A DNA stretch of 64,000 nucleotides from Strix aluco (lineage: Eukaryota; Chordata; Aves; Strigiformes; Strigidae), in the NCBI RefSeq assembly GCF_031877795.1, contig NC_133932.1, positions 138,000,841 to 138,064,840 of the forward strand. The letters run 5' to 3'. Positions 1 through 64,000 of this stretch are shown one piece after another. The first letter of the stretch is position 1. Each line of letters opens with the position of its first letter. Both the position numbers and the translations under genes were made by a program. The notes under the pieces were generated by a model, which was not told the origin of the DNA, did not search any database, and saw only the letters and a list, made by a program, of their open reading frames with translations.

Positions 1-1632
1 AGCTTACTCACACCCTCCTCAGACAGGCTCTTTCCTGGCCGGTCCAGACCCACCAGTTTGCACCTCTCAGACCCACCAGCTCCCTTTAGACCTTCAGGAG
101 AAAGAGCTGGGGGGGGCACAGCAAGGCGATCCCCTTGTACTGCAAGTCCTGGCTGCCGCTGCCTGCCAAGGTAAGGGATTCCCCTGCCCAAAACAGCCCT
201 TCCCGTGGAACCTCGCTGTCCCCAGCGGCAGCAGGCAACAGCCCCCCCGAGCTGCTCCAAACCCAAAGGCCAGAAGCTCAGACAGGGGGGTTGTGCCTCC
301 CAGCTGAGCAGCACCAAGGCTGGGGCCTTCCCTGCCCCACGCAATCGCCCTCGTCTGCAGCTCCAGAGAACGGGATGAGCCCCGGGCTCCTGCCGAGCGT
401 GTGCGAGGACCCCCGGTGCTGCAGAACACAGGTCAGGCACCGCCCAGCCCCGCGCTCCCGCCGGCCGCTGCTCCCCCCTCCGAGGGCCCAAACCCCCGAG
501 GGCCGGCCCAGCCGTCACCGGGGCAGAGGGGCGCAGCGTGGGGAGCGTCCACCGTTCTGGCTAACGGCGTCAGGGCCGCGACGAGGCTCCCACCATCCTC
601 TCAAACCCGTCGTGCATCATTTTAAGGCGTTTCGGCCGCCTCTCCCCTGCAAGGGCTTCACCCCACAGCCCGGCTCCAGGGACAAGCCCCGTTCCCGTGA
701 GCCCGCGCTCACCTGTTCTCCCACCGCCGGTCCCCGCGGTTAACGCCTCTCGCTCCTCCGCCCCCCCGTGTTTACATTCCTGCCGCGTTCATAACCGGTG
801 ACCCTGCCCCTCTCAGCCTCCTCTTTTCCAGGCCAAAAAAAGTGGAGCTCCTCCAGCCCTGCCCTGCCCAGGCAGCCTCCCCTGCCCCGCTTCCTCCTGC
901 GACACCGATGCCGGGTCCCAGCCGCGATCTCGCCGGTTCTTCGCAGCGTTAACGGCAAAAAAGCGCCGTTAATGTCGCGGTCTCTGCTAAAGGCAGGTGC
1001 AGCCCGAGATCTCGCGACCCTTCCCAGGGCCGGGCCCGTCGCCCGCCGGCCCCGCCGCTCCCGAGCGCTCCACCGAGGGCAGCGGCGGGATCTCCAGCCC
1101 AGCGCGGCCGCACCGGGCGGGCTCCTGCCCCTTCCCCCGGGAACTCGCGGGGTTTCTCCGCTCTTCGCACGCAACGTCGCCGGCCGCCAGCCCCGGGGCT
1201 CTGCCCCCAACCCCAGCGACGAGGGACCCGCCGGGCCGGGCCGCCCGCAGACGGGCGGGGCTCCCCGGGAGAGCCGCCCTGCACCGGGGGCCGCCGCCCG
1301 CTCCCCCCCCGTGCCTGCGGACGGACCGGCGGCTCCCTCCCCCCGCTCCCCTGCGGCAGCCCCAGGCGCTGCGCCCGGAGGCGGCCGCTCGTCCCGGGGG
1401 GGGCGGCCGCAAACGGCCCCGCCTGCCCGTCCGCGGAAGCCGGGGGGAAGCAGCGCTGCCGCCCGCGCCGGTACCGGCCGCACCCGCCCCGGGGCCGGCG
1501 GGTCAGCGGAGGCGGCCGGTTGCCCCGGGACGGGCGGCCCCGCCTGAGCCCCGGCACCCCCAGCCCCGCTCCCGCGGGCCCCGCCGCCCCCGCCCAGGCC
1601 CGGCCGCGGCACGGGGCCGCCCCCGCCCGCAC
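1..1632. other. GC-rich flank, no gene confidently placed
   Basis: This stretch is GC-rich and CpG-rich and gives long open frames on both strands, none with recognisable protein character. Two splice-like spots were seen. On the plus strand around 135-175 a short open segment ends in AAG|GTAAGG. On the minus strand around 420 a CTGCAG acceptor-like site precedes about 140 open bases. Either could belong to the gene whose first exon lies at 1633-1764, or to a gene further left, but frames and phases do not settle it. I see no repeat of known family here. Confidence 0.4.
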
Positions 1633-1764
1633 CTCTCTCTTCCGCACGATACCGCGGGCGCGGCGGCGGCCGATGCCGCTGAGCGCCCCCTCCAGCTCGG
1701 CCACGCCGGCGCGGTTGATGTCCAGCTTCCCCCCGCCGGGGCCCGGCCCGCCCGGCCCCGACAT
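1633..1764 (-). CDS. First coding exon of an unidentified helix-hairpin-helix protein (partial)
   Basis: A minus-strand ATG at 1764-1762 opens 44 codons that end exactly at a good donor, GAG|GTGCGG (phase 0). After a Gly/Pro-rich lead (residues 1-12) comes KLDINRAGVAELEGALSGIG, then a basic stretch ending in RKRE. The pattern LDIN-A---EL--L-GIGR--A--I---R is that of a ComEA/EEPD1-type helix-hairpin-helix, which binds DNA non-specifically through its backbone. The exon lies in a CpG island about 140 bp downstream of the RRP8 poly(A) signal, and a start there fits a separate promoter. I do not recognise the gene: the human neighbours of RRP8 that I recall (DNHD1, TIMM10B, ARFIP2) carry no such motif. 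Later exons would lie towards position 1 or beyond it. It could also be a chance open frame in GC-rich DNA, but the motif match and clean donor argue against that. Confidence 0.42.
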
Positions 1765-1830
1765 CCCGGCACGAACCGCCGCCGCCGCCGCGCAGGCCCC
1801 GCGCGCACTGCGCAGGCGCGGCCCCGCCCC
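1765..1830 (-). promoter_or_regulatory. Probable CpG-island promoter with an NRF1-like site
   Basis: Immediately upstream of the helix-hairpin-helix exon is a run of CpG. TGCGCAGGCGCG at 1809-1820 resembles the NRF1 palindrome (YGCGCAYGCGCR) with one mismatch. NRF1-type sites are common in TATA-less promoters of housekeeping genes. There is no TATA box. The assignment is inferred from position and motif only. Confidence 0.35.
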
Positions 1831-1906
1831 GCCCCCGGCGCCCCTGGCCCCGCCCTCGTCGCCCTAGGCCCCGCCCCCAGAGCCCTGACCGTGCGGATCC
1901 AGCGGC

Positions 1907-1912
1907 TTTATT
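1907..1912 (-). terminator. RRP8: RRP8 polyadenylation signal (AATAAA)
   Basis: The plus strand reads TTTATT, giving AATAAA on the minus strand 52 bases past the RRP8 stop codon. It is the only such signal between RRP8 and the next minus-strand start at 1764, so the RRP8 3' UTR should be very short. Confidence 0.75.
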
Positions 1913-1964
1913 GGCAGCTGCGCGGCGCGGGGCGGGGCCTCCCGGCGTGGCCCCGCCCCCGCCC

Positions 1965-4483
1965 TCAACGGCGCTTGTAGCGGCAGGGCCGCAGGCGCAG
2001 CCCGGGCACGGGGCGGCGGCGGGGAGGGCCGGTCTTGGCGAACTCCAGCAGGTGGAAGAAGGCGCTGGACAGGTCCTGGGGCAGAGCCGCCTCAGCGCCG
2101 CGGGGACCCAGCGCCCCAACACCCCCCCCCCCACCTCCCTGCGGGACCCAGCACCCCAACACACCCCCCCCCAATCCCCGCGGGACCCAGCACCCCAACA
2201 CCCCCCCCACACCTCTGCATGCACCAGCACCTAACCGCCTCCCAGACCCCATCGCCCTTCCCATCACAGCCCCACCGTGCCCTGCGTCCCCCCTCCCAGA
2301 CCCCAACACCTCAACCCCCCCCCGGTCCCCCAGACCCCCTCCCAGACCCCAGCACCACAGCCCCCACATGTCCTGAGCCCCTCAAACCCCTCCCAGCACC
2401 ATGCCCCAGGTCCCTCTGACCCCCAAGCCCCCCCATCCTAGACCCTCACACCCCCCCACGCTGTCACCCCCCCCAGACCCGCAGCGCCCTGCCCTGCCGC
2501 CGCAGCAGGACAGGTGGTCTCTGGCTGCCAGGGACCAGGGGCTCCTTCCCGGCGCTTCCCGGTGCCCCCCCGCGCTCAGCGCAGGACGCCCCCAAGGGAG
2601 GACACACCTTGGAGACGCTTTTGAAGCCCAGCTGAGCCATGGCGTTCACGAAGGTGCGGGTGTCCTCGAAGCGGCTGGCCACTTCGGCCACCATCAGGGT
2701 CCCCCTGCAGGACACCCCAGCCCTGAGCAGTGGCAGCTCCCAGGGCAGAGCCCCGCGACTCCCGGCTCCCCCCGGCACCTCCCGCTCCCCCCCCAGCCGC
2801 CTACCCCGGCTTCAGCACGCGGTTGGCCTCTTCCAGGATCTCCTGCAGGTTGGTGCCCATCAGTGCCAGGCAGAACACGGCCACGTCCACTGACTCGGCC
2901 GCCAACGGCACCTGCCAGGGACCCCCCCCGAGGATGACGAGGGGGCTGGGGCAGCCCTTCTGCTCCCCCCGCTCTGCCATTCCACCCAGGACCTCCCCGG
3001 AGCCCGCCGACGGGGGCGCCCCAGTTTTCCGCACAGATGTGCGCTCCCTCTCACGCACGGGACCCTTGGCACCCCGCCCGCCCTCCCCTGTCCCCCACAA
3101 CCGCCCCCCCCCCCCCGGGTGCCCTCCCTCACCCTGGCCCCCCGACCTCGGCCATGTCGCAGACGGTGACCAGCGGGCTGAGGGGCACCAGGTCGAAGGA
3201 GTGAACCTTGTTCCTGACACTGCTCGCGATCTTGCAGTCGCCGCACCCAAAATCCGCCACCACCAGCGAGGCCGGCCTGGGGGGGGAGCGGGGGCTCAGA
3301 ATGCCCCTTTGCCCTGCATCCCGCCACCCCCGGGCCCCCCAGGCCCCCGCCGCGGCTCACCGCCGCCGCAGCCAGCGCACGATGAGGTTCACGGGGTGCT
3401 CGGGCCAGCGCCCCACTTGCTGGGCGAAGCCGCGGTGGTAGATCTCGAAGGCCTCGGGGTCGCTCTGGAAGAGCCGCGCGGCCTCGCGGCTGGTGCAGGT
3501 GTAGAGCTGCTCGTTGAGGTACCGGAACCGGGCGCCCAGCAGCCGCTGCTCCATCCGCGCCCGCAGGGCCGCCGACCGGCCCGACGGAGCCGCTTCCCGG
3601 CCGGGCAGCGCCGGGGCGACCGGCCCTGCCCGGAGTTCCTCCGCCTGCCGCCGCTCGTCCTCCTGCCCGCTCCTCCGCTGCCTCCGCCGCCGGCGCCGTG
3701 CCGGCTCCCCGGCCGCCGCCCCCGGCTCCCCCGGCACGTCTGGGGGCACCGGAGGGAAGTCAGGGGGGTGGCGGGCGGATCCCGACCCTGCCCCCGGTTC
3801 CCTGCCGGGATCCCCGGGACTGAGCGGGTCGGGCGGCGGTACCTCTGTCCGGGCGCTGCCCGCTCGTCTGCGGAGCTGCCCGCTCCGCCGCTCCCCGCCC
3901 CGCCGCTCCTGGTGCCTACCGACCCACTCCTGGTACCTACAGAGCCGCTCCCGGTACCTACAGAGCCGCTCCCGGTACCTACAGACCCGCTCCCGGTACC
4001 TGCCGGCCCGCTCCCGGTACCTGCCGGCCCCCTCCCGGCACCTATCGACCCGCTCCCGGTACCTGCCGATCCGCCCCCGGTACCTGCCGGCCCGCCCCCA
4101 GTACCTACCGACCCGCTCCCGGCACCTACCGACCCGCTCCCGGTACCTACCGACCCGCTCCCGGTACCTACCGGCCTGTCCCCGGTACCTACCGGCCTGC
4201 CTCCGCTGCCCGGGCCGCTTCCGCGCGGGCCCGCCGTCCCGGCCCGGCTCGGCCGCGCAGTCCCCCGGGAGCCGCCGCTTCCCCGCCGCCGCGGGGCCCT
4301 GCGGAGGGCGGGGGCCGGTCACCTTCCCCCGCGCCCAGGGACCGGCCCGGCCCGCCGCCGCCCCGTGCGCGCAGCCCTTACCGGCCGGCCCGGGCCCTCG
4401 GGGGCGCCGCGGGGCCCCGGCCGAGCCCGGGCCCGGGCGGGACCCCCCGCCCCGTCGTTCCACTCCTCCTCCTCCGCGAACAT
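1965..4483 (-). CDS. RRP8: RRP8, ribosomal RNA-processing protein 8 (nucleomethylin), complete
   Basis: Nucleolar protein with a SAM-dependent methyltransferase fold. The family installs an m1A in large-subunit rRNA and takes part in eNoSC-mediated rDNA silencing. Exons in transcript order are 4382-4483, 4193-4298, 3361-3739, 3147-3276, 2805-2911, 2608-2704 and 1965-2075, with all phases closing, for 343 residues. The start reads MFAEEEEW, like human MFEEPEW. The conserved domain begins near [20 protein letters not shown], followed by the SAM-binding loop VADFGCGDC, then [21 protein letters not shown] and [11 protein letters not shown], and the protein ends in PCRYKRR. Human RRP8 is 456 residues; the bird protein lacks most of the charged N-terminal repeats while the catalytic half is intact. 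The first two exons are the least certain, because that part is poorly conserved and was placed by phase and splice sites. It is head-to-head with ILK, as in human. Confidence 0.92.
2098..2210. repeat. Short tandem repeat in the last RRP8 intron
   Basis: About three imperfect copies of a unit of roughly 45-50 bp, each containing GGGACCCAGCACCCCAACAC followed by a long C run. It lies wholly within the intron between RRP8 exons 2608-2704 and 1965-2075. The open frames it makes are by-products of low complexity. Confidence 0.75.
3904..4197. repeat. 21-bp minisatellite, 14 units, in an RRP8 intron
   Basis: Fourteen tandem 21-bp units (plus strand like GCTCCCGGTACCTACCGACCC) fill most of the intron 3740-4192. 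The first unit overlaps the end of the exon 4193-4298. Read on the minus strand in the RRP8 frame, each unit gives a heptad such as VGRYRER or AGRYRER with no stop codon. Each unit also carries AGGTACC or GTAGGTACC, which resembles a splice donor. I treat the array as intronic because an exact donor (CCG|GTAGGT) and acceptor restore the conserved RRP8 reading on both sides. Confidence 0.85.
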
Positions 4484-4906
4484 GGGCCTGGCGGCCGCTG
4501 GGCCCAACAGCACCGACCCCGGTGGCCCCGGCGCGGCCGGTGCGGGCGGAGCCCACGTGTGCCCGCGCGGGAGACTAGAGCGGCCCCGGCAGCGCCGCGG
4601 AGCAGCGCCCCCTGCGGGCGGGGGGACCGGCCGCTGCCTGCGCGGGGCGGTGCCGCGGGCGCCCCCCCCCCGCCCGGTGCGCCCCGCCTGTGCCCGGCCT
4701 CGCCGCCGCCCGGTGCCCGCCGCCCGCCGCCCGCCGCCCCGTGCCCGCCGCCCCGTGCCCGCTGCCCGCGCCCCCCCGCGCCCCCCCGCGCCGTGCCCGC
4801 GCCCCCGGAGCGGGCGGCAGGGGGCGCTGCCGGCGGCCGGCCCGGGGCGGAGCCCCCCGCGCTGCCCCGCGCCCGCCGAGCCGCCGCCCTGCGCCCGCCG
4901 GAGCCG
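4484..4906. promoter_or_regulatory. Divergent CpG-island promoter of RRP8 and ILK
   Basis: Between the RRP8 start (4483, minus) and a candidate donor GAGCCG|GTGAGA at 4906 (plus) lies extremely CpG-rich DNA without a TATA box. An E-box, CACGTG, sits near 4555. ILK in vertebrates has a non-coding first exon; the segment ending at 4906 is a plausible one, but nothing in the sequence fixes the transcription start. The head-to-head arrangement with RRP8 is the same as in human. Confidence 0.5.
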
Positions 4907-6691
4907 GTGAGAGCGGCCGGGCCCGGCCAGCTGCGGCGGGAGCCGGGCTGGGCCCGGGAGCGAGCGAGGCCGCGGCTGCGGGTCGGCCGGGACGGGGCCG
5001 GGCGGGGACCGGGTCTGGCTGAGCCGGGACTGGGGCTGCACCGGGCCGGGCAGGGGCTGGTCGGGGTCGGGGTCGGGGTCGGGGTGGGTTTGGGCCGCGG
5101 CTGGGCCGGGACAGGGCGGGAGCAGGGGCACGTTTGGGACCGGCTGGGCTGGGACCGGCCTTGGGCCGCGGCTGGGGCCGACCCGGGGCAGGAAACGGCG
5201 CCCCCGGGGGTGGGAGCGGGGCTGGGGCCGGTGGCGGCCGCGGTCGGGATGCGCGGGGGGGGGGGGGGCGGGCAGGGGCCGCCCGGGAACAGGACGGGGT
5301 CAGCGGGGTCAGGGCAGGCAGCGGCCTGCTGGGGCAGGAGGGGGCTGGGGGGCTGCAGGGAGGAGCCTTGGGGAAGGGTCTCGGGTCAGGGCCGGTGAGG
5401 AGCCGGGTGACCTGGGTGTCCCCATCGTGGGGCCACAGCCTGAGTGCTGGGGAGAGGGGCCGCGGGGGGCTCAGCAGGGCCAGCGTGGCCACTTGGCAAC
5501 GGGGAGCAGGGGCCCTCGTTTGGGGCAGGGCCGGGGCTGGGGGGGTCTGGCAGCGCGGCCGGGCCCGAGGCAGGGGCTGGGGTGTGACAGGCGGGTGCGG
5601 CAGCCCCGGGCCCGGGCTGGGGCGGGGGAGGCGGCAGTGACAGCGGGATGCCGGTCCCGCGGGGCCGGGCCGGGGATGGGGTGTCGCTGGGGTGCCCCTT
5701 CCCTGGTCCCGGCCCAGGTGGGCGGGTGAAGGATCCAGTCTGGGGGTGACGCCGCCAGCCCTGGGGCTCTGGGGCGTGGGGTCGGGGCTCGCCGTTGGCT
5801 CCCCGCGGGCAGGGCGGCTCCATCCCCCGCAGCCGGGAGCGGGGCCGGAGCTGATCCTGGAGCCTGTGAGGCCCCCGGGAGGGTCTCAGCGTCCCCTGCC
5901 CCCGTAGCTGTGTGTGGCACAGGCCGAGCAGCCGTCGCGGGGGGCAGCTGCCCGGGCCGGGGCCCGTCCTGCCCGCGGGAGCGGGTGGGGGTCCTGCTGC
6001 GGCTGGTTTAAGCCCTCACAGGTGCACGTCAGGGTCATCGTGCTCGGCTTGTCCCTGCTCCCGCGCTGTGGGACCCGCTGAGGGCAGCCCCATGTCCCTG
6101 CTCGATGCTGCAGAGCCCCAGGCTGGTGGGGGGCTCAGGGCGGTGCAGCCCGGGGTCAGGCTGCCGGTGTCCGGGGTTAGAAATGGAACCAGGACGCCCG
6201 GGCTTTGCCTGGCCCTGGGCTGGGGCGTCGAGGCGGAGCCTGGGGACCTTTGGGTTTCTGGGGCACGACGCTGGGCCGAGTTCAGCCGAGCCTGGGTCGG
6301 AGCTGGGGATCGGGAGGGGCTGCGGGACCCCGTGCAGGGTGGTGCTGGCCCTCCTCCAGCTCAGCTCCCCCGGCAGATGCGGGCGCCGGCTCTGGCTGGG
6401 CCTGCAGATAAGCCTGCGGGTGCCAGATCTGCTTCCTGCGGGCTGGGGCCGGTCGTGAACTTCCCCTTCAGCCGCGAGTCCGGCTCGGCCTAGCCTTTGC
6501 GGCCCCACTGGCGGGAGGGATACGAGGCTCCTGCCCTTGGCCCCCCAGGGAGACGCCCCACTGAGGGGCTGCCGGGAGCAGGGGGGCTGTGGGGGGCGAT
6601 GTCCAGCTCCCAGGGCTGCATGTGGGACAGGGGGGGTGGGCAGCCCCGCTCCGCCACGGGGCCCCGTGTCCTCACACCCCCCTCCCCGCAG
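4907..6691 (+). other. Probable first intron of ILK, no coding features
   Basis: The DNA is GC-rich throughout, with G-rich runs on the plus strand. Open frames exist on both strands, but none shows conserved protein sequence or splice partners. The acceptor CCCCGCAG at 6684-6691 leads into the first coding exon of ILK. I see no known repeat family apart from the small G-rich array at 5059. Confidence 0.5.
5059..5093 (+). repeat. G-rich hexamer array, candidate G-quadruplex
   Basis: About five copies of a GGTCGG/GGGGTC unit end in GGGTTTGGG. Several runs of three or more G with 1-3 base loops fit the G-quadruplex pattern. It lies just downstream of the proposed ILK first exon, a common place for such motifs. 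Confidence 0.6.
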
Positions 6692-6702
6692 CCAGCGTCG
6701 CG

Positions 6703-9700
6703 ATGGACGACATCTTCACGCAGTGCCGGGAGGGCAACGCGGTGGCCGTGCGCCTCTGGCTGGACAACACCGAGAACGACCTCAACCAGGGGTGAGCAGG
6801 GGGGGCCCGGCAGGGGGCTGTCCCCGGCTCAGCTGGACCGGGGCCGCGGGAGCTGGACCGGGGCCGGGGCTGTTTCCGCTGCGCTCGGTGTCCCGGGGGG
6901 GGGGGGTGGGATTCGGCTCCTCCCCGCCGGGAGGAAGTTACCGCATCGCTGAGGCATGAGGCTGCACGTCCTCGTCCTCCAGCCGCTTCCTCGGCCGCCG
7001 CCGCTCCTGCCGCGGGACGTGTCCCGGGCTGGGCTGGGGGTGCTGGGGAGCATCTCCCCGTCCCCGGGGCGGCGGGGGTGCCTGGGTGACCCCTTCCCCC
7101 GACTCCTCTGCTGGGGACGCCGCCGCTGACGTGTGGAAGCGGGGCCGGGGTCTAACGGGCAGGCCGGGCATCCTGAGCTCTCCTGCCCGCAGCATGTACC
7201 CCACTCCGGCAGCTCCCGGCGTTTGGGCCGGGCTTAGAGCAGACATCTCCATGGCCTGTGCCAGGCGCAGCCTCCTGCCCGCACCCCAAGACCCCTCGCT
7301 GGGCCGTGGCAGCGTGTCCCCCCGTACTCGCTGGGGGCCGGGGGCCTTCCCAGGGCACGTCCGTCAGTCCCTCCCGGTCACCCAGAGCTCTCCCAGCCCC
7401 ACAGATCGTGCCGCGGGTCACAGCTGGCCCTCGCTGGGGTGTTTTGGCCCCGCCTGCCTGCAGCAGGGATGGGGGGCAGCTGGGGGTCTGCCCTGGGGGG
7501 GAGCTGGGGGTGCAGCAGCCCCCCCTGCCGGGCCCTAATCTCCTTTTAAGGCCTGGCTGGTCTCCTCCTCCCTTACTTGGCCAGGCACCGCCGAGCAAGG
7601 GGGGCCGGGGGGGGATCCGGCGCATGCCAGCATCCCGGTGATTCAGCCCTGCAGAAGATGGGGTTTGGCCAGGGCCTCCGGGGCCCTCGCGGGGCTGGGG
7701 GGCAGCGGCAGAGATGCTGCACGGGGCGATGTTGCCCGTTGGCAGCCCCCGGCCGCGCTCGGCCCCTCTCTCGCTGCCCGGGCTGGGGCAGGACGCAGCG
7801 GGGGGGGGCTGCGGCCGCTGAGCGGAGCCGACCCCGCTGCCTCCGCAGGGACGACCACGGCTTCAGCCCCTTGCACTGGGCCTGCCGCGAGGGCCGCTCC
7901 AACGTGGTTGACATGCTCATCATGCGGGGAGCGCGCATCAACGTCATGAACCGCGGCGACGACACCCCGCTGCACCTGGCTGCCAGCCACGGCCACCGCG
8001 ACATCGTGCAGAAGGTACCGGCCCCATGCCGCTGCCCTCCACGGAGCGGGACCCCGCAGCCCCCTCCACCGAGGACTCGCTCCCCACTCTCACCTTCCTT
8101 GCCCTGAGCCCGCTGAGCCCCCCGCCCCCCCCACAGGAGCCCCACATCCCGCCTCGGCCCCCTCCCAGCCGCAGGCCAGCGCCCGGGCAACAAACGCGCT
8201 GCTGGGGCGTGGCGCTGGGCCGGAGGGGACCTGCCCCGCGCTGACGGGGCTCGTCCTCCCGCCCCCCAGCTGATCCAGTTCAAAGCAGACATCAACGCTG
8301 TGAACGAGCACGGGAACACGCCGCTGCACTACGCCTGCTTCTGGGGACACGACCAGGTGGCGGAGGTGAGCGGAAGCGCTCGGGCACGGGCGGGAGTCGG
8401 GAGCGAGGGAGGAGGCAGGAGGCCGGGGGTGTGCGAAGGGGCTGCAGCAAAGTGCAGGTGCTGCCCTTCTCCTCCCTCAGGACCTGGTGGGCAGCGGGGC
8501 CTTGGTCAGCATCGCTAACAAGTACGGCGAGACGCCCATTGACAAGGCCAAGACGCCGCTGCGGGAGGTCTTGAAAGGTAATAAAGAGGTTCTCGTCCTG
8601 GCCCTGACCCCCGCGCAGCACCAGCGACCTCTGCTCATGCTGCCCGACGCCCCGTCCCTCCCCAGAGCGCGCCGAGAAGCTGGGCCAGAGCCTCACCAAG
8701 ATCCCCTACAAGGACACCTTCTGGAAGGGCACGACCCGCACGCGGCCCAGTAAGGACGGAGCCTTCCCCGACGGGGCGGGGGAGCGCGGGGGGGGGGCAG
8801 CACTCTGCGTGGCAAATGGCGCGTTCCGGGGGCGCAAATCCCCTCGCTGCAGGTGGCGCCTCATGGGAGCAAGGCCTCCTGCTGGTGTGGCCTCCCTGCG
8901 CGGCCCCAGGTGGGCGTAGGGAGGAGGGTCCATCTCCTTCTCTTACAGGGAACGGGACTCTTAACAAACTCGCTGGGATAGACTTCAAACAGCTGAGCTT
9001 GAGCCAAAAACTCAATGAGAACCAGTCAGGAGAGGTAGGTCGGGCTGTTGGCCCCCCGGGACAGGCTAGTGGCACCAGGCAGGTCACCGCTCTGTCCCCA
9101 GCCCCCGGCTGGCCGCGAGCGCAGAACTGGGGCGCAGCCGCTTGGGGGGTTTCTGTGGCCCCCCAGGGAAAAGGCACCCGCCGGGGCTGAAAGGCCGGAG
9201 TTCGCCCTGGCACGGTGCCACCGTCGCTCCACGTCGCTGGGGGACTGTGGGGGCTCGGGGACCCTCTCCCAGGGACTGTTCCCCCCCTCCCTGCAGCTGT
9301 GGAAAGGGCGCTGGCAAGGCAACGACATTGTCATCAAAATGCTGAAAATCCGGGACTGGACAACTCGGAAGAGCCGAGACTTCAACGAGGAATACCCGAA
9401 GCTGCGGTGAGTGCCGGCGCCCTTCGCAGGGCTCTCGAGGGCGGGGGGGTAGGAGCGCTCCGGGGAGGACGGCAGCGGGGTGGGGGGGGGGCGCAGCACC
9501 TGCCGTTCTCAGGGCTGTCACCTCTATCGCAGGATCTTTTCTCACCCCAACGTGCTGCCGGTGCTGGGCGCCTGCCAGTCCCCCCCAGCACCCCACCCCA
9601 TCGTCATCAGCCACTGGATGCCCTACGGGTCCCTCTACAACGTGTTGCATGAGGGGACAAGTGAGTGCTGGGGGGCTGACAGAGCCGGGGGCTCCTCTCC

Positions 9701-10625
9701 CCACCCTCGAGAAGCTGCTTCCCCGGGTGTTGGGGGAGTGGCAGCTGCAACAGCAGCAGCGAGGGCCCAGGGCCAGCTCAGTCTCCGGTCCACGTGCCTC
9801 CCCCGCGCCCCGCATGTGCTCTCTGCCACCCTCGTGCCCCCTCCCTCCCCGCAGACTTCGTGGTGGACCAGATGCAGGCGGTGAAATTCGCCTTCGACAT
9901 CGCGCGGGGCATGGCCTTCCTGCACACGCTGGAGCCGCTCATCCCCCGGCACCACCTCAACAGCCGCAGCATCATGGTGAGCGGCGCTGAGGCGCGGCCC
10001 GGCCCTTCCTCCCGCGCACGGGGGCAGGCCCGGCCCCCCCTGACCTCCCCCCCGTCCCCAGATCGACGAGGACATGACGGCGCGGGTCAGCATGGCCGAC
10101 GTGAAGTTCTCCTTCCAGTGCCCGGGGCGGATGTACGCGCCAGCCTGGGTGGCACCCGAAGGTGAGCGCCCGGTAGCTGGGCCCCTCCCGCCACTCGGCC
10201 CCTCCCTGGCCCCCGGCCCCCTTCAGCCCCGTCCCGGTTCCCCGCAGCTCTGCAGAAGAAGCCTGAGGAGATCAACCGGCGCTCGGCTGACATGTGGAGC
10301 TTCGCGGTGCTGCTGTGGGAGCTGGTGACACGTGAGGTGCCCTTTGCAGACTTGTCCAACATGGAGATAGGGATGAAGGTGAGGAGGGGGCTGGCTCCGG
10401 ACCAGGGGGCTCGGGGAGGCTCCGAGAGCCCCCCCCTGCACCTCCTGGGTCCCTGATCCTGCCCCGCTCTCCCAGGTGGCCCTGGAGGGGCTACGTCCAA
10501 CCATCCCCCCCGGCATCTCCCCCCACATCTGCAAGCTGATGAAGATCTGCATGAACGAGGACCCAGCCAAGCGCCCTAAGTTTGACATGATCGTGCCCAT
10601 CCTGGAGAAGATGCAGGAGAAGTAG
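6703..10625 (+). CDS. ILK: ILK, integrin-linked kinase (pseudokinase), complete
   Basis: Scaffold of the ILK-PINCH-parvin complex at focal adhesions; it links beta-integrin tails to actin. Coding exons are 6703-6791, 7849-8014, 8270-8365, 8481-8577, 8666-8749, 8949-9034, 9297-9406, 9533-9660, 9855-9976, 10062-10161, 10248-10378 and 10476-10625, total 1,359 nt, giving 452 residues, exactly the human length. It starts [12 protein letters not shown]. Ankyrin repeats follow ([44 protein letters not shown]), then the linker [17 protein letters not shown] and the kinase-like domain. The ATP-site lysine is kept (IVIKMLK), but the catalytic loop reads HHLNSRSIM with no HRD, and DVK stands where DFG would be, as in all ILKs, so it should be a pseudokinase. 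The activation-segment region [10 protein letters not shown] and the parvin-binding C-lobe are intact. It shares a promoter region with RRP8 and converges on TAF10. Confidence 0.97.
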
Positions 10626-11127
10626 AGCGGGAGGTGCCTCCCCCCCACCCGACGCTGCCATGCTCCCCTCCCCGCCACCCCCCAAGTGCCTTCTTTCACC
10701 CCAGCGCCGAGGGGGAGCAGGGAACCCCCCTCACCTGAGCCGGCCACGGACACACGGTACAGACGACGCTGCCTTCGCTGGAGCCGCTCTGGGGGCTTCA
10801 GACAGCGGCGCCACGTCTACGGCAGCACCTCGGCCCTCCCTGGCAGCTGCGGGCAGAGACGGAGCAGGAGCCCCGGCCCCGGCGCGGCGCTGGGTGCTGC
10901 TCCCCGCCAGGCGCAGACGGGGCTGCGGAGCCGCCGCGTCCTTGTCCCCAGGCCCGGAGCAGCTCCCCCGCTGAGGGGCTCTCGCGAGGCCCGTCCAGCC
11001 CTGGTGCTTTTCCCGGCCGAGGACAGGGGCGGGGAAGCTTTGCCTGTCGTGCCCAGCACCACCCCAGCTTCGCGCTTCACTCTTATCGTTTCCATCCAGG
11101 CCACATGGAAAAGCTGCCAGCATCCAA

Positions 11128-11133
11128 AATAAA
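11128..11133 (+). terminator. ILK: ILK polyadenylation signal (AATAAA)
   Basis: AATAAA lies about 500 bases after the ILK stop and is followed by ACATTTGTTACG. It ends the ILK 3' UTR. About 385 bases further on is the TAF10 signal on the opposite strand; the gap between holds nothing recognisable. Confidence 0.85.
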
Positions 11134-11517
11134 CATTTGTTACGAAAACTGGCTGCTGGGGAGGGGTGCATGCGCACGGGGGGTGTTTCAGGTGCAAGGG
11201 GGTGAGGCTGACGCGGGGGCTGCCCGAGAGTCCGCGGGGTCCCAGGCTCTGCCTGTCCCAAACCTCCCCGGGTGACAGGAGCGGGGCAGGCGCAGGCCCC
11301 AAGCGCTCCTGTGAGACGGGGGTGCGAAACACGAGGGCTGGGCAGCCCCACTGCACCCCCTTCCCTTCAGGGTCGCGGGGCAGGGCTCAGCCCTCCCGGA
11401 ACGGCAGAAGGCGCAGCCAGAACCCCTGGTTGGGAGCCCGACGTGAGAAGAGGCCCTGCCCGGGCAGCCTGTAGGCAGGAGACAAGGTGCCTTTCCACAA
11501 AAAAACCTACCCAGCTG

Positions 11518-11523
11518 TTTAAT
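11518..11523 (-). terminator. TAF10: TAF10 polyadenylation signal (ATTAAA)
   Basis: The plus strand reads TTTAAT, giving the common variant signal ATTAAA on the minus strand 50 bases beyond the TAF10 stop. No AATAAA is closer, so the TAF10 3' UTR is probably only about 70 bases. Confidence 0.7.
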
Positions 11524-11572
11524 GGCACTGAAGCGACTCTAAAAAAAGTTCCCAGTGACGACCCCTCAGTCT

Positions 11573-13296
11573 TTAGGTGAAGTAATGTGGCTTCTTCACG
11601 TTGATGCCGTACTCTGCAAGTGCTGGCGTCAGGTCTTCCATGGTCAGCGTGTACTTCTTATCCTGAAGGGACAAGGAGTTGCGTCAGTCACAGCAAGGGC
11701 CACCCGAACTCCTCAAAAATGCAGGTTTGGGGCGTTTCCCCCGCAGGCTGTGGTGACCTGTACACACACAGCTCCCAGCAGCAGCCGCAGAGCTGTTGGG
11801 GGCATTAACCAGCTCCCGGATACCCCACGTTCGTGCACTCGGCGGACGGAACCGAGCGTTACTCAACGCTCTAAAGATAAGTGACGTCACCCCCACGAGG
11901 TCCCCGAACCACGAACACGTTGACCGGGAGAACTCCCCGGCGCTGCCGCTACGCGCTCGCTCCCCGCTGACGTCCCTCCCCCCGCAGCAGCGTTCTGGGG
12001 GCTGTCGGAGGGAGGACGCCGGGCTGGAGGGCCCCCGGTCCGACGGGCTGCAGCTGCTCACAGCGTTCCCAGGAATCCCACTGCCCGCCTCGCCCTCTCG
12101 CCAGCGCCCCTCTCCCACCCGCAGAGATTATTCGCAAGTGCTTTAAGCCTCCCCCCGGAGTCCCCGCGCTCCGTGGCGGGAGCGGAGCTGGCTGCAGCCC
12201 CAGCAGCCGGGCTCTCCCCCTCTCACCTTGCTCTTGTTGCGGGAGCTGCCCGAGGCCGTCCCCTTCATCTTGCAGTGCTGCAGCGCGTCGTTGGCGATGT
12301 CAGAAATAAACTTCTGTGCGGCCAGAGAGATCAGTCGGATGCTGCCCGGCGGGGAAAGGAGGAGGGAGGGCGTCAGACGGGCAGCACCGGGCACCGCTGG
12401 GGCCCCCAACTACCAGACCCCGTCCGGGGCCCCCCAAGGCCCCACTCTGCTGCCACTTACATGCGCGGATCAGAGGCCTCGAACCCCGCTCTGTTCAGGT
12501 AGTAACCCGTGACGGCATCCGGGATCTGCAGAGGAGAGGGGCTGGAAGGGCTGCAGGGGGGCTGGGGGGGAGCTGGAGGGGCTGGGGAGGGGCGGGAGGG
12601 GGGAGGGAGGGAGGGTTTGGGCCCCCCGCGGCAGCCACTCGCCCCCCGCGTACCGTGGGCGTGTAGTCCTCCAGCTGCATCAGGAAGTCCACCAGCGGCG
12701 TGGTGGACACCACCGGCTTCACGTCGCCGTTGGCCGCGCTGGGCGGCACGTAGACCCCGTTGGACATGGCGCCCTCCGGGGGGGCCGCAGCCGCTGCCGC
12801 CGAGACCGGCACTGCGGGCACAGGGCGCTCAGCCGGCACCGGTGCCCCGGGACCACCGGACGATCCCCGAGACCCCTGCGGTCACCCCACGGTGCCACCT
12901 GGGACCACCGCACTTCCCCCCCGCCCCCCGGTTCCCCGCCGGCGTTCACGGGCCCCCCATGCTCACCCCTCGGGGTCACCCCCCCCCCCCCCCCGGTGTC
13001 CGGCGGGCGGACAGGCCGAGCTCGGGAAACGGTTCCGGGCCGCCCCCCCCCGCCCCGTGCGCGGGTCCTGTCCCCCGCCGTCCCCGAGTCCCCCCCCCCC
13101 ACTCACCGGGCCCCCTCGCGCCGGCCGCGCCGCCCTCGGCCCCCCGCGCCGCGCCGCCCACCGCGCCCGGGGCCGCCCCGGGGCCGCCGCTACCGACGGC
13201 AGCCGGGCTGGGCTTGTTGTCAGCGGCGGGGGGCGCGGGGGGCGCGGGGGCGGCCGGGGCCGCGGCGCCGGGATCGGCCTCGGCGCTTCCGCTCAT
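11573..13296 (-). CDS. TAF10: TAF10, TFIID/SAGA subunit, complete
   Basis: A histone-fold subunit shared by TFIID and SAGA; it pairs with TAF3, TAF8 or SUPT7L in the nucleus. Exons in transcript order are 13107-13296, 12654-12811, 12461-12525, 12227-12341 and 11573-11662, with phases closing, for 205 residues (human 218). The N-terminus is a low-complexity Ala/Pro/Gly stretch ([20 protein letters not shown]). From [19 protein letters not shown] the match to human is nearly complete: [54 protein letters not shown], then a basic linker ending NKSK, and the tail [12 protein letters not shown]. The length difference is all in the low-complexity N-terminus. The start codon sits in a CpG island, and the TPP1 poly(A) signal is only 118 bases upstream of it. 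Confidence 0.96.
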
Positions 13297-13413
13297 CGCC
13301 CGCCGCCGCCTCCCGCCTCCCGCCTCCCCGCGCCTGCGCGCGCCGGCCCCGCCCCACAGCGCCCCGCGGCGGCGCGGCGGGCACAGAGAGGCGGAGGGGC
13401 GTGGCCCCGCGGG

Positions 13414-13419
13414 TTTATT
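13414..13419 (-). terminator. TPP1: TPP1 polyadenylation signal (AATAAA)
   Basis: The plus strand reads TTTATT, so the minus strand has AATAAA 36 bases past the TPP1 stop. The cleavage site should fall near 13395, less than 100 bases from the TAF10 start codon, so TPP1 termination and TAF10 initiation occupy almost the same DNA. Confidence 0.8.
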
Positions 13420-13454
13420 AGCATATCCCCGCCCCCCCCCGCCCCGCCCCGGTG

Positions 13455-16400
13455 TCACGGCGGTAGCAGCGCCCGCAGCAGCCGCGGGAAGTTGGGGGTC
13501 CCCCAGCCCGTGACGGGGTCCCAGGAGGGGCCGGCGCAGAAGCCCTGTCCCTGCACGGTGCCGTCCAGGCAGGAGAGGTGACAGCCCTGGGTGACCTGCA
13601 GGGACGGGCCTCAGCGCGGCCGGCGGGGAGCAGCCACACCCCGCCCCGAACCCCACCGCGGGAACCCCAGGGAACGCGGCCCATGGGAGCCCCCGCCTCA
13701 CCCCCCGGGGAAGGGCCGCCCCCTCCCCCGGCAGCAACCTTAGGACACAGGGGCCCCCCTGAACACCCCCAGCAGCCCAAGGGCACCCTGCCCCACCCAG
13801 CCCATGGGAACGACATGGGGACCCCCCCCCCAGTGGGACGCTGTTGGCCCAAGGGGAGCAGCCCACCCAGGTCTCCCCCTCAGTACCCCCGCTGCTACTC
13901 TGGCCCCCCCAGCACCCCCCCAGCACCCCCCCAGCCCCCTGGCAGCCCCCCAGCAACCCTCCAGCCTCCTGGCCACCCCCAGCAACCCCAGCCCCATGGC
14001 ACCCACCTGGACCCCCAGCATCCCCCCAGCCTCCTAGCAGACCCCAGCACCCACCCAGTCCCCTAGCAGCCCCCCAGCACCCTCCAGCCCCCCCCCCCCC
14101 CCCCAGCTCACATCGTAGAGCGCAGCGTCGTGCCCCCGCTCCTGCAGCTGGTAGAGCGCGGGGTTGAGGAAGCCGAGGGGTGCCAGCCCCCGCTGCAGCC
14201 GCCGGTCGTTGATGAGGGCCACCATGCCCCCCACCACGGGCGTGGACGCCTGCCCGGAGACACTGAGGCCTCAGCGCCCGCCCGCGCGGCCACCACGGCC
14301 CCGCACAGGGCCGACCTCCTTCCTTACCGACGTCCCCGACACCCAGGGCAGCGGGATGCGGTTTGTCACCACCCAGTAGTTGTCGGAGAGGGCGGCCAGG
14401 TCGGGGTAGGCACGGCCGCTGCTGTTGTAGTAGGAACTGGGAGGCAGCTTCGTGGCCGAGCGCAAGAACCGTCCGATGGCGGCAGCCTGGGGGGAGCAGA
14501 GGGAGCAGGGTGCCTGGCAGCAGGACCCAGCCCCCGCTCGCCGCTGGACCCCCTTCCCCCGGCCCACAGACCAGCCCCAGGGACGCTTGTGCCGGCCACG
14601 GCCCATCACCGCTCCTGCCCAGCCCCGCGCAGGCCCCAGCCCCGGCCTCACCTGGTAATCCGGCCTGGGGAAGACGTTGCTGAAGCCCCCGCCGCTGATG
14701 TAGTCCGTCACCTCCGCGGTCACCAGGAAGGGGTTCTTGAAGGACGTTCCCCCCACGGTGGTGACGTAGGGACTGGGGGGACAGGTGGGCGCTGCAGGTG
14801 GGCACACAGCGCCCGGGGCCCCAGCGGCACCCCACGCGCTGGCCCCCGCCCCAGGAGCCGCGCGCGGGTGGGCTGACACCCCTCACAGCCAGCGCCAGGC
14901 AGCAGCCGGCCCCGGGCCGGGGCTCGGTGCCAGCAGCGGGTTTTGGCTGGCCCCGGCTGCGGGCAGCTCTGCGTCTCCACGGGACCCAGGGTCACCCCCC
15001 TCACCCACCTCGAGGCTGGAAAGCTGGGCCGGAAGGTGTGTTTCCCACCGGGCACCCGTCTGCACCCAGCGCCGTCGTCACCTGATGAGAGAGACGGACA
15101 GACGGACGGACGGGGTGATCCGGCAGCGCCCGAGCGGCCCCTCGCCCACCCAGGAGCCACCTGGGGCTCCCGGGCAAGGGGTGCGGGCTGCCCCCCGGCT
15201 TGGTGCTCAGCTCCCCACTGCACCCCCAGAACAGCGCACACCTGAGGCAAACAGGATGGTCAAGCCCCGGGCAGCCGCCTTCATGAACTCGACGTTCACG
15301 CGCTCCATGTAGGCGAGCGACAGGCTGTCCTCGTCATCGCCGTAGCTCACCGAGTGCACCCATGGCAGCGACGACATGTTGGAGAGCAGCAGCAGCCAGG
15401 CCAGGAAGGGCTCCTGGCTCTCGTGCCGCCCTGCGGGGACAGAGCGGGGCTGGCTCAGCTCCCCCGAGGACACGGGGCTCGAGGGAAGGCGGGGATGGCA
15501 CAGGGGGGCCCCCGTCTCAGCAGCACCACCAGCACCAGCCCCGGACGGTCCCGCAGCTCCTGACCTGCCCGGGCTCGGGGCTCTCCCGTGAGCTCCCACT
15601 GGCAGCACGGCCAAGGGCAGGGACCGTCACGCTGGATGGCCCCAGCTCTGCCAGCCGGTCTGGCAAAAGGTCACCCTGAGCCCGAGCAGGGGGTCTGCGC
15701 CCACCCACTGCTCCTCTGAGCACCAGCCGCGGGGCTGCAGCCACCCTCGGCAGCCAGGCAGCCACGCCGTGGCTCGGCCAAGCCCATGTCCCACCTCCAT
15801 CTGCCAGGGTCCCCTCCTGCCCCTCTCCCGAGGAGAGCAGAGCCCCAGCCACCCCTCCGAGCTCTCAGCTGCTCACGCAACCGCCTGTCTTGGCACATCA
15901 CTAACTGCATGGGGGAGGTGAAATTTAACGTGGAGCTGCGCCCGCCTTTGCCATGGGGAAGGCAGAGCCGGCAGCCCCGAGGGCGCCCCATCTCCTGTTC
16001 AGCCAGTTTCTGATCTGGGACAGACACTTTGTCCCACAGCACCGTAGCCGTGCCTGTGCAGGCTGTTTTGCAAGCTTGTTTTCTCAGATTGCCTTACTCT
16101 CCTTCATCCACTCTACTGGTGGATTCATGGGCGAGAGATCAGCCCCAAAGCAGCAGGAATTAAACAATAAGACGCACTCGCTGTGGTCTCCCTGCAGGGA
16201 AGGGCAGCAGAGCGGCGTGACTGCGTGGCCGAGGCGTGGAAGCCCCTGTTACAGGACACTGTGGGTGCTGGAAGTTCACTCAGGTTCAAAAGCAACTACA
16301 CAGACCAAGGGAAGAGCATTTCCCTACGAGCTCTCAGAAACCAGCGTCAGCAGTGGCGCTGGGAGGCCACAAGGCACGTGCCCACGGCGGCGGGGAAGCG

Positions 16401-19220
16401 CTGGGGGACGCACGGCAGGGGACACACGGCGGGGGACGCACGGCGGGGGATCAGTACCTGCATTGCTGAAGACCCAGGTGGAGATGTTGGCGCCCGTGCT
16501 CATGATGTATTCCACGTCCAGGCTGGCCTCCAGGCCCGCCTTGCCCTTGCCCTGGTGCCCAACCACTTGGTCAACCTGAGAGCGGTGGCCAAAGCTTCTG
16601 CCAAAGAGCTGCATGAACTCAGCCAGGTCAGCCTGGTGGAAATACTGTTCCAAGAACTGGGGGGACAAGAGGAGCGGGTGGGTTTTTTGTTTTCTGTTGA
16701 AACAACGAGGTAAGTTTTTTCTCCTGACTTAGTAGAGCGGCCCAGCACGGGTCTGTGCAACGCTCGCCCACCGCGTGCTCCCACCAGCCGCTGAGGGATC
16801 CCCACAGCTGTCCTGGGGCCACCAGAGCAGCACCAGCGCGTGGAGTTCCCACAGCCCACGGGCCTCCGACCGGGAGCGGCTCCGCCGGTTACCTGGGCGC
16901 AGGCCTGGCTGTTGTTGGGCAGCAGCCCGACGTCCCCTCCGGTCATGTTGTATCTCTTACGGATGACGGAAGGCGTCACGCCCAGGTGGAAAGCTGCTCC
17001 CCCTCCAATGTGCTGCCCCCACTCCATCTCCTTCTTGGCCCAGGCTCTGCTGACCACCTTTCTCTCCGCAGGGAACCGGTGCAGGCCACCCACTGGTGCG
17101 CAAACAGGCAGGAGAAGCGGCTGTCAGGGCGCAGAGCTCCGGGAGCAGTGTCAGGGCCCCTTGGCTCTCCCGTCCCCATCCTCACTCGGGCTTTGTGTTG
17201 GAGCCGGCCGGCCGCGGGGGAGCCTGTTCCCTGCCCCAAGCACCGCGCAGAAGGTGGGAAAGCGCCAGCGACAGGTATTCCCCTGGCACAGCTCAGGCTC
17301 CCCCCTGCCTGGCCGCGGCCGCAGCCTGGCACCCCTCTGCTCCCCTCGCGGAACGGCCGTGGCAGCCCACACAAAGGGGTCTCACAGGAGGGAGTTTTTC
17401 CAGCTCAGAAGCAGCTGCACATCCACAGAGACAGGCCGCACCTGAACTCTCTGCACCCACCATCCCGGCCCGGGAGCACCAGTAAGAAACACTTCGGGTG
17501 CTGCCTGTCCACAGCACGGAGTGGTTCAGGTGGGAAGGGACCTTTCAAGGCATCTGGTCCAACCCCCCTGCCACAAGCAGCGACATCTTCAACTCAGTCA
17601 GGTTGCTCAGAGCCCCGTCCAACCCGACCCTGAATGTGTCCAGGGATGGGGCATCTGCCTCCCATGCACAAACCTCCTCAGGGGGCCCAAGGGCAGCCGG
17701 GAGCACGGCCGGGGGAGCTGCCACACCGTCCCGCGGGACACCACGATGGCCAGGCCTGGCCGCTCCGTGCGTAACCTCCCACCCGCCCCCCAGGCAGCCT
17801 CGGCTCCCCTGCGCAGGACGTACCAAAGTCAAGGTGCTCAGCCAGCTCCTCAGGGACAGCGTAGGGGAGTGGGGAGCGCACGACGCTGCGCTGGCCCTTC
17901 ACATAGCGGTGGAACTCGGCCCCGGGCAGGAGCCGCTCGGCCGTGCTGCAACACAGGGACAGCCACCGCACGGGGATGCGCGTCGCCGGGACGGCCATGC
18001 CCGTTCGCTGCCCTTCCCACCCCGCCCGCCGCTGGGACCAGTCGGGGACGAGCTTCACCTCCCACCTGCACAGCTGAGCTCGCACACCAATGAGCACCTT
18101 CCAAACCCAATTCCCGTCACCTAACCGAACCAGAGCCCTGACGCTGCAGTGTCCCCTGCAACTCTACCCCCAGCCCTGCCCTTGGGGACTCCACGGCCAC
18201 ACAGAAGGCGGGAGGAAGCGTGGGGCTGGCCCGAGGACCTGACGGCCACGCACGCCTGGGTTCTGGTACCGCAGACACTGGCTGTGAGTCCCCCCCAGCA
18301 CTGGGCCCATGCACGCAGGCAGCCAGCTCTGGGCTGCGGAGCCCTGGAGCCCAGGCAGGGACACAGCTCAGCCCTCCGTCACCCGGCTGCACCGTGGAGC
18401 CGCAGGGAAGTCGCAGAGGCAGGGGCAGGGTCTGGCTTCGTCTGTTCTCATGGGAAGGGCACGGCCAGCCCGGGCTCACCTCGCCGGCATGTGGCACTCC
18501 AGGAAATCGAGGGTGGCGACGCTGCTGCACCTCTCCACTCCGTGGCCTTGCAGCCACTTCAGCACCGCCATGAGGGTGGCTGGGGACGGCTGGACGAGGT
18601 CCCGCACCTGCTCCAGGGACAGGAACTTGCCTGCGAGAGGCACAGGGAGGTCAGAGCCCCGGCCTGCGGGGCCCCAGGGGGCCTGGCGGGGCTCGGGCGC
18701 GCGGCCGTTACCGTATCGCGGTGAGCAGGGGTCTGAGACGGCACCGACGAGCTGGGCCAGGCGCGTCGTGCCCCGCTGCCGCAGGGCCAAGGTCAGCTGC
18801 ACCTCGTGGCCGGGGTCCAGGCGGCCGGCGTGGGCCCAGCCGGGGGGCACCCTGCGGGCAGGCTGTGAGCGCCCGGCGGGCACCAGCGGCCCGTCCTGCC
18901 CCCCCGAGCCCCGCACCTACCGGAACGGCGGGTCCGGCTCCGGGGCCAGGCCCGCGGCGCAGCTCCAGGCGGCCGCACACAGCGCCAGCACGGCGGGGGC
19001 CCCCCGGCACCTGCGGCGAGCGGTCGGGGGGGGCGAGCGGTCAGGGGGGGGCGGGCGGGCACCGGCGCGGCCCCGGGGAGCCCCGGGACTGCAGGTGCCC
19101 GGCCGACCCCCCCCCCCCGCCCCGGGCCGGGGAGCCCCGCCAGACCCCCCCCCGAGCCCCGGCCAGCGCCCCGTTCCCCCTCGGTGCCCGTTCCCCCCGG
19201 CCCCGTTACCCCCGCGCCAT
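13455..19220 (-). CDS. TPP1: TPP1, lysosomal tripeptidyl-peptidase 1, complete
   Basis: Sedolisin-family (S53) serine protease that removes tripeptides from N-termini in the lysosome; its loss causes CLN2 disease in humans. Thirteen exons in transcript order: 19210-19220, 18921-19010, 18712-18851, 18480-18630, 17824-17945, 16893-17092, 16458-16656, 15242-15430, 15009-15081, 14652-14772, 14328-14486, 14112-14249 and 13455-13595, encoding 577 residues (human 563, also 13 exons). A signal peptide is clear ([20 protein letters not shown]). The pro-domain follows, then the mature start [14 protein letters not shown]. Catalytic Glu and Asp lie in [10 protein letters not shown], the oxyanion Asp in ASGDDGAGC, and the nucleophile Ser in WVSGTSASTP. 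The C-terminus is [17 protein letters not shown]. Glycosylation sites include NMT, NIS and NSS. The extra residues lie mainly in the linker after [10 protein letters not shown], where the propeptide is cut. All key residues are present, so it should be active. Confidence 0.97.
13880..14105. repeat. CCCCAGC-rich degenerate tandem repeat in the last TPP1 intron
   Basis: The plus strand repeats variants of CCCCCAGCACC and CCAGCCTCCTGG, ending in a run of about 18 C. It lies between TPP1 exons 14112-14249 and 13455-13595, and its right end is only a few bases from the donor of the former. It makes long meaningless open frames in several phases. Confidence 0.7.
16395..16452. repeat. Short GGGGACGCACGGC tandem repeat beside a TPP1 donor
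   Basis: About four copies of a 15-base unit like GGGGGACGCACGGCG. The array stops only a few bases from the donor of the TPP1 exon 16458-16656, inside the following intron. Confidence 0.7.
17516..17664 (-). mobile_element. CR1 LINE 3'-end fragment in a TPP1 intron
   Basis: The plus strand reads GGTTCAGGTGGGAAGGGACC then TCTGGTCCAACCCCCCTGCC and ATGTGTCCAGGGATGGGGC, the reverse complement of an avian CR1 3' terminus. It is a short, 5'-truncated, diverged copy of about 150 bases. It sits between TPP1 exons 17824-17945 and 16893-17092. Confidence 0.85.
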
Positions 19221-19320
19221 CCCGCCGCCTCCCGCCGCAGCGCCCCGATCACGTGAGTGCGGGCGCGTGACTCGCGGTCACGTGAGGAGGCCGAAGCCGC
19301 GGTCACGTGGTGGGCGGGGC
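19221..19320 (-). promoter_or_regulatory. TPP1: TPP1 promoter with three CACGTG elements (CLEAR-type)
   Basis: Three CACGTG cores lie 30 to 90 bases upstream of the TPP1 start codon: 19250-19255, 19279-19284 and 19304-19309. The middle one reads GTCACGTGAG (19277-19286), matching nine of ten bases of the CLEAR palindrome GTCACGTGAC bound by TFEB/TFE3/MITF. The other two share TCACGTGAG and GTCACGTGG. TPP1 is an established member of the lysosomal CLEAR network in mammals, so control by TFEB is the likely reading. USF1/2 could also bind. There is no TATA box. Confidence 0.75.
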
Positions 19321-19583
19321 CCGGTCCCTGCAGGTCGCGCCGGCCAGGCCGTGCGGGTCCCCCGGGACCGGGACCGGGACCGGCACCGGCCGATCCTCCC
19401 GGCCACTCGCACCGCCGGGCCTGGGGCGGGCCCCGCTCTCGGCCCCGGTCCCGGCGGGGAGGGGCCGCTTGCCGGAGGGGCTCCCGGGCACCTCCCGGTA
19501 TGCCGTGTCCCTCTCCGCCCCGTCCCTCTCCCGGAGCGCCGCGGAGCCGCCACGGCGGCAGCGCGGGGGGGACGGGGGGGTGT

Positions 19584-19617
19584 CCCGGGCCGGGCCGGGC
19601 CGGGCCGGGCCGGGCCG
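19584..19617. repeat. GGGCC pentamer array
   Basis: About six tandem GGGCC units in the CpG island upstream of TPP1. Such G-rich pentamers can form G-quadruplexes. No coding potential is attached to it. Confidence 0.8.
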
Positions 19618-22229
19618 TTCGTGGGGGCAGCGGGGGGGGCGCTGGGGGCCCCGCTCGGGGGCTGGGGCCGGGCTGGGGCGTTGCCCGGGGGTGGCTGCAG
19701 GGACGCGGGCGGAAGGTCTGAGCCCCCCTCGGGGGGACCCGCTGTGCCCACCCCAGGGCTGGGGGCGTCCTCCCTGCGCAGGGGAGCCGGGCTCGGGGGC
19801 GAGCACGCCCTGTGCCCTGCGGGCCGGGACACGGGGAGGCTGCCGGGGGACTCGGGGGCTGTGCTGCCGCTCGGCCGCGGGAGCGGGCTGCGGGGTGGCC
19901 AGCTGGCCAGCTGGCACGGTCGCCGGCCGCTTGGCTCCCGCAGCCGCTGAGCTGCAGCTCTCGGCTTCCTGCGCCCGTTGGCTCCGCTCGCGGTCCCGTG
20001 CTCGCCGCTCTCCCCGGGATCGCAGACGCGGCAGATCGCGGGCTGGGGCAGGTTCAGGCGGTTTTGGCGAGGGGGCTCTGGCAGCGGCGCCTCCACGCGG
20101 TGGAGCTGGGCCCCCCCGCCCCGCCCGGGGCAGCCCTGGGGTGTCCGGCGGTGGCTGGTGAGGCGGAGGGGCCCGTGACCCCCATCTGCCCCAGGCCGCT
20201 TTGGCTCAGCCGGCCCCGGCCGCGTCCCAGCGCCGGTCCCACGCTGCACCGTGGCTCCAGCAGCTCCCAGTTCTTTCCTGCTGCTGCAGAGGCCAAGGCA
20301 GGAAGAGACGGACAATGGGAAAACCACCTGCCTGGCCCGGGCTGCCGCGGCTCCCACGCCCAGCGCAGCAGCTGCCGGGGCGGGGGGAGGCCCGAAGGGT
20401 CTCTCCTGCCTCAGCAGCAGCCCGAGGCGTCACCCCAGAGGCGGGCGGGTGCTTGGGTTGTTGCGGGGGGGTGAAGGTCCTTCCCCGGGGGACCAGGGCC
20501 GCAGCAGTCCCGCCGTCCTCGTCCTGCTCTCTGCCCCGCGGTGAAGGCGTCTGCGCTGAGCGGGGGCGACGCGTGCCCCGGCAGGCAGTGCCCGCTGCGG
20601 ACCCATGGCCCTGCTGCCTTGGGCTGAAGGGAGGCGTCCAGGAGACCCAGCGGGGCTTCACCAGCGTCTTCTCCGTTCACAGATGCAGCTCAGCACCTCA
20701 CCGACGCGGGGACCTCGGCCCGCGTCCCTCAGGCCCACCCCAGCCCCTGTCTGGCCCCCGAGGTGCTTCCCCTGCCGCCCCGAGGCCGGCCCTCGTGTCT
20801 GCCACCGCTCCATCCCCGTTCCTTGTCTGTGGTGCGAGCGTCTGCGCGGAGCCCTGGGGTGCTCCTGGTCCCCGCGATGGGAAGCACACGCGGAGTTTCC
20901 GTGCGTGGTTCACAGCAGCTGGAGCCCATCGCCTGCCCGAGGCTGCGCGGTTGCAGCCTGCGGGGCCAGGGGGCGAGCAGGGGAGCTGGGGGGGGACACA
21001 CAGCAGCCAGGGAACACAGGGCAAGGGGGTGCCAGGGCTGGGGGCCAGGGGCTGTGGGCCCAGCACAGCGGAGAAGGTTTAGAGGGAGCAGCCCAGCACC
21101 CCCCGCTGCCAGCTGAGCCCTGGCCCCCAGCCTTGGCCGTGGGAAGAGCTGTCAGCCGTGCCCTCCCCACTTCCCAGCCCTCGCCCCGTCCCGCCGCGTA
21201 GGGGCTGGCCGAGCTTCCCGGTGCTGGCTCGCGGCTGCCCCACGCCCAGCGTGGCACCGACCCAGCGGTGACAGCTGCAGCCCGCGGGGACCGGCCGCCT
21301 CGATGCGCGTTGGCCGGGGGCCTGGGGCGCTGCCAGGGAGCTGCAGCCCACCCAGCTGTCCAGCTGGTCACAGCTCTGGGCTGCGCTTTAAATGGGATGA
21401 GATTTGCAGGAGATTATTTCCTGGATCTGTCTGGCCAGCAAAGATTAGGTTGCCCTGACAGAGCTAATTACTCTAACAAGCATCTGCTGCTCCTCTGCCG
21501 AGCTGCTCAGCGGCAGGCAGGGGACACGGGAGCCTGAGCACCCAGTGAAGCTGCCAAGGTGTCCTGGGGGAGCTCTGCTCGCCCCGGGGGGGCGTGTGCT
21601 GTTCCTGCGGATGGAGGCAAGCACGTCCCTCCTCTGGGCAGTCGGGATTGCCGAGGTCAGGCAGTGCCAGGGAGAGCAGTGACATCAAGGTCCTTCCTGC
21701 TGGCCAAAGACCCCCTTGGTCTCAGCCACAGAGCAGCGAGCATGCCCGGGCGTTACCTTTGCGGCCGGTCGGGGAGCGGGATGGCGTTGGGTTAGTGACG
21801 AGGTAGCACAGAGAAGCGGTGTCAGGCAGAGGAACCCCAACAACCCGGAGAAGGGGACACCTGTCCCCAGGCTGCCACCCCTTGGCCTGAGGGCGGCACC
21901 ATCAGAGCGGGTGAGTGGGAGCTGCTCTCCCAGTCACCCGCAGACTGGAGGGGCACAGCCTGGGGGCATGTTACGGGAGGCAGAATGCAGAGCGGTTTGG
22001 AATTATGCAAGACTTGTTATGGGATGTTTAGCAGAGGAGCTAAAAGGTGAGGAGAGAGAGGGATCAAGGTGGTCGGGAAGGAAAAAATCAACAGGAAAAC
22101 AAGGAAAAAGGGGGAAAAGCAGCTGGCCACGTGAATGGATTGATGGTCGGTACATTTGTCTGGTTGTCCCGCGTCCGATGGCTGCGGAGCCTGTCACGTC
22201 TTCTCAAACTCCAGTTCTATTTCCCTGGG

Positions 22230-22660
22230 TCGGGGGGGCTCTGTTCCCTGTACACGTGTGTGTCGGATGTGTGTGGTCACAGGGCCGGTGTGCCCGTGGC
22301 ACCAGCAGCTGCAGAGTGCGAGTGTACGTGTGCGGGGGAATGTGCCGCTGCTGGCAGACTGGAGTGGGCAGTGAGGAGGTGACCCGGGAGGGAGAGGAGT
22401 GAGCAATTGTGTGTGTACATGTGTGTGTGTGGTGGGACCACAGGGGAGAAGGCTGCCAGAGGGGTCAGGGGAGCCCTCGCCAATGGCCAGAGGGACCATG
22501 GGGTTTGGAGATCAGCTGGAAACCGCTTGTGTGTGTCTGTATGTCTGGGTGTTACACAACAGGGGGTGAGGGGAGCTGAAAAGCTACTGGGTAGACGGAT
22601 TTCCTAAGCCCACTCGCCGCAGGGATCCACGGGGTGTGTGTCTGTGTGTGTTGGTGTCTG
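22230..22660. repeat. TG-rich degenerate microsatellite region
   Basis: Scattered TGTGTG tracts (around 22255, 22410-22430, 22530 and 22635) are set in GGTGTG/CACAGGG-rich DNA. None is a long perfect array. The region looks like an old, decayed dinucleotide repeat. Confidence 0.5.
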
Positions 22661-23529
22661 TAATGGGGTGGTCTGCAGCAGCTGCAATGCGGCTGCGGCC
22701 TCAGGGACTCGTACGTCCAGGTGTCAGCAACTGGGGAGACTGGGAACGTGGGGGCACCTACTGGGCACCGGCTGCGGGAGCGCCCCACGGTGTGCAGGTC
22801 TCTTCCTCTGACAGGCCTTCGCTGGGCAGCGAGGGAGCAGGGCGAGGCTGGTGCTGCCGGCTGCGTCTGTCCAGCCACATGCATGCACGGAGACCCGTCT
22901 CGTATGCCCGTGTTGGTGCGTGTGCCCGCTGGGAAACGCGCTCAGCCTCGCCGCTGGTTAGACCCGTGGCCGCGGTGCTGCGGCAGCCTCACCCGCCAGG
23001 CTCGGTGGCCCCTCACAGAAGGGACTTGCACGATGGGTGCCACACGTGGGTGCTGGTGGCCCGGCCAGGGCAACAGCCAAGCCAGGGCGGTGCGTGCAGC
23101 GATGCCGGGACATGCCGTGCACCACGCGCCGCCGGAGGAGTCGGGGGCACCCGGGCCAGGCCCGCGGTGCTGTGCTGGGGCTCTTGATTTCCTCTGCTGT
23201 GCTGAAATACGCACACCTACGGCCAGCAGGCAGGCAGCTGCGGCCAGGGCTGCCCCGAGCTGCCAGCACCCACCCCAGGGGCCAGAAGCGGCCACAGCAC
23301 AGTCCACACGCCCCAGCCAGTCCCTGCTGTCCACCCAAGGGGCTGCCCAGAGCCAAGGGCAGGGTACGGGCTCTACCTGGGTGCCTGTGGCCCGTGGCAC
23401 GTTGCGGCAGCCGAGCCACGTGCTGAGCCCCCCCCACGCCTCAGTCTGCCAGCCCTGCTGGTGCTTCTCCCCAGCAGCCGCAGGGCCCCCAGCGCAGCGG
23501 CAGCCTGGGGCAGCAGTGACGATGTCCGT

Positions 23530-26074
23530 CTCTGTACAAACAAGTGTGGTTTATTAAGGCATTTCTTTGAGAAGTTGGCACTTGGGTCCAGGCTGTGCTG
23601 GAACGGCCCAGTGTGCAGGCCGATGAGCAGCGCCCGATACATGCAGCTCAGCGAGACACGATACAAAAGGTACAAACAAAGTAGAAAACAGGAATTGTAG
23701 TACAATGTGTAAAAATAAATAACTGGAGGCTCCGGCTCCTGGCTGGGCTCAGCAGCCCATGTCTGTACCCCCCCCCAGACCAAAGTGGGGCTGCCGTGTG
23801 TCTGACCCTTCTACGTGGCGTGCAGGGGGTGACCCCTCCGTGTTCCCCCGTCCCAGACACATGGCGGGAGCTGGGCTGCTTAGCCACCCTGGCCTGTGCA
23901 GGGAGCACACAGCACCCTCGGCGTGCTCCCCGCAGCTCCCACGAGCAGGACAGCCCGGCCGGGGGAGAGGGGACGAGGGGCGCCCGCCCCAAGAGCCTCC
24001 AGGGGCTGAGCCAGGCAGGACCCATCCTCCCCTCCCAGAGCTGCCTTGGGTGCTCTGTGGTCCCCAGGCAGCGCAGGCATGGCCCCGCGGCCCCCTTGGT
24101 ACCACCAAGGCTGCTGCAGACCCCTGTCCCGTGTCGCTGCCCTGTGCCCAGGACAGGTCTCAGGGCCGCTGGCACCAGGGACCCACTCAGGTGCGTGGTG
24201 GGGAGCAGGGCGCAGCACGGTGCTGTGGCGTGGGGACACCCACCGTGCAGGCTGGGCTGGCACCTGTGGCACAAAGCGGGAGGCTTAGGGCCAAGACAGT
24301 GACCGACGGGGCTGCGGTCACAGATGGTTCGTAGTGGGAAATGGGGAGAGAGTGGGCAAAAGTGATGGGTTTTGGCTGCTGTGATAAAACGCTTGGGGCT
24401 GGGGTTGCAGCCATGGTGCTGACGTGCTTTGGGCTGAGGCTACAGAGCGGGTCTAGGAAAAGTGTGATAGGAAGGAAATTCCCCCAGACCCCATCTCAGA
24501 TGGCTGGGTGTCTTCCCTGACACCACCAACATGCTCACAGCCAGGCTGTGCGTTCGGGCCCGTCCCCGGCCCTCGCTCTGTACCACATCTGCGTGTGGGT
24601 CACAGCGACCACGAGCATCCGGGGCCGCAGCGGCTCCCAGGGCACGGGGCCACTGCTCCTCCGTGAGCAGCCACGGGCGGGGGGAGAGCATGGGGTGGGG
24701 GCCAACCCCCACTGTGAGCGTGACACCAGCTGCGAGGCCGGCTGAGTGGTGCTGAGCGAGGATGGGGACCAGCCCCATTGCAGCGTGGCTCTATCCCCTG
24801 CTCACAATGTGGTGTGAAGGAGTGGTGCAGAGCAGCCCTGCATGGAGGGCTGGGCCCCAGGGGGGCGTTCTGGCACCTCCCCGCATTTTGGAGGTGGCCC
24901 GGGCTGTCCTGGGGAGCAGGTCGCGCTGCGGGGCCCTGGGGGAGGTCGGCTGCCCAGCGTCCCACCCTGCGGCTGTGAGGGTGGCAGCCAGCGTCAGGCC
25001 ATGTGGGTTTTTGGGTACCGCCCCCCCCAGCTCCTCTGCCCCTGCAGACTGGCCGCCAGCCCGGGGCAGACGGAGCGGGAGGTGGTCACGGGCATGTGCC
25101 GCTGCCTTCCCCGGGGCCAGGCTGTCGCGGTGTCAGCTCTGCTGCAGCCCTCACCTGCGGCTCCTGCAGCCCCACCCCACAGCCTGCCCGGTGCTGGGCC
25201 CTGCCCGTGCCCGGAGCCCCAGCCAGCCCCCAGCCTAGAGAGGTCCCTGGCCCCGGGAGCAGCTTCTCCAGGAATGGGCTGAGCAGGGCACCCACCTCCC
25301 AGCCCAGGCCCTGAGGAACGGGGCTCCCCAGCAGCTCTCGGAAGAAGATCCCTTACAAGGATCACGTGAAGCGGTGGACGGGCTTGCGAGACCCCAGAGG
25401 ATCCCCTTTCCCCACAACAGCCTTGGACAGGCAAGCAGAAAGCCGGCGCTGCCTTCTCCTCCCACTCCAGCTTGGCCTGGGACGGGTCTCCCCTCACTCT
25501 CAGGAGGCCGGTTCAGCGCCCCCGGCCCCACAGGCAGCACGGGTGGATGGGCAGGCTGCTGTGGCTGTGCCCGCCGAGCAGCACATCCCTGCCCCGGCAG
25601 CTCCCGTGAGGAAGGGGCCGGCGGGGCCAGCTCAGCGTCCTGCTGCGCCCGGGCTGCTGCCTGGCTCGGGCAAGCGGCCAGGGAAGGGCAGGGTCCGCAG
25701 CCGGCAGCACCCCAGCCCAGCAGGGCAGGGAGCACCCGCCTGCTCCCAGCCTCCCTCGGAGCACCGTGAAGCACCGTCCTGCCAGGCGCCGATCTGAGCC
25801 ACCACGAGCAGTACAAGGAACCGCCGCCCTGGGGTGCTGGCACTAGGATCAGCAGTCCACAGGGCATCCAAGCCAGCATGGAATCTGCCAGACCACAGGG
25901 AGTGACGGGAGCCGACAGCCCCAGAGGACACAGGAACTCAGAGCCCAGGGGGGCCCCAGGCCAGGCAAGGTGCTGGGAGAGCAGGATTAGCACCCAGGCA
26001 GAGCAGCCCCGGGCTTGGCACCGCTCCTGACCCCACAGCTGCGGGGTGGGGCGGAGGAGTCCACGGGCCCAGGT
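23530..26074 (-). other. DCHS1: Probable 3' UTR of DCHS1
   Basis: After the DCHS1 stop (26075-26077) no AATAAA/ATTAAA was seen on the minus strand until 23555-23550. The last 200 bases, about 23540-23730, are much richer in A+T than the surroundings and contain an AU-rich nonamer, UUAUUUAUU (plus 23714-23722), on the minus strand. The end reads CCTTAATAAACCACACTTGTTTGT, a typical cleavage context. I infer one 3' UTR of about 2.5 kb. An unrecognised separate minus-strand transcript ending at the same site is the alternative. Confidence 0.5.
23550..23555 (-). terminator. DCHS1: Likely DCHS1 polyadenylation signal (AATAAA)
   Basis: The plus strand reads TTTATT, giving AATAAA on the minus strand, followed within 20 bases by a GU/U-rich stretch. 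It is the first canonical signal downstream of the DCHS1 stop codon. Confidence 0.55.
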
Positions 26075-28689
26075 CTAAATCCTGAGCTCGGCCTCCTCGG
26101 GGGGCTCCAGCGAGTGCTCGGCACTGATGGTGGAGGCAGAAGGCCCCTGTGAGATGCCAAAGGGCGAGACCACGGGGGAGCGGGCAGCCAGCGGGGACAG
26201 CGAGGGGGAGAAGCTGGGTGACATGGCAGAGGACGAGATGGAGCCCTCATGGCTGATGGGCGAGCGGCGCAGGGAAGAGGCGTGTGGGAAGGTCCTGCCC
26301 GGCGGCGGCTTGGGGGGCACGGACTTGGCACCTGGGTGGGCCACAGAGGTGATGAGGGGCGGGGGGTCGATGCGGGGCTTGGGCTCTGCCTTGGGTTTGG
26401 TCGGGAAGGGCTTGCGCAGGGAGCTCTCATCCTTGAGGCGGGCGATCTCTGTGAAGACGCTGGCCAGCGGCTGGAACTGGGGGCACCAGTTCAGCAGGTA
26501 ATCCCAGTTGTAGCTGCCACGGAGCTCCTCGTCGCTGGCCACGATGGCAGTGAGTGAGCCCTCCACGGAGGGCTTGCCATCCTCCGGGAAGGCATAGTCC
26601 TGAGGCTGGGAGGAGACGCTGAGGCCACAGCGCACGCCGAGGAAGGCGCTGCCGCCGCCATCCTCGCGGTACAGCTGTGGGGGCGGCCCCGGCAGCAGCA
26701 GCCCGGAGCCCTTCTTGCTCTTGAACCACTGGGCGCTCTCCAGGGCGGCCGGCTCGCAGGAGATGTCGGAGAGCTGGTCGGCGTCTTGCTGGATGCCGGA
26801 GTCGGGGCCGCGGGCGGAGATGTGCTCCTGCATGGAGGCCGTGATGCTGGCCACGCGCGGGTACTCGTTGATCATCCGGATCTCGTCGTCCTCAGCGGCT
26901 TCAGCGGAGCCTCGGCCACTGGAGTGCGAGGGGTCCAGCGAGCCGCCCCGCGTGTAGGGCCCTGCCGGCTCGCCCCCATAGCCCGGCAGGGCCTGGTGGT
27001 AAATGTGCTCACCCCCGGGAAGCGCTGGCTCCTCGCGGCCGAGCTTCTGCAGGGAGCCGCTCTGCCCGCGGCCCAGCGGCCCGTCCCCCTCCGGCTTCTC
27101 GCGGCCCCGGCGGTGCCGAGAGCGGACCAGCGCCAGCACGATGGCCACGGCAGCCAGCACCACCACAACCCCCAGCGAGGCGGCCACGGCCACCAGCAGC
27201 AGGTTGAGGTCCGGGGCCAGGCCGAAGGAGGTGTGTGTGACGTCGATGGTGACCTGTGCAGAGGCCGAGCGGGAGGCGGGCAGGGGGCTGCGCGCCTGCA
27301 CCTCCAGGCTCATCTCACGCGGCTCCCGCTTGGCGCGCCCGGCCCCGGCCTGGGGCTGGCTGTCCACGCGCAGGTAGATGGTGCCCGTGGTTTGGTTGAT
27401 GGCAAAGTACGGCGAGGGCTTTGCCAGGGAGTACAGCACAACGCCGTCAGCCCCCTCGTCCTCATCTGTCGCCAGCACCCGCCCGATGCTCTGCCCTTTG
27501 CGGGCGCCCTCAGGGACCTCAAAGTTGAAGGAGGGGCTCAGGAAGATGGGGTCGTATTCGTCCTCCCCTGTCACCAGCACCCGCACGGTCACCGTGGCAG
27601 AGGCGTTGCCAGCATCAGTGGCCCTGACTAGGAGCTGGAAGGCTTTGGCTCGTTCATAGTCAAAGGTAAGTCGGGAGCGCAACTCCCCAGAGCTGCTGTT
27701 GACGGTGAAGGCGTCCCGGCCCTCCGCCACGCCGGGCTCCCCCGCCGCTTGCTCCAGCACTGTGTACCGCAGCTCCCCGAAGACACCGGTGTCGGCGTCG
27801 ACGGCGCGCAGCGTGGTGACCAGCGTGCCAGGAGGCAGGTTCTCCCGCATGCTGGCACTCAGCACCTCCACCGGGAAGTACGGCTTGTTGTCGTTGACAT
27901 CCTTCACCTCGATGGCTACCGGCACCAGCGCAAAGTGCCCACCTGGCACGTCCGTGGCCTGCACCACGAGCGCGTGCAGTGCCTGGGCCTCCCGGTCCAG
28001 GGGCCGTGCCAGGCACAGGGCCCCCGTGCTCTCGTGGAGCTGGAAGAGCCCACGCTGGTCGCCTGAGCTGATGGTGTAGCGAACGTGGCCGCGGGGCCCC
28101 GAGTCAGCATCATGGGCCACCACGCGCAGCAGCTCCGTGCCGGGCGGCGCGCTCTCGCTCACCGCTGTGCGGTACTCGGCTCGGGCGAAGACGGGGGGGT
28201 TGTCATTGACATCCCGCACGGTGATGAGCACGGGCACTGTGGCACTGCGCTGCGGCAGGCCCCGGTCCGAAGCCGCCACAGTGAGGTTGTAGACCGGAAT
28301 GGCCTCAAAGTCCAAGGGTTCCACGAGCACCAAGGCACCCTGCGTGCGGAGGTGCCCCCCCGCCCAGGCCACCCGGCTCTCCACCTGGAAAGCGTTGCCA
28401 CCGTTGCCACTGACGATGGTGTAGTCGAAGCCGGCATTCTCCCGGGAGAGGTCAGCGTCGCCAGCCTCCAGCGTCAGCACGGTGGTTCCGGGGCGCAGGT
28501 CCTCGGGGACGCTGGCGTTGTAGCGCGGCACCTGGAAGCTGGGGCTGTGGTCGTTCACATCCAGCACCTGGAGCTGCACCGTGGCCCAGGATGAGAGGCT
28601 GGGAGAGCCACGGTCGCGGGCCTCCACCACCAGGTCCAGAGTGGGCTGGCTGGCGTCGAATTCCACCCGGCGGATGGTGAAGAGGGTCC
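26075..28689 (-). CDS. DCHS1: DCHS1 last exon: final cadherin repeats, membrane segment, cytoplasmic tail
   Basis: This single exon gives 870 residues. Cadherin repeats end in LDVNDHSPSF, RDVNDNPPVF, KDVNDNKPYF and the divergent GEDEYDPIF. The membrane span is LNLLLVAVAASLGVVVVLAA followed by VAIVLALV and a basic stop RSRHRRGREK (about plus 27110-27210). The tail keeps blocks nearly identical to human: SLQKLGREEPALPGGEHIYH, GGSLDPSHSSGRGSAEAAED, the run beginning ELRGSYNWDYLL, and the Ser-Pro-rich segment SPSFSPSLSPLAARSPVVSP. It ends EEAELRI. The tail is where dachsous proteins bind cytoplasmic partners such as LIX1L and septin-linked factors; which residues do so cannot be read here. The acceptor at 28690-28691 and a phase-1 join restore NGTLFTI, as in human. 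Confidence 0.96.
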
Positions 28690-31600
28690 CTGTGAGGGCA
28701 CAAAGCCAGAGTCAGCGCGGGGGCCAAGAGGGAGCTGGGAAGGGTGTGAGGGGTATCGGCTGGAGGAACGGGTGTCTGGGACGCTGCAGTGGGAGTGCTC
28801 GGTGGCCACGCCACCACGTCTGCCCCACTGGCCACCCCAGAGAGCGACCTGGCGAGGGGCTGAGCCTGGGCCAGCGTGGGGGCACCTCCCTCTGCAGCGC
28901 TGTCGGAGCCACCCCCAGGACGGGCCCCGCGGCGCAGCCAGCCCCGGCCCCACGCACCGTTGCTGGGGTCGATGGCAATGTCAGGGCTGGGCACGGCCAG
29001 GTGGAAGGTGACATCCCCGTTGCTCCCCGAGTCTGGGTCGGTGGCGCTCACAGTGAGGATGATGCTGCCTGCGGGCATGTGCTCCGGCAGCGTCACCTGG
29101 AAGAAGAGGAAGCCCCAGTCAGCGCCGGGTGCCCCAGGCAGGTGCCTGTTTCTCCTTGCCTGGAGCCAGCCCGCAGCACTGGGAGAAGGCCGGGGGCTGG
29201 CCAGCGCAGCGACAGCCAAGGTGGCCCAGCTGGTCGCTGGCCAGGGCCGTCCCCACCTCTGCACCAGGGCCGTGGCTGAGGGGGCCAGTCCCATGTGCAC
29301 AGCACCGAGTCTTGTTAGTGCGGCTCACAACCAGCTTCAGCATTCAGTTCCTGATCCTTTTCTCTACTTTGCTCTGCTCTGCTGAAGAACTCTTTAATAG
29401 CTGATAATTTCTCCACAGAAGGTATTTTACACAAATCAAAACAGCTCTTTTTGGTGTGCCAAACAGCATGTACGAACAGTTCCACAGGTCTGTGCTCTCA
29501 CAACCTTCGAGCATTGCTGTGGCTTCCTAGCTTCTCGTCCCTCTGCTCCAGAGACGCAGCACACCGCTTTCGTCCAGCGACCCGCCCGTGGGGCCCCAGG
29601 CCAGGCCTCACCACAAACCCTTGTGCAGGCTGTGACCCAGCTCCCACCGCTTCTGCCCTTCCCACCACTCCCACGTGTCGTCTGCAGGCAGCTGGGCAGG
29701 CCGGTGGCTGCTGATCCCGCTGCTGCGTGCCTGGTTTCAGCCCCCTGTCCACACCACAGCGACAGCACGAGGGGTGTTGGGGTGCGGACGGGAGCCCAGG
29801 AAGAGAGGGGCCAGGCCAGGCTCAGACACCTCCTCACGGGGATCTCTCTGCCTCGTAAGGGCGGGTGAGCAGGGCGGGAGTGGGGCTCGTGCAGGGCGGC
29901 CGGCGCTGCCTGGCACACCCGTGTGCGTGGTACCTGGTAGAAGCCCTGGCTGAAGGTCGGCGCGTTGTCGTTGACGTCCTCCACGATGACGGTGAGGTTG
30001 GCCTCGGTCTCGTGGCGGGTGTCAGAGGCACGCAGGGTGAGGGTGTAGTGGCTGCGCTGTTCGTAGTCCAGTGGCCCCGTCAGGGCGATGCGTCCCCCGT
30101 ACCGCAGCACACTGAACGTGCCCACGGCGTCGCCATCCAGCACGAGCGTGTAGGAGAGTGCGGGGCCCGAGTCCACATCATTCCCGGTGAGCTGGGCTAT
30201 CTGGGTGCCCAGCAGCGTGTCTGTGCAGAGGAGAGGCATGAGCAAGCGGCCCCGTCTCCCTGGAGAAGACCTGGCTCGCATGGGGGGAAACCAGCTCAGC
30301 CCAGAGCCTGAGCACCGGGGACAAGGCGGGGGACACTGGGGGTAAAGGGGAAGGTCTTGGGAGCCAGGCAGGGCAGGTTAAGGCTGGCACAGGCACGGGG
30401 CACACGGGCAGAGAGCGGGCAGGGGTGTGCAGCCAGAGGCCCTGCGGTCTGGGCAGGGACCAGGGATGAGTTGGGGATTCAGCTGGTGCCACCACGGACG
30501 GGGCAGTGCCGAAGAGCTCGGGGGTAGCTCAGCCAGCTCGGGGGGTCAGCACAAGCCAGCCCTCAGCAAGGGAATGAACGGGCCTCTCTGGGGCTTCTCC
30601 CAACCCACACCGCGCCGTCGGTGACGCGTTACCTCGCGGGGCCGAGCTGCACTTACTCTCTGGGATGCGCACCTCCCAGGGAAACGGGATGGTGGGGCTG
30701 TTGTCGTTGATGTCCATCACCACGACCGTCAGCGTGGCAGAGCCCACGAGCGGCGGAGTCCCTCTGTCCATGGCTGTTACCACCAAACTGCGGACAAGCA
30801 CAAGGTTCACCGCCGCGGCCGTACGTGCGAGGGAGCGACGCAGGCAACACGCAGCGTCTGGAAGGCGGCGGCGGGGCTGCAGCCTGTCCATGTGGCAGTG
30901 GAACTGTGTGCAGCATCTGGAGTGTCTGGGGCAACGGATACGTGCGGAGCATCTGGGAAGCACGTGTGGGGCAGTGAAGTGTGTGCAACGAGAGCACGGC
31001 GGGGCAGGGCAGTGGGTGGCTGCACGTTTGAGGTGGGTGTTTGGAGGGCGGCGGGTTCGTGTCCAGCACCTGGAACACCCGAGCGGGCGGTGAACGTGGG
31101 CACGAGTGTCTGGAGTGTGTGGGGGGTGACACAGGCAGGGCATGTTGTGGGGCGCAGGAAGACAGGCACCTGGAGCACATCTGGGTGCTGGGGAGCGCGT
31201 GAAGCCCCTCTGTGGCATGGTGATGGGCATGTGAAGGGAACCAACGCCCGAGGCCTCCCCACGCCTGGGAAGGGAGACCCACAGCCCTTGGAGCATGCGT
31301 GGGGCAGAGAGCGTAGCCTGGGCTGAAGTTCTTCCTTGCACCTGAACTGTGCACATGTGAAAGGGCAGGGGAAGACTCAATTCACTGTGTGTGGTGTTTG
31401 GCATTATCTTACACACGTGTGGCCGGACTGGCTGGACGATGTCCGTAGTGTGTGCGCACAGTGAGGGGCCCAGAGCACCTGGGCTGAACGTGGGAGGACC
31501 TGCAAGAGGGTCCAGGGCAGGGCACAGCACCTGGAGCACGTGTGGCAGGGCAGAAGGGTGCAATGGGGAGTGGGGAGGGACTGGACGTACGTGGTCTGGA

Positions 31601-34600
31601 TTGAGCTGGCAGGAAAGGGAATGGATGCAGCCACTGAAAACCCCACCGCCCCCCTCACAATCTTCCCAGATTTGCAGGGACCAGGCTGGACAGAGTACTG
31701 GCTCATCCCAAGGCCATCTGTCGTGCCTTCAATACCGTTTGCTCCCCATGTTAACACTAAGCCTAAGTTCCTGCTGTTGGGCAAAAACGTTTTACAGACG
31801 GCGCTGGGACAGCTTTGGGTGGCACCAAGTAGCAGAGTATCCTCCGCAGCCTTGAGGGTGCTGCTCCACAGCTCTGCCCACCTCGTATCTGTGGCAGAAG
31901 TCAGTCTGGCTCCACTCACCGGGTCTGGGACCAGATCTCCCTGTCCAGGATGGCAGCAGTAGTGATAGCGCCAGTCTGAGGATCGATGTGGTACAAGCCT
32001 GTCATTGGCAGGGACTGGTTGATGGCATAAGTCACCTGCCCATTCGCTCCCTGATCCAGATCATCTGCCAGGACCTGCAAAGCCACACGAGAGACTCAGC
32101 AGTGCAGCTGTGGAGCCCTGTGAACCACAGGCCTCCAAAGCCAGACCTATCCTGGGTGTCAGCCCCAGGCCCAGGGCACAGCCCCACCCTGGCAGCGAGG
32201 CAGGCCAGGGGCCCCGTGTCCATTTGTGCCCCCAGCGATACCTGGATGACTGGCGAGTCGTAGCTCTGTGACTCCCAGATGAACGCCACGTAGTTCTGCA
32301 GCTGGAAGCGTGGCAAGTTGTCATTCACATCTTGCAGGTTGAGGTTTATGGCCATAAAGCCGAAGGAAGCTGCCGTCTCTGCCTGGACCACCAGGCGCAG
32401 CCGGGGGCTGGCCTCGAAATCCAGGCTGCTGGAGTCCTGAACTGAGATGGCACCTGGGAGCAGGGAAACAGCACGATGGGTGGGTGAAGAGGGGGTGAGT
32501 CATGCCCCAGCACATCCATCCCTCATCTTCTTTCTTTGGTCCCTTGGCCTCAGCCCACCCCTCTGCTCATCCATCCCTTCCCAAATAGACACACGGAACA
32601 CAGGGAGCTCCTCCGAGCCCTCTCCAAACGGGACAGCTTTCTCACCAGTCCCAGGGAGCTGCCCGGAGTGGTAAATCCCACCCCTCGCTCAGGACATGGC
32701 CTCTGCTCCCACGGAAGCGCGCGGTGGTCCTCCCGCTGTGGGGACACCACCGAGGTCCGGGCAGCTTAAGAAGGACCGGCTCCATGTCAAGCCCCTACAC
32801 AAGCGCCCCAAGCTCCCAGCCCAGCTGGTGCTCGAGGCCAGACCCTTACAAGGACACAGTGGGAGCTGCCAGCAGTTCTGCTGCGGGGGGTCTGAGGACA
32901 GACACCCCTTCTGATCCTCCCGTGCCACTGCGCACCTGGGCTTCCGTAACATCCCACCCCAGAAGGTGGAGAGCACCCAGAAACAGATCTGAAAATGACT
33001 GCAGCATTGCTACGGGCCTGAGAACCGTGAGCACGGACGCCCGAGCAGAGACGGGATGAAGGGGTGCGAAGGGCCAGGGATGACAGCGGAGGATGTGACT
33101 CTGTGGCCCCCCCCAGGCCGCAGCACGGCGTGGCAGCTGGGCCAGTGTCACAGCCACACGGCGCAGCAGAGCCCTGCCAACACCACCCAGGAGCGCAGGG
33201 AGCGGGGACCTCTCTGCACAACCGACCTCGCAGGTCCCAGCCTCCCGCGCTGGCGAGCACGGTCCCTGTGTGCAGGCTCTGGCTGGAAAAGCAAGGGTGA
33301 GGAGAGGAGCTGTGCCAGGCCTGTCCCAGTCGCGCGGCCGGCACAGGGTTTCGGCTGTGAGCTGCCGCGGTGGAGCTGTGCTACCCTGGGTCTGCGCAGG
33401 GGTCACTGGGCAGACGTGAGCCGCTGCTCTTCTCGCCCAGCCTGGCTCTGAGCTGGACAGATGGGACAAGGCTCAGCTCTGGCAGCCCCACAGCCGGCCT
33501 GGGGGTCACCTGGGGTTCCTGACACCCCCAGGCTGTCACGGCAACCACCGAGGCTTCGGCTGAGAGACCCGGGTACACACAGGGGGATGGTGACTGTTGG
33601 CTCGGAGACCTGGGTGCTGGCTCAGGACCAGCCAGAACGGGGCAGGGTGCCACCCTGTCAGCCCCACCTCCACAGACAGAGCAGCCCCGGCCCAGCCCCA
33701 CGGCCACCAGCTGCTCACGTCTGCACGGCGGCTGCGGCAGAGCGCGACGGCCGCTCCTTCAGAGGCAGCGATCCCCAGGACCGAGCGTGCAGGGACCTCT
33801 GAGCCTGCCCGGGGTTTTAGTACGCCTGCCCGCCGCCTCGGAGTTTCAGGAACTGCCGAGCCCTGTTTGGGGGTTACTCTGGGTGCTGGCGCGCACCAGG
33901 GGACAGAGGACTTGCGGTCAGGCCGTGCACACGGCTGCGTTGCAGGGTGGCATCGGGCTGCAGCAGGGCTGCGGGCAGCTCCACGTGGCGCTGCCTGGCT
34001 GCCGCTGTGCGAGGCTGCCACAGAAACCCGCAGCTGCAGCTCAGGCTCCTGAGGGCTCAGCAGGGCCGTGTCCCGGGGGGGCCAGGTCCCCCATCGCGAG
34101 GTACAGCGTCCTGGTCTGGCCTCTTCTCAGAGCTCAGCGCCCAGGCTGTGGCTTGCTGGCGGTGTGTGGCAAGCGAGCAGCTCACAGTGACCCTGGGGGA
34201 GCCTGGGATGGGGCATCTGCCACCTCTCTGGGCAACCTGGTCCAGTGTTTCACCACCCTCACCATAAAAATTGCTTCCTTATATCTAGTCTGAATCTCCC
34301 CTCTGTCAGTTTAAACCCGTTCCCCCTCATCCTATCCCTCCCCCCCCCACCCGATGACGAGTCCCTCCCCCCTTTCCTGTAGCCCCCTTCAGTCCTGGGA
34401 GGCCACTCTAAGGTCTCCCCAGAGCCTTCTCTTCTCCAGCTGAACCCCCCAGCTCTCTCAGCCTGTCCTCACAGGGGGGTGCTCCAGCCCCCCGAGCATC
34501 TTTGTGGCCTCCTCTGGCCCCGCTCGAGCAGGTCCGTGTCCTTCTGCTGTTTGTTCCCCCAGAGCTGGACCCAGCACTGCAGGGGGGTCTGACGAGAGCG

Positions 34601-37600
34601 GAGCAGAGGGGAGAATTCCCCCCTCGCCCTGCTGCCCACACTGCTCTGGGTGCAGCCCAGCACACGGGCGGCTTTCTGGGCTGTGAGCACACATTGCCAG
34701 CTCATGCCCAGCTTTTCATCCACCAGGACCCTAAGTCCTTCTCCTTGGGGCTGCTCTCAATCCCTTCATCCCCCAGCCTGTGCTGATACTGGGGGCTGTG
34801 ATATCCCAGTCTCTTCCAAACTACAGGGCAAGTGCTGACCTCACAGCAAGGCACCCCCCACCCTACCCTCAGCCAGGCTTTCGGGGATGCCAAGGCACGG
34901 GTGGCCCTTCCAAGGTCGTCCTTTGCACCATGCGGTGCAAACCAAGCCAGCCCACCCAGTGTCTCTGGGCAGCACCCTGCAACCCGCCTCACTGCTCCGC
35001 CTGGGCTATCAGCCACCCACCAGCACCACTGGCCCGCTCAGCACTGCTAACCAGGCACTGGCAGAGCACAGGCTGCCTCCCACCTGCTGCCTCCCCAGGT
35101 GGTCCCGGTGCTGTACCTGAGCTGGGCTGGATCAGGAAAGCATTCTTCTCGTTGCCGCTGACGATGCTGTACGTGATGTGCCCCGAAGAGCCCCCCGTGT
35201 GCGTGGCTTGGATGCTCGTCACAGCAGTGCCTGGAAGAAAGTGGAAGGGCGTGAAGGGGCAGCAGAGTGCCAGGGAAGGTGGCAGCAAGGGCCAGGGTGG
35301 TGTGTGGGCAGCACACGCCGTGCCGCAGGAACACAGCTCTGCCCGAGGACGCTGCTGCCAGAGGGAGCCAGATCTAACGGTAACTTTGGGCTGGGAGCCA
35401 GGATTTGTGGGGCCTGTCCATGGGCCCTCAGTGGTCTCACTGTGACCCCTGAAGCCCTTCCAGGAGCAGCTGGGCACCTGTGACTGCCTACACTGATCTG
35501 AAGATGCTGCAGCAAACCCACAGGGATTGCCACCCTGAACAGCCTGGGCACCAGCCAGACCTTTGGGTCTGCCCAAAGCATCACGGGGCTCCCTGGGGCC
35601 CTGCAGTGCTCCCTGGTTTGAGTTTCCCACAGCTCTGCCAGCCCAGCGCCCCCCTCCCACCCTGTCCCGTCCCATTTCATCCCAGCACTCGCTGGTCGCT
35701 CTGCCCGGCTGGTACCTGGGGCAGCGTTTTCTGGCAAGGCCACGTCACTGGTGCTTCGGGGAAAGCGCAGCCCCCGGTAGGGCTCCTCCTGCACGTGGAT
35801 CACCACCACGCCGGTGGAAGAGAGTGCCGGCTGCCCCAGGTCTGTGGCCAGGATGAAGAGCGTCCGCTGGCGCTGGCTGAGCGAGCCCAGGGGCTGCAGC
35901 AGCTGGATGTCCCCTGTGTAGGAGTTGATGGCGAAGGCAGAGTTGGGGGCGGCGAGGCGATACAGGATGGAGGCGTTGGCACCTGCGTCCCTGTCCTCTG
36001 CCCTCATGGTGGCCACGACCTGCTTGAGCGGCGTGTGGCGGGACAAGTCGACAGTGAGCGGGCTGTGCAGGAAGGCAGGGGCGTGGTCATTGACATCGCG
36101 CACCGTGACCGTGACGCGCACAGCCGCGCTCTTGGGCTCCCACGGGGCCGAGTCCACCGCCTTGGCCAGGAAGCTGTAGCTGGGGTGGCGTTCCCGGTCC
36201 AGCGCCTGGGCGCTTCGGACACGCCCACTCTGCGGCTCGACCTGGAACATGCCAAGGGACTCGTTGCCCAGGTAGTAAGAGACCTGCCCATTGGTGCCCT
36301 CGTCAGGGTCTTCAGCCACCAGCTGCAGCACCACGGCACCAACAGGCAAGTCCTCTGGCACCTCCACCACGTAGCTGGCCTGAGCAAAACCAGGTGCGTT
36401 GTCATTTAGGTCCAACACCTGCACGTTCACTGACATGGTGGCACTGCGTGGGGGGGTGCCGTGGTCTTGCACCACCACTGTGAGGCTGTAGGAAGCAACT
36501 TGCTCCCGGTCAAGGGCACGTGCCGTGGAGAGGACACCAGAGACTGGGTCGAGGCTGAAATCCTGCCCAGGGTCTCCATCTGGAAGAGAGAGAGGGGGTA
36601 ACAAGGCAGCATGACTATAAGTGTACAAGGAAGGACCTGCCCTACGCTGCCCAGAGAGGGCACCACGAAATCCATCCCAGCGTGGCCTGGCAGGGAGGGT
36701 CGAGTGAGCTGTTCCCTGTAAAGCCCCAGTGGGACTGAACCTCCTTGGTCTGGCCCCGTGTGTGTAAGAACTGGCTCCAACAGCTTACGGGCCAGTGCTG
36801 CTGCCACAGATAACGCACGGGGTGGTAACAGCAGAGATCTCCCTTCGCAACCTGTAAACTCAACAGGTCAGAGCAGCCAAGAGAGGCAGGGAACTAGTCC
36901 AGGCCTGGGGAACTAGACAAGAGCCTGGGGAATGAGGAAGTGCAGCCTGTCCAGATCTTGGGGTGCTCTTCACTGGGGGCAGAGGAACCGGAGGGCTGAG
37001 AGGGGGCAGCAGCAACGTGTGGTTTGGAGCAGGGGAGAACTGAAGCGGAACAGACACTGCCACGGGCCACCCAGGGTGAACAGCCCTCGCCTCCTGCCGA
37101 GAAGGAAGCCACAGAGCACCCCGTGTGCCTCACCTGCCACGTGGTATTCCAGGCGCCCGTTCTCGCCTCCGTCGGGATCGGTGGCCCGCAGGGTGTAGAG
37201 TGCCACACGGCTTTGGTTCTCAGGGACCTCCACGGAGCAGGACACGCTCTCCAGCTGTGGCGCATGGTCATTCTCATCCCCTACTGTTATCCGCACAGTC
37301 GCCTTGGAGAGGTTGGGGGGCAGGCCCCCATCCCGAGCATAGACTGCAGGGACACAGCAAGAGCACTGCAGGCTGCCCTGCTGCCTGGCAGCGTCACACA
37401 CCAATGCCCGGACGGTCACAGGGGCAGCCAGGCATGGCACTGCCAGTGCTCCTGCAGGCGCAAACCACCCGGGGACCCCACAAGCCCCACAGACCCCCAT
37501 CGCTTCCCCGTGCCCCCTCGCCCCGGGTTGCCGCACCCCCCCACAGCAGCGCAGTCCTACCCGTCAGCACGTGCTGCTCCTGCTGCTCACGGTCCAGTGC

Positions 37601-40600
37601 CTGGGTGGTGACAATAAGCCCCGTCTGTGGGTGGATGGTGAAGGGCCCCCTCGAGAGGCCCCCGTAAGACACCTGCCCGTTGGCACCTGCGGCAGGAAGG
37701 CGGTTGAGGGCAGCCCAGCGGCAGCCCCGAAGCCTCTCCTTCAGCTCACGGCGGCACCTCCCTCCTCCCAGACTCCCACCCCGGGACCCCGCAGGCTGTT
37801 GGCAGAGGATGATCTCGCTCCCTGCTGAGCAAAGCTGGGGCAGGGCTGTGTGGTGGAGGGAGGTCCCAGACCAGCTTGTGGAAGGGAAGATGGGCCAAGG
37901 AACCTCCAAGGAACAAGGGCCACTGTCCTGGGGAGCAGAGGGGATCACAACCCCTGTTCTCACTCTCAGCTTCTCCCAGGCTTCAGCCCATCTCTAATCT
38001 CCAGGCCAGGTAACAATCCCTCCCTCCATGGCCAGCCAGGCTCTCCAGACCAGGTGGGAGGGAGCAGAGTGCACCCAGTCCTGGGTGCTGCATCTCCAGG
38101 AGAGCCCCTGACCAAACTGGGCAGCTCGCCCTTGCCCTGCAGCCTCACCCAGGTCCCGGTCCGTGGCCAGCACCTGCAGCACGGGGCTGCCAGCTGGCAA
38201 GTTCTCCATGATGTGTGCTTCATACTCCGGTTTCTCAAAAGTGGGAGCCTCATCATTGACATCCAGGACCAGCACAGACAGGAGCTGTGTGGCAGAGCGG
38301 CGTGGGAAACCGTGATCCACAGCCACCACGGTCAGGTTGTGCTGCACCACCTCCTCCCGGTTCAGGGCCCGCACGATGGAGAGCGCACCTGCAGGCACGG
38401 GGAGAAGGGCAAGCTGGGACTGTGCGGCCCCGGGGCTGCCAGGACAGAGCTACTGCATGGCCGCAGGCGCTGGGTGAGCCGGGGCAGCCAGGCCTCCACA
38501 CAGACAGCAGTGTCGTGCCAGCCGGGTGCCGTGCTCAGGGCTCTCCACACCCCACAAGTCTCACCGCTTTGGGTTCCCCAGCCCCTGCCCTCCTGCCGTG
38601 CACCACGCTGCAGCCCCGTGTACGCCTGCACCCCCCGCGTTCCCAGGGTCCCTGCTGCCCGCCCGGCGCCCTCCTGGGCCCTCACCAGTGCTGGGGTTAA
38701 GGTGGAAGCGGCCGTCACCATTGCCTGCTCGCAACGAGTAGCTCACGCGCCCGTTCTCTCCCAGATCGTCGTCCTGGGCCACCACGTGCAGCACCACAAA
38801 TCCCGTGGGCTGGTCCTCCATGACGCTGACGGCCGCGGGCGAGAGGAACGCGGGTGCGTTGTCGTTCTCATCAGTCACGAACACACGGGCTGTGACAGCT
38901 GCCGAGCGGCGCTGGCTGACGTTGCGGGCCTGGTCCGTGGCCTCCACCACCAAGAGGAAGGAAGCCGCAGCCTCCCGGTCGAGGCCCTGGCGAAGGGTGA
39001 GCAGCCCCGAGCGGCCGTCCAGCTGGAAGGGAGCCCCGGGGGGCTCCTGGTGCAGCAGGGCGTAGCGCACCTGGCTGTTGGGGCCCACACCGTCCCCATC
39101 CAGCGCCTGGAAGGTGAAGATGGACGAGCCAGCCTGGGCGTTCTCGGGCACCACGATGGTGATGGGGTCTTCAGGGAAGGTGGGTGTCTGGTCGTTGCAG
39201 TCCTGCACGTGGATCTGTACCAGCACGAGTCGGCTGGAGGGATAGCCATGCTGCGTGTCCTCAGCACTCACCTGAAGCACGTGCCGTGCCCCAGCTTCAT
39301 AGTCCAGCTCCCGGGCAGCGTAGATCTCCCCTGTCACGCTGTCAACCACAAAGGTGCCGTCCCCACCACCTCCCACCACTGTGTAGGTCAGCTGTCCTCG
39401 CGCAGGGGTGTCTGGGGGTGCCACGGAGCCGATCACAGACCCCGGCCTGACCCCCTCAGGAGGGTGCAGGGTCAGCACAGTGGCGTCAGGCCGCGGCAGC
39501 ACCCGGGAGGACGGCAGCACCTGTGAGGAGAGGTGGTGGTCAGGGGCATGTGCCACGGTGCCGTGTGCCAGGAGGGGTCCTATGGGGAGACAGAGGAGGG
39601 GGGGACGTGGGGCCTGCAGAGGTGTTGGGAGGCCTAGGCTCCCGTGGCCTAGCAGGCGAATAGCAACCTGGAAAACATACGGACAATAAGCACGGGTTTG
39701 TCAGGGTGGAAGGTGAGCCTCACCGGGGGAGCTGGAGTAGGTAAGGACAGAGCTGCTGATGGCAGAGGAGGCTCATGGGGGATCAGTACCTGCAGGGAGG
39801 GTGCCAAGAGGACAGAGCCAGGCTCTTCCCAGTGGCGCCCAGTGCCAGGACCAGAGGCCACAGACACAAGCTGACACACAGGAGGGTCCCTCTGGACATC
39901 AGGAAACACTTTACTGTGAGGGTGACTGAGCACTGGCACAGGTTGCCCAGAGGCGGGGGGGAGTCTCCATCCTTGGAGACAGTCAAAAGCCACCTGGGCA
40001 CCATCCTGGGCAACAGACTCGGGGTGGCCCTGCCTGAGCAGGGGGGTTGGACAGGATGATCTCCAGAGGCGCCTCCCGCCTCAACCGTCCTGAGAGTCTG
40101 TGATTGTGTGATTGTGTTAGATACTGCAAAGGCAGCAGAAACAGTTCTGTAAAACATGAGTGGGCAAGAAGAGAGGTAACACTCATCCAGCTGAGAGGTA
40201 CAGAGAAGAAAGACAACCCAATATGATCCAAAGATAAATAAATACTACCGCTACTTTTGTTAAAGAAGTGAAGTTAATTTGGGGATGAGGTGCACCTGTG
40301 GATGGGAGAGAGGACACATGAAAAGCCATAGTGTTATGTGAGGGGAAACCATGTTGAAGCACTCAGTGCACTCAGGTCAAGCAGCTGGGGAAAAAGAGAA
40401 TGCAGCAAAACTGTCAGCCCAGAGGGGTATCAAAACTGGCGACTGCCAAGCAAATCGCGACGTTATAGGGGTGCAAACAGGCACTTCAGGGACAGACAGC
40501 CTGCCAGCCTGGCCTCAACACTCTGGAGGCTGTAGGACAACTTCAGTGACAAGAACAGACATGGCGTAAAAAGGAAATGGTATAAAACGTATTGTGGAAT

Positions 40601-43600
40601 GGCTAAAGGCGGGTGTGCCACGCTAACACAGTGCTTCCCTCCTCAGGGACCAACAAAATGCCGTGTATCTATCTAACTTGTCTGGGTTTTAGCTGGGCTC
40701 TGGTGCAGTAGCACATGGGACATCACTGAATAACTGGGGAAAGGCCCAGTATGAGTGTGGCTGTGTGACAGAAAGGACGAAAAGACTGACTGGCTCCAGG
40801 AGGCCTTTGCAGAGATGGCTTCTGCTGCTGATGTTTACTTTTGATAGTGCCAGGGCAGAAGAAAGCTGAGCACATTATGAACTTGGTGATGATGTTTGAG
40901 GGCACTGCCAGCACAGAGAAACAGCAGAACATCAATCAAGGAGAGTCAAATGGCCTTGGGAGCTGCAAGAACAGGGGCAGGAAGATGTGAAATGGTGTAT
41001 TCTGAAAGTGCCGTGGCTGGGGGAAACTGGAGTCTGTGCTGTAAAAAGCAGCTAACAACGGAGAAAGGACGCGGCTGTCTGGGCCAATGCACCAGCCAGG
41101 GAGAGCCAGGGTCATACAGACGTGGAGAACACCCTGCACGTCAGGAACTCCTCAGGAGATGCTGGGAAGAACTAATGTCTCTGTGTGGGGGACCTCTAAG
41201 GTCTTCTCTGCAACAGCGTATCTAGGACAGGGTTGGCTGGCTGAGTCTGGAGAAGACAGAACTGCTACTGTTAATGCTGTTGACCACTTTATAAATAAGA
41301 ACATGCACAGTGGCAGAGACCCATCCCTGCCCAGCCCAGGTTCTCCACACAGATTGCAGGGCAGATTACAGTTGAGCAAGGGCAAAGGGTGCCCCGGGGT
41401 GAAGGTGGGGAGAAGGCTGCCAAGTAGCTGGATCGTGCCCCCCAAGAGGTGAGTGCAGGGTAGGTGGTCAGGGAGAAGAGGAGCTGGGGCACTGGATACC
41501 TGAATGCGGATGATGGCTGACGTGCTGCGAGGCGCCGCGCCCCGGTCACTGGCCGTCACGGTGAAGATGTACTCAGCGCGATCAGACCGGCGTAGCACCG
41601 TGGCAGTCCGCAGCTCGCCGGTAGCCATGTGCAGTGTGAAACGCTCTGCCCAGGCTCCTGCAGAAAGAAGGTGAAATGCTGCAGGGAGAGGCAGAGAGGG
41701 AGGGGGCAGGTTGGGATGGAGGAGGGAGCGTGATGTGGCGGGGCCGGGGCAGTGGGCACCCGTCTGTCACGGGGGTGATGGCTGCGAGGCAGAGAGCAGC
41801 ATCAGTTAGTCTGTTCTGCAGCTCATACCTATCAGTGAGTAGATGATGGTCCCATTCTCACCCTCGTCGGGGTCCTTGGCCTGCAGGGAGGCGACTAGAA
41901 GTCCCGATGGCTTCTCTTCCAGCACCTGCAGCACAGCCCAGGGAGCAGCTGAGTGGCACAGGGCACCCTTCAGGCTACCCCCACAAACCCCCGAGCACCC
42001 AGAGGATCTCCACCTTCCTACACCAGCCCTGCATCTCACCCAAGGCACAGACCCCTGGCGAGACCCACAGGCTGTGCCTGAGGCTGGACAACATGGAGAA
42101 GTCCGCAGCCAAGCCCTCCCATTCTGCCCTGTTTAACAACCAGCTTAGCAGGGCCAAGCCATGCTGCAGCAGTGAGCTGCAGGGTGGTGGGAGGACACTG
42201 CTTCACCCATGTTACATCTAAAGCCTCTACACTAGGAAAATCCAGGGCTCCACAACAGTCCTGGTTCTCTCTGCCCCAAACAGACCCCGTCAGCTGCAAA
42301 TGCAAAGGTGTGAGCACCGGCAGGCTCAGAGGCCAGTCGCCCTGGCAGCGGAAGGCAGTTTCCTCAGTTCCCCCCAGCCAGCCCAGGGAGGTTTGCGATC
42401 TCTGGAAGTGCAGCCGGCAGTTCTTCCTGGGCTCAGACACCGGGACTCTCAGGGCTTTTCCCTTCTCTCCTTTGTTCCTAGTTAGCACTGCTGACTGCCT
42501 GTCTCTAGGCACTTCAGACCACCGTTTCATCCAGCGCATCGCAGCACCATCAAGACATTAATTACACACATGCTCTGCTAACGCCACATTCTGAGGCGAG
42601 TTACCAGCTCACTGAGTGAGACCACATGCAGCAGCACTGCGTGCAAGCATCCTTCCTGCGTAGTTATGGGAACGGACACATCCCCACTACCGCCCCGCCA
42701 CCTCTCCGTTCTCGGGAGCACCCGCAGCCAATGACCCACGCCTGCTGGCAGACCTGCCTCCTCCCCGCACCTGCCCACACCCCCCTGGCAGAGCACCTGG
42801 CACAGACTCTGCGGCCCCTTCACACCAGATGAGACCAAATTCACATCCTGAGGTTACGCCCTCAAATTCACATCCTGCCCGCGCATCCCACAGCACATCT
42901 CACAGATCCAGCCGCGCTAGGTGATCTCTGCACGGAACCGCTTCAGTGTGTTCGTGAAAAAGACAAGTGGGATCTGAGCAAGAATCCAAGGGAAGAGGCT
43001 GCAAGCTCCTGGGAGGAGGCAAGTGTTAATGCTGTTGCACAAGCTGCTGGCACCGCGCTGGTGGTGCTCGGGGAGGGGAGACCAGAGGAGCTGGACTTGT
43101 TTAGCCAGGCCAAGCAGTGATGTGACTGCACTCTGTAAACACTGGGGAGAGGGGAGGGAAATTCCAAGGAGAGAGAAGAGCTATTTAAGCAAAAACACAA
43201 TATTGGCACAAGAACAAATGAGTATAAAGTGGTCAGAAATTAGTTTAGGCTGGAAATTAAGAGATGGTTTCTAACTACCAGATCAAGGAATCTGGAGCTG
43301 CATTTCACAGCAGTGATGGAGGCAGAAGACCTTCTAAATATAGCTTGGCTGTTTATGAAAAGGAGTGTCTGCGTGGACACCTCTGAGCAGGGCCATGCTT
43401 AGGAGGCCCCTTCCAACCCCTCCTCTGCAGCAGGCTGGGGCAGGGCTGCCCCCCACACTGTCCCTAATCGCCCTCAGCCAGGATACAAGGGGCTCCTGCT
43501 TCACCTGCACGGTCACGAGGGATCAAACTCCCTCTGAGGCAAGCAGTGACAGTGGAGGAGTTAAATGAGCAGCACCCAGGCTCCGTGCACAAATGCCATT

Positions 43601-46600
43601 TCAGATGCACAAACAGAGGAGTAAACAGCAATAGAAGTGGTCTTGCCTTTGCAGAAACCTCAGCCTTGGTAAAACTGCTAGCAGGCAGGCTTGCCCCGGC
43701 CAGAGGTCCACCCTCCAAGAGGGCTGTTGCAAGTACCAGCTTGGTCCAAAGATCAGAGAGACACCTCAACCACTGGCATGGCTCTGACAGCGGCTGGCAG
43801 CAGATATGTCGTGAAGATGCAAGAAATAGGGTATGTATGGAATAATCCTCCTGCGAAACCTTCCCCGCTTCCAGCAGCCTGTGGCTAAGTCACTTCCTGA
43901 GCCACAGATCATATTTTTGTTCAACAGCCCTTGATGGATTTTTTTCTTTCCATGAATTCATCTAATTTTGAACCCATGCAACTTTTGGCAATGATTTCAC
44001 AATTTAATTATGTTCTGCATGCATGAAAAAGTACTGCCTTTGTTTATTTTAAACCTGCTGCCTGGTCATTTCTTAGGAAGCTGCCTAGGTCTTGTATTGT
44101 GAAAAAAGAAACCTCTAATTTCCCCAAGACTTCCTCTGTGCCATTCACTGCACACCTCTGTTATATTCCTGAACTTTCTTCCACACCAAAGAACGTTCAA
44201 GTATTTTCTTTCTGCATGAAAACCATTATCTACTGGAGATCACATCACATCCTTTCTGAACCTCTTCTAGCACTACTGCTTATTTAGTCAAATGGAGGCC
44301 GGGCAGAGAGATGTGCGGAATTCGAGATGTAGGGTAAAGATGTTTTCTTTCATTCTCTGTTCTTTTTCTAATAAAACTCAGCATCTGATTTGCTTTTTTG
44401 ACCGTGGCTGAGCCCTGAGCTGACATTTTCACAAAGAGTTTACGGCGATACCCTGATCTTCTCCCTAAAGTTAAGTAGCCAGTTCAGAGCCAGTTCGCTG
44501 TGTAAGTGAAATTCATATTGCTTTTGGCCATGTGTATCACCTTCCCGTTAGCAACAGTGAATTTCAACCCCCACCTTCTTTCCGAATGGAACGGGGAGCC
44601 CTCACCTTTACCCCTGTGAATAGACCAGTAACATCAGGGATCAGTCACCTCTGGAGGATACATGAAAATGCTGAATAGCGAAGACACCAGCTCCAGTCCC
44701 AGGCGCCCACCAGCGACATCGCCCCCTCAGTGAAAACAAACCACTTCTTCCTCCCCTCTCCCCGTGACCGTTCCCTGGGAGGATCCACTACCGCTGCAGT
44801 TCCATGTGAACGCCGCCTGGTCCTGCCAGTGTTACCCACGGGCTTGACCAGCAAATCGTGCAACCCTACAGCGGGACATACCCCTCCCGCTGGTGCTTAG
44901 AGCAAGGTGCTGACACAGAAACCTCCTCTGCTTTGCCTAATGAACAGCGACACGAACACTTCACTGAGCGAGCCTGCAATAAATCACTGAGCTTTGCATT
45001 CATCATTCAGTTTTCACTTTTCCCTCCAAGCCTTTTTTCTACACCTAAATCACAATTAGCAGCGGCCTCTCCTGTGCCTCACCCTTCTCTACCAGTGTTT
45101 CTAGCAGGAGAGCTTGAAACCAAAGTGCCCAAATATTTGTTTTGTTCAAAACTGTCGCAGCATTTACCTGCCTCCAGGACTCTAAACCTGTCCCAGCCTC
45201 GCTCTGTCTCCTGATGGATGCGTACGCTTTTGTGTGAGAAGAGACCTGCTGAGCTCTGGCAGGACACTCCCCGCGTTTCACGCCCCCAGACCCTGGGGTC
45301 AGCCGCAGAGCCTGTGTGCGAGCGTGCTGTGGGTGCCCCTGCTCAGGGACAGGACACTCAGAAGACACAGAGCGTGAGCAAAGCCATTCTGCAGGGCCTG
45401 TTCAGCTCAGCAGTGCCATGGCTGGCTGGTCCCTAGCCTGCAGGAGGGACTCAAAGGCCAGAGCCTTGCTCAGAGAGAGGACAAGACTAACTGCCTTCCT
45501 CTGCCTCCACCAGGCCCTGAGAGAGCCCTTCGTCCAGGCCAAGCCTTGCCAGACAGTTTTGCAAGCAGAGTGCCAGCGGGACATGCAAGAAGGCTGGGCA
45601 AGGGATGGCTGCGACCTGGAACAGGAAGGGAAAAAGTAATGAAGGGGGAAGGCCTGACCGGAGTTGCAGAGTGTCCCTGGGTCCTGTGCTGATGGCCACC
45701 CAGCACGGCAGTGACCTGCCAACACAGTTCTGCCTGCTCCGACCTGCCTCTGGGGCGCAGCTCAGGCAGGACCAGCGACAGAGGAAAGGTGCCATCACCA
45801 TGATGTGCTAAACCCAGCACAGCGCAAGTGGCCTGAAGTGCAGCAACGCACGCAGCAAGCACATCTCTTCTGATGCAGGTTCTCCTCATGCTGGGCAGAG
45901 GAGATGAGGACAGCCTCGACTGCTCTGCTGCTGCCAGCACGGCTCCAGCGAGCCCTGGCCAACGGGCCACTCCGCAGGGGCCACAGCTGGGGGTGGCTGG
46001 AGGGTCGGTCCTCACCCGCTTTTGCTGAGCAGCGCAGACATAACTCCATCTGCAGCACACCCAGTGCCCGGGTGACCGCTGCCACCACACAGTGCTGGGA
46101 GGGAAAGCTGGGCTGGGACCCACACCAGATCCCCAGAAAACCCCTGTGAGAGCAAAGTCCAGCTGGGCAGCGCTTTCCAGACCTCCCAGAAAGCCGAGTG
46201 GCTATACCAAAAGTCCTGAGACCTAGAAGTTAACAGCCCCCATGCCTGCCTGCTCAGCAGTGTTTACCCCTGGCTCTGCTGGGTCAGGTTGAGGCTCCCT
46301 TTCGCCTTCCCTCCTTGCAGGCACATGTGAGCCAAGAGCTTCTGCCTGCTGGTCCGCCCCATCGGTCTCAGGGCCCTCTGCTCTGTGCGCAGGCACGGCC
46401 GTATCTCCCAAGGACGTGCCTGTCTTACCACATCTCAATCAGATTCACCAGACCGCCTTGGCTGCTCAGGGATGCAACTGGTGCCTGCTTATCTCCCACC
46501 CCAAAACTCTTCTGGGTGCCCCTGCCCACTCCTTTTCCCTCTGCAGAACTGCCCACCCCCCAGCCCGGAGGCCGTCACACCTCTGCCTCCCCAGGGCTCC

Positions 46601-49600
46601 AGCCTGCTGCCCCCACCTGCACGGGCAGCTCCTGCCCACTGGCCACGTGAAGGAAAGCAGGAGCGTTGTCATTCTCGTCCAGCACAGTGACATAGATGGT
46701 TCCTGTGGCACTGCGGGGTGGTGCTCCCCCATCCTGCACGATCACCAGGAGCTGGTAGCTGGACTGCTGCTCCCGGTCCAGGCTCTGCTTGGTGCTGAGC
46801 TCCCCTGTGAGGGAGAAGCAGGGACACAGCTCAGCCCAGAAACAGCTTCAGAGGAGAGCCCGTGCCCAGGTGTGTCGCTGGGGAGCCTGGCACCGCAGGG
46901 GTAGGAAGATTGGCCTGGCCTGCATCCCTTTTGACCTGTGCTGGGCCTTCTCCCCAGCCAGCCCCAGCCGAGGAAGCCAGGAGGTCTCTCACCTGTCTGC
47001 GTGTGGATGAGGAAGTTGGGATCGTGCTGGAGGAGGCGGTAGGTGAGGCGGCTGTTCTGCCCAGCATCCCGGTCACTGGCCATCACCCTCCCCACACTGC
47101 TACCGGGAGCCTGATTCTCAGGAACAGTGAAGAAGTAACGCTCCTCACTCAGCCGGGGGCTGTTGTCATTCTCATCCGTGATGCTGATCCGCACGGTGCT
47201 GGTGCCTGTTTTCCGGGCTTCCCCCCCAGCCCCAGCCCCTCCTGCCGAGGCCAGCACTGTGAGCACATACAGGTCCCGCGTCTCCCGGTCCAGTGCGCTT
47301 TTGACATAGAGCCAACCGCTCTCAGGCACGATGCCGAAGCTGGCAGCATCCCCGTCCGCACGCAGGTGGTAGGTGAGGGGCACGGACTCTGTGTCGCGCG
47401 CCAGCGCCCGCACCTGCAGGAAGCGGGTGGAGACAGGCACACCCTCCTGCACCTCCACGCGGTAGGTGAGCGTGTCAAAGATGGGCCCATTGTCGTGCTC
47501 AGCTTGCACGTGCACCAGCAGCGTGAAGGTGGAGCTGAGCTGGGGAGCACCGCTGTCCCGGGCCACGATGGCCAGCCTGTAGGCTGCGCTGGCTTCGTAC
47601 TGAAGGGCCCCGACCAGCCGCACCGCCCCCGACGCGCGCTCCACGCTGAAGGCGCCGTCGCCACCTGACACCAGCTCGAAGTTCACCTGACCGTTGGCGC
47701 CGCTGTCGCGGTCCTCGGCCTGCAAAGTGTACACCGTAGTGCCAGGCTCTGTGGCCTCTGGCAGCAGAATGGAGTCGGAGGGGGCCGGGAACGCTGGCAC
47801 GTTGTCATTCACATCTGACACGGAGATTTTCACACGTGTGTTGCTGTAGGCAGGAGGTGAACCACTGCGGGCCTGCACATCCAGGATGAGGACAGCCTGG
47901 GACTCGTGGTCAAGGGGCAGGCTGGTGCGGAGCTGCCCGGAGGCAGAGTCGATGGAAAAGTAGCCGTGAGGATCCCCCGAGGAGATGGAATAAAAGATGT
48001 CATCAGCATGACCTGCAGACAAGGACATGGAGTCAGGAAGAGCGATGTGGGTCACCTCAGCCCCCCATAGACAGCAGCAGGGCTGGGCAGCGCTGCCTGC
48101 AGCAGACTCTGCTCGGGAGGCGCACAGCAACACTGTGTGTGCATGGTGTGTGTACACGCGTGTGTAAGCACATGTGTGAGAGCGTGCAGAGCTCAGTGAC
48201 AGTCACACCGGCGCGCGTTCGGGCGCGGGTGCCTCTGGGCATGCAGGGACCCCCCAGAACGGGGTCGCTCTGTGAGGACGTGAGGTACTGGATCTCCCAG
48301 ATGATGCCGGGACAGGGCGAGTGGCAGCACACAAAAGGGACAAGCCGGTACCTGGAGGGTTCTGGGCCCGGACAGCCCCCACACTGGCACCCTGCAGCAC
48401 ATCCTCGGGCACTGTGAAGAAGTACTGAGCTTGCTCGAAGACAGGTGGGGAGACAGTGCCCTCCACGACGCTGATGTTCACCCGGGCATTTGGCTGTGCC
48501 TGTAGGCCCCCACCATCTTGTGCAGAGATCACCAGCTGCACCAGGGTGTTGGCTTTACCACTCAGGGACCATGAGAGGGAGATGACACCTAGGGAAGAAA
48601 GCAGTTGGGAAGGCACGATGCCTGCCCCCCGTCCGTCATCCGGCACCAAGGGAACAGGCCAAACCATAAGCTTGGAAAGGAAGAACTAAGGGGGCAGCAA
48701 ACAATGTGTGTCACTGTGGGGGGTTCGCCATGGAAGAACTGGAGTAAAGAAGAGGAACCCTGCTGGGAAAGCCCCCCCAAATCCTCCTTTCTCAACATTA
48801 AGCTCAGCCCTGAGCTAAGCAGGAGTAAGGGCTGGGGGAAACGAGCCAGAGGGCAGGTCTTGGGAAAGAGAAAGGAGGGAAGGGGGCTTCCAGTGTGGGG
48901 CACAGGGTGAGTCACGAGACAGCAGGGGGGATCTGGACTGTGGGGAGGCTCTTGGAGGAGACGTGGAACTGAAGGACCGTCCTCGACAGGCCCTACAAAT
49001 GAGGTGGCCCTGCATTAGGGTGGCTGGTAGGCCCGTCTCATCCCAGTCACATTCTGGGAACTTGGGGACCAGTGTGGAGAGACCCCAATGCCTGTGCTGA
49101 GCACAGGGCACCTTCCTGTCCTGCTGAGAGCCCCTGGCGCCACGTGCCCATGCACCTACCCCCAGCAGAAACTGCTCTGGCTTTGGTGGCCAAAGGCAGA
49201 GCAGATGCAGCCAGTGAGAAAGGCGGGACTGAGTGTGACAGAATTACAGGGAAAGGGAGTAAACTGAGCAGGGGAGAGGAGGCAACTGGGCAGGGACAAG
49301 AAACTAAGCAGGATATAGCCTGAAGGGGCAAAGCAAGCAGCATGCAGGAGGAAAGGTGCAGTAAGTCAGGGAGGGGGAACGAGGGAGAGAAAGGAAGATG
49401 GGACAGATGAGGAACAGAACAGGGAGCAGAAACAAGAGGTGAGACTGAGTCTGGGAAGGGGCTGCCAGAGGCTCAGGAAGCTGAGGCAGGGAAGATGTGG
49501 CAGGGAGAGGAACAGACACATTCTGGTGGCAGATTGCACTGCTGAGATGGGCAAGAAGTGACCCTCAGGCTGGCTTTGACACCTGCCCGCATCCCACCGC

Positions 49601-50178
49601 TCTGACGGCCGCCCGCTCTGGCTGCCCCCTGCACTCCCTCTCACCTGTGTCCTTGTTGAGGGAGAAGAGAGGGGGTGAGTTTCCCAGGACAATGCGGTAG
49701 GTCACCTTCCCATTCAGCCCCTCGTCCTTGTCGTGGGCAGTAACTCGCAGCACGGCTGTACCGGGCATGCTCTGTGTGCTGATGCTGGCAGCATACTCCA
49801 GTGGGTAAAACACCGGCCGGTTGTCATTTATGTCCTCCAGAAAAACCTTCACATACACCATGGAGTTCAGGCCGCCCTGCGGAGGGACCAGATCAGAGAC
49901 GGCACAAAGAGCAGGGGCAAGGACAGCAGTGTCCCCTGCACAGTGCTGAGCCAGCAGCTCTGCACCCCTGCGGCCCCTCCAGCACTCACCCCATCCACAG
50001 CCGTGACGGTGAAATCGTAGGCAGACGTGCCCTCATCGCGGTCCAGAGGCTGCACAGTGCACAGCTGCCCCGTGTGCTTGTCGACGCTGAACTGTGTGGG
50101 GACAACACTGCCAATGCCAGAGCCGATGGAGTAGGACAGGGAGCCAAACGTGCCGCTGTCTGCGTCTGTGGCTGTCAC
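26075..50178 (-). CDS. DCHS1: DCHS1, protocadherin-16 / dachsous cadherin 1, 5' part missing
   Basis: Giant atypical cadherin that binds FAT4 between cells and drives planar cell polarity and Hippo signalling. Nineteen exons in transcript order: 49990-50178, 49645-49876, 48352-48588, 46993-48012, 46617-46804, 41829-41925, 41500-41657, 38686-39520, 38149-38388, 37561-37686, 37134-37343, 35716-36579, 35117-35230, 32242-32453, 31920-32074, 30657-30787, 29934-30220, 28958-29096 and 26075-28689. Every phase closes, for about 2,682 residues. I count some 21-22 cadherin repeats from their ends (DVNDNVPAF, DENDNAPAF, DVNDHAPAF and similar); human has 27 repeats in 3,298 residues. The first exon here starts VTATDADSGTFGSLSYSIG, matching human near residue 600, so the signal peptide and first five or so repeats lie beyond 64000. 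The cytoplasmic tail matches DCHS1, not DCHS2. No broken exon was seen. Confidence 0.95.
30880..31560. repeat. Degenerate tandem repeat in a DCHS1 intron
   Basis: In the intron 30788-31919 the plus strand repeats variants of GCATCTGGAGTGTGTGGGGC and CACCTGGAGCACGTGTGGCAG at irregular intervals of about 30-60 bases. Copies are worn, so the array looks old. It creates open frames on both strands without any protein signature. Confidence 0.55.
34205..34795 (-). mobile_element. CR1 LINE, 5'-truncated copy in a DCHS1 intron
   Basis: The plus strand reads GGGCAACCTGGTCCAGTGTT, TCTTCTCCAGCTGAACCCCC, TGTTCCCCCAGAGCTGGACC and TTTTCATCCACCAGGACCC, the reverse complement of the 3' part of CR1 (end of the RT-bearing ORF plus 3' UTR). 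About 590 bases remain. It sits in the 2.7-kb intron between DCHS1 exons 35117-35230 and 32242-32453. It carries no usable open frame. Confidence 0.92.
39803..40117 (+). mobile_element. CR1 LINE 3'-end copy in a DCHS1 intron
   Basis: Plus-strand CR1 3' UTR, with landmarks CAGAGCCAGGCTCTTCCCAG, GCACTGGCACAGGTTGCCCA, GAGTCTCCATCCTTGGAGAC and GGGGGGTTGGACAGGATGAT. It ends in TCTGTGATTGTGTGATTGTG, a worn form of the CR1 terminal octamer repeat. Its landmarks are very close to those of the copy at 59072-60813, so both probably belong to the same or sister subfamilies. Confidence 0.93.
43080..43355 (+). mobile_element. Very old CR1 copy (turtle-like subfamily), plus strand
   Basis: Landmarks GGACTTGTTTAGCCAGGCC, GAAGAGCTATTTAAGC, GGCACAAGAACAAATGAGTA and TTTAGGCTGGAAATTAAGAG match the 3' region of CR1 subfamilies that I know from turtles and crocodilians, not the common bird subfamilies. 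Divergence is high. It lies in the 4.7-kb intron between DCHS1 exons 46617-46804 and 41829-41925. Confidence 0.7.
43915..44640 (-). mobile_element. Very old CR1 copy (turtle-like subfamily), minus strand
   Basis: The plus strand shows CCATGAATTCATCTAATTTT, CACAATTTAATTATGTTCTG, TTATTTTAAACCTGCTGCCT and GCATCTGATTTGCTTTTTTG, the reverse complement of a sauropsid-wide CR1 3' half. It is distinctly more A+T-rich than its surroundings and heavily diverged. It faces away from the old plus-strand copy at 43080-43355, so these are separate insertions. Confidence 0.75.
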
Positions 50179-53100
50179 CTGCAGGAGGGAAGGCACCACG
50201 TGAGCAGGGAGCATCACAGAGAAGACCACCAGCCAGACCCAGCCCACTGCCACCACCATCTTCACAACCCAGTGCTGTCCTCTGCTCCGTGGCCCACAAC
50301 CACTGCACAGTCCTTAAAGCTGGCCACAGTACAGCACACTGACAGCCTCAACCCTGCGATTCCTGCCCCAGACAAGCCATCACTCCCTCTGCGGTCCTCC
50401 CTGCAAGAGGACAGGCCTCCCCCGGGCTGCAGAGAGTGCCCTGGGCAGTGCCGCAGGCAGCTGTGGGGCTCCCCAGGATCAGCCTGTGCTGGCCCAGTCC
50501 CCACGAGGGGACACAGCCGTGGGGGAGCCCAGCGTCGCAGCCTTGCAAGAGCTGCACCATCGCTTCTATCTACAGCGCTGCCATGGGTCCCCGCACCACC
50601 ACAGGCACCTTGTTTCGGGCGGTACCTCCCTTCTTGCACCCCTGGGGCAACATCCACGGCCCAGGTCAACAGAGGTGCCTCAGCAAAGGAAAAGGCCACA
50701 CAGAGAGGGGGTGCAGAGAGGCCAAGGCTCACACAGATGCCAAGGATGTAGCAGCCAAGCGTCCCCATTGCACCCAGCTTGGCTGGCCAGCCAGGGACAA
50801 CCCACACTCTCACAGCAGCTGCCCCTGGCCCTCTGCTCCTTTTCTGCAAAGGTACTTAAGACAAGACAGGAAGAAAAGCAGCCCCCTTTTCACCGTGAGC
50901 CTGGCTCTGTCCCGCTCTCAGAGCTCTGTGCCCAGCAGCTCTGAGGTGACGACTGAGGGTGACATTGCCCCCTGAGAGCCAGGGCCCACTGGAGCCTGCG
51001 GCACATGAGCCGCACTGGCAGTTACAGACGCCGCAGGAGGATGAAAACCGTTCCCTGAGCGCAAGGCCCCAGCTCCTCCTTGGGCTCCCTGCAGCACTCA
51101 GGTCAGCAGAGAAGAGCTCCTTCCCCCTGAGCCCAGCACCGCTGCCCAGGGCTCCCCCAGCAGCTGGGAGCTCTGCGTGGAGAACAAAGCCAGAGGACGG
51201 AGCCAGGAGGGAGGCAGCTGGGCCAGGCCCGGGTGAAGTGGAGTTCAGGCCTCGTCAGCCACAGCTCCTCCCAGCAGCAGCGCTGGGGCCTCGGCTCCCG
51301 TGAGCGAGAAGCGCAGGAACGTTGCACGCGCGCCAAGGAAAGGGCCCAGCTGGGGGCTGCAAACAGCTCTTTCCTTCGGGCAGGGCCCCGAACCTGAACC
51401 GCTCACCCGATCACCAGAGATGGAGTGACGAGAGGCAGCACAGGGCACGGCTGGGCCAGGGAAGAAAAAATAAATCAGGTAGAGGTGGGACCTCCCTCCC
51501 CACAGACCACACGCTCTGCGCCCTGGGGAGGAGAGGCAGCACCGGGTTGTGTGCGATAACCCCTCGCCAGTTCTGCTGCCCAGGGAGCCACAGCCCCCAC
51601 GGAGGGGAGGCAGCACCTGCAGCACCCCCTCACCAGCCCTCCTGCCCCGCTGCCTGCACTCTGAGGGGAGCACATCAGCAGTGAGCACCGTGCTCCCCGT
51701 ACAGAGGATTTGCTCCCAACCCTGCAGCAGCTGCCAGGAGAAGCGCCATGAAACAGGATCCCCCTTCCCTGCTCCAGCTGCAGAGCACTCAGAGCCACAG
51801 GTGCCATGACAGCAGCCCAGCCAGAAAACGCTCGGGGAAATTGGACCCACCTGCCTCCCTGAGCGCAACATCCTCCCTCCCTCCTGCCCCAGCTCCCTTT
51901 GTTCATTTGGGAATATAAATCTGACCTCACTGACATCACTGAAACCCGTATTCAGGTTACCTGCATTCTGGCTCCACGCTGGATATTATCACTGGGGCAA
52001 CAGCCCTGTACCAATACACCGGCGCTGCGTGCTGTGCCTGGCTGTTAGCTGGTAGCGCTCTCCATCACTGCAGATGGAAACGCACCTGAAGCTGGTAAGC
52101 TGCCACAGTGACTGGAATAGGCTCTATGTGGCAAATGATTCACTTCTTTCCTTCAAAATGAACTGATTATCACCCTGAAAGTGCTCTAGAATGCATGTCA
52201 GCTGCTTTATTACCCTGTACAGCAACAAGCTCTGCAGCAGACTAAGATATTTTCCTCGGGCTCCTCAGGCCAAGGGCTCTGGTGCTTCCAGAACAGCATC
52301 ACCTCCCCACCTTAACCATCCTCTACAGTCACCATCCTAAGACAGATACCCACAGAGGAAGCTATCTGGAAATCCAGCTTTCTGCCACAGGAGCTGGGTC
52401 AGATTTGGGAACAGGGGAGGAACAGAGGAGCCCTCACTATCACACAGTGCAGCACCATCTCCCTGGCTGCTCCCTGGCACCCAGAGCCATCTCCCTGCAA
52501 GCCTGCCTGGTGGAGCCAGCAGGCTGGCACCAGAGCCAAACCTCGCCATGGAGCCAGGGCAAGGCATCCTCAGAAACGTTCCCCGTTCACATGTGTCCAG
52601 GACTCCACCTCCCCACCCTGCTGTGGGGCCGTCTGTGGGCCGACGGTCTAACACAAACCCTGCCTGTACGAGCCCACACAGGGTCCAGGAGAGGTCACGT
52701 CATGGCTACACCAGCACTGGTGCGAGCACTACTGGAGACTTGTGTCTGGCCCCGGTCTTAGTCGGAGGGGTGGTGCTAAACCAGCGCCCAGAGAAAAGCC
52801 ACAGGAACAACAGAACACCCCAAGCAGCAGCTCAGTCATTCGCTCGGTGCGGGGCGGCTGGACGGTTTGCTTCACGTCTCTGCCACGGTGTGGAGGACGT
52901 GGGGCCGTGGCGGGCGCACCCCCAGCCCGAGCTCTCCTGCCCGCAGGCAGGCAGTGCCAGCAGACCGCCGGCGTCCTGTCTGCGGTCCGTGGGACGGGGC
53001 TGGCTGCCTGCCCTGCCTGCGCTCAGCAGGGCCCGACACGAGCCCCAGGGGCCGCGCAGCTCCCTGCTGCGGCTGGGGTGGCGCCTCCCGGGGACCTCTC

Positions 53101-55474
53101 TGGAGGTCGCGCAGGGTCTGGTCGGCCCCGAGGTCTGGCAGGCACCTCGTCGGGCTGGGACCCATGGCTGCAGAGCACACGCAGCCTGGGACATGGTGCA
53201 CACTTCTAGCTGTGAAGACAATTAAGCACCAAAAGGGCTCACCAAGGCCTGTGGTGAATTCACTGCTCCTGGAAATCTTTAAACCAAGTCTGGGTATTTT
53301 TCTAGGAACTTTACTGGAAGCTGATGCAGGGCAGCCCCTGTATTTAGCACCCATCCCAAATCTTGGATCAACAGCTGGTTTTACTGTAGCTTACTTATGA
53401 GGCTCCTGATGTTTGCATGAGAAATAAGAGGGAAATGGGGTCAAGCTGTCTATGGGACAGCCCAGGAAACGCTCCGTTCGGGGTTGTGCAAGGCCCCTGC
53501 TTGAATATGTGGGAGCAGGAGTCAGAGCTCTGAGCCCGAGTGGAGCTCCTGCAGCACCCTCACCTCTGACTTCGCTGGACATCCTGCAGGGCCAAGACTG
53601 GCTGTTCCCAGGAGGAGCCGTGTGAGAGGAGAAAGGAGAGGAGAAGGCTGCAGCTGGGAACAAGACACCCACACAAGCTTGCAGGGTCAGCATGCAGATG
53701 CGAGGTGTGGACAAAGCTGTGGGGTCACCTCATCTGCACAGGACACCTGCACAAGCTCACACAATCACCACAGATACACCAGGCACAATGTGCAGAGGCA
53801 AAGAGCTGCTGTACTTCTGCCCAAGACTACAGCACACACAGCTGAAACCCCACGTGCCACAAACAGAAGTGTTCACAAAGCGCAAGGGCAGGGAGACTGC
53901 CCACGCGGGGTGAAAACGTCCTGTGCCGTGCCGTCGGACGGCAGTGCTGCCAGAGCCCAGCGCTCCCTCCCCGAGTTGGGACTCCAAGGGTGCTCCCTGC
54001 GGCAGGGAGCTCTGGCATCGAGAGTCCAGATGCTCCCGTTCACAGACTCAGCCAGATCAGCAGCGAGAAGGAAGCCATGGTGAATTGTTCCTATGGTTCA
54101 TTACACTCCCTGTTGAAGAGCTACTTCTAGTCACTGCTGCTATCGCTGAGTCCGATCCTGCCGCTGTCAGACTAAGGGTGGTTGTTCTCAGAAACCCTCT
54201 CTGTATTGGCACTGGTTGGTGGACCAGGCACCCATCCCTTCCTGGATAAACCAGCTGCGTGGTCAGAGTGTTTTCTGGCCTGTACCTTTCCTGTTCTACC
54301 CTGTAGGACCCCATTCTCCAAAGGGAAATCCTTCGCCATCAGGAGATAATGGCTGCATTAACTCATCCTGCTATTGGATATGGGAGATGTTTCTGACAGC
54401 AATCTGCTCCTTCGTCTTGAGGAGAGAGAGACTGAGGCTCAGGGTCCTGCAGAGCATCCTGCTCAAGTCTAGAATGAGGTCAGGGTTTCTGAGCAGCACA
54501 GGGCCAGTGCTCCCGCCTGTGTTTCGGCCTGGTTAAGATGTGCTTGGCTGCAAGCACGGTATTTCTCTGGAGCCTGCCACAGCTGTGCGCAGCACATGCA
54601 GCACTACTCTCCCTCCATGCTTGTCCTCTCATCCTGCCTACAGCGTGCTCCCGGCACAGCCCAGCCTTCACACAGAGCCCGCTCAGCCCAGGGCAGCACT
54701 GGTGTCCCCAGCCAACACACACTGTGCTAGCCACGGCCAGGTCCGGCCTGCAACGGGCTCCCCCTTGTCCCACAGCACAGCCCATCCCTGCCTGCCTCTT
54801 GTGCTCCACACAGCTCCATCACATCCCAGGGCCCATCCAGACGCTCCCAGGGCACCGGGACTGGCGCCCTTCTCCTGGCACCCCCAGTGACACCCCCATC
54901 ACCTCCCTCTATTGCCAGCTTCCTCCAGTGTCCCCCACTCTGGATATCCCCCCGACACTCAGCGGTGCCCCCCAGTCCTGCTGGGGCTGTGCAAAGCCGG
55001 CACCGGACCATGGGCTGGGAAGCGGCGCCCGGGCTTGGGGCGGGTCATCTCCCTCCATGCCTGCCTTCCCCTCGCAGGGCAGCGCAGCACGGCCTGCCAG
55101 GGTGTGCTGGCAGCGCCTGGCTCAGGGCTGGACACAGCTGGTTGCTCTCCAGCAGTGCGGGGTTCAACACAAATGCAAACGTGGAATTCCTCGCTTCAGG
55201 GCACAGTGATTCCGAACTGTACAGATTCAGAAAGCAACTACCTGCGTTCACAGAGAAAAATCCACTCGGGGCTTTAAACACAAGGACATCAGTGCTGGGC
55301 CAGGAAATCCCTGAGCTGGAGCTGCCAAGGAGGCAGTGGTACCTGAGGGAACCCTCTGGATCACAGACCCTGGGTCTTACAAAGGATTTCAGTCTCCCTG
55401 GCCAAGCAGGGGTGCCACGCTGCTGTTCGCTGGCGAGGGAGGACTGACGGAGGATGTGGTAACTGGCAGTAGCC
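50179..55474 (-). other. DCHS1 long 5' intron, proximal part
   Basis: No exon was found. I looked for the large first coding exon of DCHS1 (about 1.8 kb in human, encoding the signal peptide and first repeats) and no minus-strand frame here has cadherin motifs. A moderately A+T-rich stretch at 51895-52270 has no repeat match that I recognise and might be a conserved non-coding element. An old CR1 fragment lies at 53235-53400. Confidence 0.6.
53235..53400 (+). mobile_element. Probable old CR1 3'-UTR fragment
   Basis: TGGTGAATTCACTGCTCCTG, GGAAATCTTTAAACCAAGTC and TGGGTATTTTTCTAGG resemble the 3' UTR of the old turtle-like CR1 lineage (a run like GGTGGATTCTCCATCACTTG, TCTTTAAATCAAGACTGG). It is short and diverged, so the match is less firm than for the other copies. 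Confidence 0.5.
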
Positions 55475-57350
55475 TTGGCTGTCATCGTGTTCAGGATCCT
55501 AACGGGAGTGAGGAGGGAGAGTAGCAGAGTACAGACACTGGACTTCAGGGAAGGCTTCCGCTTATACAGGGAACTGGTAGGTGGGAGGGATCCCATGGGA
55601 GGCAGTTCCAAGGGCCAAGGGAGCTCGGGAAGGCTGGCAAGCCTTCAGGACAGCACACTCCAGGCCCAAGAACAGTCCATCCCAGTACTTGGGAAAATGA
55701 GGAGACATATCAGCAGACGGCCTTGGCTAAGCAGGGACCTTAGGGCTAAGCTGCAATGCAGTAAGGCAGCATATGGGAGGTGGATGCGGAGGCAAGCTAC
55801 AAAGGAGGAATTTATAAACACTGCCCAGGCATGTAGGGATGGTGCCAGGAAAGTCAAAGTTTGAGAGGGGTTGAGACTTGCAAGGAATATTGAGGGTGCT
55901 AAGAAAAGCCTCTACCACTGCATTTGTAGTAAAAGGCTGAACAAGGGCCCATTTCTGAGTGTGGTGGGTGATCTAGTGACAGCAGACACAGAAAAGACTG
56001 AGAGACTCAATGCCTCCTTCATCTCAGTCTTCACCAACAAGGTCTCCCTGGCCTTCATACTTTTCGGAAGGGTTCAGAGCTACCAGACAGGAATGAAGAT
56101 TGAGCCAGGATTTCTTCAGTGAACTGGATCCATACGAATCCATGGGACCCAGCGGGCTGCATCAATGGATGCTGACAGAAATGGACTTGCAGGGCTGCTC
56201 TTTCAAATGTGGTGGAGATCAGGGGAGATCCCTGACAACTGGAGAAAAGCAAACACTGCACCCCACCTTCAGAAAAGGACAAAAGGATGATCTGAGGATC
56301 TACACCCTTGTCAGCCACACTTTGGACCCTGGAAGAATCATGGAGCGAGTCCGCTTGGAGCATGTTTTTGGCCACACGGAGGAGCCTGGGAGGGGAACAG
56401 CCAGCACGGATTGACTGTCCTGTGCTTTCTGAGATGCAGTGATGGGATCTGTGGTTGAAGGCATGACAGCTGTGGATGACAACTGCCTTGACTTCAAGAA
56501 GGATTTTGACACCTTTGCCTCATATCCAAGGCAGGATGTTATGGTCTGGAGGGCTGGACAACCGGGGGTGTCAAAACCAAGTTGGAGGGTTGAGCTCAGA
56601 GGGTGGTGGTTCATGAGCTGTGTTCTGCCTGGAGCAGGGTGACACGTGGAGCACCACAGGGACCAGCCTGGGAACCCCTCCTGCTTCATATCTTCAGCGA
56701 TGGCCCAGGGCAGGCACAGAGTGCACCTTGCCAAGGTCACAAATGACACCAAGCTGGGGGGGTGGGAAGCGGCTGCCACCCTCGAGGGCAGGACTGCACC
56801 CCGAGGGGCTGAGGCACAAGGAATGGGCTGGCAGGAACCGCAGGGAGCTCAGCAAGGACAGATGCCAGGTCCTGCTCTGGGAAGCAGAGCACCCTGCAGC
56901 TCCAGGGGAGACGTCCTGGGGGTCTGGGTGGGCAGCGAGCAGGACAGGAGCCCCACAGCACCCTGGGCTGTGTGCACAGGGGCACGGCTGGGAGGCCAAG
57001 GGCAGGGATTATCCTCCCCTCGACTCAGCCCTTGCTAAACCACACCTAGACACCGTATCTAGTTTTGGGCCCCCAGCACGGGAAAGCCCTGGACAAGCTG
57101 CGGCGAGGTCGCGGGTGGCCGCAGGGCCGGTCAGGGGCTGGAGGAGCTGCTGAGGGGCCAGGACTCGCTCAGCCTTCAGCAGGGAAGCTGCAGCCCCAAA
57201 CAAACTGCCAGTGCCGATGGCGTCAAGACGCTACTGGAGGAGGCTGTGAGCAGCCTGGTCTGACCCCACCGCTGCCCCTGCCTTGAGCAGGGGGTGGGCA
57301 GAGACCTCCCAAGATCTCCGCAATCTGAACGACTCTGTGACTCAGTGACC
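55475..57350 (+). mobile_element. CR1 LINE, long but decayed copy
   Basis: It begins in ORF2 upstream of the RT domain (ACTGGACTTCAGGGAAGGCT, GGAGGAATTTATAAACACTG), passes through AGACTCAATGCCTCCTTCAT and CTTCAGAAAAGGACAAAAGG, reaches the 3' ORF region at CCAAGCTGGGGGGGTGGG, and ends with CTTGAGCAGGGGGTGGGCAG and a worn terminal tract near 57350. At about 1.9 kb it is the longest LINE in the window. The frame is broken many times; it cannot be active. Confidence 0.88.
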
Positions 57351-59071
57351 CAGCTGTTGCACCCTTTCCCCAGCACAGGCTTTTGGACACCAGTAAAGCA
57401 GCTCGCTCTGCTACACAGAAGCTTGCTCTGCTGTACTACAGCTGCTCTTTGGCTCTGTGTCCAGCACTCGGTGTAGCCCTGTGCTATACGGCCCTTTATC
57501 TGGAATACTTAGGACTCACGACTGTTGCACACTCAGCAGCAGCCCTGGACTTGCTGCAGTAAATCCAGCCAGTCCCAGCAACAGATGCTCCCCCCGCTTC
57601 TCCCAGTCACACACAGGCTAGCTCACAATTCTTCCTCTGACCCCGTGCACTCCTTTCCTGTGCCCATGGGTCTGGGCAACTCCAAGACATCTGGGAGAGC
57701 TCCAGCGACACAATCCTCAAACCCCTGTTAATCTTAGAGGCAGGGGGCTGCAGGACTAGTCGGGTTTTCCTCAGATATCTGTGTCTCTCCAAGAGGGCAG
57801 GAGCCTTGTACTAAGCCAAAGGCATGCAGCACAAACCAAGGGCTGCAAAGGAAAACCTGATGGAGGGGAATTTAGACTTTGCGTACTGAACAAGTGAAGC
57901 AGGAGGAGGGAGAGGCAGGGGGGAGCCAGGGAGGATATGCCACTTTAACATGAGGGGACAGCCTGAACCAGAAGCCAGCATCCTGGTGCTGCTGACGGAA
58001 GCAGACAACCTGCAGATCCAGCTGGAGATCAGGGGCTGGAGAATGATTCCAGGGCCAGAAACCAACAGCATCCTTAGGGGAAAAGCTGCATCTCACTGCA
58101 GACTTTGGAGGAAAGATGTTTAGTCCAGGCAGTTGTTAAATCAGTGCTGCAGCCATGCCCCAGAGCGGGATGGGGGCGAGGGGACAAAGGCACTCAAATG
58201 CTGACAGCTGCTGAGTGGGCAGTGAGCCCTTACAGACAACCCCAGCAGGATGTTTGGTACGCTGGGCAGCCTCTCTATGTCCACAGAAGTTGTTTGTGAC
58301 CACTATAAAAAGGCTGAGGATGTTCTCAAGTCTGTGTGCATGACAGGCAGTGAATATTTAGAGACATGATTAGCCAGATACTGTAAACTCAGGCTTAGGA
58401 ATATCATGACAGTCATGTGAACACTAGGATGTAAAAGGTATGCCAGCAGAAGAAATGTGCTAACTGAAACACACCCAAAAATGCAAAATGTTAAAATCAA
58501 ATAGCTACAGTTTGGCACAATCACCATCTGTGTGCTGGGAAGAACTGGGAAAGGCCTAAAGGATAAGAGGCAGGGCAAAGGGAATAGGACAGTAAATGCA
58601 AAAGGAACTGCACAGTGTAGTGGTAGCATGAGGCTGGGATATGCTACTGTTGTTTTTGCATTAAAAATCATAGAATCATAGAATAGTTTGGGTTGGAGGG
58701 GACCTTTAAAGCTCATCTGGTCCAACCCCTCTGCAATGACCAGGGACGTCTTCAACTAGATCAAGTTGCTGATATCAATACAGGAAAAGAAACTGGATAA
58801 AAGTGACAGGCAAAATATAATATTCCTTTTGCATAATGGATGCAAATTAAATGGCATGTGCCCCTAGGACCCATGACTGTGTTAAGGAACCCAGGGGATG
58901 AACGTGATGCTGTGTCTTGAAGACTTTCCTTCGATAGGTATACAAGAGGCGGCTACCACAGAGGGGCTCAGGCAATACGTCTGGGGCATTTTCTGCTGAA
59001 ATCACTAACTGATCATTGTAATTACTGTTTGCATCCAATTCCCAACTGGATTTGAATTTGGCAAGGGATGT
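57351..59071 (-). other. DCHS1 intron between two CR1 copies
   Basis: No exon or gene is recognised. The stretch is less GC-rich than the genes. A short inverted CR1 tail lies at 58668-58770. The remainder (for example 57800-58130 and 58440-58660) matches nothing I know. Confidence 0.5.
58668..58770 (-). mobile_element. CR1 LINE terminal fragment with octamer tail
   Basis: The plus strand begins ATCATAGAATCATAGAATAG and continues GTTTGGGTTGGAGGGGACCT and CTGGTCCAACCCCTCTGCAA. This is the reverse complement of a CR1 3' end, with two copies of the ATTCTATG tail kept. Only about 100 bases remain. The well-kept tail marks a relatively young avian-type copy. Confidence 0.92.
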
Positions 59072-60813
59072 CAAAGTCAAGAAGGGCTTCTATGAGTGCA
59101 TAGGTGTCAAAAGGAAGGCCAGGGAAAATGTAGGCCCACAGCTGAAGGAGATGGGGGACTGGTGACACAGGACATGTAAAAGACTGGGGTGCTTAATGCT
59201 TTCTTTCCCTCAGTCTTTACTAGTAAGAGTGGTCTTCAGGAATCCCAGGTCCCAGAGACTGGGGTGAAGGCTGGAGCAAGGAAGATGTACCCTTGGTTGA
59301 AGAGGATCAAATCAGTGAAGTCTTAAGCAAACTGGACACACATAAGTTCATGGGCCCTGATGGGATGCACCCCCAAATGCTAAGGGAGCTGGCAGATGTC
59401 ATTGCAAGGCCACTCTCAATAATCTTTGCTCAATCATAGTGTTTGGGAGAAGTACCTGAAGACAGCAGGAAAGCAAATATCACTCCTATCTTCAGGAAGG
59501 GTAAACAGGAGGACCCAGGTAACTCCACACCAGCCAGCCTCACCTTGATCCCTGGGAAGGTGATGGAGCAGCTCATCCTGGAAACCACTTCCATGCACAT
59601 GATGGACAAGAAGATCCTCAGGAGTAGTCGGCATGGCTTCACCCAAGGGGAAGTCATGCTCGACCAACCTGATAAAGCACTGGCCTAGTAGATGAAGGAA
59701 AAGAGTGGATATTGTCTACCTGGACTTCAGGAAGGCATTTGACACTGTCCCACAAGATCCTTGTGGAGCAGCTGTTGATGAATGGTCTGGATGAGCAGAC
59801 AGTGAGGTGGGCTGAAAACTGGCTGAAAGGCTCAGCCCAGAGGGTGGTGATCAGCGGCACAAAGTATACTTGGAGGCCGGTAGCTGTACCCCAGGGGCCA
59901 ATACTGGGTCCGGTCCTGTTTAACACCTTCAGTAATGATCTGGGTGATGGGGCAGAGTGTACCCTCAGCACATTTGCTGATGACACCGGATTGGGAGGAG
60001 TGGCTGGTACCCCAGAGGGTCGTGCTGCTGCCCTGAGGGACCTCAACCCGCTGGAGAAATGGGCTGACAGGAATGTCACAAAATTCAACAGGGGGAAGTG
60101 CAAAGCCCCGCACCTGGGGAGGAACAACCCCCTGCAAGAATATCTGCTGGGGACCACCCGGTTGGAAAGCAGCTGGACACCGAGCTGAAGATGAGGCGGC
60201 AATGCGCCCTGGCTGCAACGAAGGTGAATGGTGTCCTGGGCTGCGCCAGGGAGTGTTGCAGCAGGTCGGAGGAGGGGATCCTTCCCTCTGCGCAGCACTG
60301 GGGAGGCCACCACTGGAGAGTTGGGCCCAGTGCTGGGCTCCCCAGCACAGGAGAGAGATGGACATACTGGAGAGAGCCCAGTGACGGGCCACGAAGGTGA
60401 TGCAGGGACTGGAGTGTCTCTGTTATGAGGAAAGGCGGAGAGCTGGGACTGTTTAGCCTGGAGAAGAGAAGGCTCAGGGGGGGATCTCATCCATACATGA
60501 AAGAGGACACCAAGAGGGCAGAGCCAGGCTCTTCCCAGTGGTGCCCAGTGCCAGGACCAGACGCAAGAGGCACAAACTGAAACACAGGAGGGTCCCTCTG
60601 AACATCAGGAAGCACTTTTTCACTGTAAGGGTGACGAAGCACTGGCACAGGTTGCCCAGGGAGGTGGTGGAGACTCCATGCTTGGGGGTATCAAAAAGCT
60701 GTCCAGACATGGTCCTGGGCAACCAACTCTGGATGGCCCTGCTTGAGCAGGAGGGGTTGTACTAGATTACCTCAAGAGGTCCCTTCCAAACTCAGCTGTT
60801 CTGTGATCTCCAG
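59072..60813 (+). mobile_element. CR1 LINE, 5'-truncated copy carrying RT remnants
   Basis: It opens inside ORF2 (GGAAGGCCAGGGAAAATGTA) and runs to the 3' end (TCAAGAGGTCCCTTCCAAAC, CTGTTCTGTGATCT). Between 59712 and 60185 an open stretch of 158 codons shows reverse-transcriptase blocks: VPQGPILGPVLFNTF, TFADDT (the catalytic DD pair) and KFNRGKCKAPHLG. A second RT-side frame lies at 59443-59685 in another phase, so ORF2 is frameshifted and the copy is dead. It is about 1.7 kb, better preserved than the copy at 55475-57350, and therefore probably younger. Confidence 0.93.
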
Positions 60814-63800
60814 CCAAAGGCCCTCCTGACCCTCCCAGTTCCCCATTCAGCTCCGATCCTTCTGAGAGAGCTGACCTGCTCCACCAGCCCCGCACCACAG
60901 CCCCGACATCACCGTGCAGCAGCATCTGCTACCTGCCCCTTCTGCCCTGCGGGTCTGGTGCAAAGACTTCGCTTGTGTACCCTGCAGCGACTGCAGCTGG
61001 GCAGGAGAGCACCTCATGGGAGTGCTGTGGCCAAAGTAGAGCAGAAGTGGATGACAAAGAGCCCCAAGATAGCTCAGGGTTAGGCAGGAAGAAACCAGAG
61101 CATCAGTCTTAGGGAGCTATGATGGCTGTGAGGGAAGGAGGGCTGGTGCTGGGCAAGTGTGCCTCTCCCTGCTGCACAGAGAATTGGGAGGACAAAGATG
61201 GGCATCAAGGCCTGGTTATTTCACGCCCTCCTCCCAGTCCCCCAGCAAGCAGGAGGGACGAGTGGAGCCAAGGTACCACAAAGCTCTTATGTTCCCCAAA
61301 TTCAGGGATGGACGGAGCAGCACAGCCCCACACGGGGGTCCTCGGCCACAACACCTGTAGGAGTGAAGGCTTCTCCATCCCAGACCCATCCAGAGGGCAA
61401 CACCAGAGCCCCTCAGATACAGCCCCCCTCGCCGTCGCAGCCCTACTGCCGACCCGTGCACCCCCCTGGCAGTCCACAGTGCTGCAGAGGGATGAAGCGC
61501 TGCTCAGCAGCTCGGGCCTCCACTCTCTGGCTGTCCTCCCCACCTCCAGCGCGCGCAGTCAGCAGGCAGGGAGCTCATCTGGAGCCCTGCCCTGGCTGGA
61601 TCTCTGCTACGCACATGTTACGCTGTGGCTTTGGCAAACATCTGGCTCTGGGCTCCCGCCCCTCCGAGTGACGGCTCTTGGTGGGAGAGGAGGGGAGGCT
61701 GGCGCCAGTGTGGTCAACGATCCCACGCACGGCTCCCTCTGCCTGAGCGTGTGCCAGGCATCCTGCCCTCCCCAGCCCTGGCACAACTGCTGACCAGCTA
61801 AAAGCAGCCAGGGAGTGGCCACGGCTGCTATTTCAGGAGCCGTCTCTGGCTCCCGGGCCGCGTCCCAGGCTCCAGCCTCGGGCCTCGGGGGAGTGAGCAG
61901 GGTCAGGGTTCGGCCCCAGCGATTGTCCAGCACACGTGGCCGAGGCGAGGGTCAGAGCCCGGGGCTGCAGGGAGCAGCACGTCCGGGGGGAGCCTCCGCA
62001 CAGCCGCAGGCCCTGTCTGCTTGCGCCGGGCTCCCCCCAGCCCCGCGGCTACGGGGGGGCTCAGGCAAGGGCTCTGGCTGGCGGCCCCACAGCCCCAGCC
62101 CGGGCACGGAGAGGCGCAGGGCTGCCAGAGTCACGCACAGCGAGGTGTGGAGAACAGGGGCAGGCTGCGGCCTCCAGCGCTGGGCAGGGTAAAGCCCTCG
62201 GTTCTGAGGAGGAGGGGAAGCGGTTTAACCACAGACATCAGCAGGGAGGTAGGACCGTGCAGGGTGAGGCTGGGCAGCAGCCTGGGGGTGAACCACAAAC
62301 TTTCCGAGCGCAGGGGCAGAGCAAGGCTCAGGATGAGCGAGGCTCACGCGGGCACCCGGGGGTCTCCTCTGTGGAGCTGCGTGGAGGTGAAATGGAGCTG
62401 CTTCAGGGAGCTGCAGGGCCCTGGGAGCCCAGCGGAGCGTGCGGGAGCTCAGGGGCTGAGCGGGGCAGGGAGCCTGGGCCTGCGCAGAGGAAGAGCGCTC
62501 GAGGCGGGGGCTCGAGTGGGGCAGCAGCAGCGCAGGGTGGGAAGCAATGGGGTCTGGCCACGGTCTCCTGGCAGCGCTGATGCCGAGGGCTCTGACCCAG
62601 GGGCTGGGCTGGGTTTCGGCCGTGCAAAGCTCAAGCAGGGAGTGCTCCCAGAGCAGGTCTGCGCAGCGAGATGGGACGTGGCGGGGTGAGACACGCGGGT
62701 GAGAGTGGGGCTCAGGGCACCTCGAGATGGAGTGTGCCAAGCAGGGTGACCTCGGGGAGCAAGGGATGGGGAGCAGGAAGAGGCTGGAGTGTCCCAAGGG
62801 CCATGCAGGTGAGGGAGAGCGCAGCCAGTGAGAGCTGCCCGGGGGTCCCAGGCAGCAACAGCCAGCAGCAACCACGGGTGTGGAGAGAACCAGAGGGAGC
62901 AGAGACTGGGGGGGCTGCTGGCAGGCTGGGGCTCGGGGGGGGACGCACAGGGACTGGCACTTGGGAGGGCAGCAGGTACAGGTGTGGGTGGATGTGGAGG
63001 GGAGAGTGAGCAAGGACTGTGGGAGGAAGAGGAGTTGTAAGGGGCCTGGGGCTGAAGCAGAGGTGAGGGAAAAGGGGCAGCTGTGAGGGGGCTGGGGATC
63101 ATCGTAGAGGAAGGAGGGAGCTGTGTGAGGGGCTGGGGGGAGGAGCAGAGCATGGGGGGAGAGGAGCGAGGGGCTGGGGCCTCTCGGCTGCAGTGGAAAA
63201 GCTGCTGCAGCTCCAGGGGAAATGCTACTTGAATTAATCATGGCGCTGGCTGCTGTGCCAAGCCCAGGAGGAGGCTGCTGGCAGCGCAAGGAAATAACTT
63301 TCACAGGAATTTGGAACAAATGCAGCTCTTCTGGCCGTAACAACAGCACTCACCTCCCCCACAACCTCCCCATGTACCAGCATCTCCCCCCTGTCCCCAC
63401 TCCTTGTGTACCCCCAGACTCTGCCCCATTGCAGCCTGCTGTCCCAGAGGCGCGATGCGCTCCCTCCTCTCACGCTGCTCCCCAGCAAGCTCACGGCGTC
63501 ACCCCATCTCGCCTCGGGAAGCTCGCCTTCTTGTTTCTGAGGAGGGGGAGGCCTGTTTTATGTCATGCAAAGGTCTGAAAATAGGTTAATGCTAAATCCC
63601 TCGTCCCAAGAAAACGAATGCATGTAGTTACGTCCTCCCCACCTCCCGCCACTCTCTTTGGCAGCAAAGCCGGCGAGCGTTAGTCCTCTCACTGTTCCAG
63701 TCCCCATGCACGGCTACTCCCCGTGTCCTCTCACAGCTGCCCCCTTCAGTAGCACAACCGACGCATCAGGATTATCCGTCAAGACTCTCTCTCAGCAATA

Positions 63801-64000
63801 CAGTCTATGTGGCCTGGTCTAGCCCACAGCACTTCACGCAGGTCTTCCTATCTGGGGCACAGCCCAAGAGGCTGTCCCGGTGCTGTGCCTGCAGCATAGA
63901 CAGTCCCACAGAACAACACACTGGTACTCAGACTTCAAAACTCATCAGATTTGCCCTCAAAACTGCAAGATAAGACTATACGTGAGGTGTGTTGCTGGTC
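60814..64000 (-). other. DCHS1 long 5' intron, distal part
   Basis: No exon is recognised up to the window edge. From about 61800 to 63200 the DNA is GC-rich with many GGGG/GAGG tracts on the plus strand, so the minus-strand frames there (such as the 374-codon one ending at 62225) are Pro/Ser-rich by composition and show no domain. It may approach the CpG island of the DCHS1 first exons, which should lie past 64000. Confidence 0.5.

What the first reader, a model, noticed from the sequence alone, without database searches (positions are those of the whole stretch)
3740..4192. Stop-free RRP8 intron made of a 21-bp minisatellite that reads in frame with both flanking exons
The intron is 453 bases (3 x 151) and has no stop in the RRP8 frame. 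Fourteen 21-bp units encode arginine/tyrosine heptads (consensus near VGRYRER). Keeping the intron would insert 151 residues, mostly a basic heptad array, into the N-terminal part of a nucleolar protein whose human form carries charged repeats in this very region. Because each unit is a multiple of three, copy-number change would never break the frame.
Basis: partly seen in the sequence, partly recalled or inferred. Interest (0 to 1): 0.72.

Follow-up and report, generated by a model that had tools for sequence, protein, structure and literature searches.

The report
Intron minisatellite repeating a splice site
A 21-base repeat inside a likely intron of the ribosomal-RNA-processing gene RRP8 happens to be readable as protein, but it looks like an ordinary GC-rich intron repeat that copies the intron's own splice start site rather than a hidden protein segment.

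Summary
On the minus strand, 4192-3740 has matching splice sites, is 453 bases (phase 1 at both ends), has no stop in the RRP8 frame and is mostly a 14 x 21-bp array (4196-3903).

The reading as a hidden protein module is weak. Four of the six frames of the same stretch are stop-free. Variant types among units are 13 amino-acid-changing and 2 silent: no sign of selection on a protein. The non-array part of the intron lacks the near-saturated third-position GC of exons 1-3 (42/54 against 186/194).

Each unit also carries a copy of the exon 2 splice donor, intact or decayed. Five donors, 21 bases apart (4192, 4171, 4150, 4129, 4108), keep GTAGGT, all in frame with the one good acceptor. I read it as a minisatellite grown at an exon-intron edge. 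Closest known kinds are avian "sequence stuttering" (PMC12954441) and the human IFI6/G1P3 minisatellite with multiple splice donors. The open frame is largely a by-product of a 21-base period in stop-poor DNA. Use of the donor ladder to add 7-residue steps is possible but unshown. No RNA and no second species could be examined.

The parts
4382..4483 (-). RRP8 exon 1 coding part, ATG at 4483, ends in phase 0
4299..4381 (-). RRP8 intron 1, 83 bases, GTAAGG...CCGCAG
4193..4298 (-). RRP8 exon 2; its last 12 bases resemble the sequence before the repeated donors (10 of 12 match at units 2 and 6, 6-9 of 12 at the other units)
3740..4192 (-). RRP8 putative intron 2, 453 bases, phase 1/1, stop-free in the RRP8 frame
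3903..4196 (-). Minisatellite, 14 units of 21 bases, consensus GTCGGTAGGTACCGGGAGCGG (VGRYRER), 0-4 mismatches per unit
4108..4192 (-). Ladder of five GTAGGT donors (units 1-5), first bases at 4192, 4171, 4150, 4129, 4108, all in frame with the acceptor before 3739
   Evidence: scores 3.86, 3.86, 2.23, 2.23, 2.23; predicted isoform lengths 343-371 aa
3740..3902 (-). Non-array rest of the intron, with branch-point-like CTGAC (A 21 bases from the end) and pyrimidine-rich acceptor
3361..3739 (-). RRP8 exon 3: arginine-rich stretch and start of the methyltransferase domain (PF05148)
1965..3276 (-). RRP8 exons 4-7 and introns 4-6 (exons 3276-3147, 2911-2805, 2704-2608, 2075-1965)

Best explanation
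It is a normally spliced intron (RRP8 intron 2) whose 5' part is a locally grown minisatellite. A 21-base segment spanning the exon 2/intron 2 boundary was multiplied in tandem to 14 units, so the splice-donor region was copied with it. In most transcripts the whole array is removed, by pairing the donor at 4192 (or a near neighbour) with the acceptor before 3739. The open reading frame comes from the repeat length (21 = 3 x 7), from its beginning inside an open exon, and from the scarcity of stops in DNA that is about 75% GC. Shown here: array, register, frame, splice signals, the variation among units. Inferred: that it is spliced, and how the array arose.
For: Donor score 3.86 and acceptor score 5.42 lie inside the range of 16 other introns of ILK and RRP8; 2.9% of 1,635 GT and 1.5% of 2,453 AG sites in window 1-20000, both strands, score as high. 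The acceptor is preceded by CTGAC, its A 21 bases from the intron end, with no AG between. Of 2,428 AG sites (this one included, the 16 known ones excluded) 30 score 5.4 or more and 4 of those have such a motif. The same GTAGGT donor is found at ILK intron 6. Phases match at 1/1. Unit variants are 13 nonsynonymous and 2 synonymous types. Non-array GC3 is 42/54 against 186/194 in exons 1-3. Exon 2's last 12 bases match 10 of 12 bases before the donor of unit 2. Of 11 array rows checked between 1965 and 10625, the 10 others overlap none of the 2,366 coding bases counted. Four of six frames are open. Repeat-filled introns with copied splice sites in GC-rich avian genes are described in PMC12954441 (section 7 read).
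Against: No RNA evidence exists here. The splice scores use recalled human-like site frequencies. The branch-point-like motif is found in only 4 of the 16 other introns, so it is a weak sign. Array GC3 is high (87/98), as in coding DNA. A codon score did not separate exon 2 and the disordered part of exon 3 (-0.34, -0.32) from the array (-0.27) or the flank (-0.40). A non-repeat shuffle of the 453 bases is rarely open (0.0036 of 5,000). 0 of 16 other introns are both stop-free and a multiple of three. With the intron removed, 131 residues precede the part that matches 2zfu, against about 240 in human by recall.
Confidence: 0.63

Rival explanations
1. There is no intron here. Exon 2 runs straight through the array into exon 3, and the arginine-rich heptads are always part of RRP8, as a coding minisatellite in a disordered N-terminal region.
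For: Open frame through 4298-3361. Arginine-rich composition resembles exons 2 and 3. Array GC3 87/98. The codon score of the array is no worse than that of exon 2 and the disordered part of exon 3.
Against: Phase-matched donor and acceptor with a branch-point-like site. Flank GC3 unlike exons. Mostly amino-acid-changing variation, including G to C, E to G, R to W and R to Q. Seven exons, the number I recall for human RRP8, are obtained only if this intron exists.
Confidence: 0.17
2. One reading: the intron is usually removed but is retained in some tissues, giving a nucleolar protein with 151 extra residues, most of them a basic heptad array that may form a long helix.
For: Retention keeps the frame (494 aa). 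A single-sequence AlphaFold model makes residues 29-146 of the exon 2-array-exon 3 ORF one helix, with ten-residue block pLDDT of 89-96 for residues 41-130. A zebrafish rrp8 intron is retained in RES-complex mutants (PMC6047831, one legend passage); that passage does not say which intron.
Against: No sign of selection on the protein. Openness in 4 of 6 frames. Single-sequence models of repeats are unreliable (general knowledge); mean pLDDT is 72.1 and pTM 0.32.
Confidence: 0.08
3. The donors are used as a ladder: the spliceosome picks among the repeated 5' splice sites and makes RRP8 forms with 0 to 4 basic heptads, so repeat copy number tunes the protein in 7-residue steps.
For: Five in-frame GTAGGT donors with scores 3.86, 3.86, 2.23, 2.23, 2.23; predicted 343, 350, 357, 364 and 371 aa. 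Human IFI6/G1P3 uses two downstream repeat units as donors to make three mRNAs (PMC4526556, one sentence seen).
Against: Units 6-13 have lost the GT or the G before it, and unit 14 has a weaker GTAGGC. No RNA. Competing donors often have one winner (general knowledge). Silent changes are not in excess among units.
Confidence: 0.12

Closest known systems
Avian 'sequence stuttering', including exon stuttering (Hron et al. 2026, PMC12954441; abstract and sections 7, 9 and 16 seen)
   Same: Local tandem expansion inside an intron of a GC-rich gene, imperfect units under 20% from consensus (the paper's figure for its PHF8 example), starting at the exon border and copying the splice donor.
   Different: About 12 exon bases are similar and 4 lie in the first unit, below the paper's cut-off of 20 exon bases. 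Dot-chromosome location and length variation among individuals are untested. RRP8 and ILK do not occur in the main text; the supplement with the gene list was not available.
Human IFI6 (G1P3, 6-16) minisatellite with multiple splice donor sites (Turri et al. 1995, not held; seen only as a reference and in one describing sentence)
   Same: A minisatellite in which downstream repeat units serve as alternative splice donors.
   Different: Unrelated gene. Recalled unit length there is 12 bp, here 21 bp. Use of several donors is reported there and only predicted here.
Tandem-repeat introns of hidden GC-rich avian genes (leptin, TNF-alpha, PCP2 and others; PMC6792250, passages seen)
   Same: Introns built of GC-rich tandem repeats in GC-rich genes.
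   Different: No mention, in the 12 passages seen, of an open frame or of repeated donors.

Membership tests
Avian sequence stuttering (intronic) | Imperfect tandem copies under 20% from their consensus inside an intron | tested here: met
   0-4 mismatches per 21 bases, maximum 19.0%, mean 9.9% over 14 units; intron status itself rests on splice signals
Avian sequence stuttering (intronic) | Extensive length variation among individuals | not testable with these tools
   one sequence only; the own-genome search did not complete
Avian sequence stuttering (intronic) | Location on a dot chromosome of a bird | not testable with these tools
   species and chromosome not given; 2-kb bins are 64-83% GC in the first 20 kb and 48-70% later
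Exon stuttering (screen definition in PMC12954441) | At least 20 exon bases copied into the adjacent intron | tested here: not met
   identical run next to the donor at most 7 bases, at best 10 of 12 similar; so not filed as exon stuttering by that screen
IFI6-type multiple-donor minisatellite | Several repeat units carry an intact donor in frame with one acceptor | tested here: met
   5 of 14 units score above 1.5, all in frame
IFI6-type multiple-donor minisatellite | More than one donor is used in mRNA | not testable with these tools
   no RNA data available
Coding minisatellite / constitutive exon | Silent changes in excess among units | tested here: not met
   13 nonsynonymous and 2 synonymous variant types, about 30% synonymous expected; few variants, so low power
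Coding minisatellite / constitutive exon | Exon-like codon-position composition | tested here: inconclusive
   flank GC3 42/54 against 186/194 in exons 1-3, but array GC3 87/98 is exon-like; codon score without power

The most novel reading that the evidence does not exclude
An intron-edge minisatellite acts as an adjustable splice-donor ladder in a nucleolar rRNA methyltransferase: every added unit offers another in-frame donor, so individuals with different copy numbers make RRP8 with different numbers of basic seven-residue steps, up to the fully retained 151-residue form.
Probability: 0.12. Interest if true: 0.62.

Novelty: new member of a known kind. Interest (0 to 1): 0.3.

Why it matters
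If it is only a spliced intron repeat, it is one more case of repeat growth at an exon edge in GC-rich vertebrate DNA, and a caution that stop-free introns mean little where GC is about 75%. If the donors are used, it would tie repeat instability to stepwise change of a nucleolar protein, which long-read cDNA from birds could test at once.

Tried and rejected
RNA structure as the explanation: the intron folds no better than shuffles (z -0.93, 20 of 100 shuffles as good). A five-base-pair hairpin around the donor appears in all four ladder windows folded (units 1, 2, 3 and 5), but their z-scores are -1.14, -0.01, -0.51 and 0.15; two other donors of the window (ILK intron 6, RRP8 intron 3) gave 0.51 and -0.94. 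Rejected as a special feature.

Codon-usage scoring as a test of coding: without power here, since exon 2 and the disordered part of exon 3 score as low as the array and the flank, and the best of the six frames for the array was an antisense one at 0.40. Not used for the verdict.

Structure of the retained form: AlphaFold on one sequence gave a long helix. I do not lean on it. No fold search was run.

Human RRP8 exon structure or reported retention in papers: searches (15 of 63 papers listed; 10 of 1,624 listed) showed no paper on this intron among the rows listed. One zebrafish passage bears on rrp8 splicing. The statements about human RRP8 (seven exons, charged repeats, about 240 residues before the methyltransferase part) are recalled. 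One search (RRP8, ILK, birds, dot chromosomes; at least 3 of 4 terms) found 0 papers.

Rows dropped before a count: for the array/coding overlap I checked 11 of the 13 Tandem Repeats Finder rows between 1965 and 10625; the two left out (4703-4768 and 4703-4773) lie inside a row that was checked. The coding total of 2,366 there ends ILK at 10600, 25 bases short of its stop.

Full report
What is there. The minus strand carries RRP8 from ATG 4483 to a stop ending at 1965. The methyltransferase part matches PDB 2zfu at E 1.3e-92, and the exon 2-array-exon 3 frame ends in Pfam PF05148. Exon 1 is 4483-4382, intron 1 is 83 bases, and exon 2 is 4298-4193. From 4192 to 3740 lies a 453-base stretch that begins GTAGGT, ends CCCCCAG, has phase 1 at both ends and no stop in the RRP8 frame. 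Fourteen 21-base units fill 4196-3903. Spliced RRP8 would be 343 residues, the retained form 494.

Is the open frame remarkable? Only mildly. The same 453 bases are stop-free in four of six frames: two on the minus and two on the plus strand. The array alone is stop-free in five of six. Eight of 11 other arrays of the window that I tested are open in all six frames, though all of them are shorter. Because the unit is 21 bases, an open frame of seven codons repeats itself: a shuffled unit is open in 0.59 of 20,000 trials and the 163-base rest in 0.70 of 5,000. Treating these as independent gives about 0.4, and a third of introns would be a multiple of three by chance (inference). On the other side, a shuffle of the 453 bases that ignores the repeat is open in only 0.0036 of 5,000. 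Of 16 other introns in ILK and RRP8, 5 are stop-free, 3 are a multiple of three and none is both.

Does it behave like protein-coding sequence? Mostly not. Compared with the consensus, the 14 units show 15 variant types: 13 change the amino acid and 2 are silent, while about 30% silent is expected without selection. That does not differ significantly from no selection (p 0.26) and shows no excess of silent change. Two of 15 types fall on third codon positions (p 0.08 for a deficit), the opposite of what purifying selection gives. The non-array rest of the intron has third-position GC of 42/54 against 186/194 in exons 1-3 (Fisher p 1.2e-4), or p 0.002 when exon 3 is limited to its disordered part. 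The array itself has a high value, 87/98, which speaks the other way, but with seven codons repeated this is not independent evidence. A codon score could not tell exon 2 and the disordered part of exon 3 from the array.

Does it look like an intron? Yes. With recalled human-like site frequencies the donor scores 3.86 and the acceptor 5.42, within the range of 16 other introns of the two genes (donors -0.21 to 7.14, acceptors -2.06 to 10.38); 2.9% of 1,635 GT and 1.5% of 2,453 AG sites in the GC-rich 20 kb score as high. The acceptor has a CTGAC branch-point-like site, its A 21 bases from the end, with no AG between. Of 2,428 AG sites, this one included and the 16 known ones excluded, 30 score 5.4 or more and 4 of these have such a motif; but only 4 of the 16 other introns have one, so its weight is small. 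The donor GTAGGT is also that of ILK intron 6. Of 11 array rows checked between 1965 and 10625, the 10 other than this one touch no coding base.

The unit runs across the exon 2-intron 2 border, so each copy carries the donor region. Units 1 to 5 keep CCG or TCG followed by GTAGGT, at 4192, 4171, 4150, 4129 and 4108, with scores 3.86, 3.86, 2.23, 2.23 and 2.23. All five are in frame with the same acceptor, and no other GT between 4298 and 3740 scores above 1.5. Units 6-13 have lost the GT or the G before it, and unit 14 has GTAGGC. Use of the five donors would give 343, 350, 357, 364 and 371 residues. Exon 2's last 12 bases match 10 of 12 bases before the donor of unit 2, with 7 identical next to it; the other units match 6 to 10 of 12. 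This is as expected if the exon edge was copied.

How it most likely works. A segment at the exon 2 border was duplicated in tandem, probably by slippage or unequal exchange in GC-rich DNA (inference). The intron is then spliced from the first donor, or sometimes a near copy, to the single good acceptor (inference). The array is removed and its open frame is mostly a by-product. I give this 0.63, a constitutive coding exon 0.17, regular use of the ladder 0.12 and regulated retention 0.08.

What is known. PMC12954441 (abstract and sections 7, 9 and 16 seen) describes "sequence stuttering" of avian introns, in which a lateral part of an exon with its splice site is copied through the intron and may create alternative transcripts. 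The imperfection of the units fits (maximum 19.0% from consensus), but the paper's screen demands 20 exon bases, which is not met here. Neither dot-chromosome location nor variation among individuals could be tested. RRP8 and ILK do not occur in its main text; its supplement was not available. The human IFI6/G1P3 minisatellite is cited for multiple splice donors, with two downstream repeat units used to make three mRNAs (PMC4526556, one sentence); the original 1995 paper is not held. PMC6792250 (passages) shows tandem-repeat introns in other GC-rich avian genes. So this is a new member of a known kind. Its use as a ladder in RRP8 would be new as far as the rows listed by searches show; several of these listed only part of what they found.

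Other checks. The intron RNA is not unusually structured (z -0.93). A single-sequence AlphaFold model makes residues 29-146 of the exon 2-array-exon 3 ORF one helix, with mean pLDDT 72.1 and pTM 0.32 overall; the array holds 36 arginines, 11 glutamates and 11 tyrosines in 98 residues. This says what the retained form might look like, not that it is made.

Noticed in passing
window 6703-10625 (+), 26075-28711 (-): RRP8 (-) is followed by ILK (+, 452 aa, 12 exons joined; gene name recalled) and, further on, a large cadherin ORF (Pfam Cadherin, E 4.8e-73) that I would call DCHS1 from recall; peptide pieces near 13.2 kb and 14.3-14.9 kb (-) look like TAF10 and TPP1 by recall only, and Pfam found no family in the 671-residue ORF 12976-14991 given to it. 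The order is the one I recall for human 11p15.4.
   Followed up: partly
window 1640-1765 (-): A short GC-rich reading frame starting MSGPGGPG...KLDINRAGVAELEGALSGIG looks like a helix-hairpin-helix start of another gene (by recall); the 41 residues given to Pfam matched no family.
   Followed up: partly
window 3146-2912 (-): RRP8 intron 4 seems to use a poor donor (GAG|GTCGGG) by the homology-guided join; its true donor may differ.
   Followed up: no
window 4087-4205 (-): The donor in units 1, 2, 3 and 5 sits in the loop of a possible small hairpin (CCGGU/ACCGG type stem around AGGU), which could mask the splice site; folding is not better than shuffles.
   Followed up: partly
window 3987-4091 (-), units 6, 7, 9 and 10: Four units have GC in place of the GT of the donor, which leaves a possible weak GC-type donor and makes CAG|GTAC four bases downstream, out of frame with the acceptor; these GT sites did not score above 1.5.
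   Followed up: no
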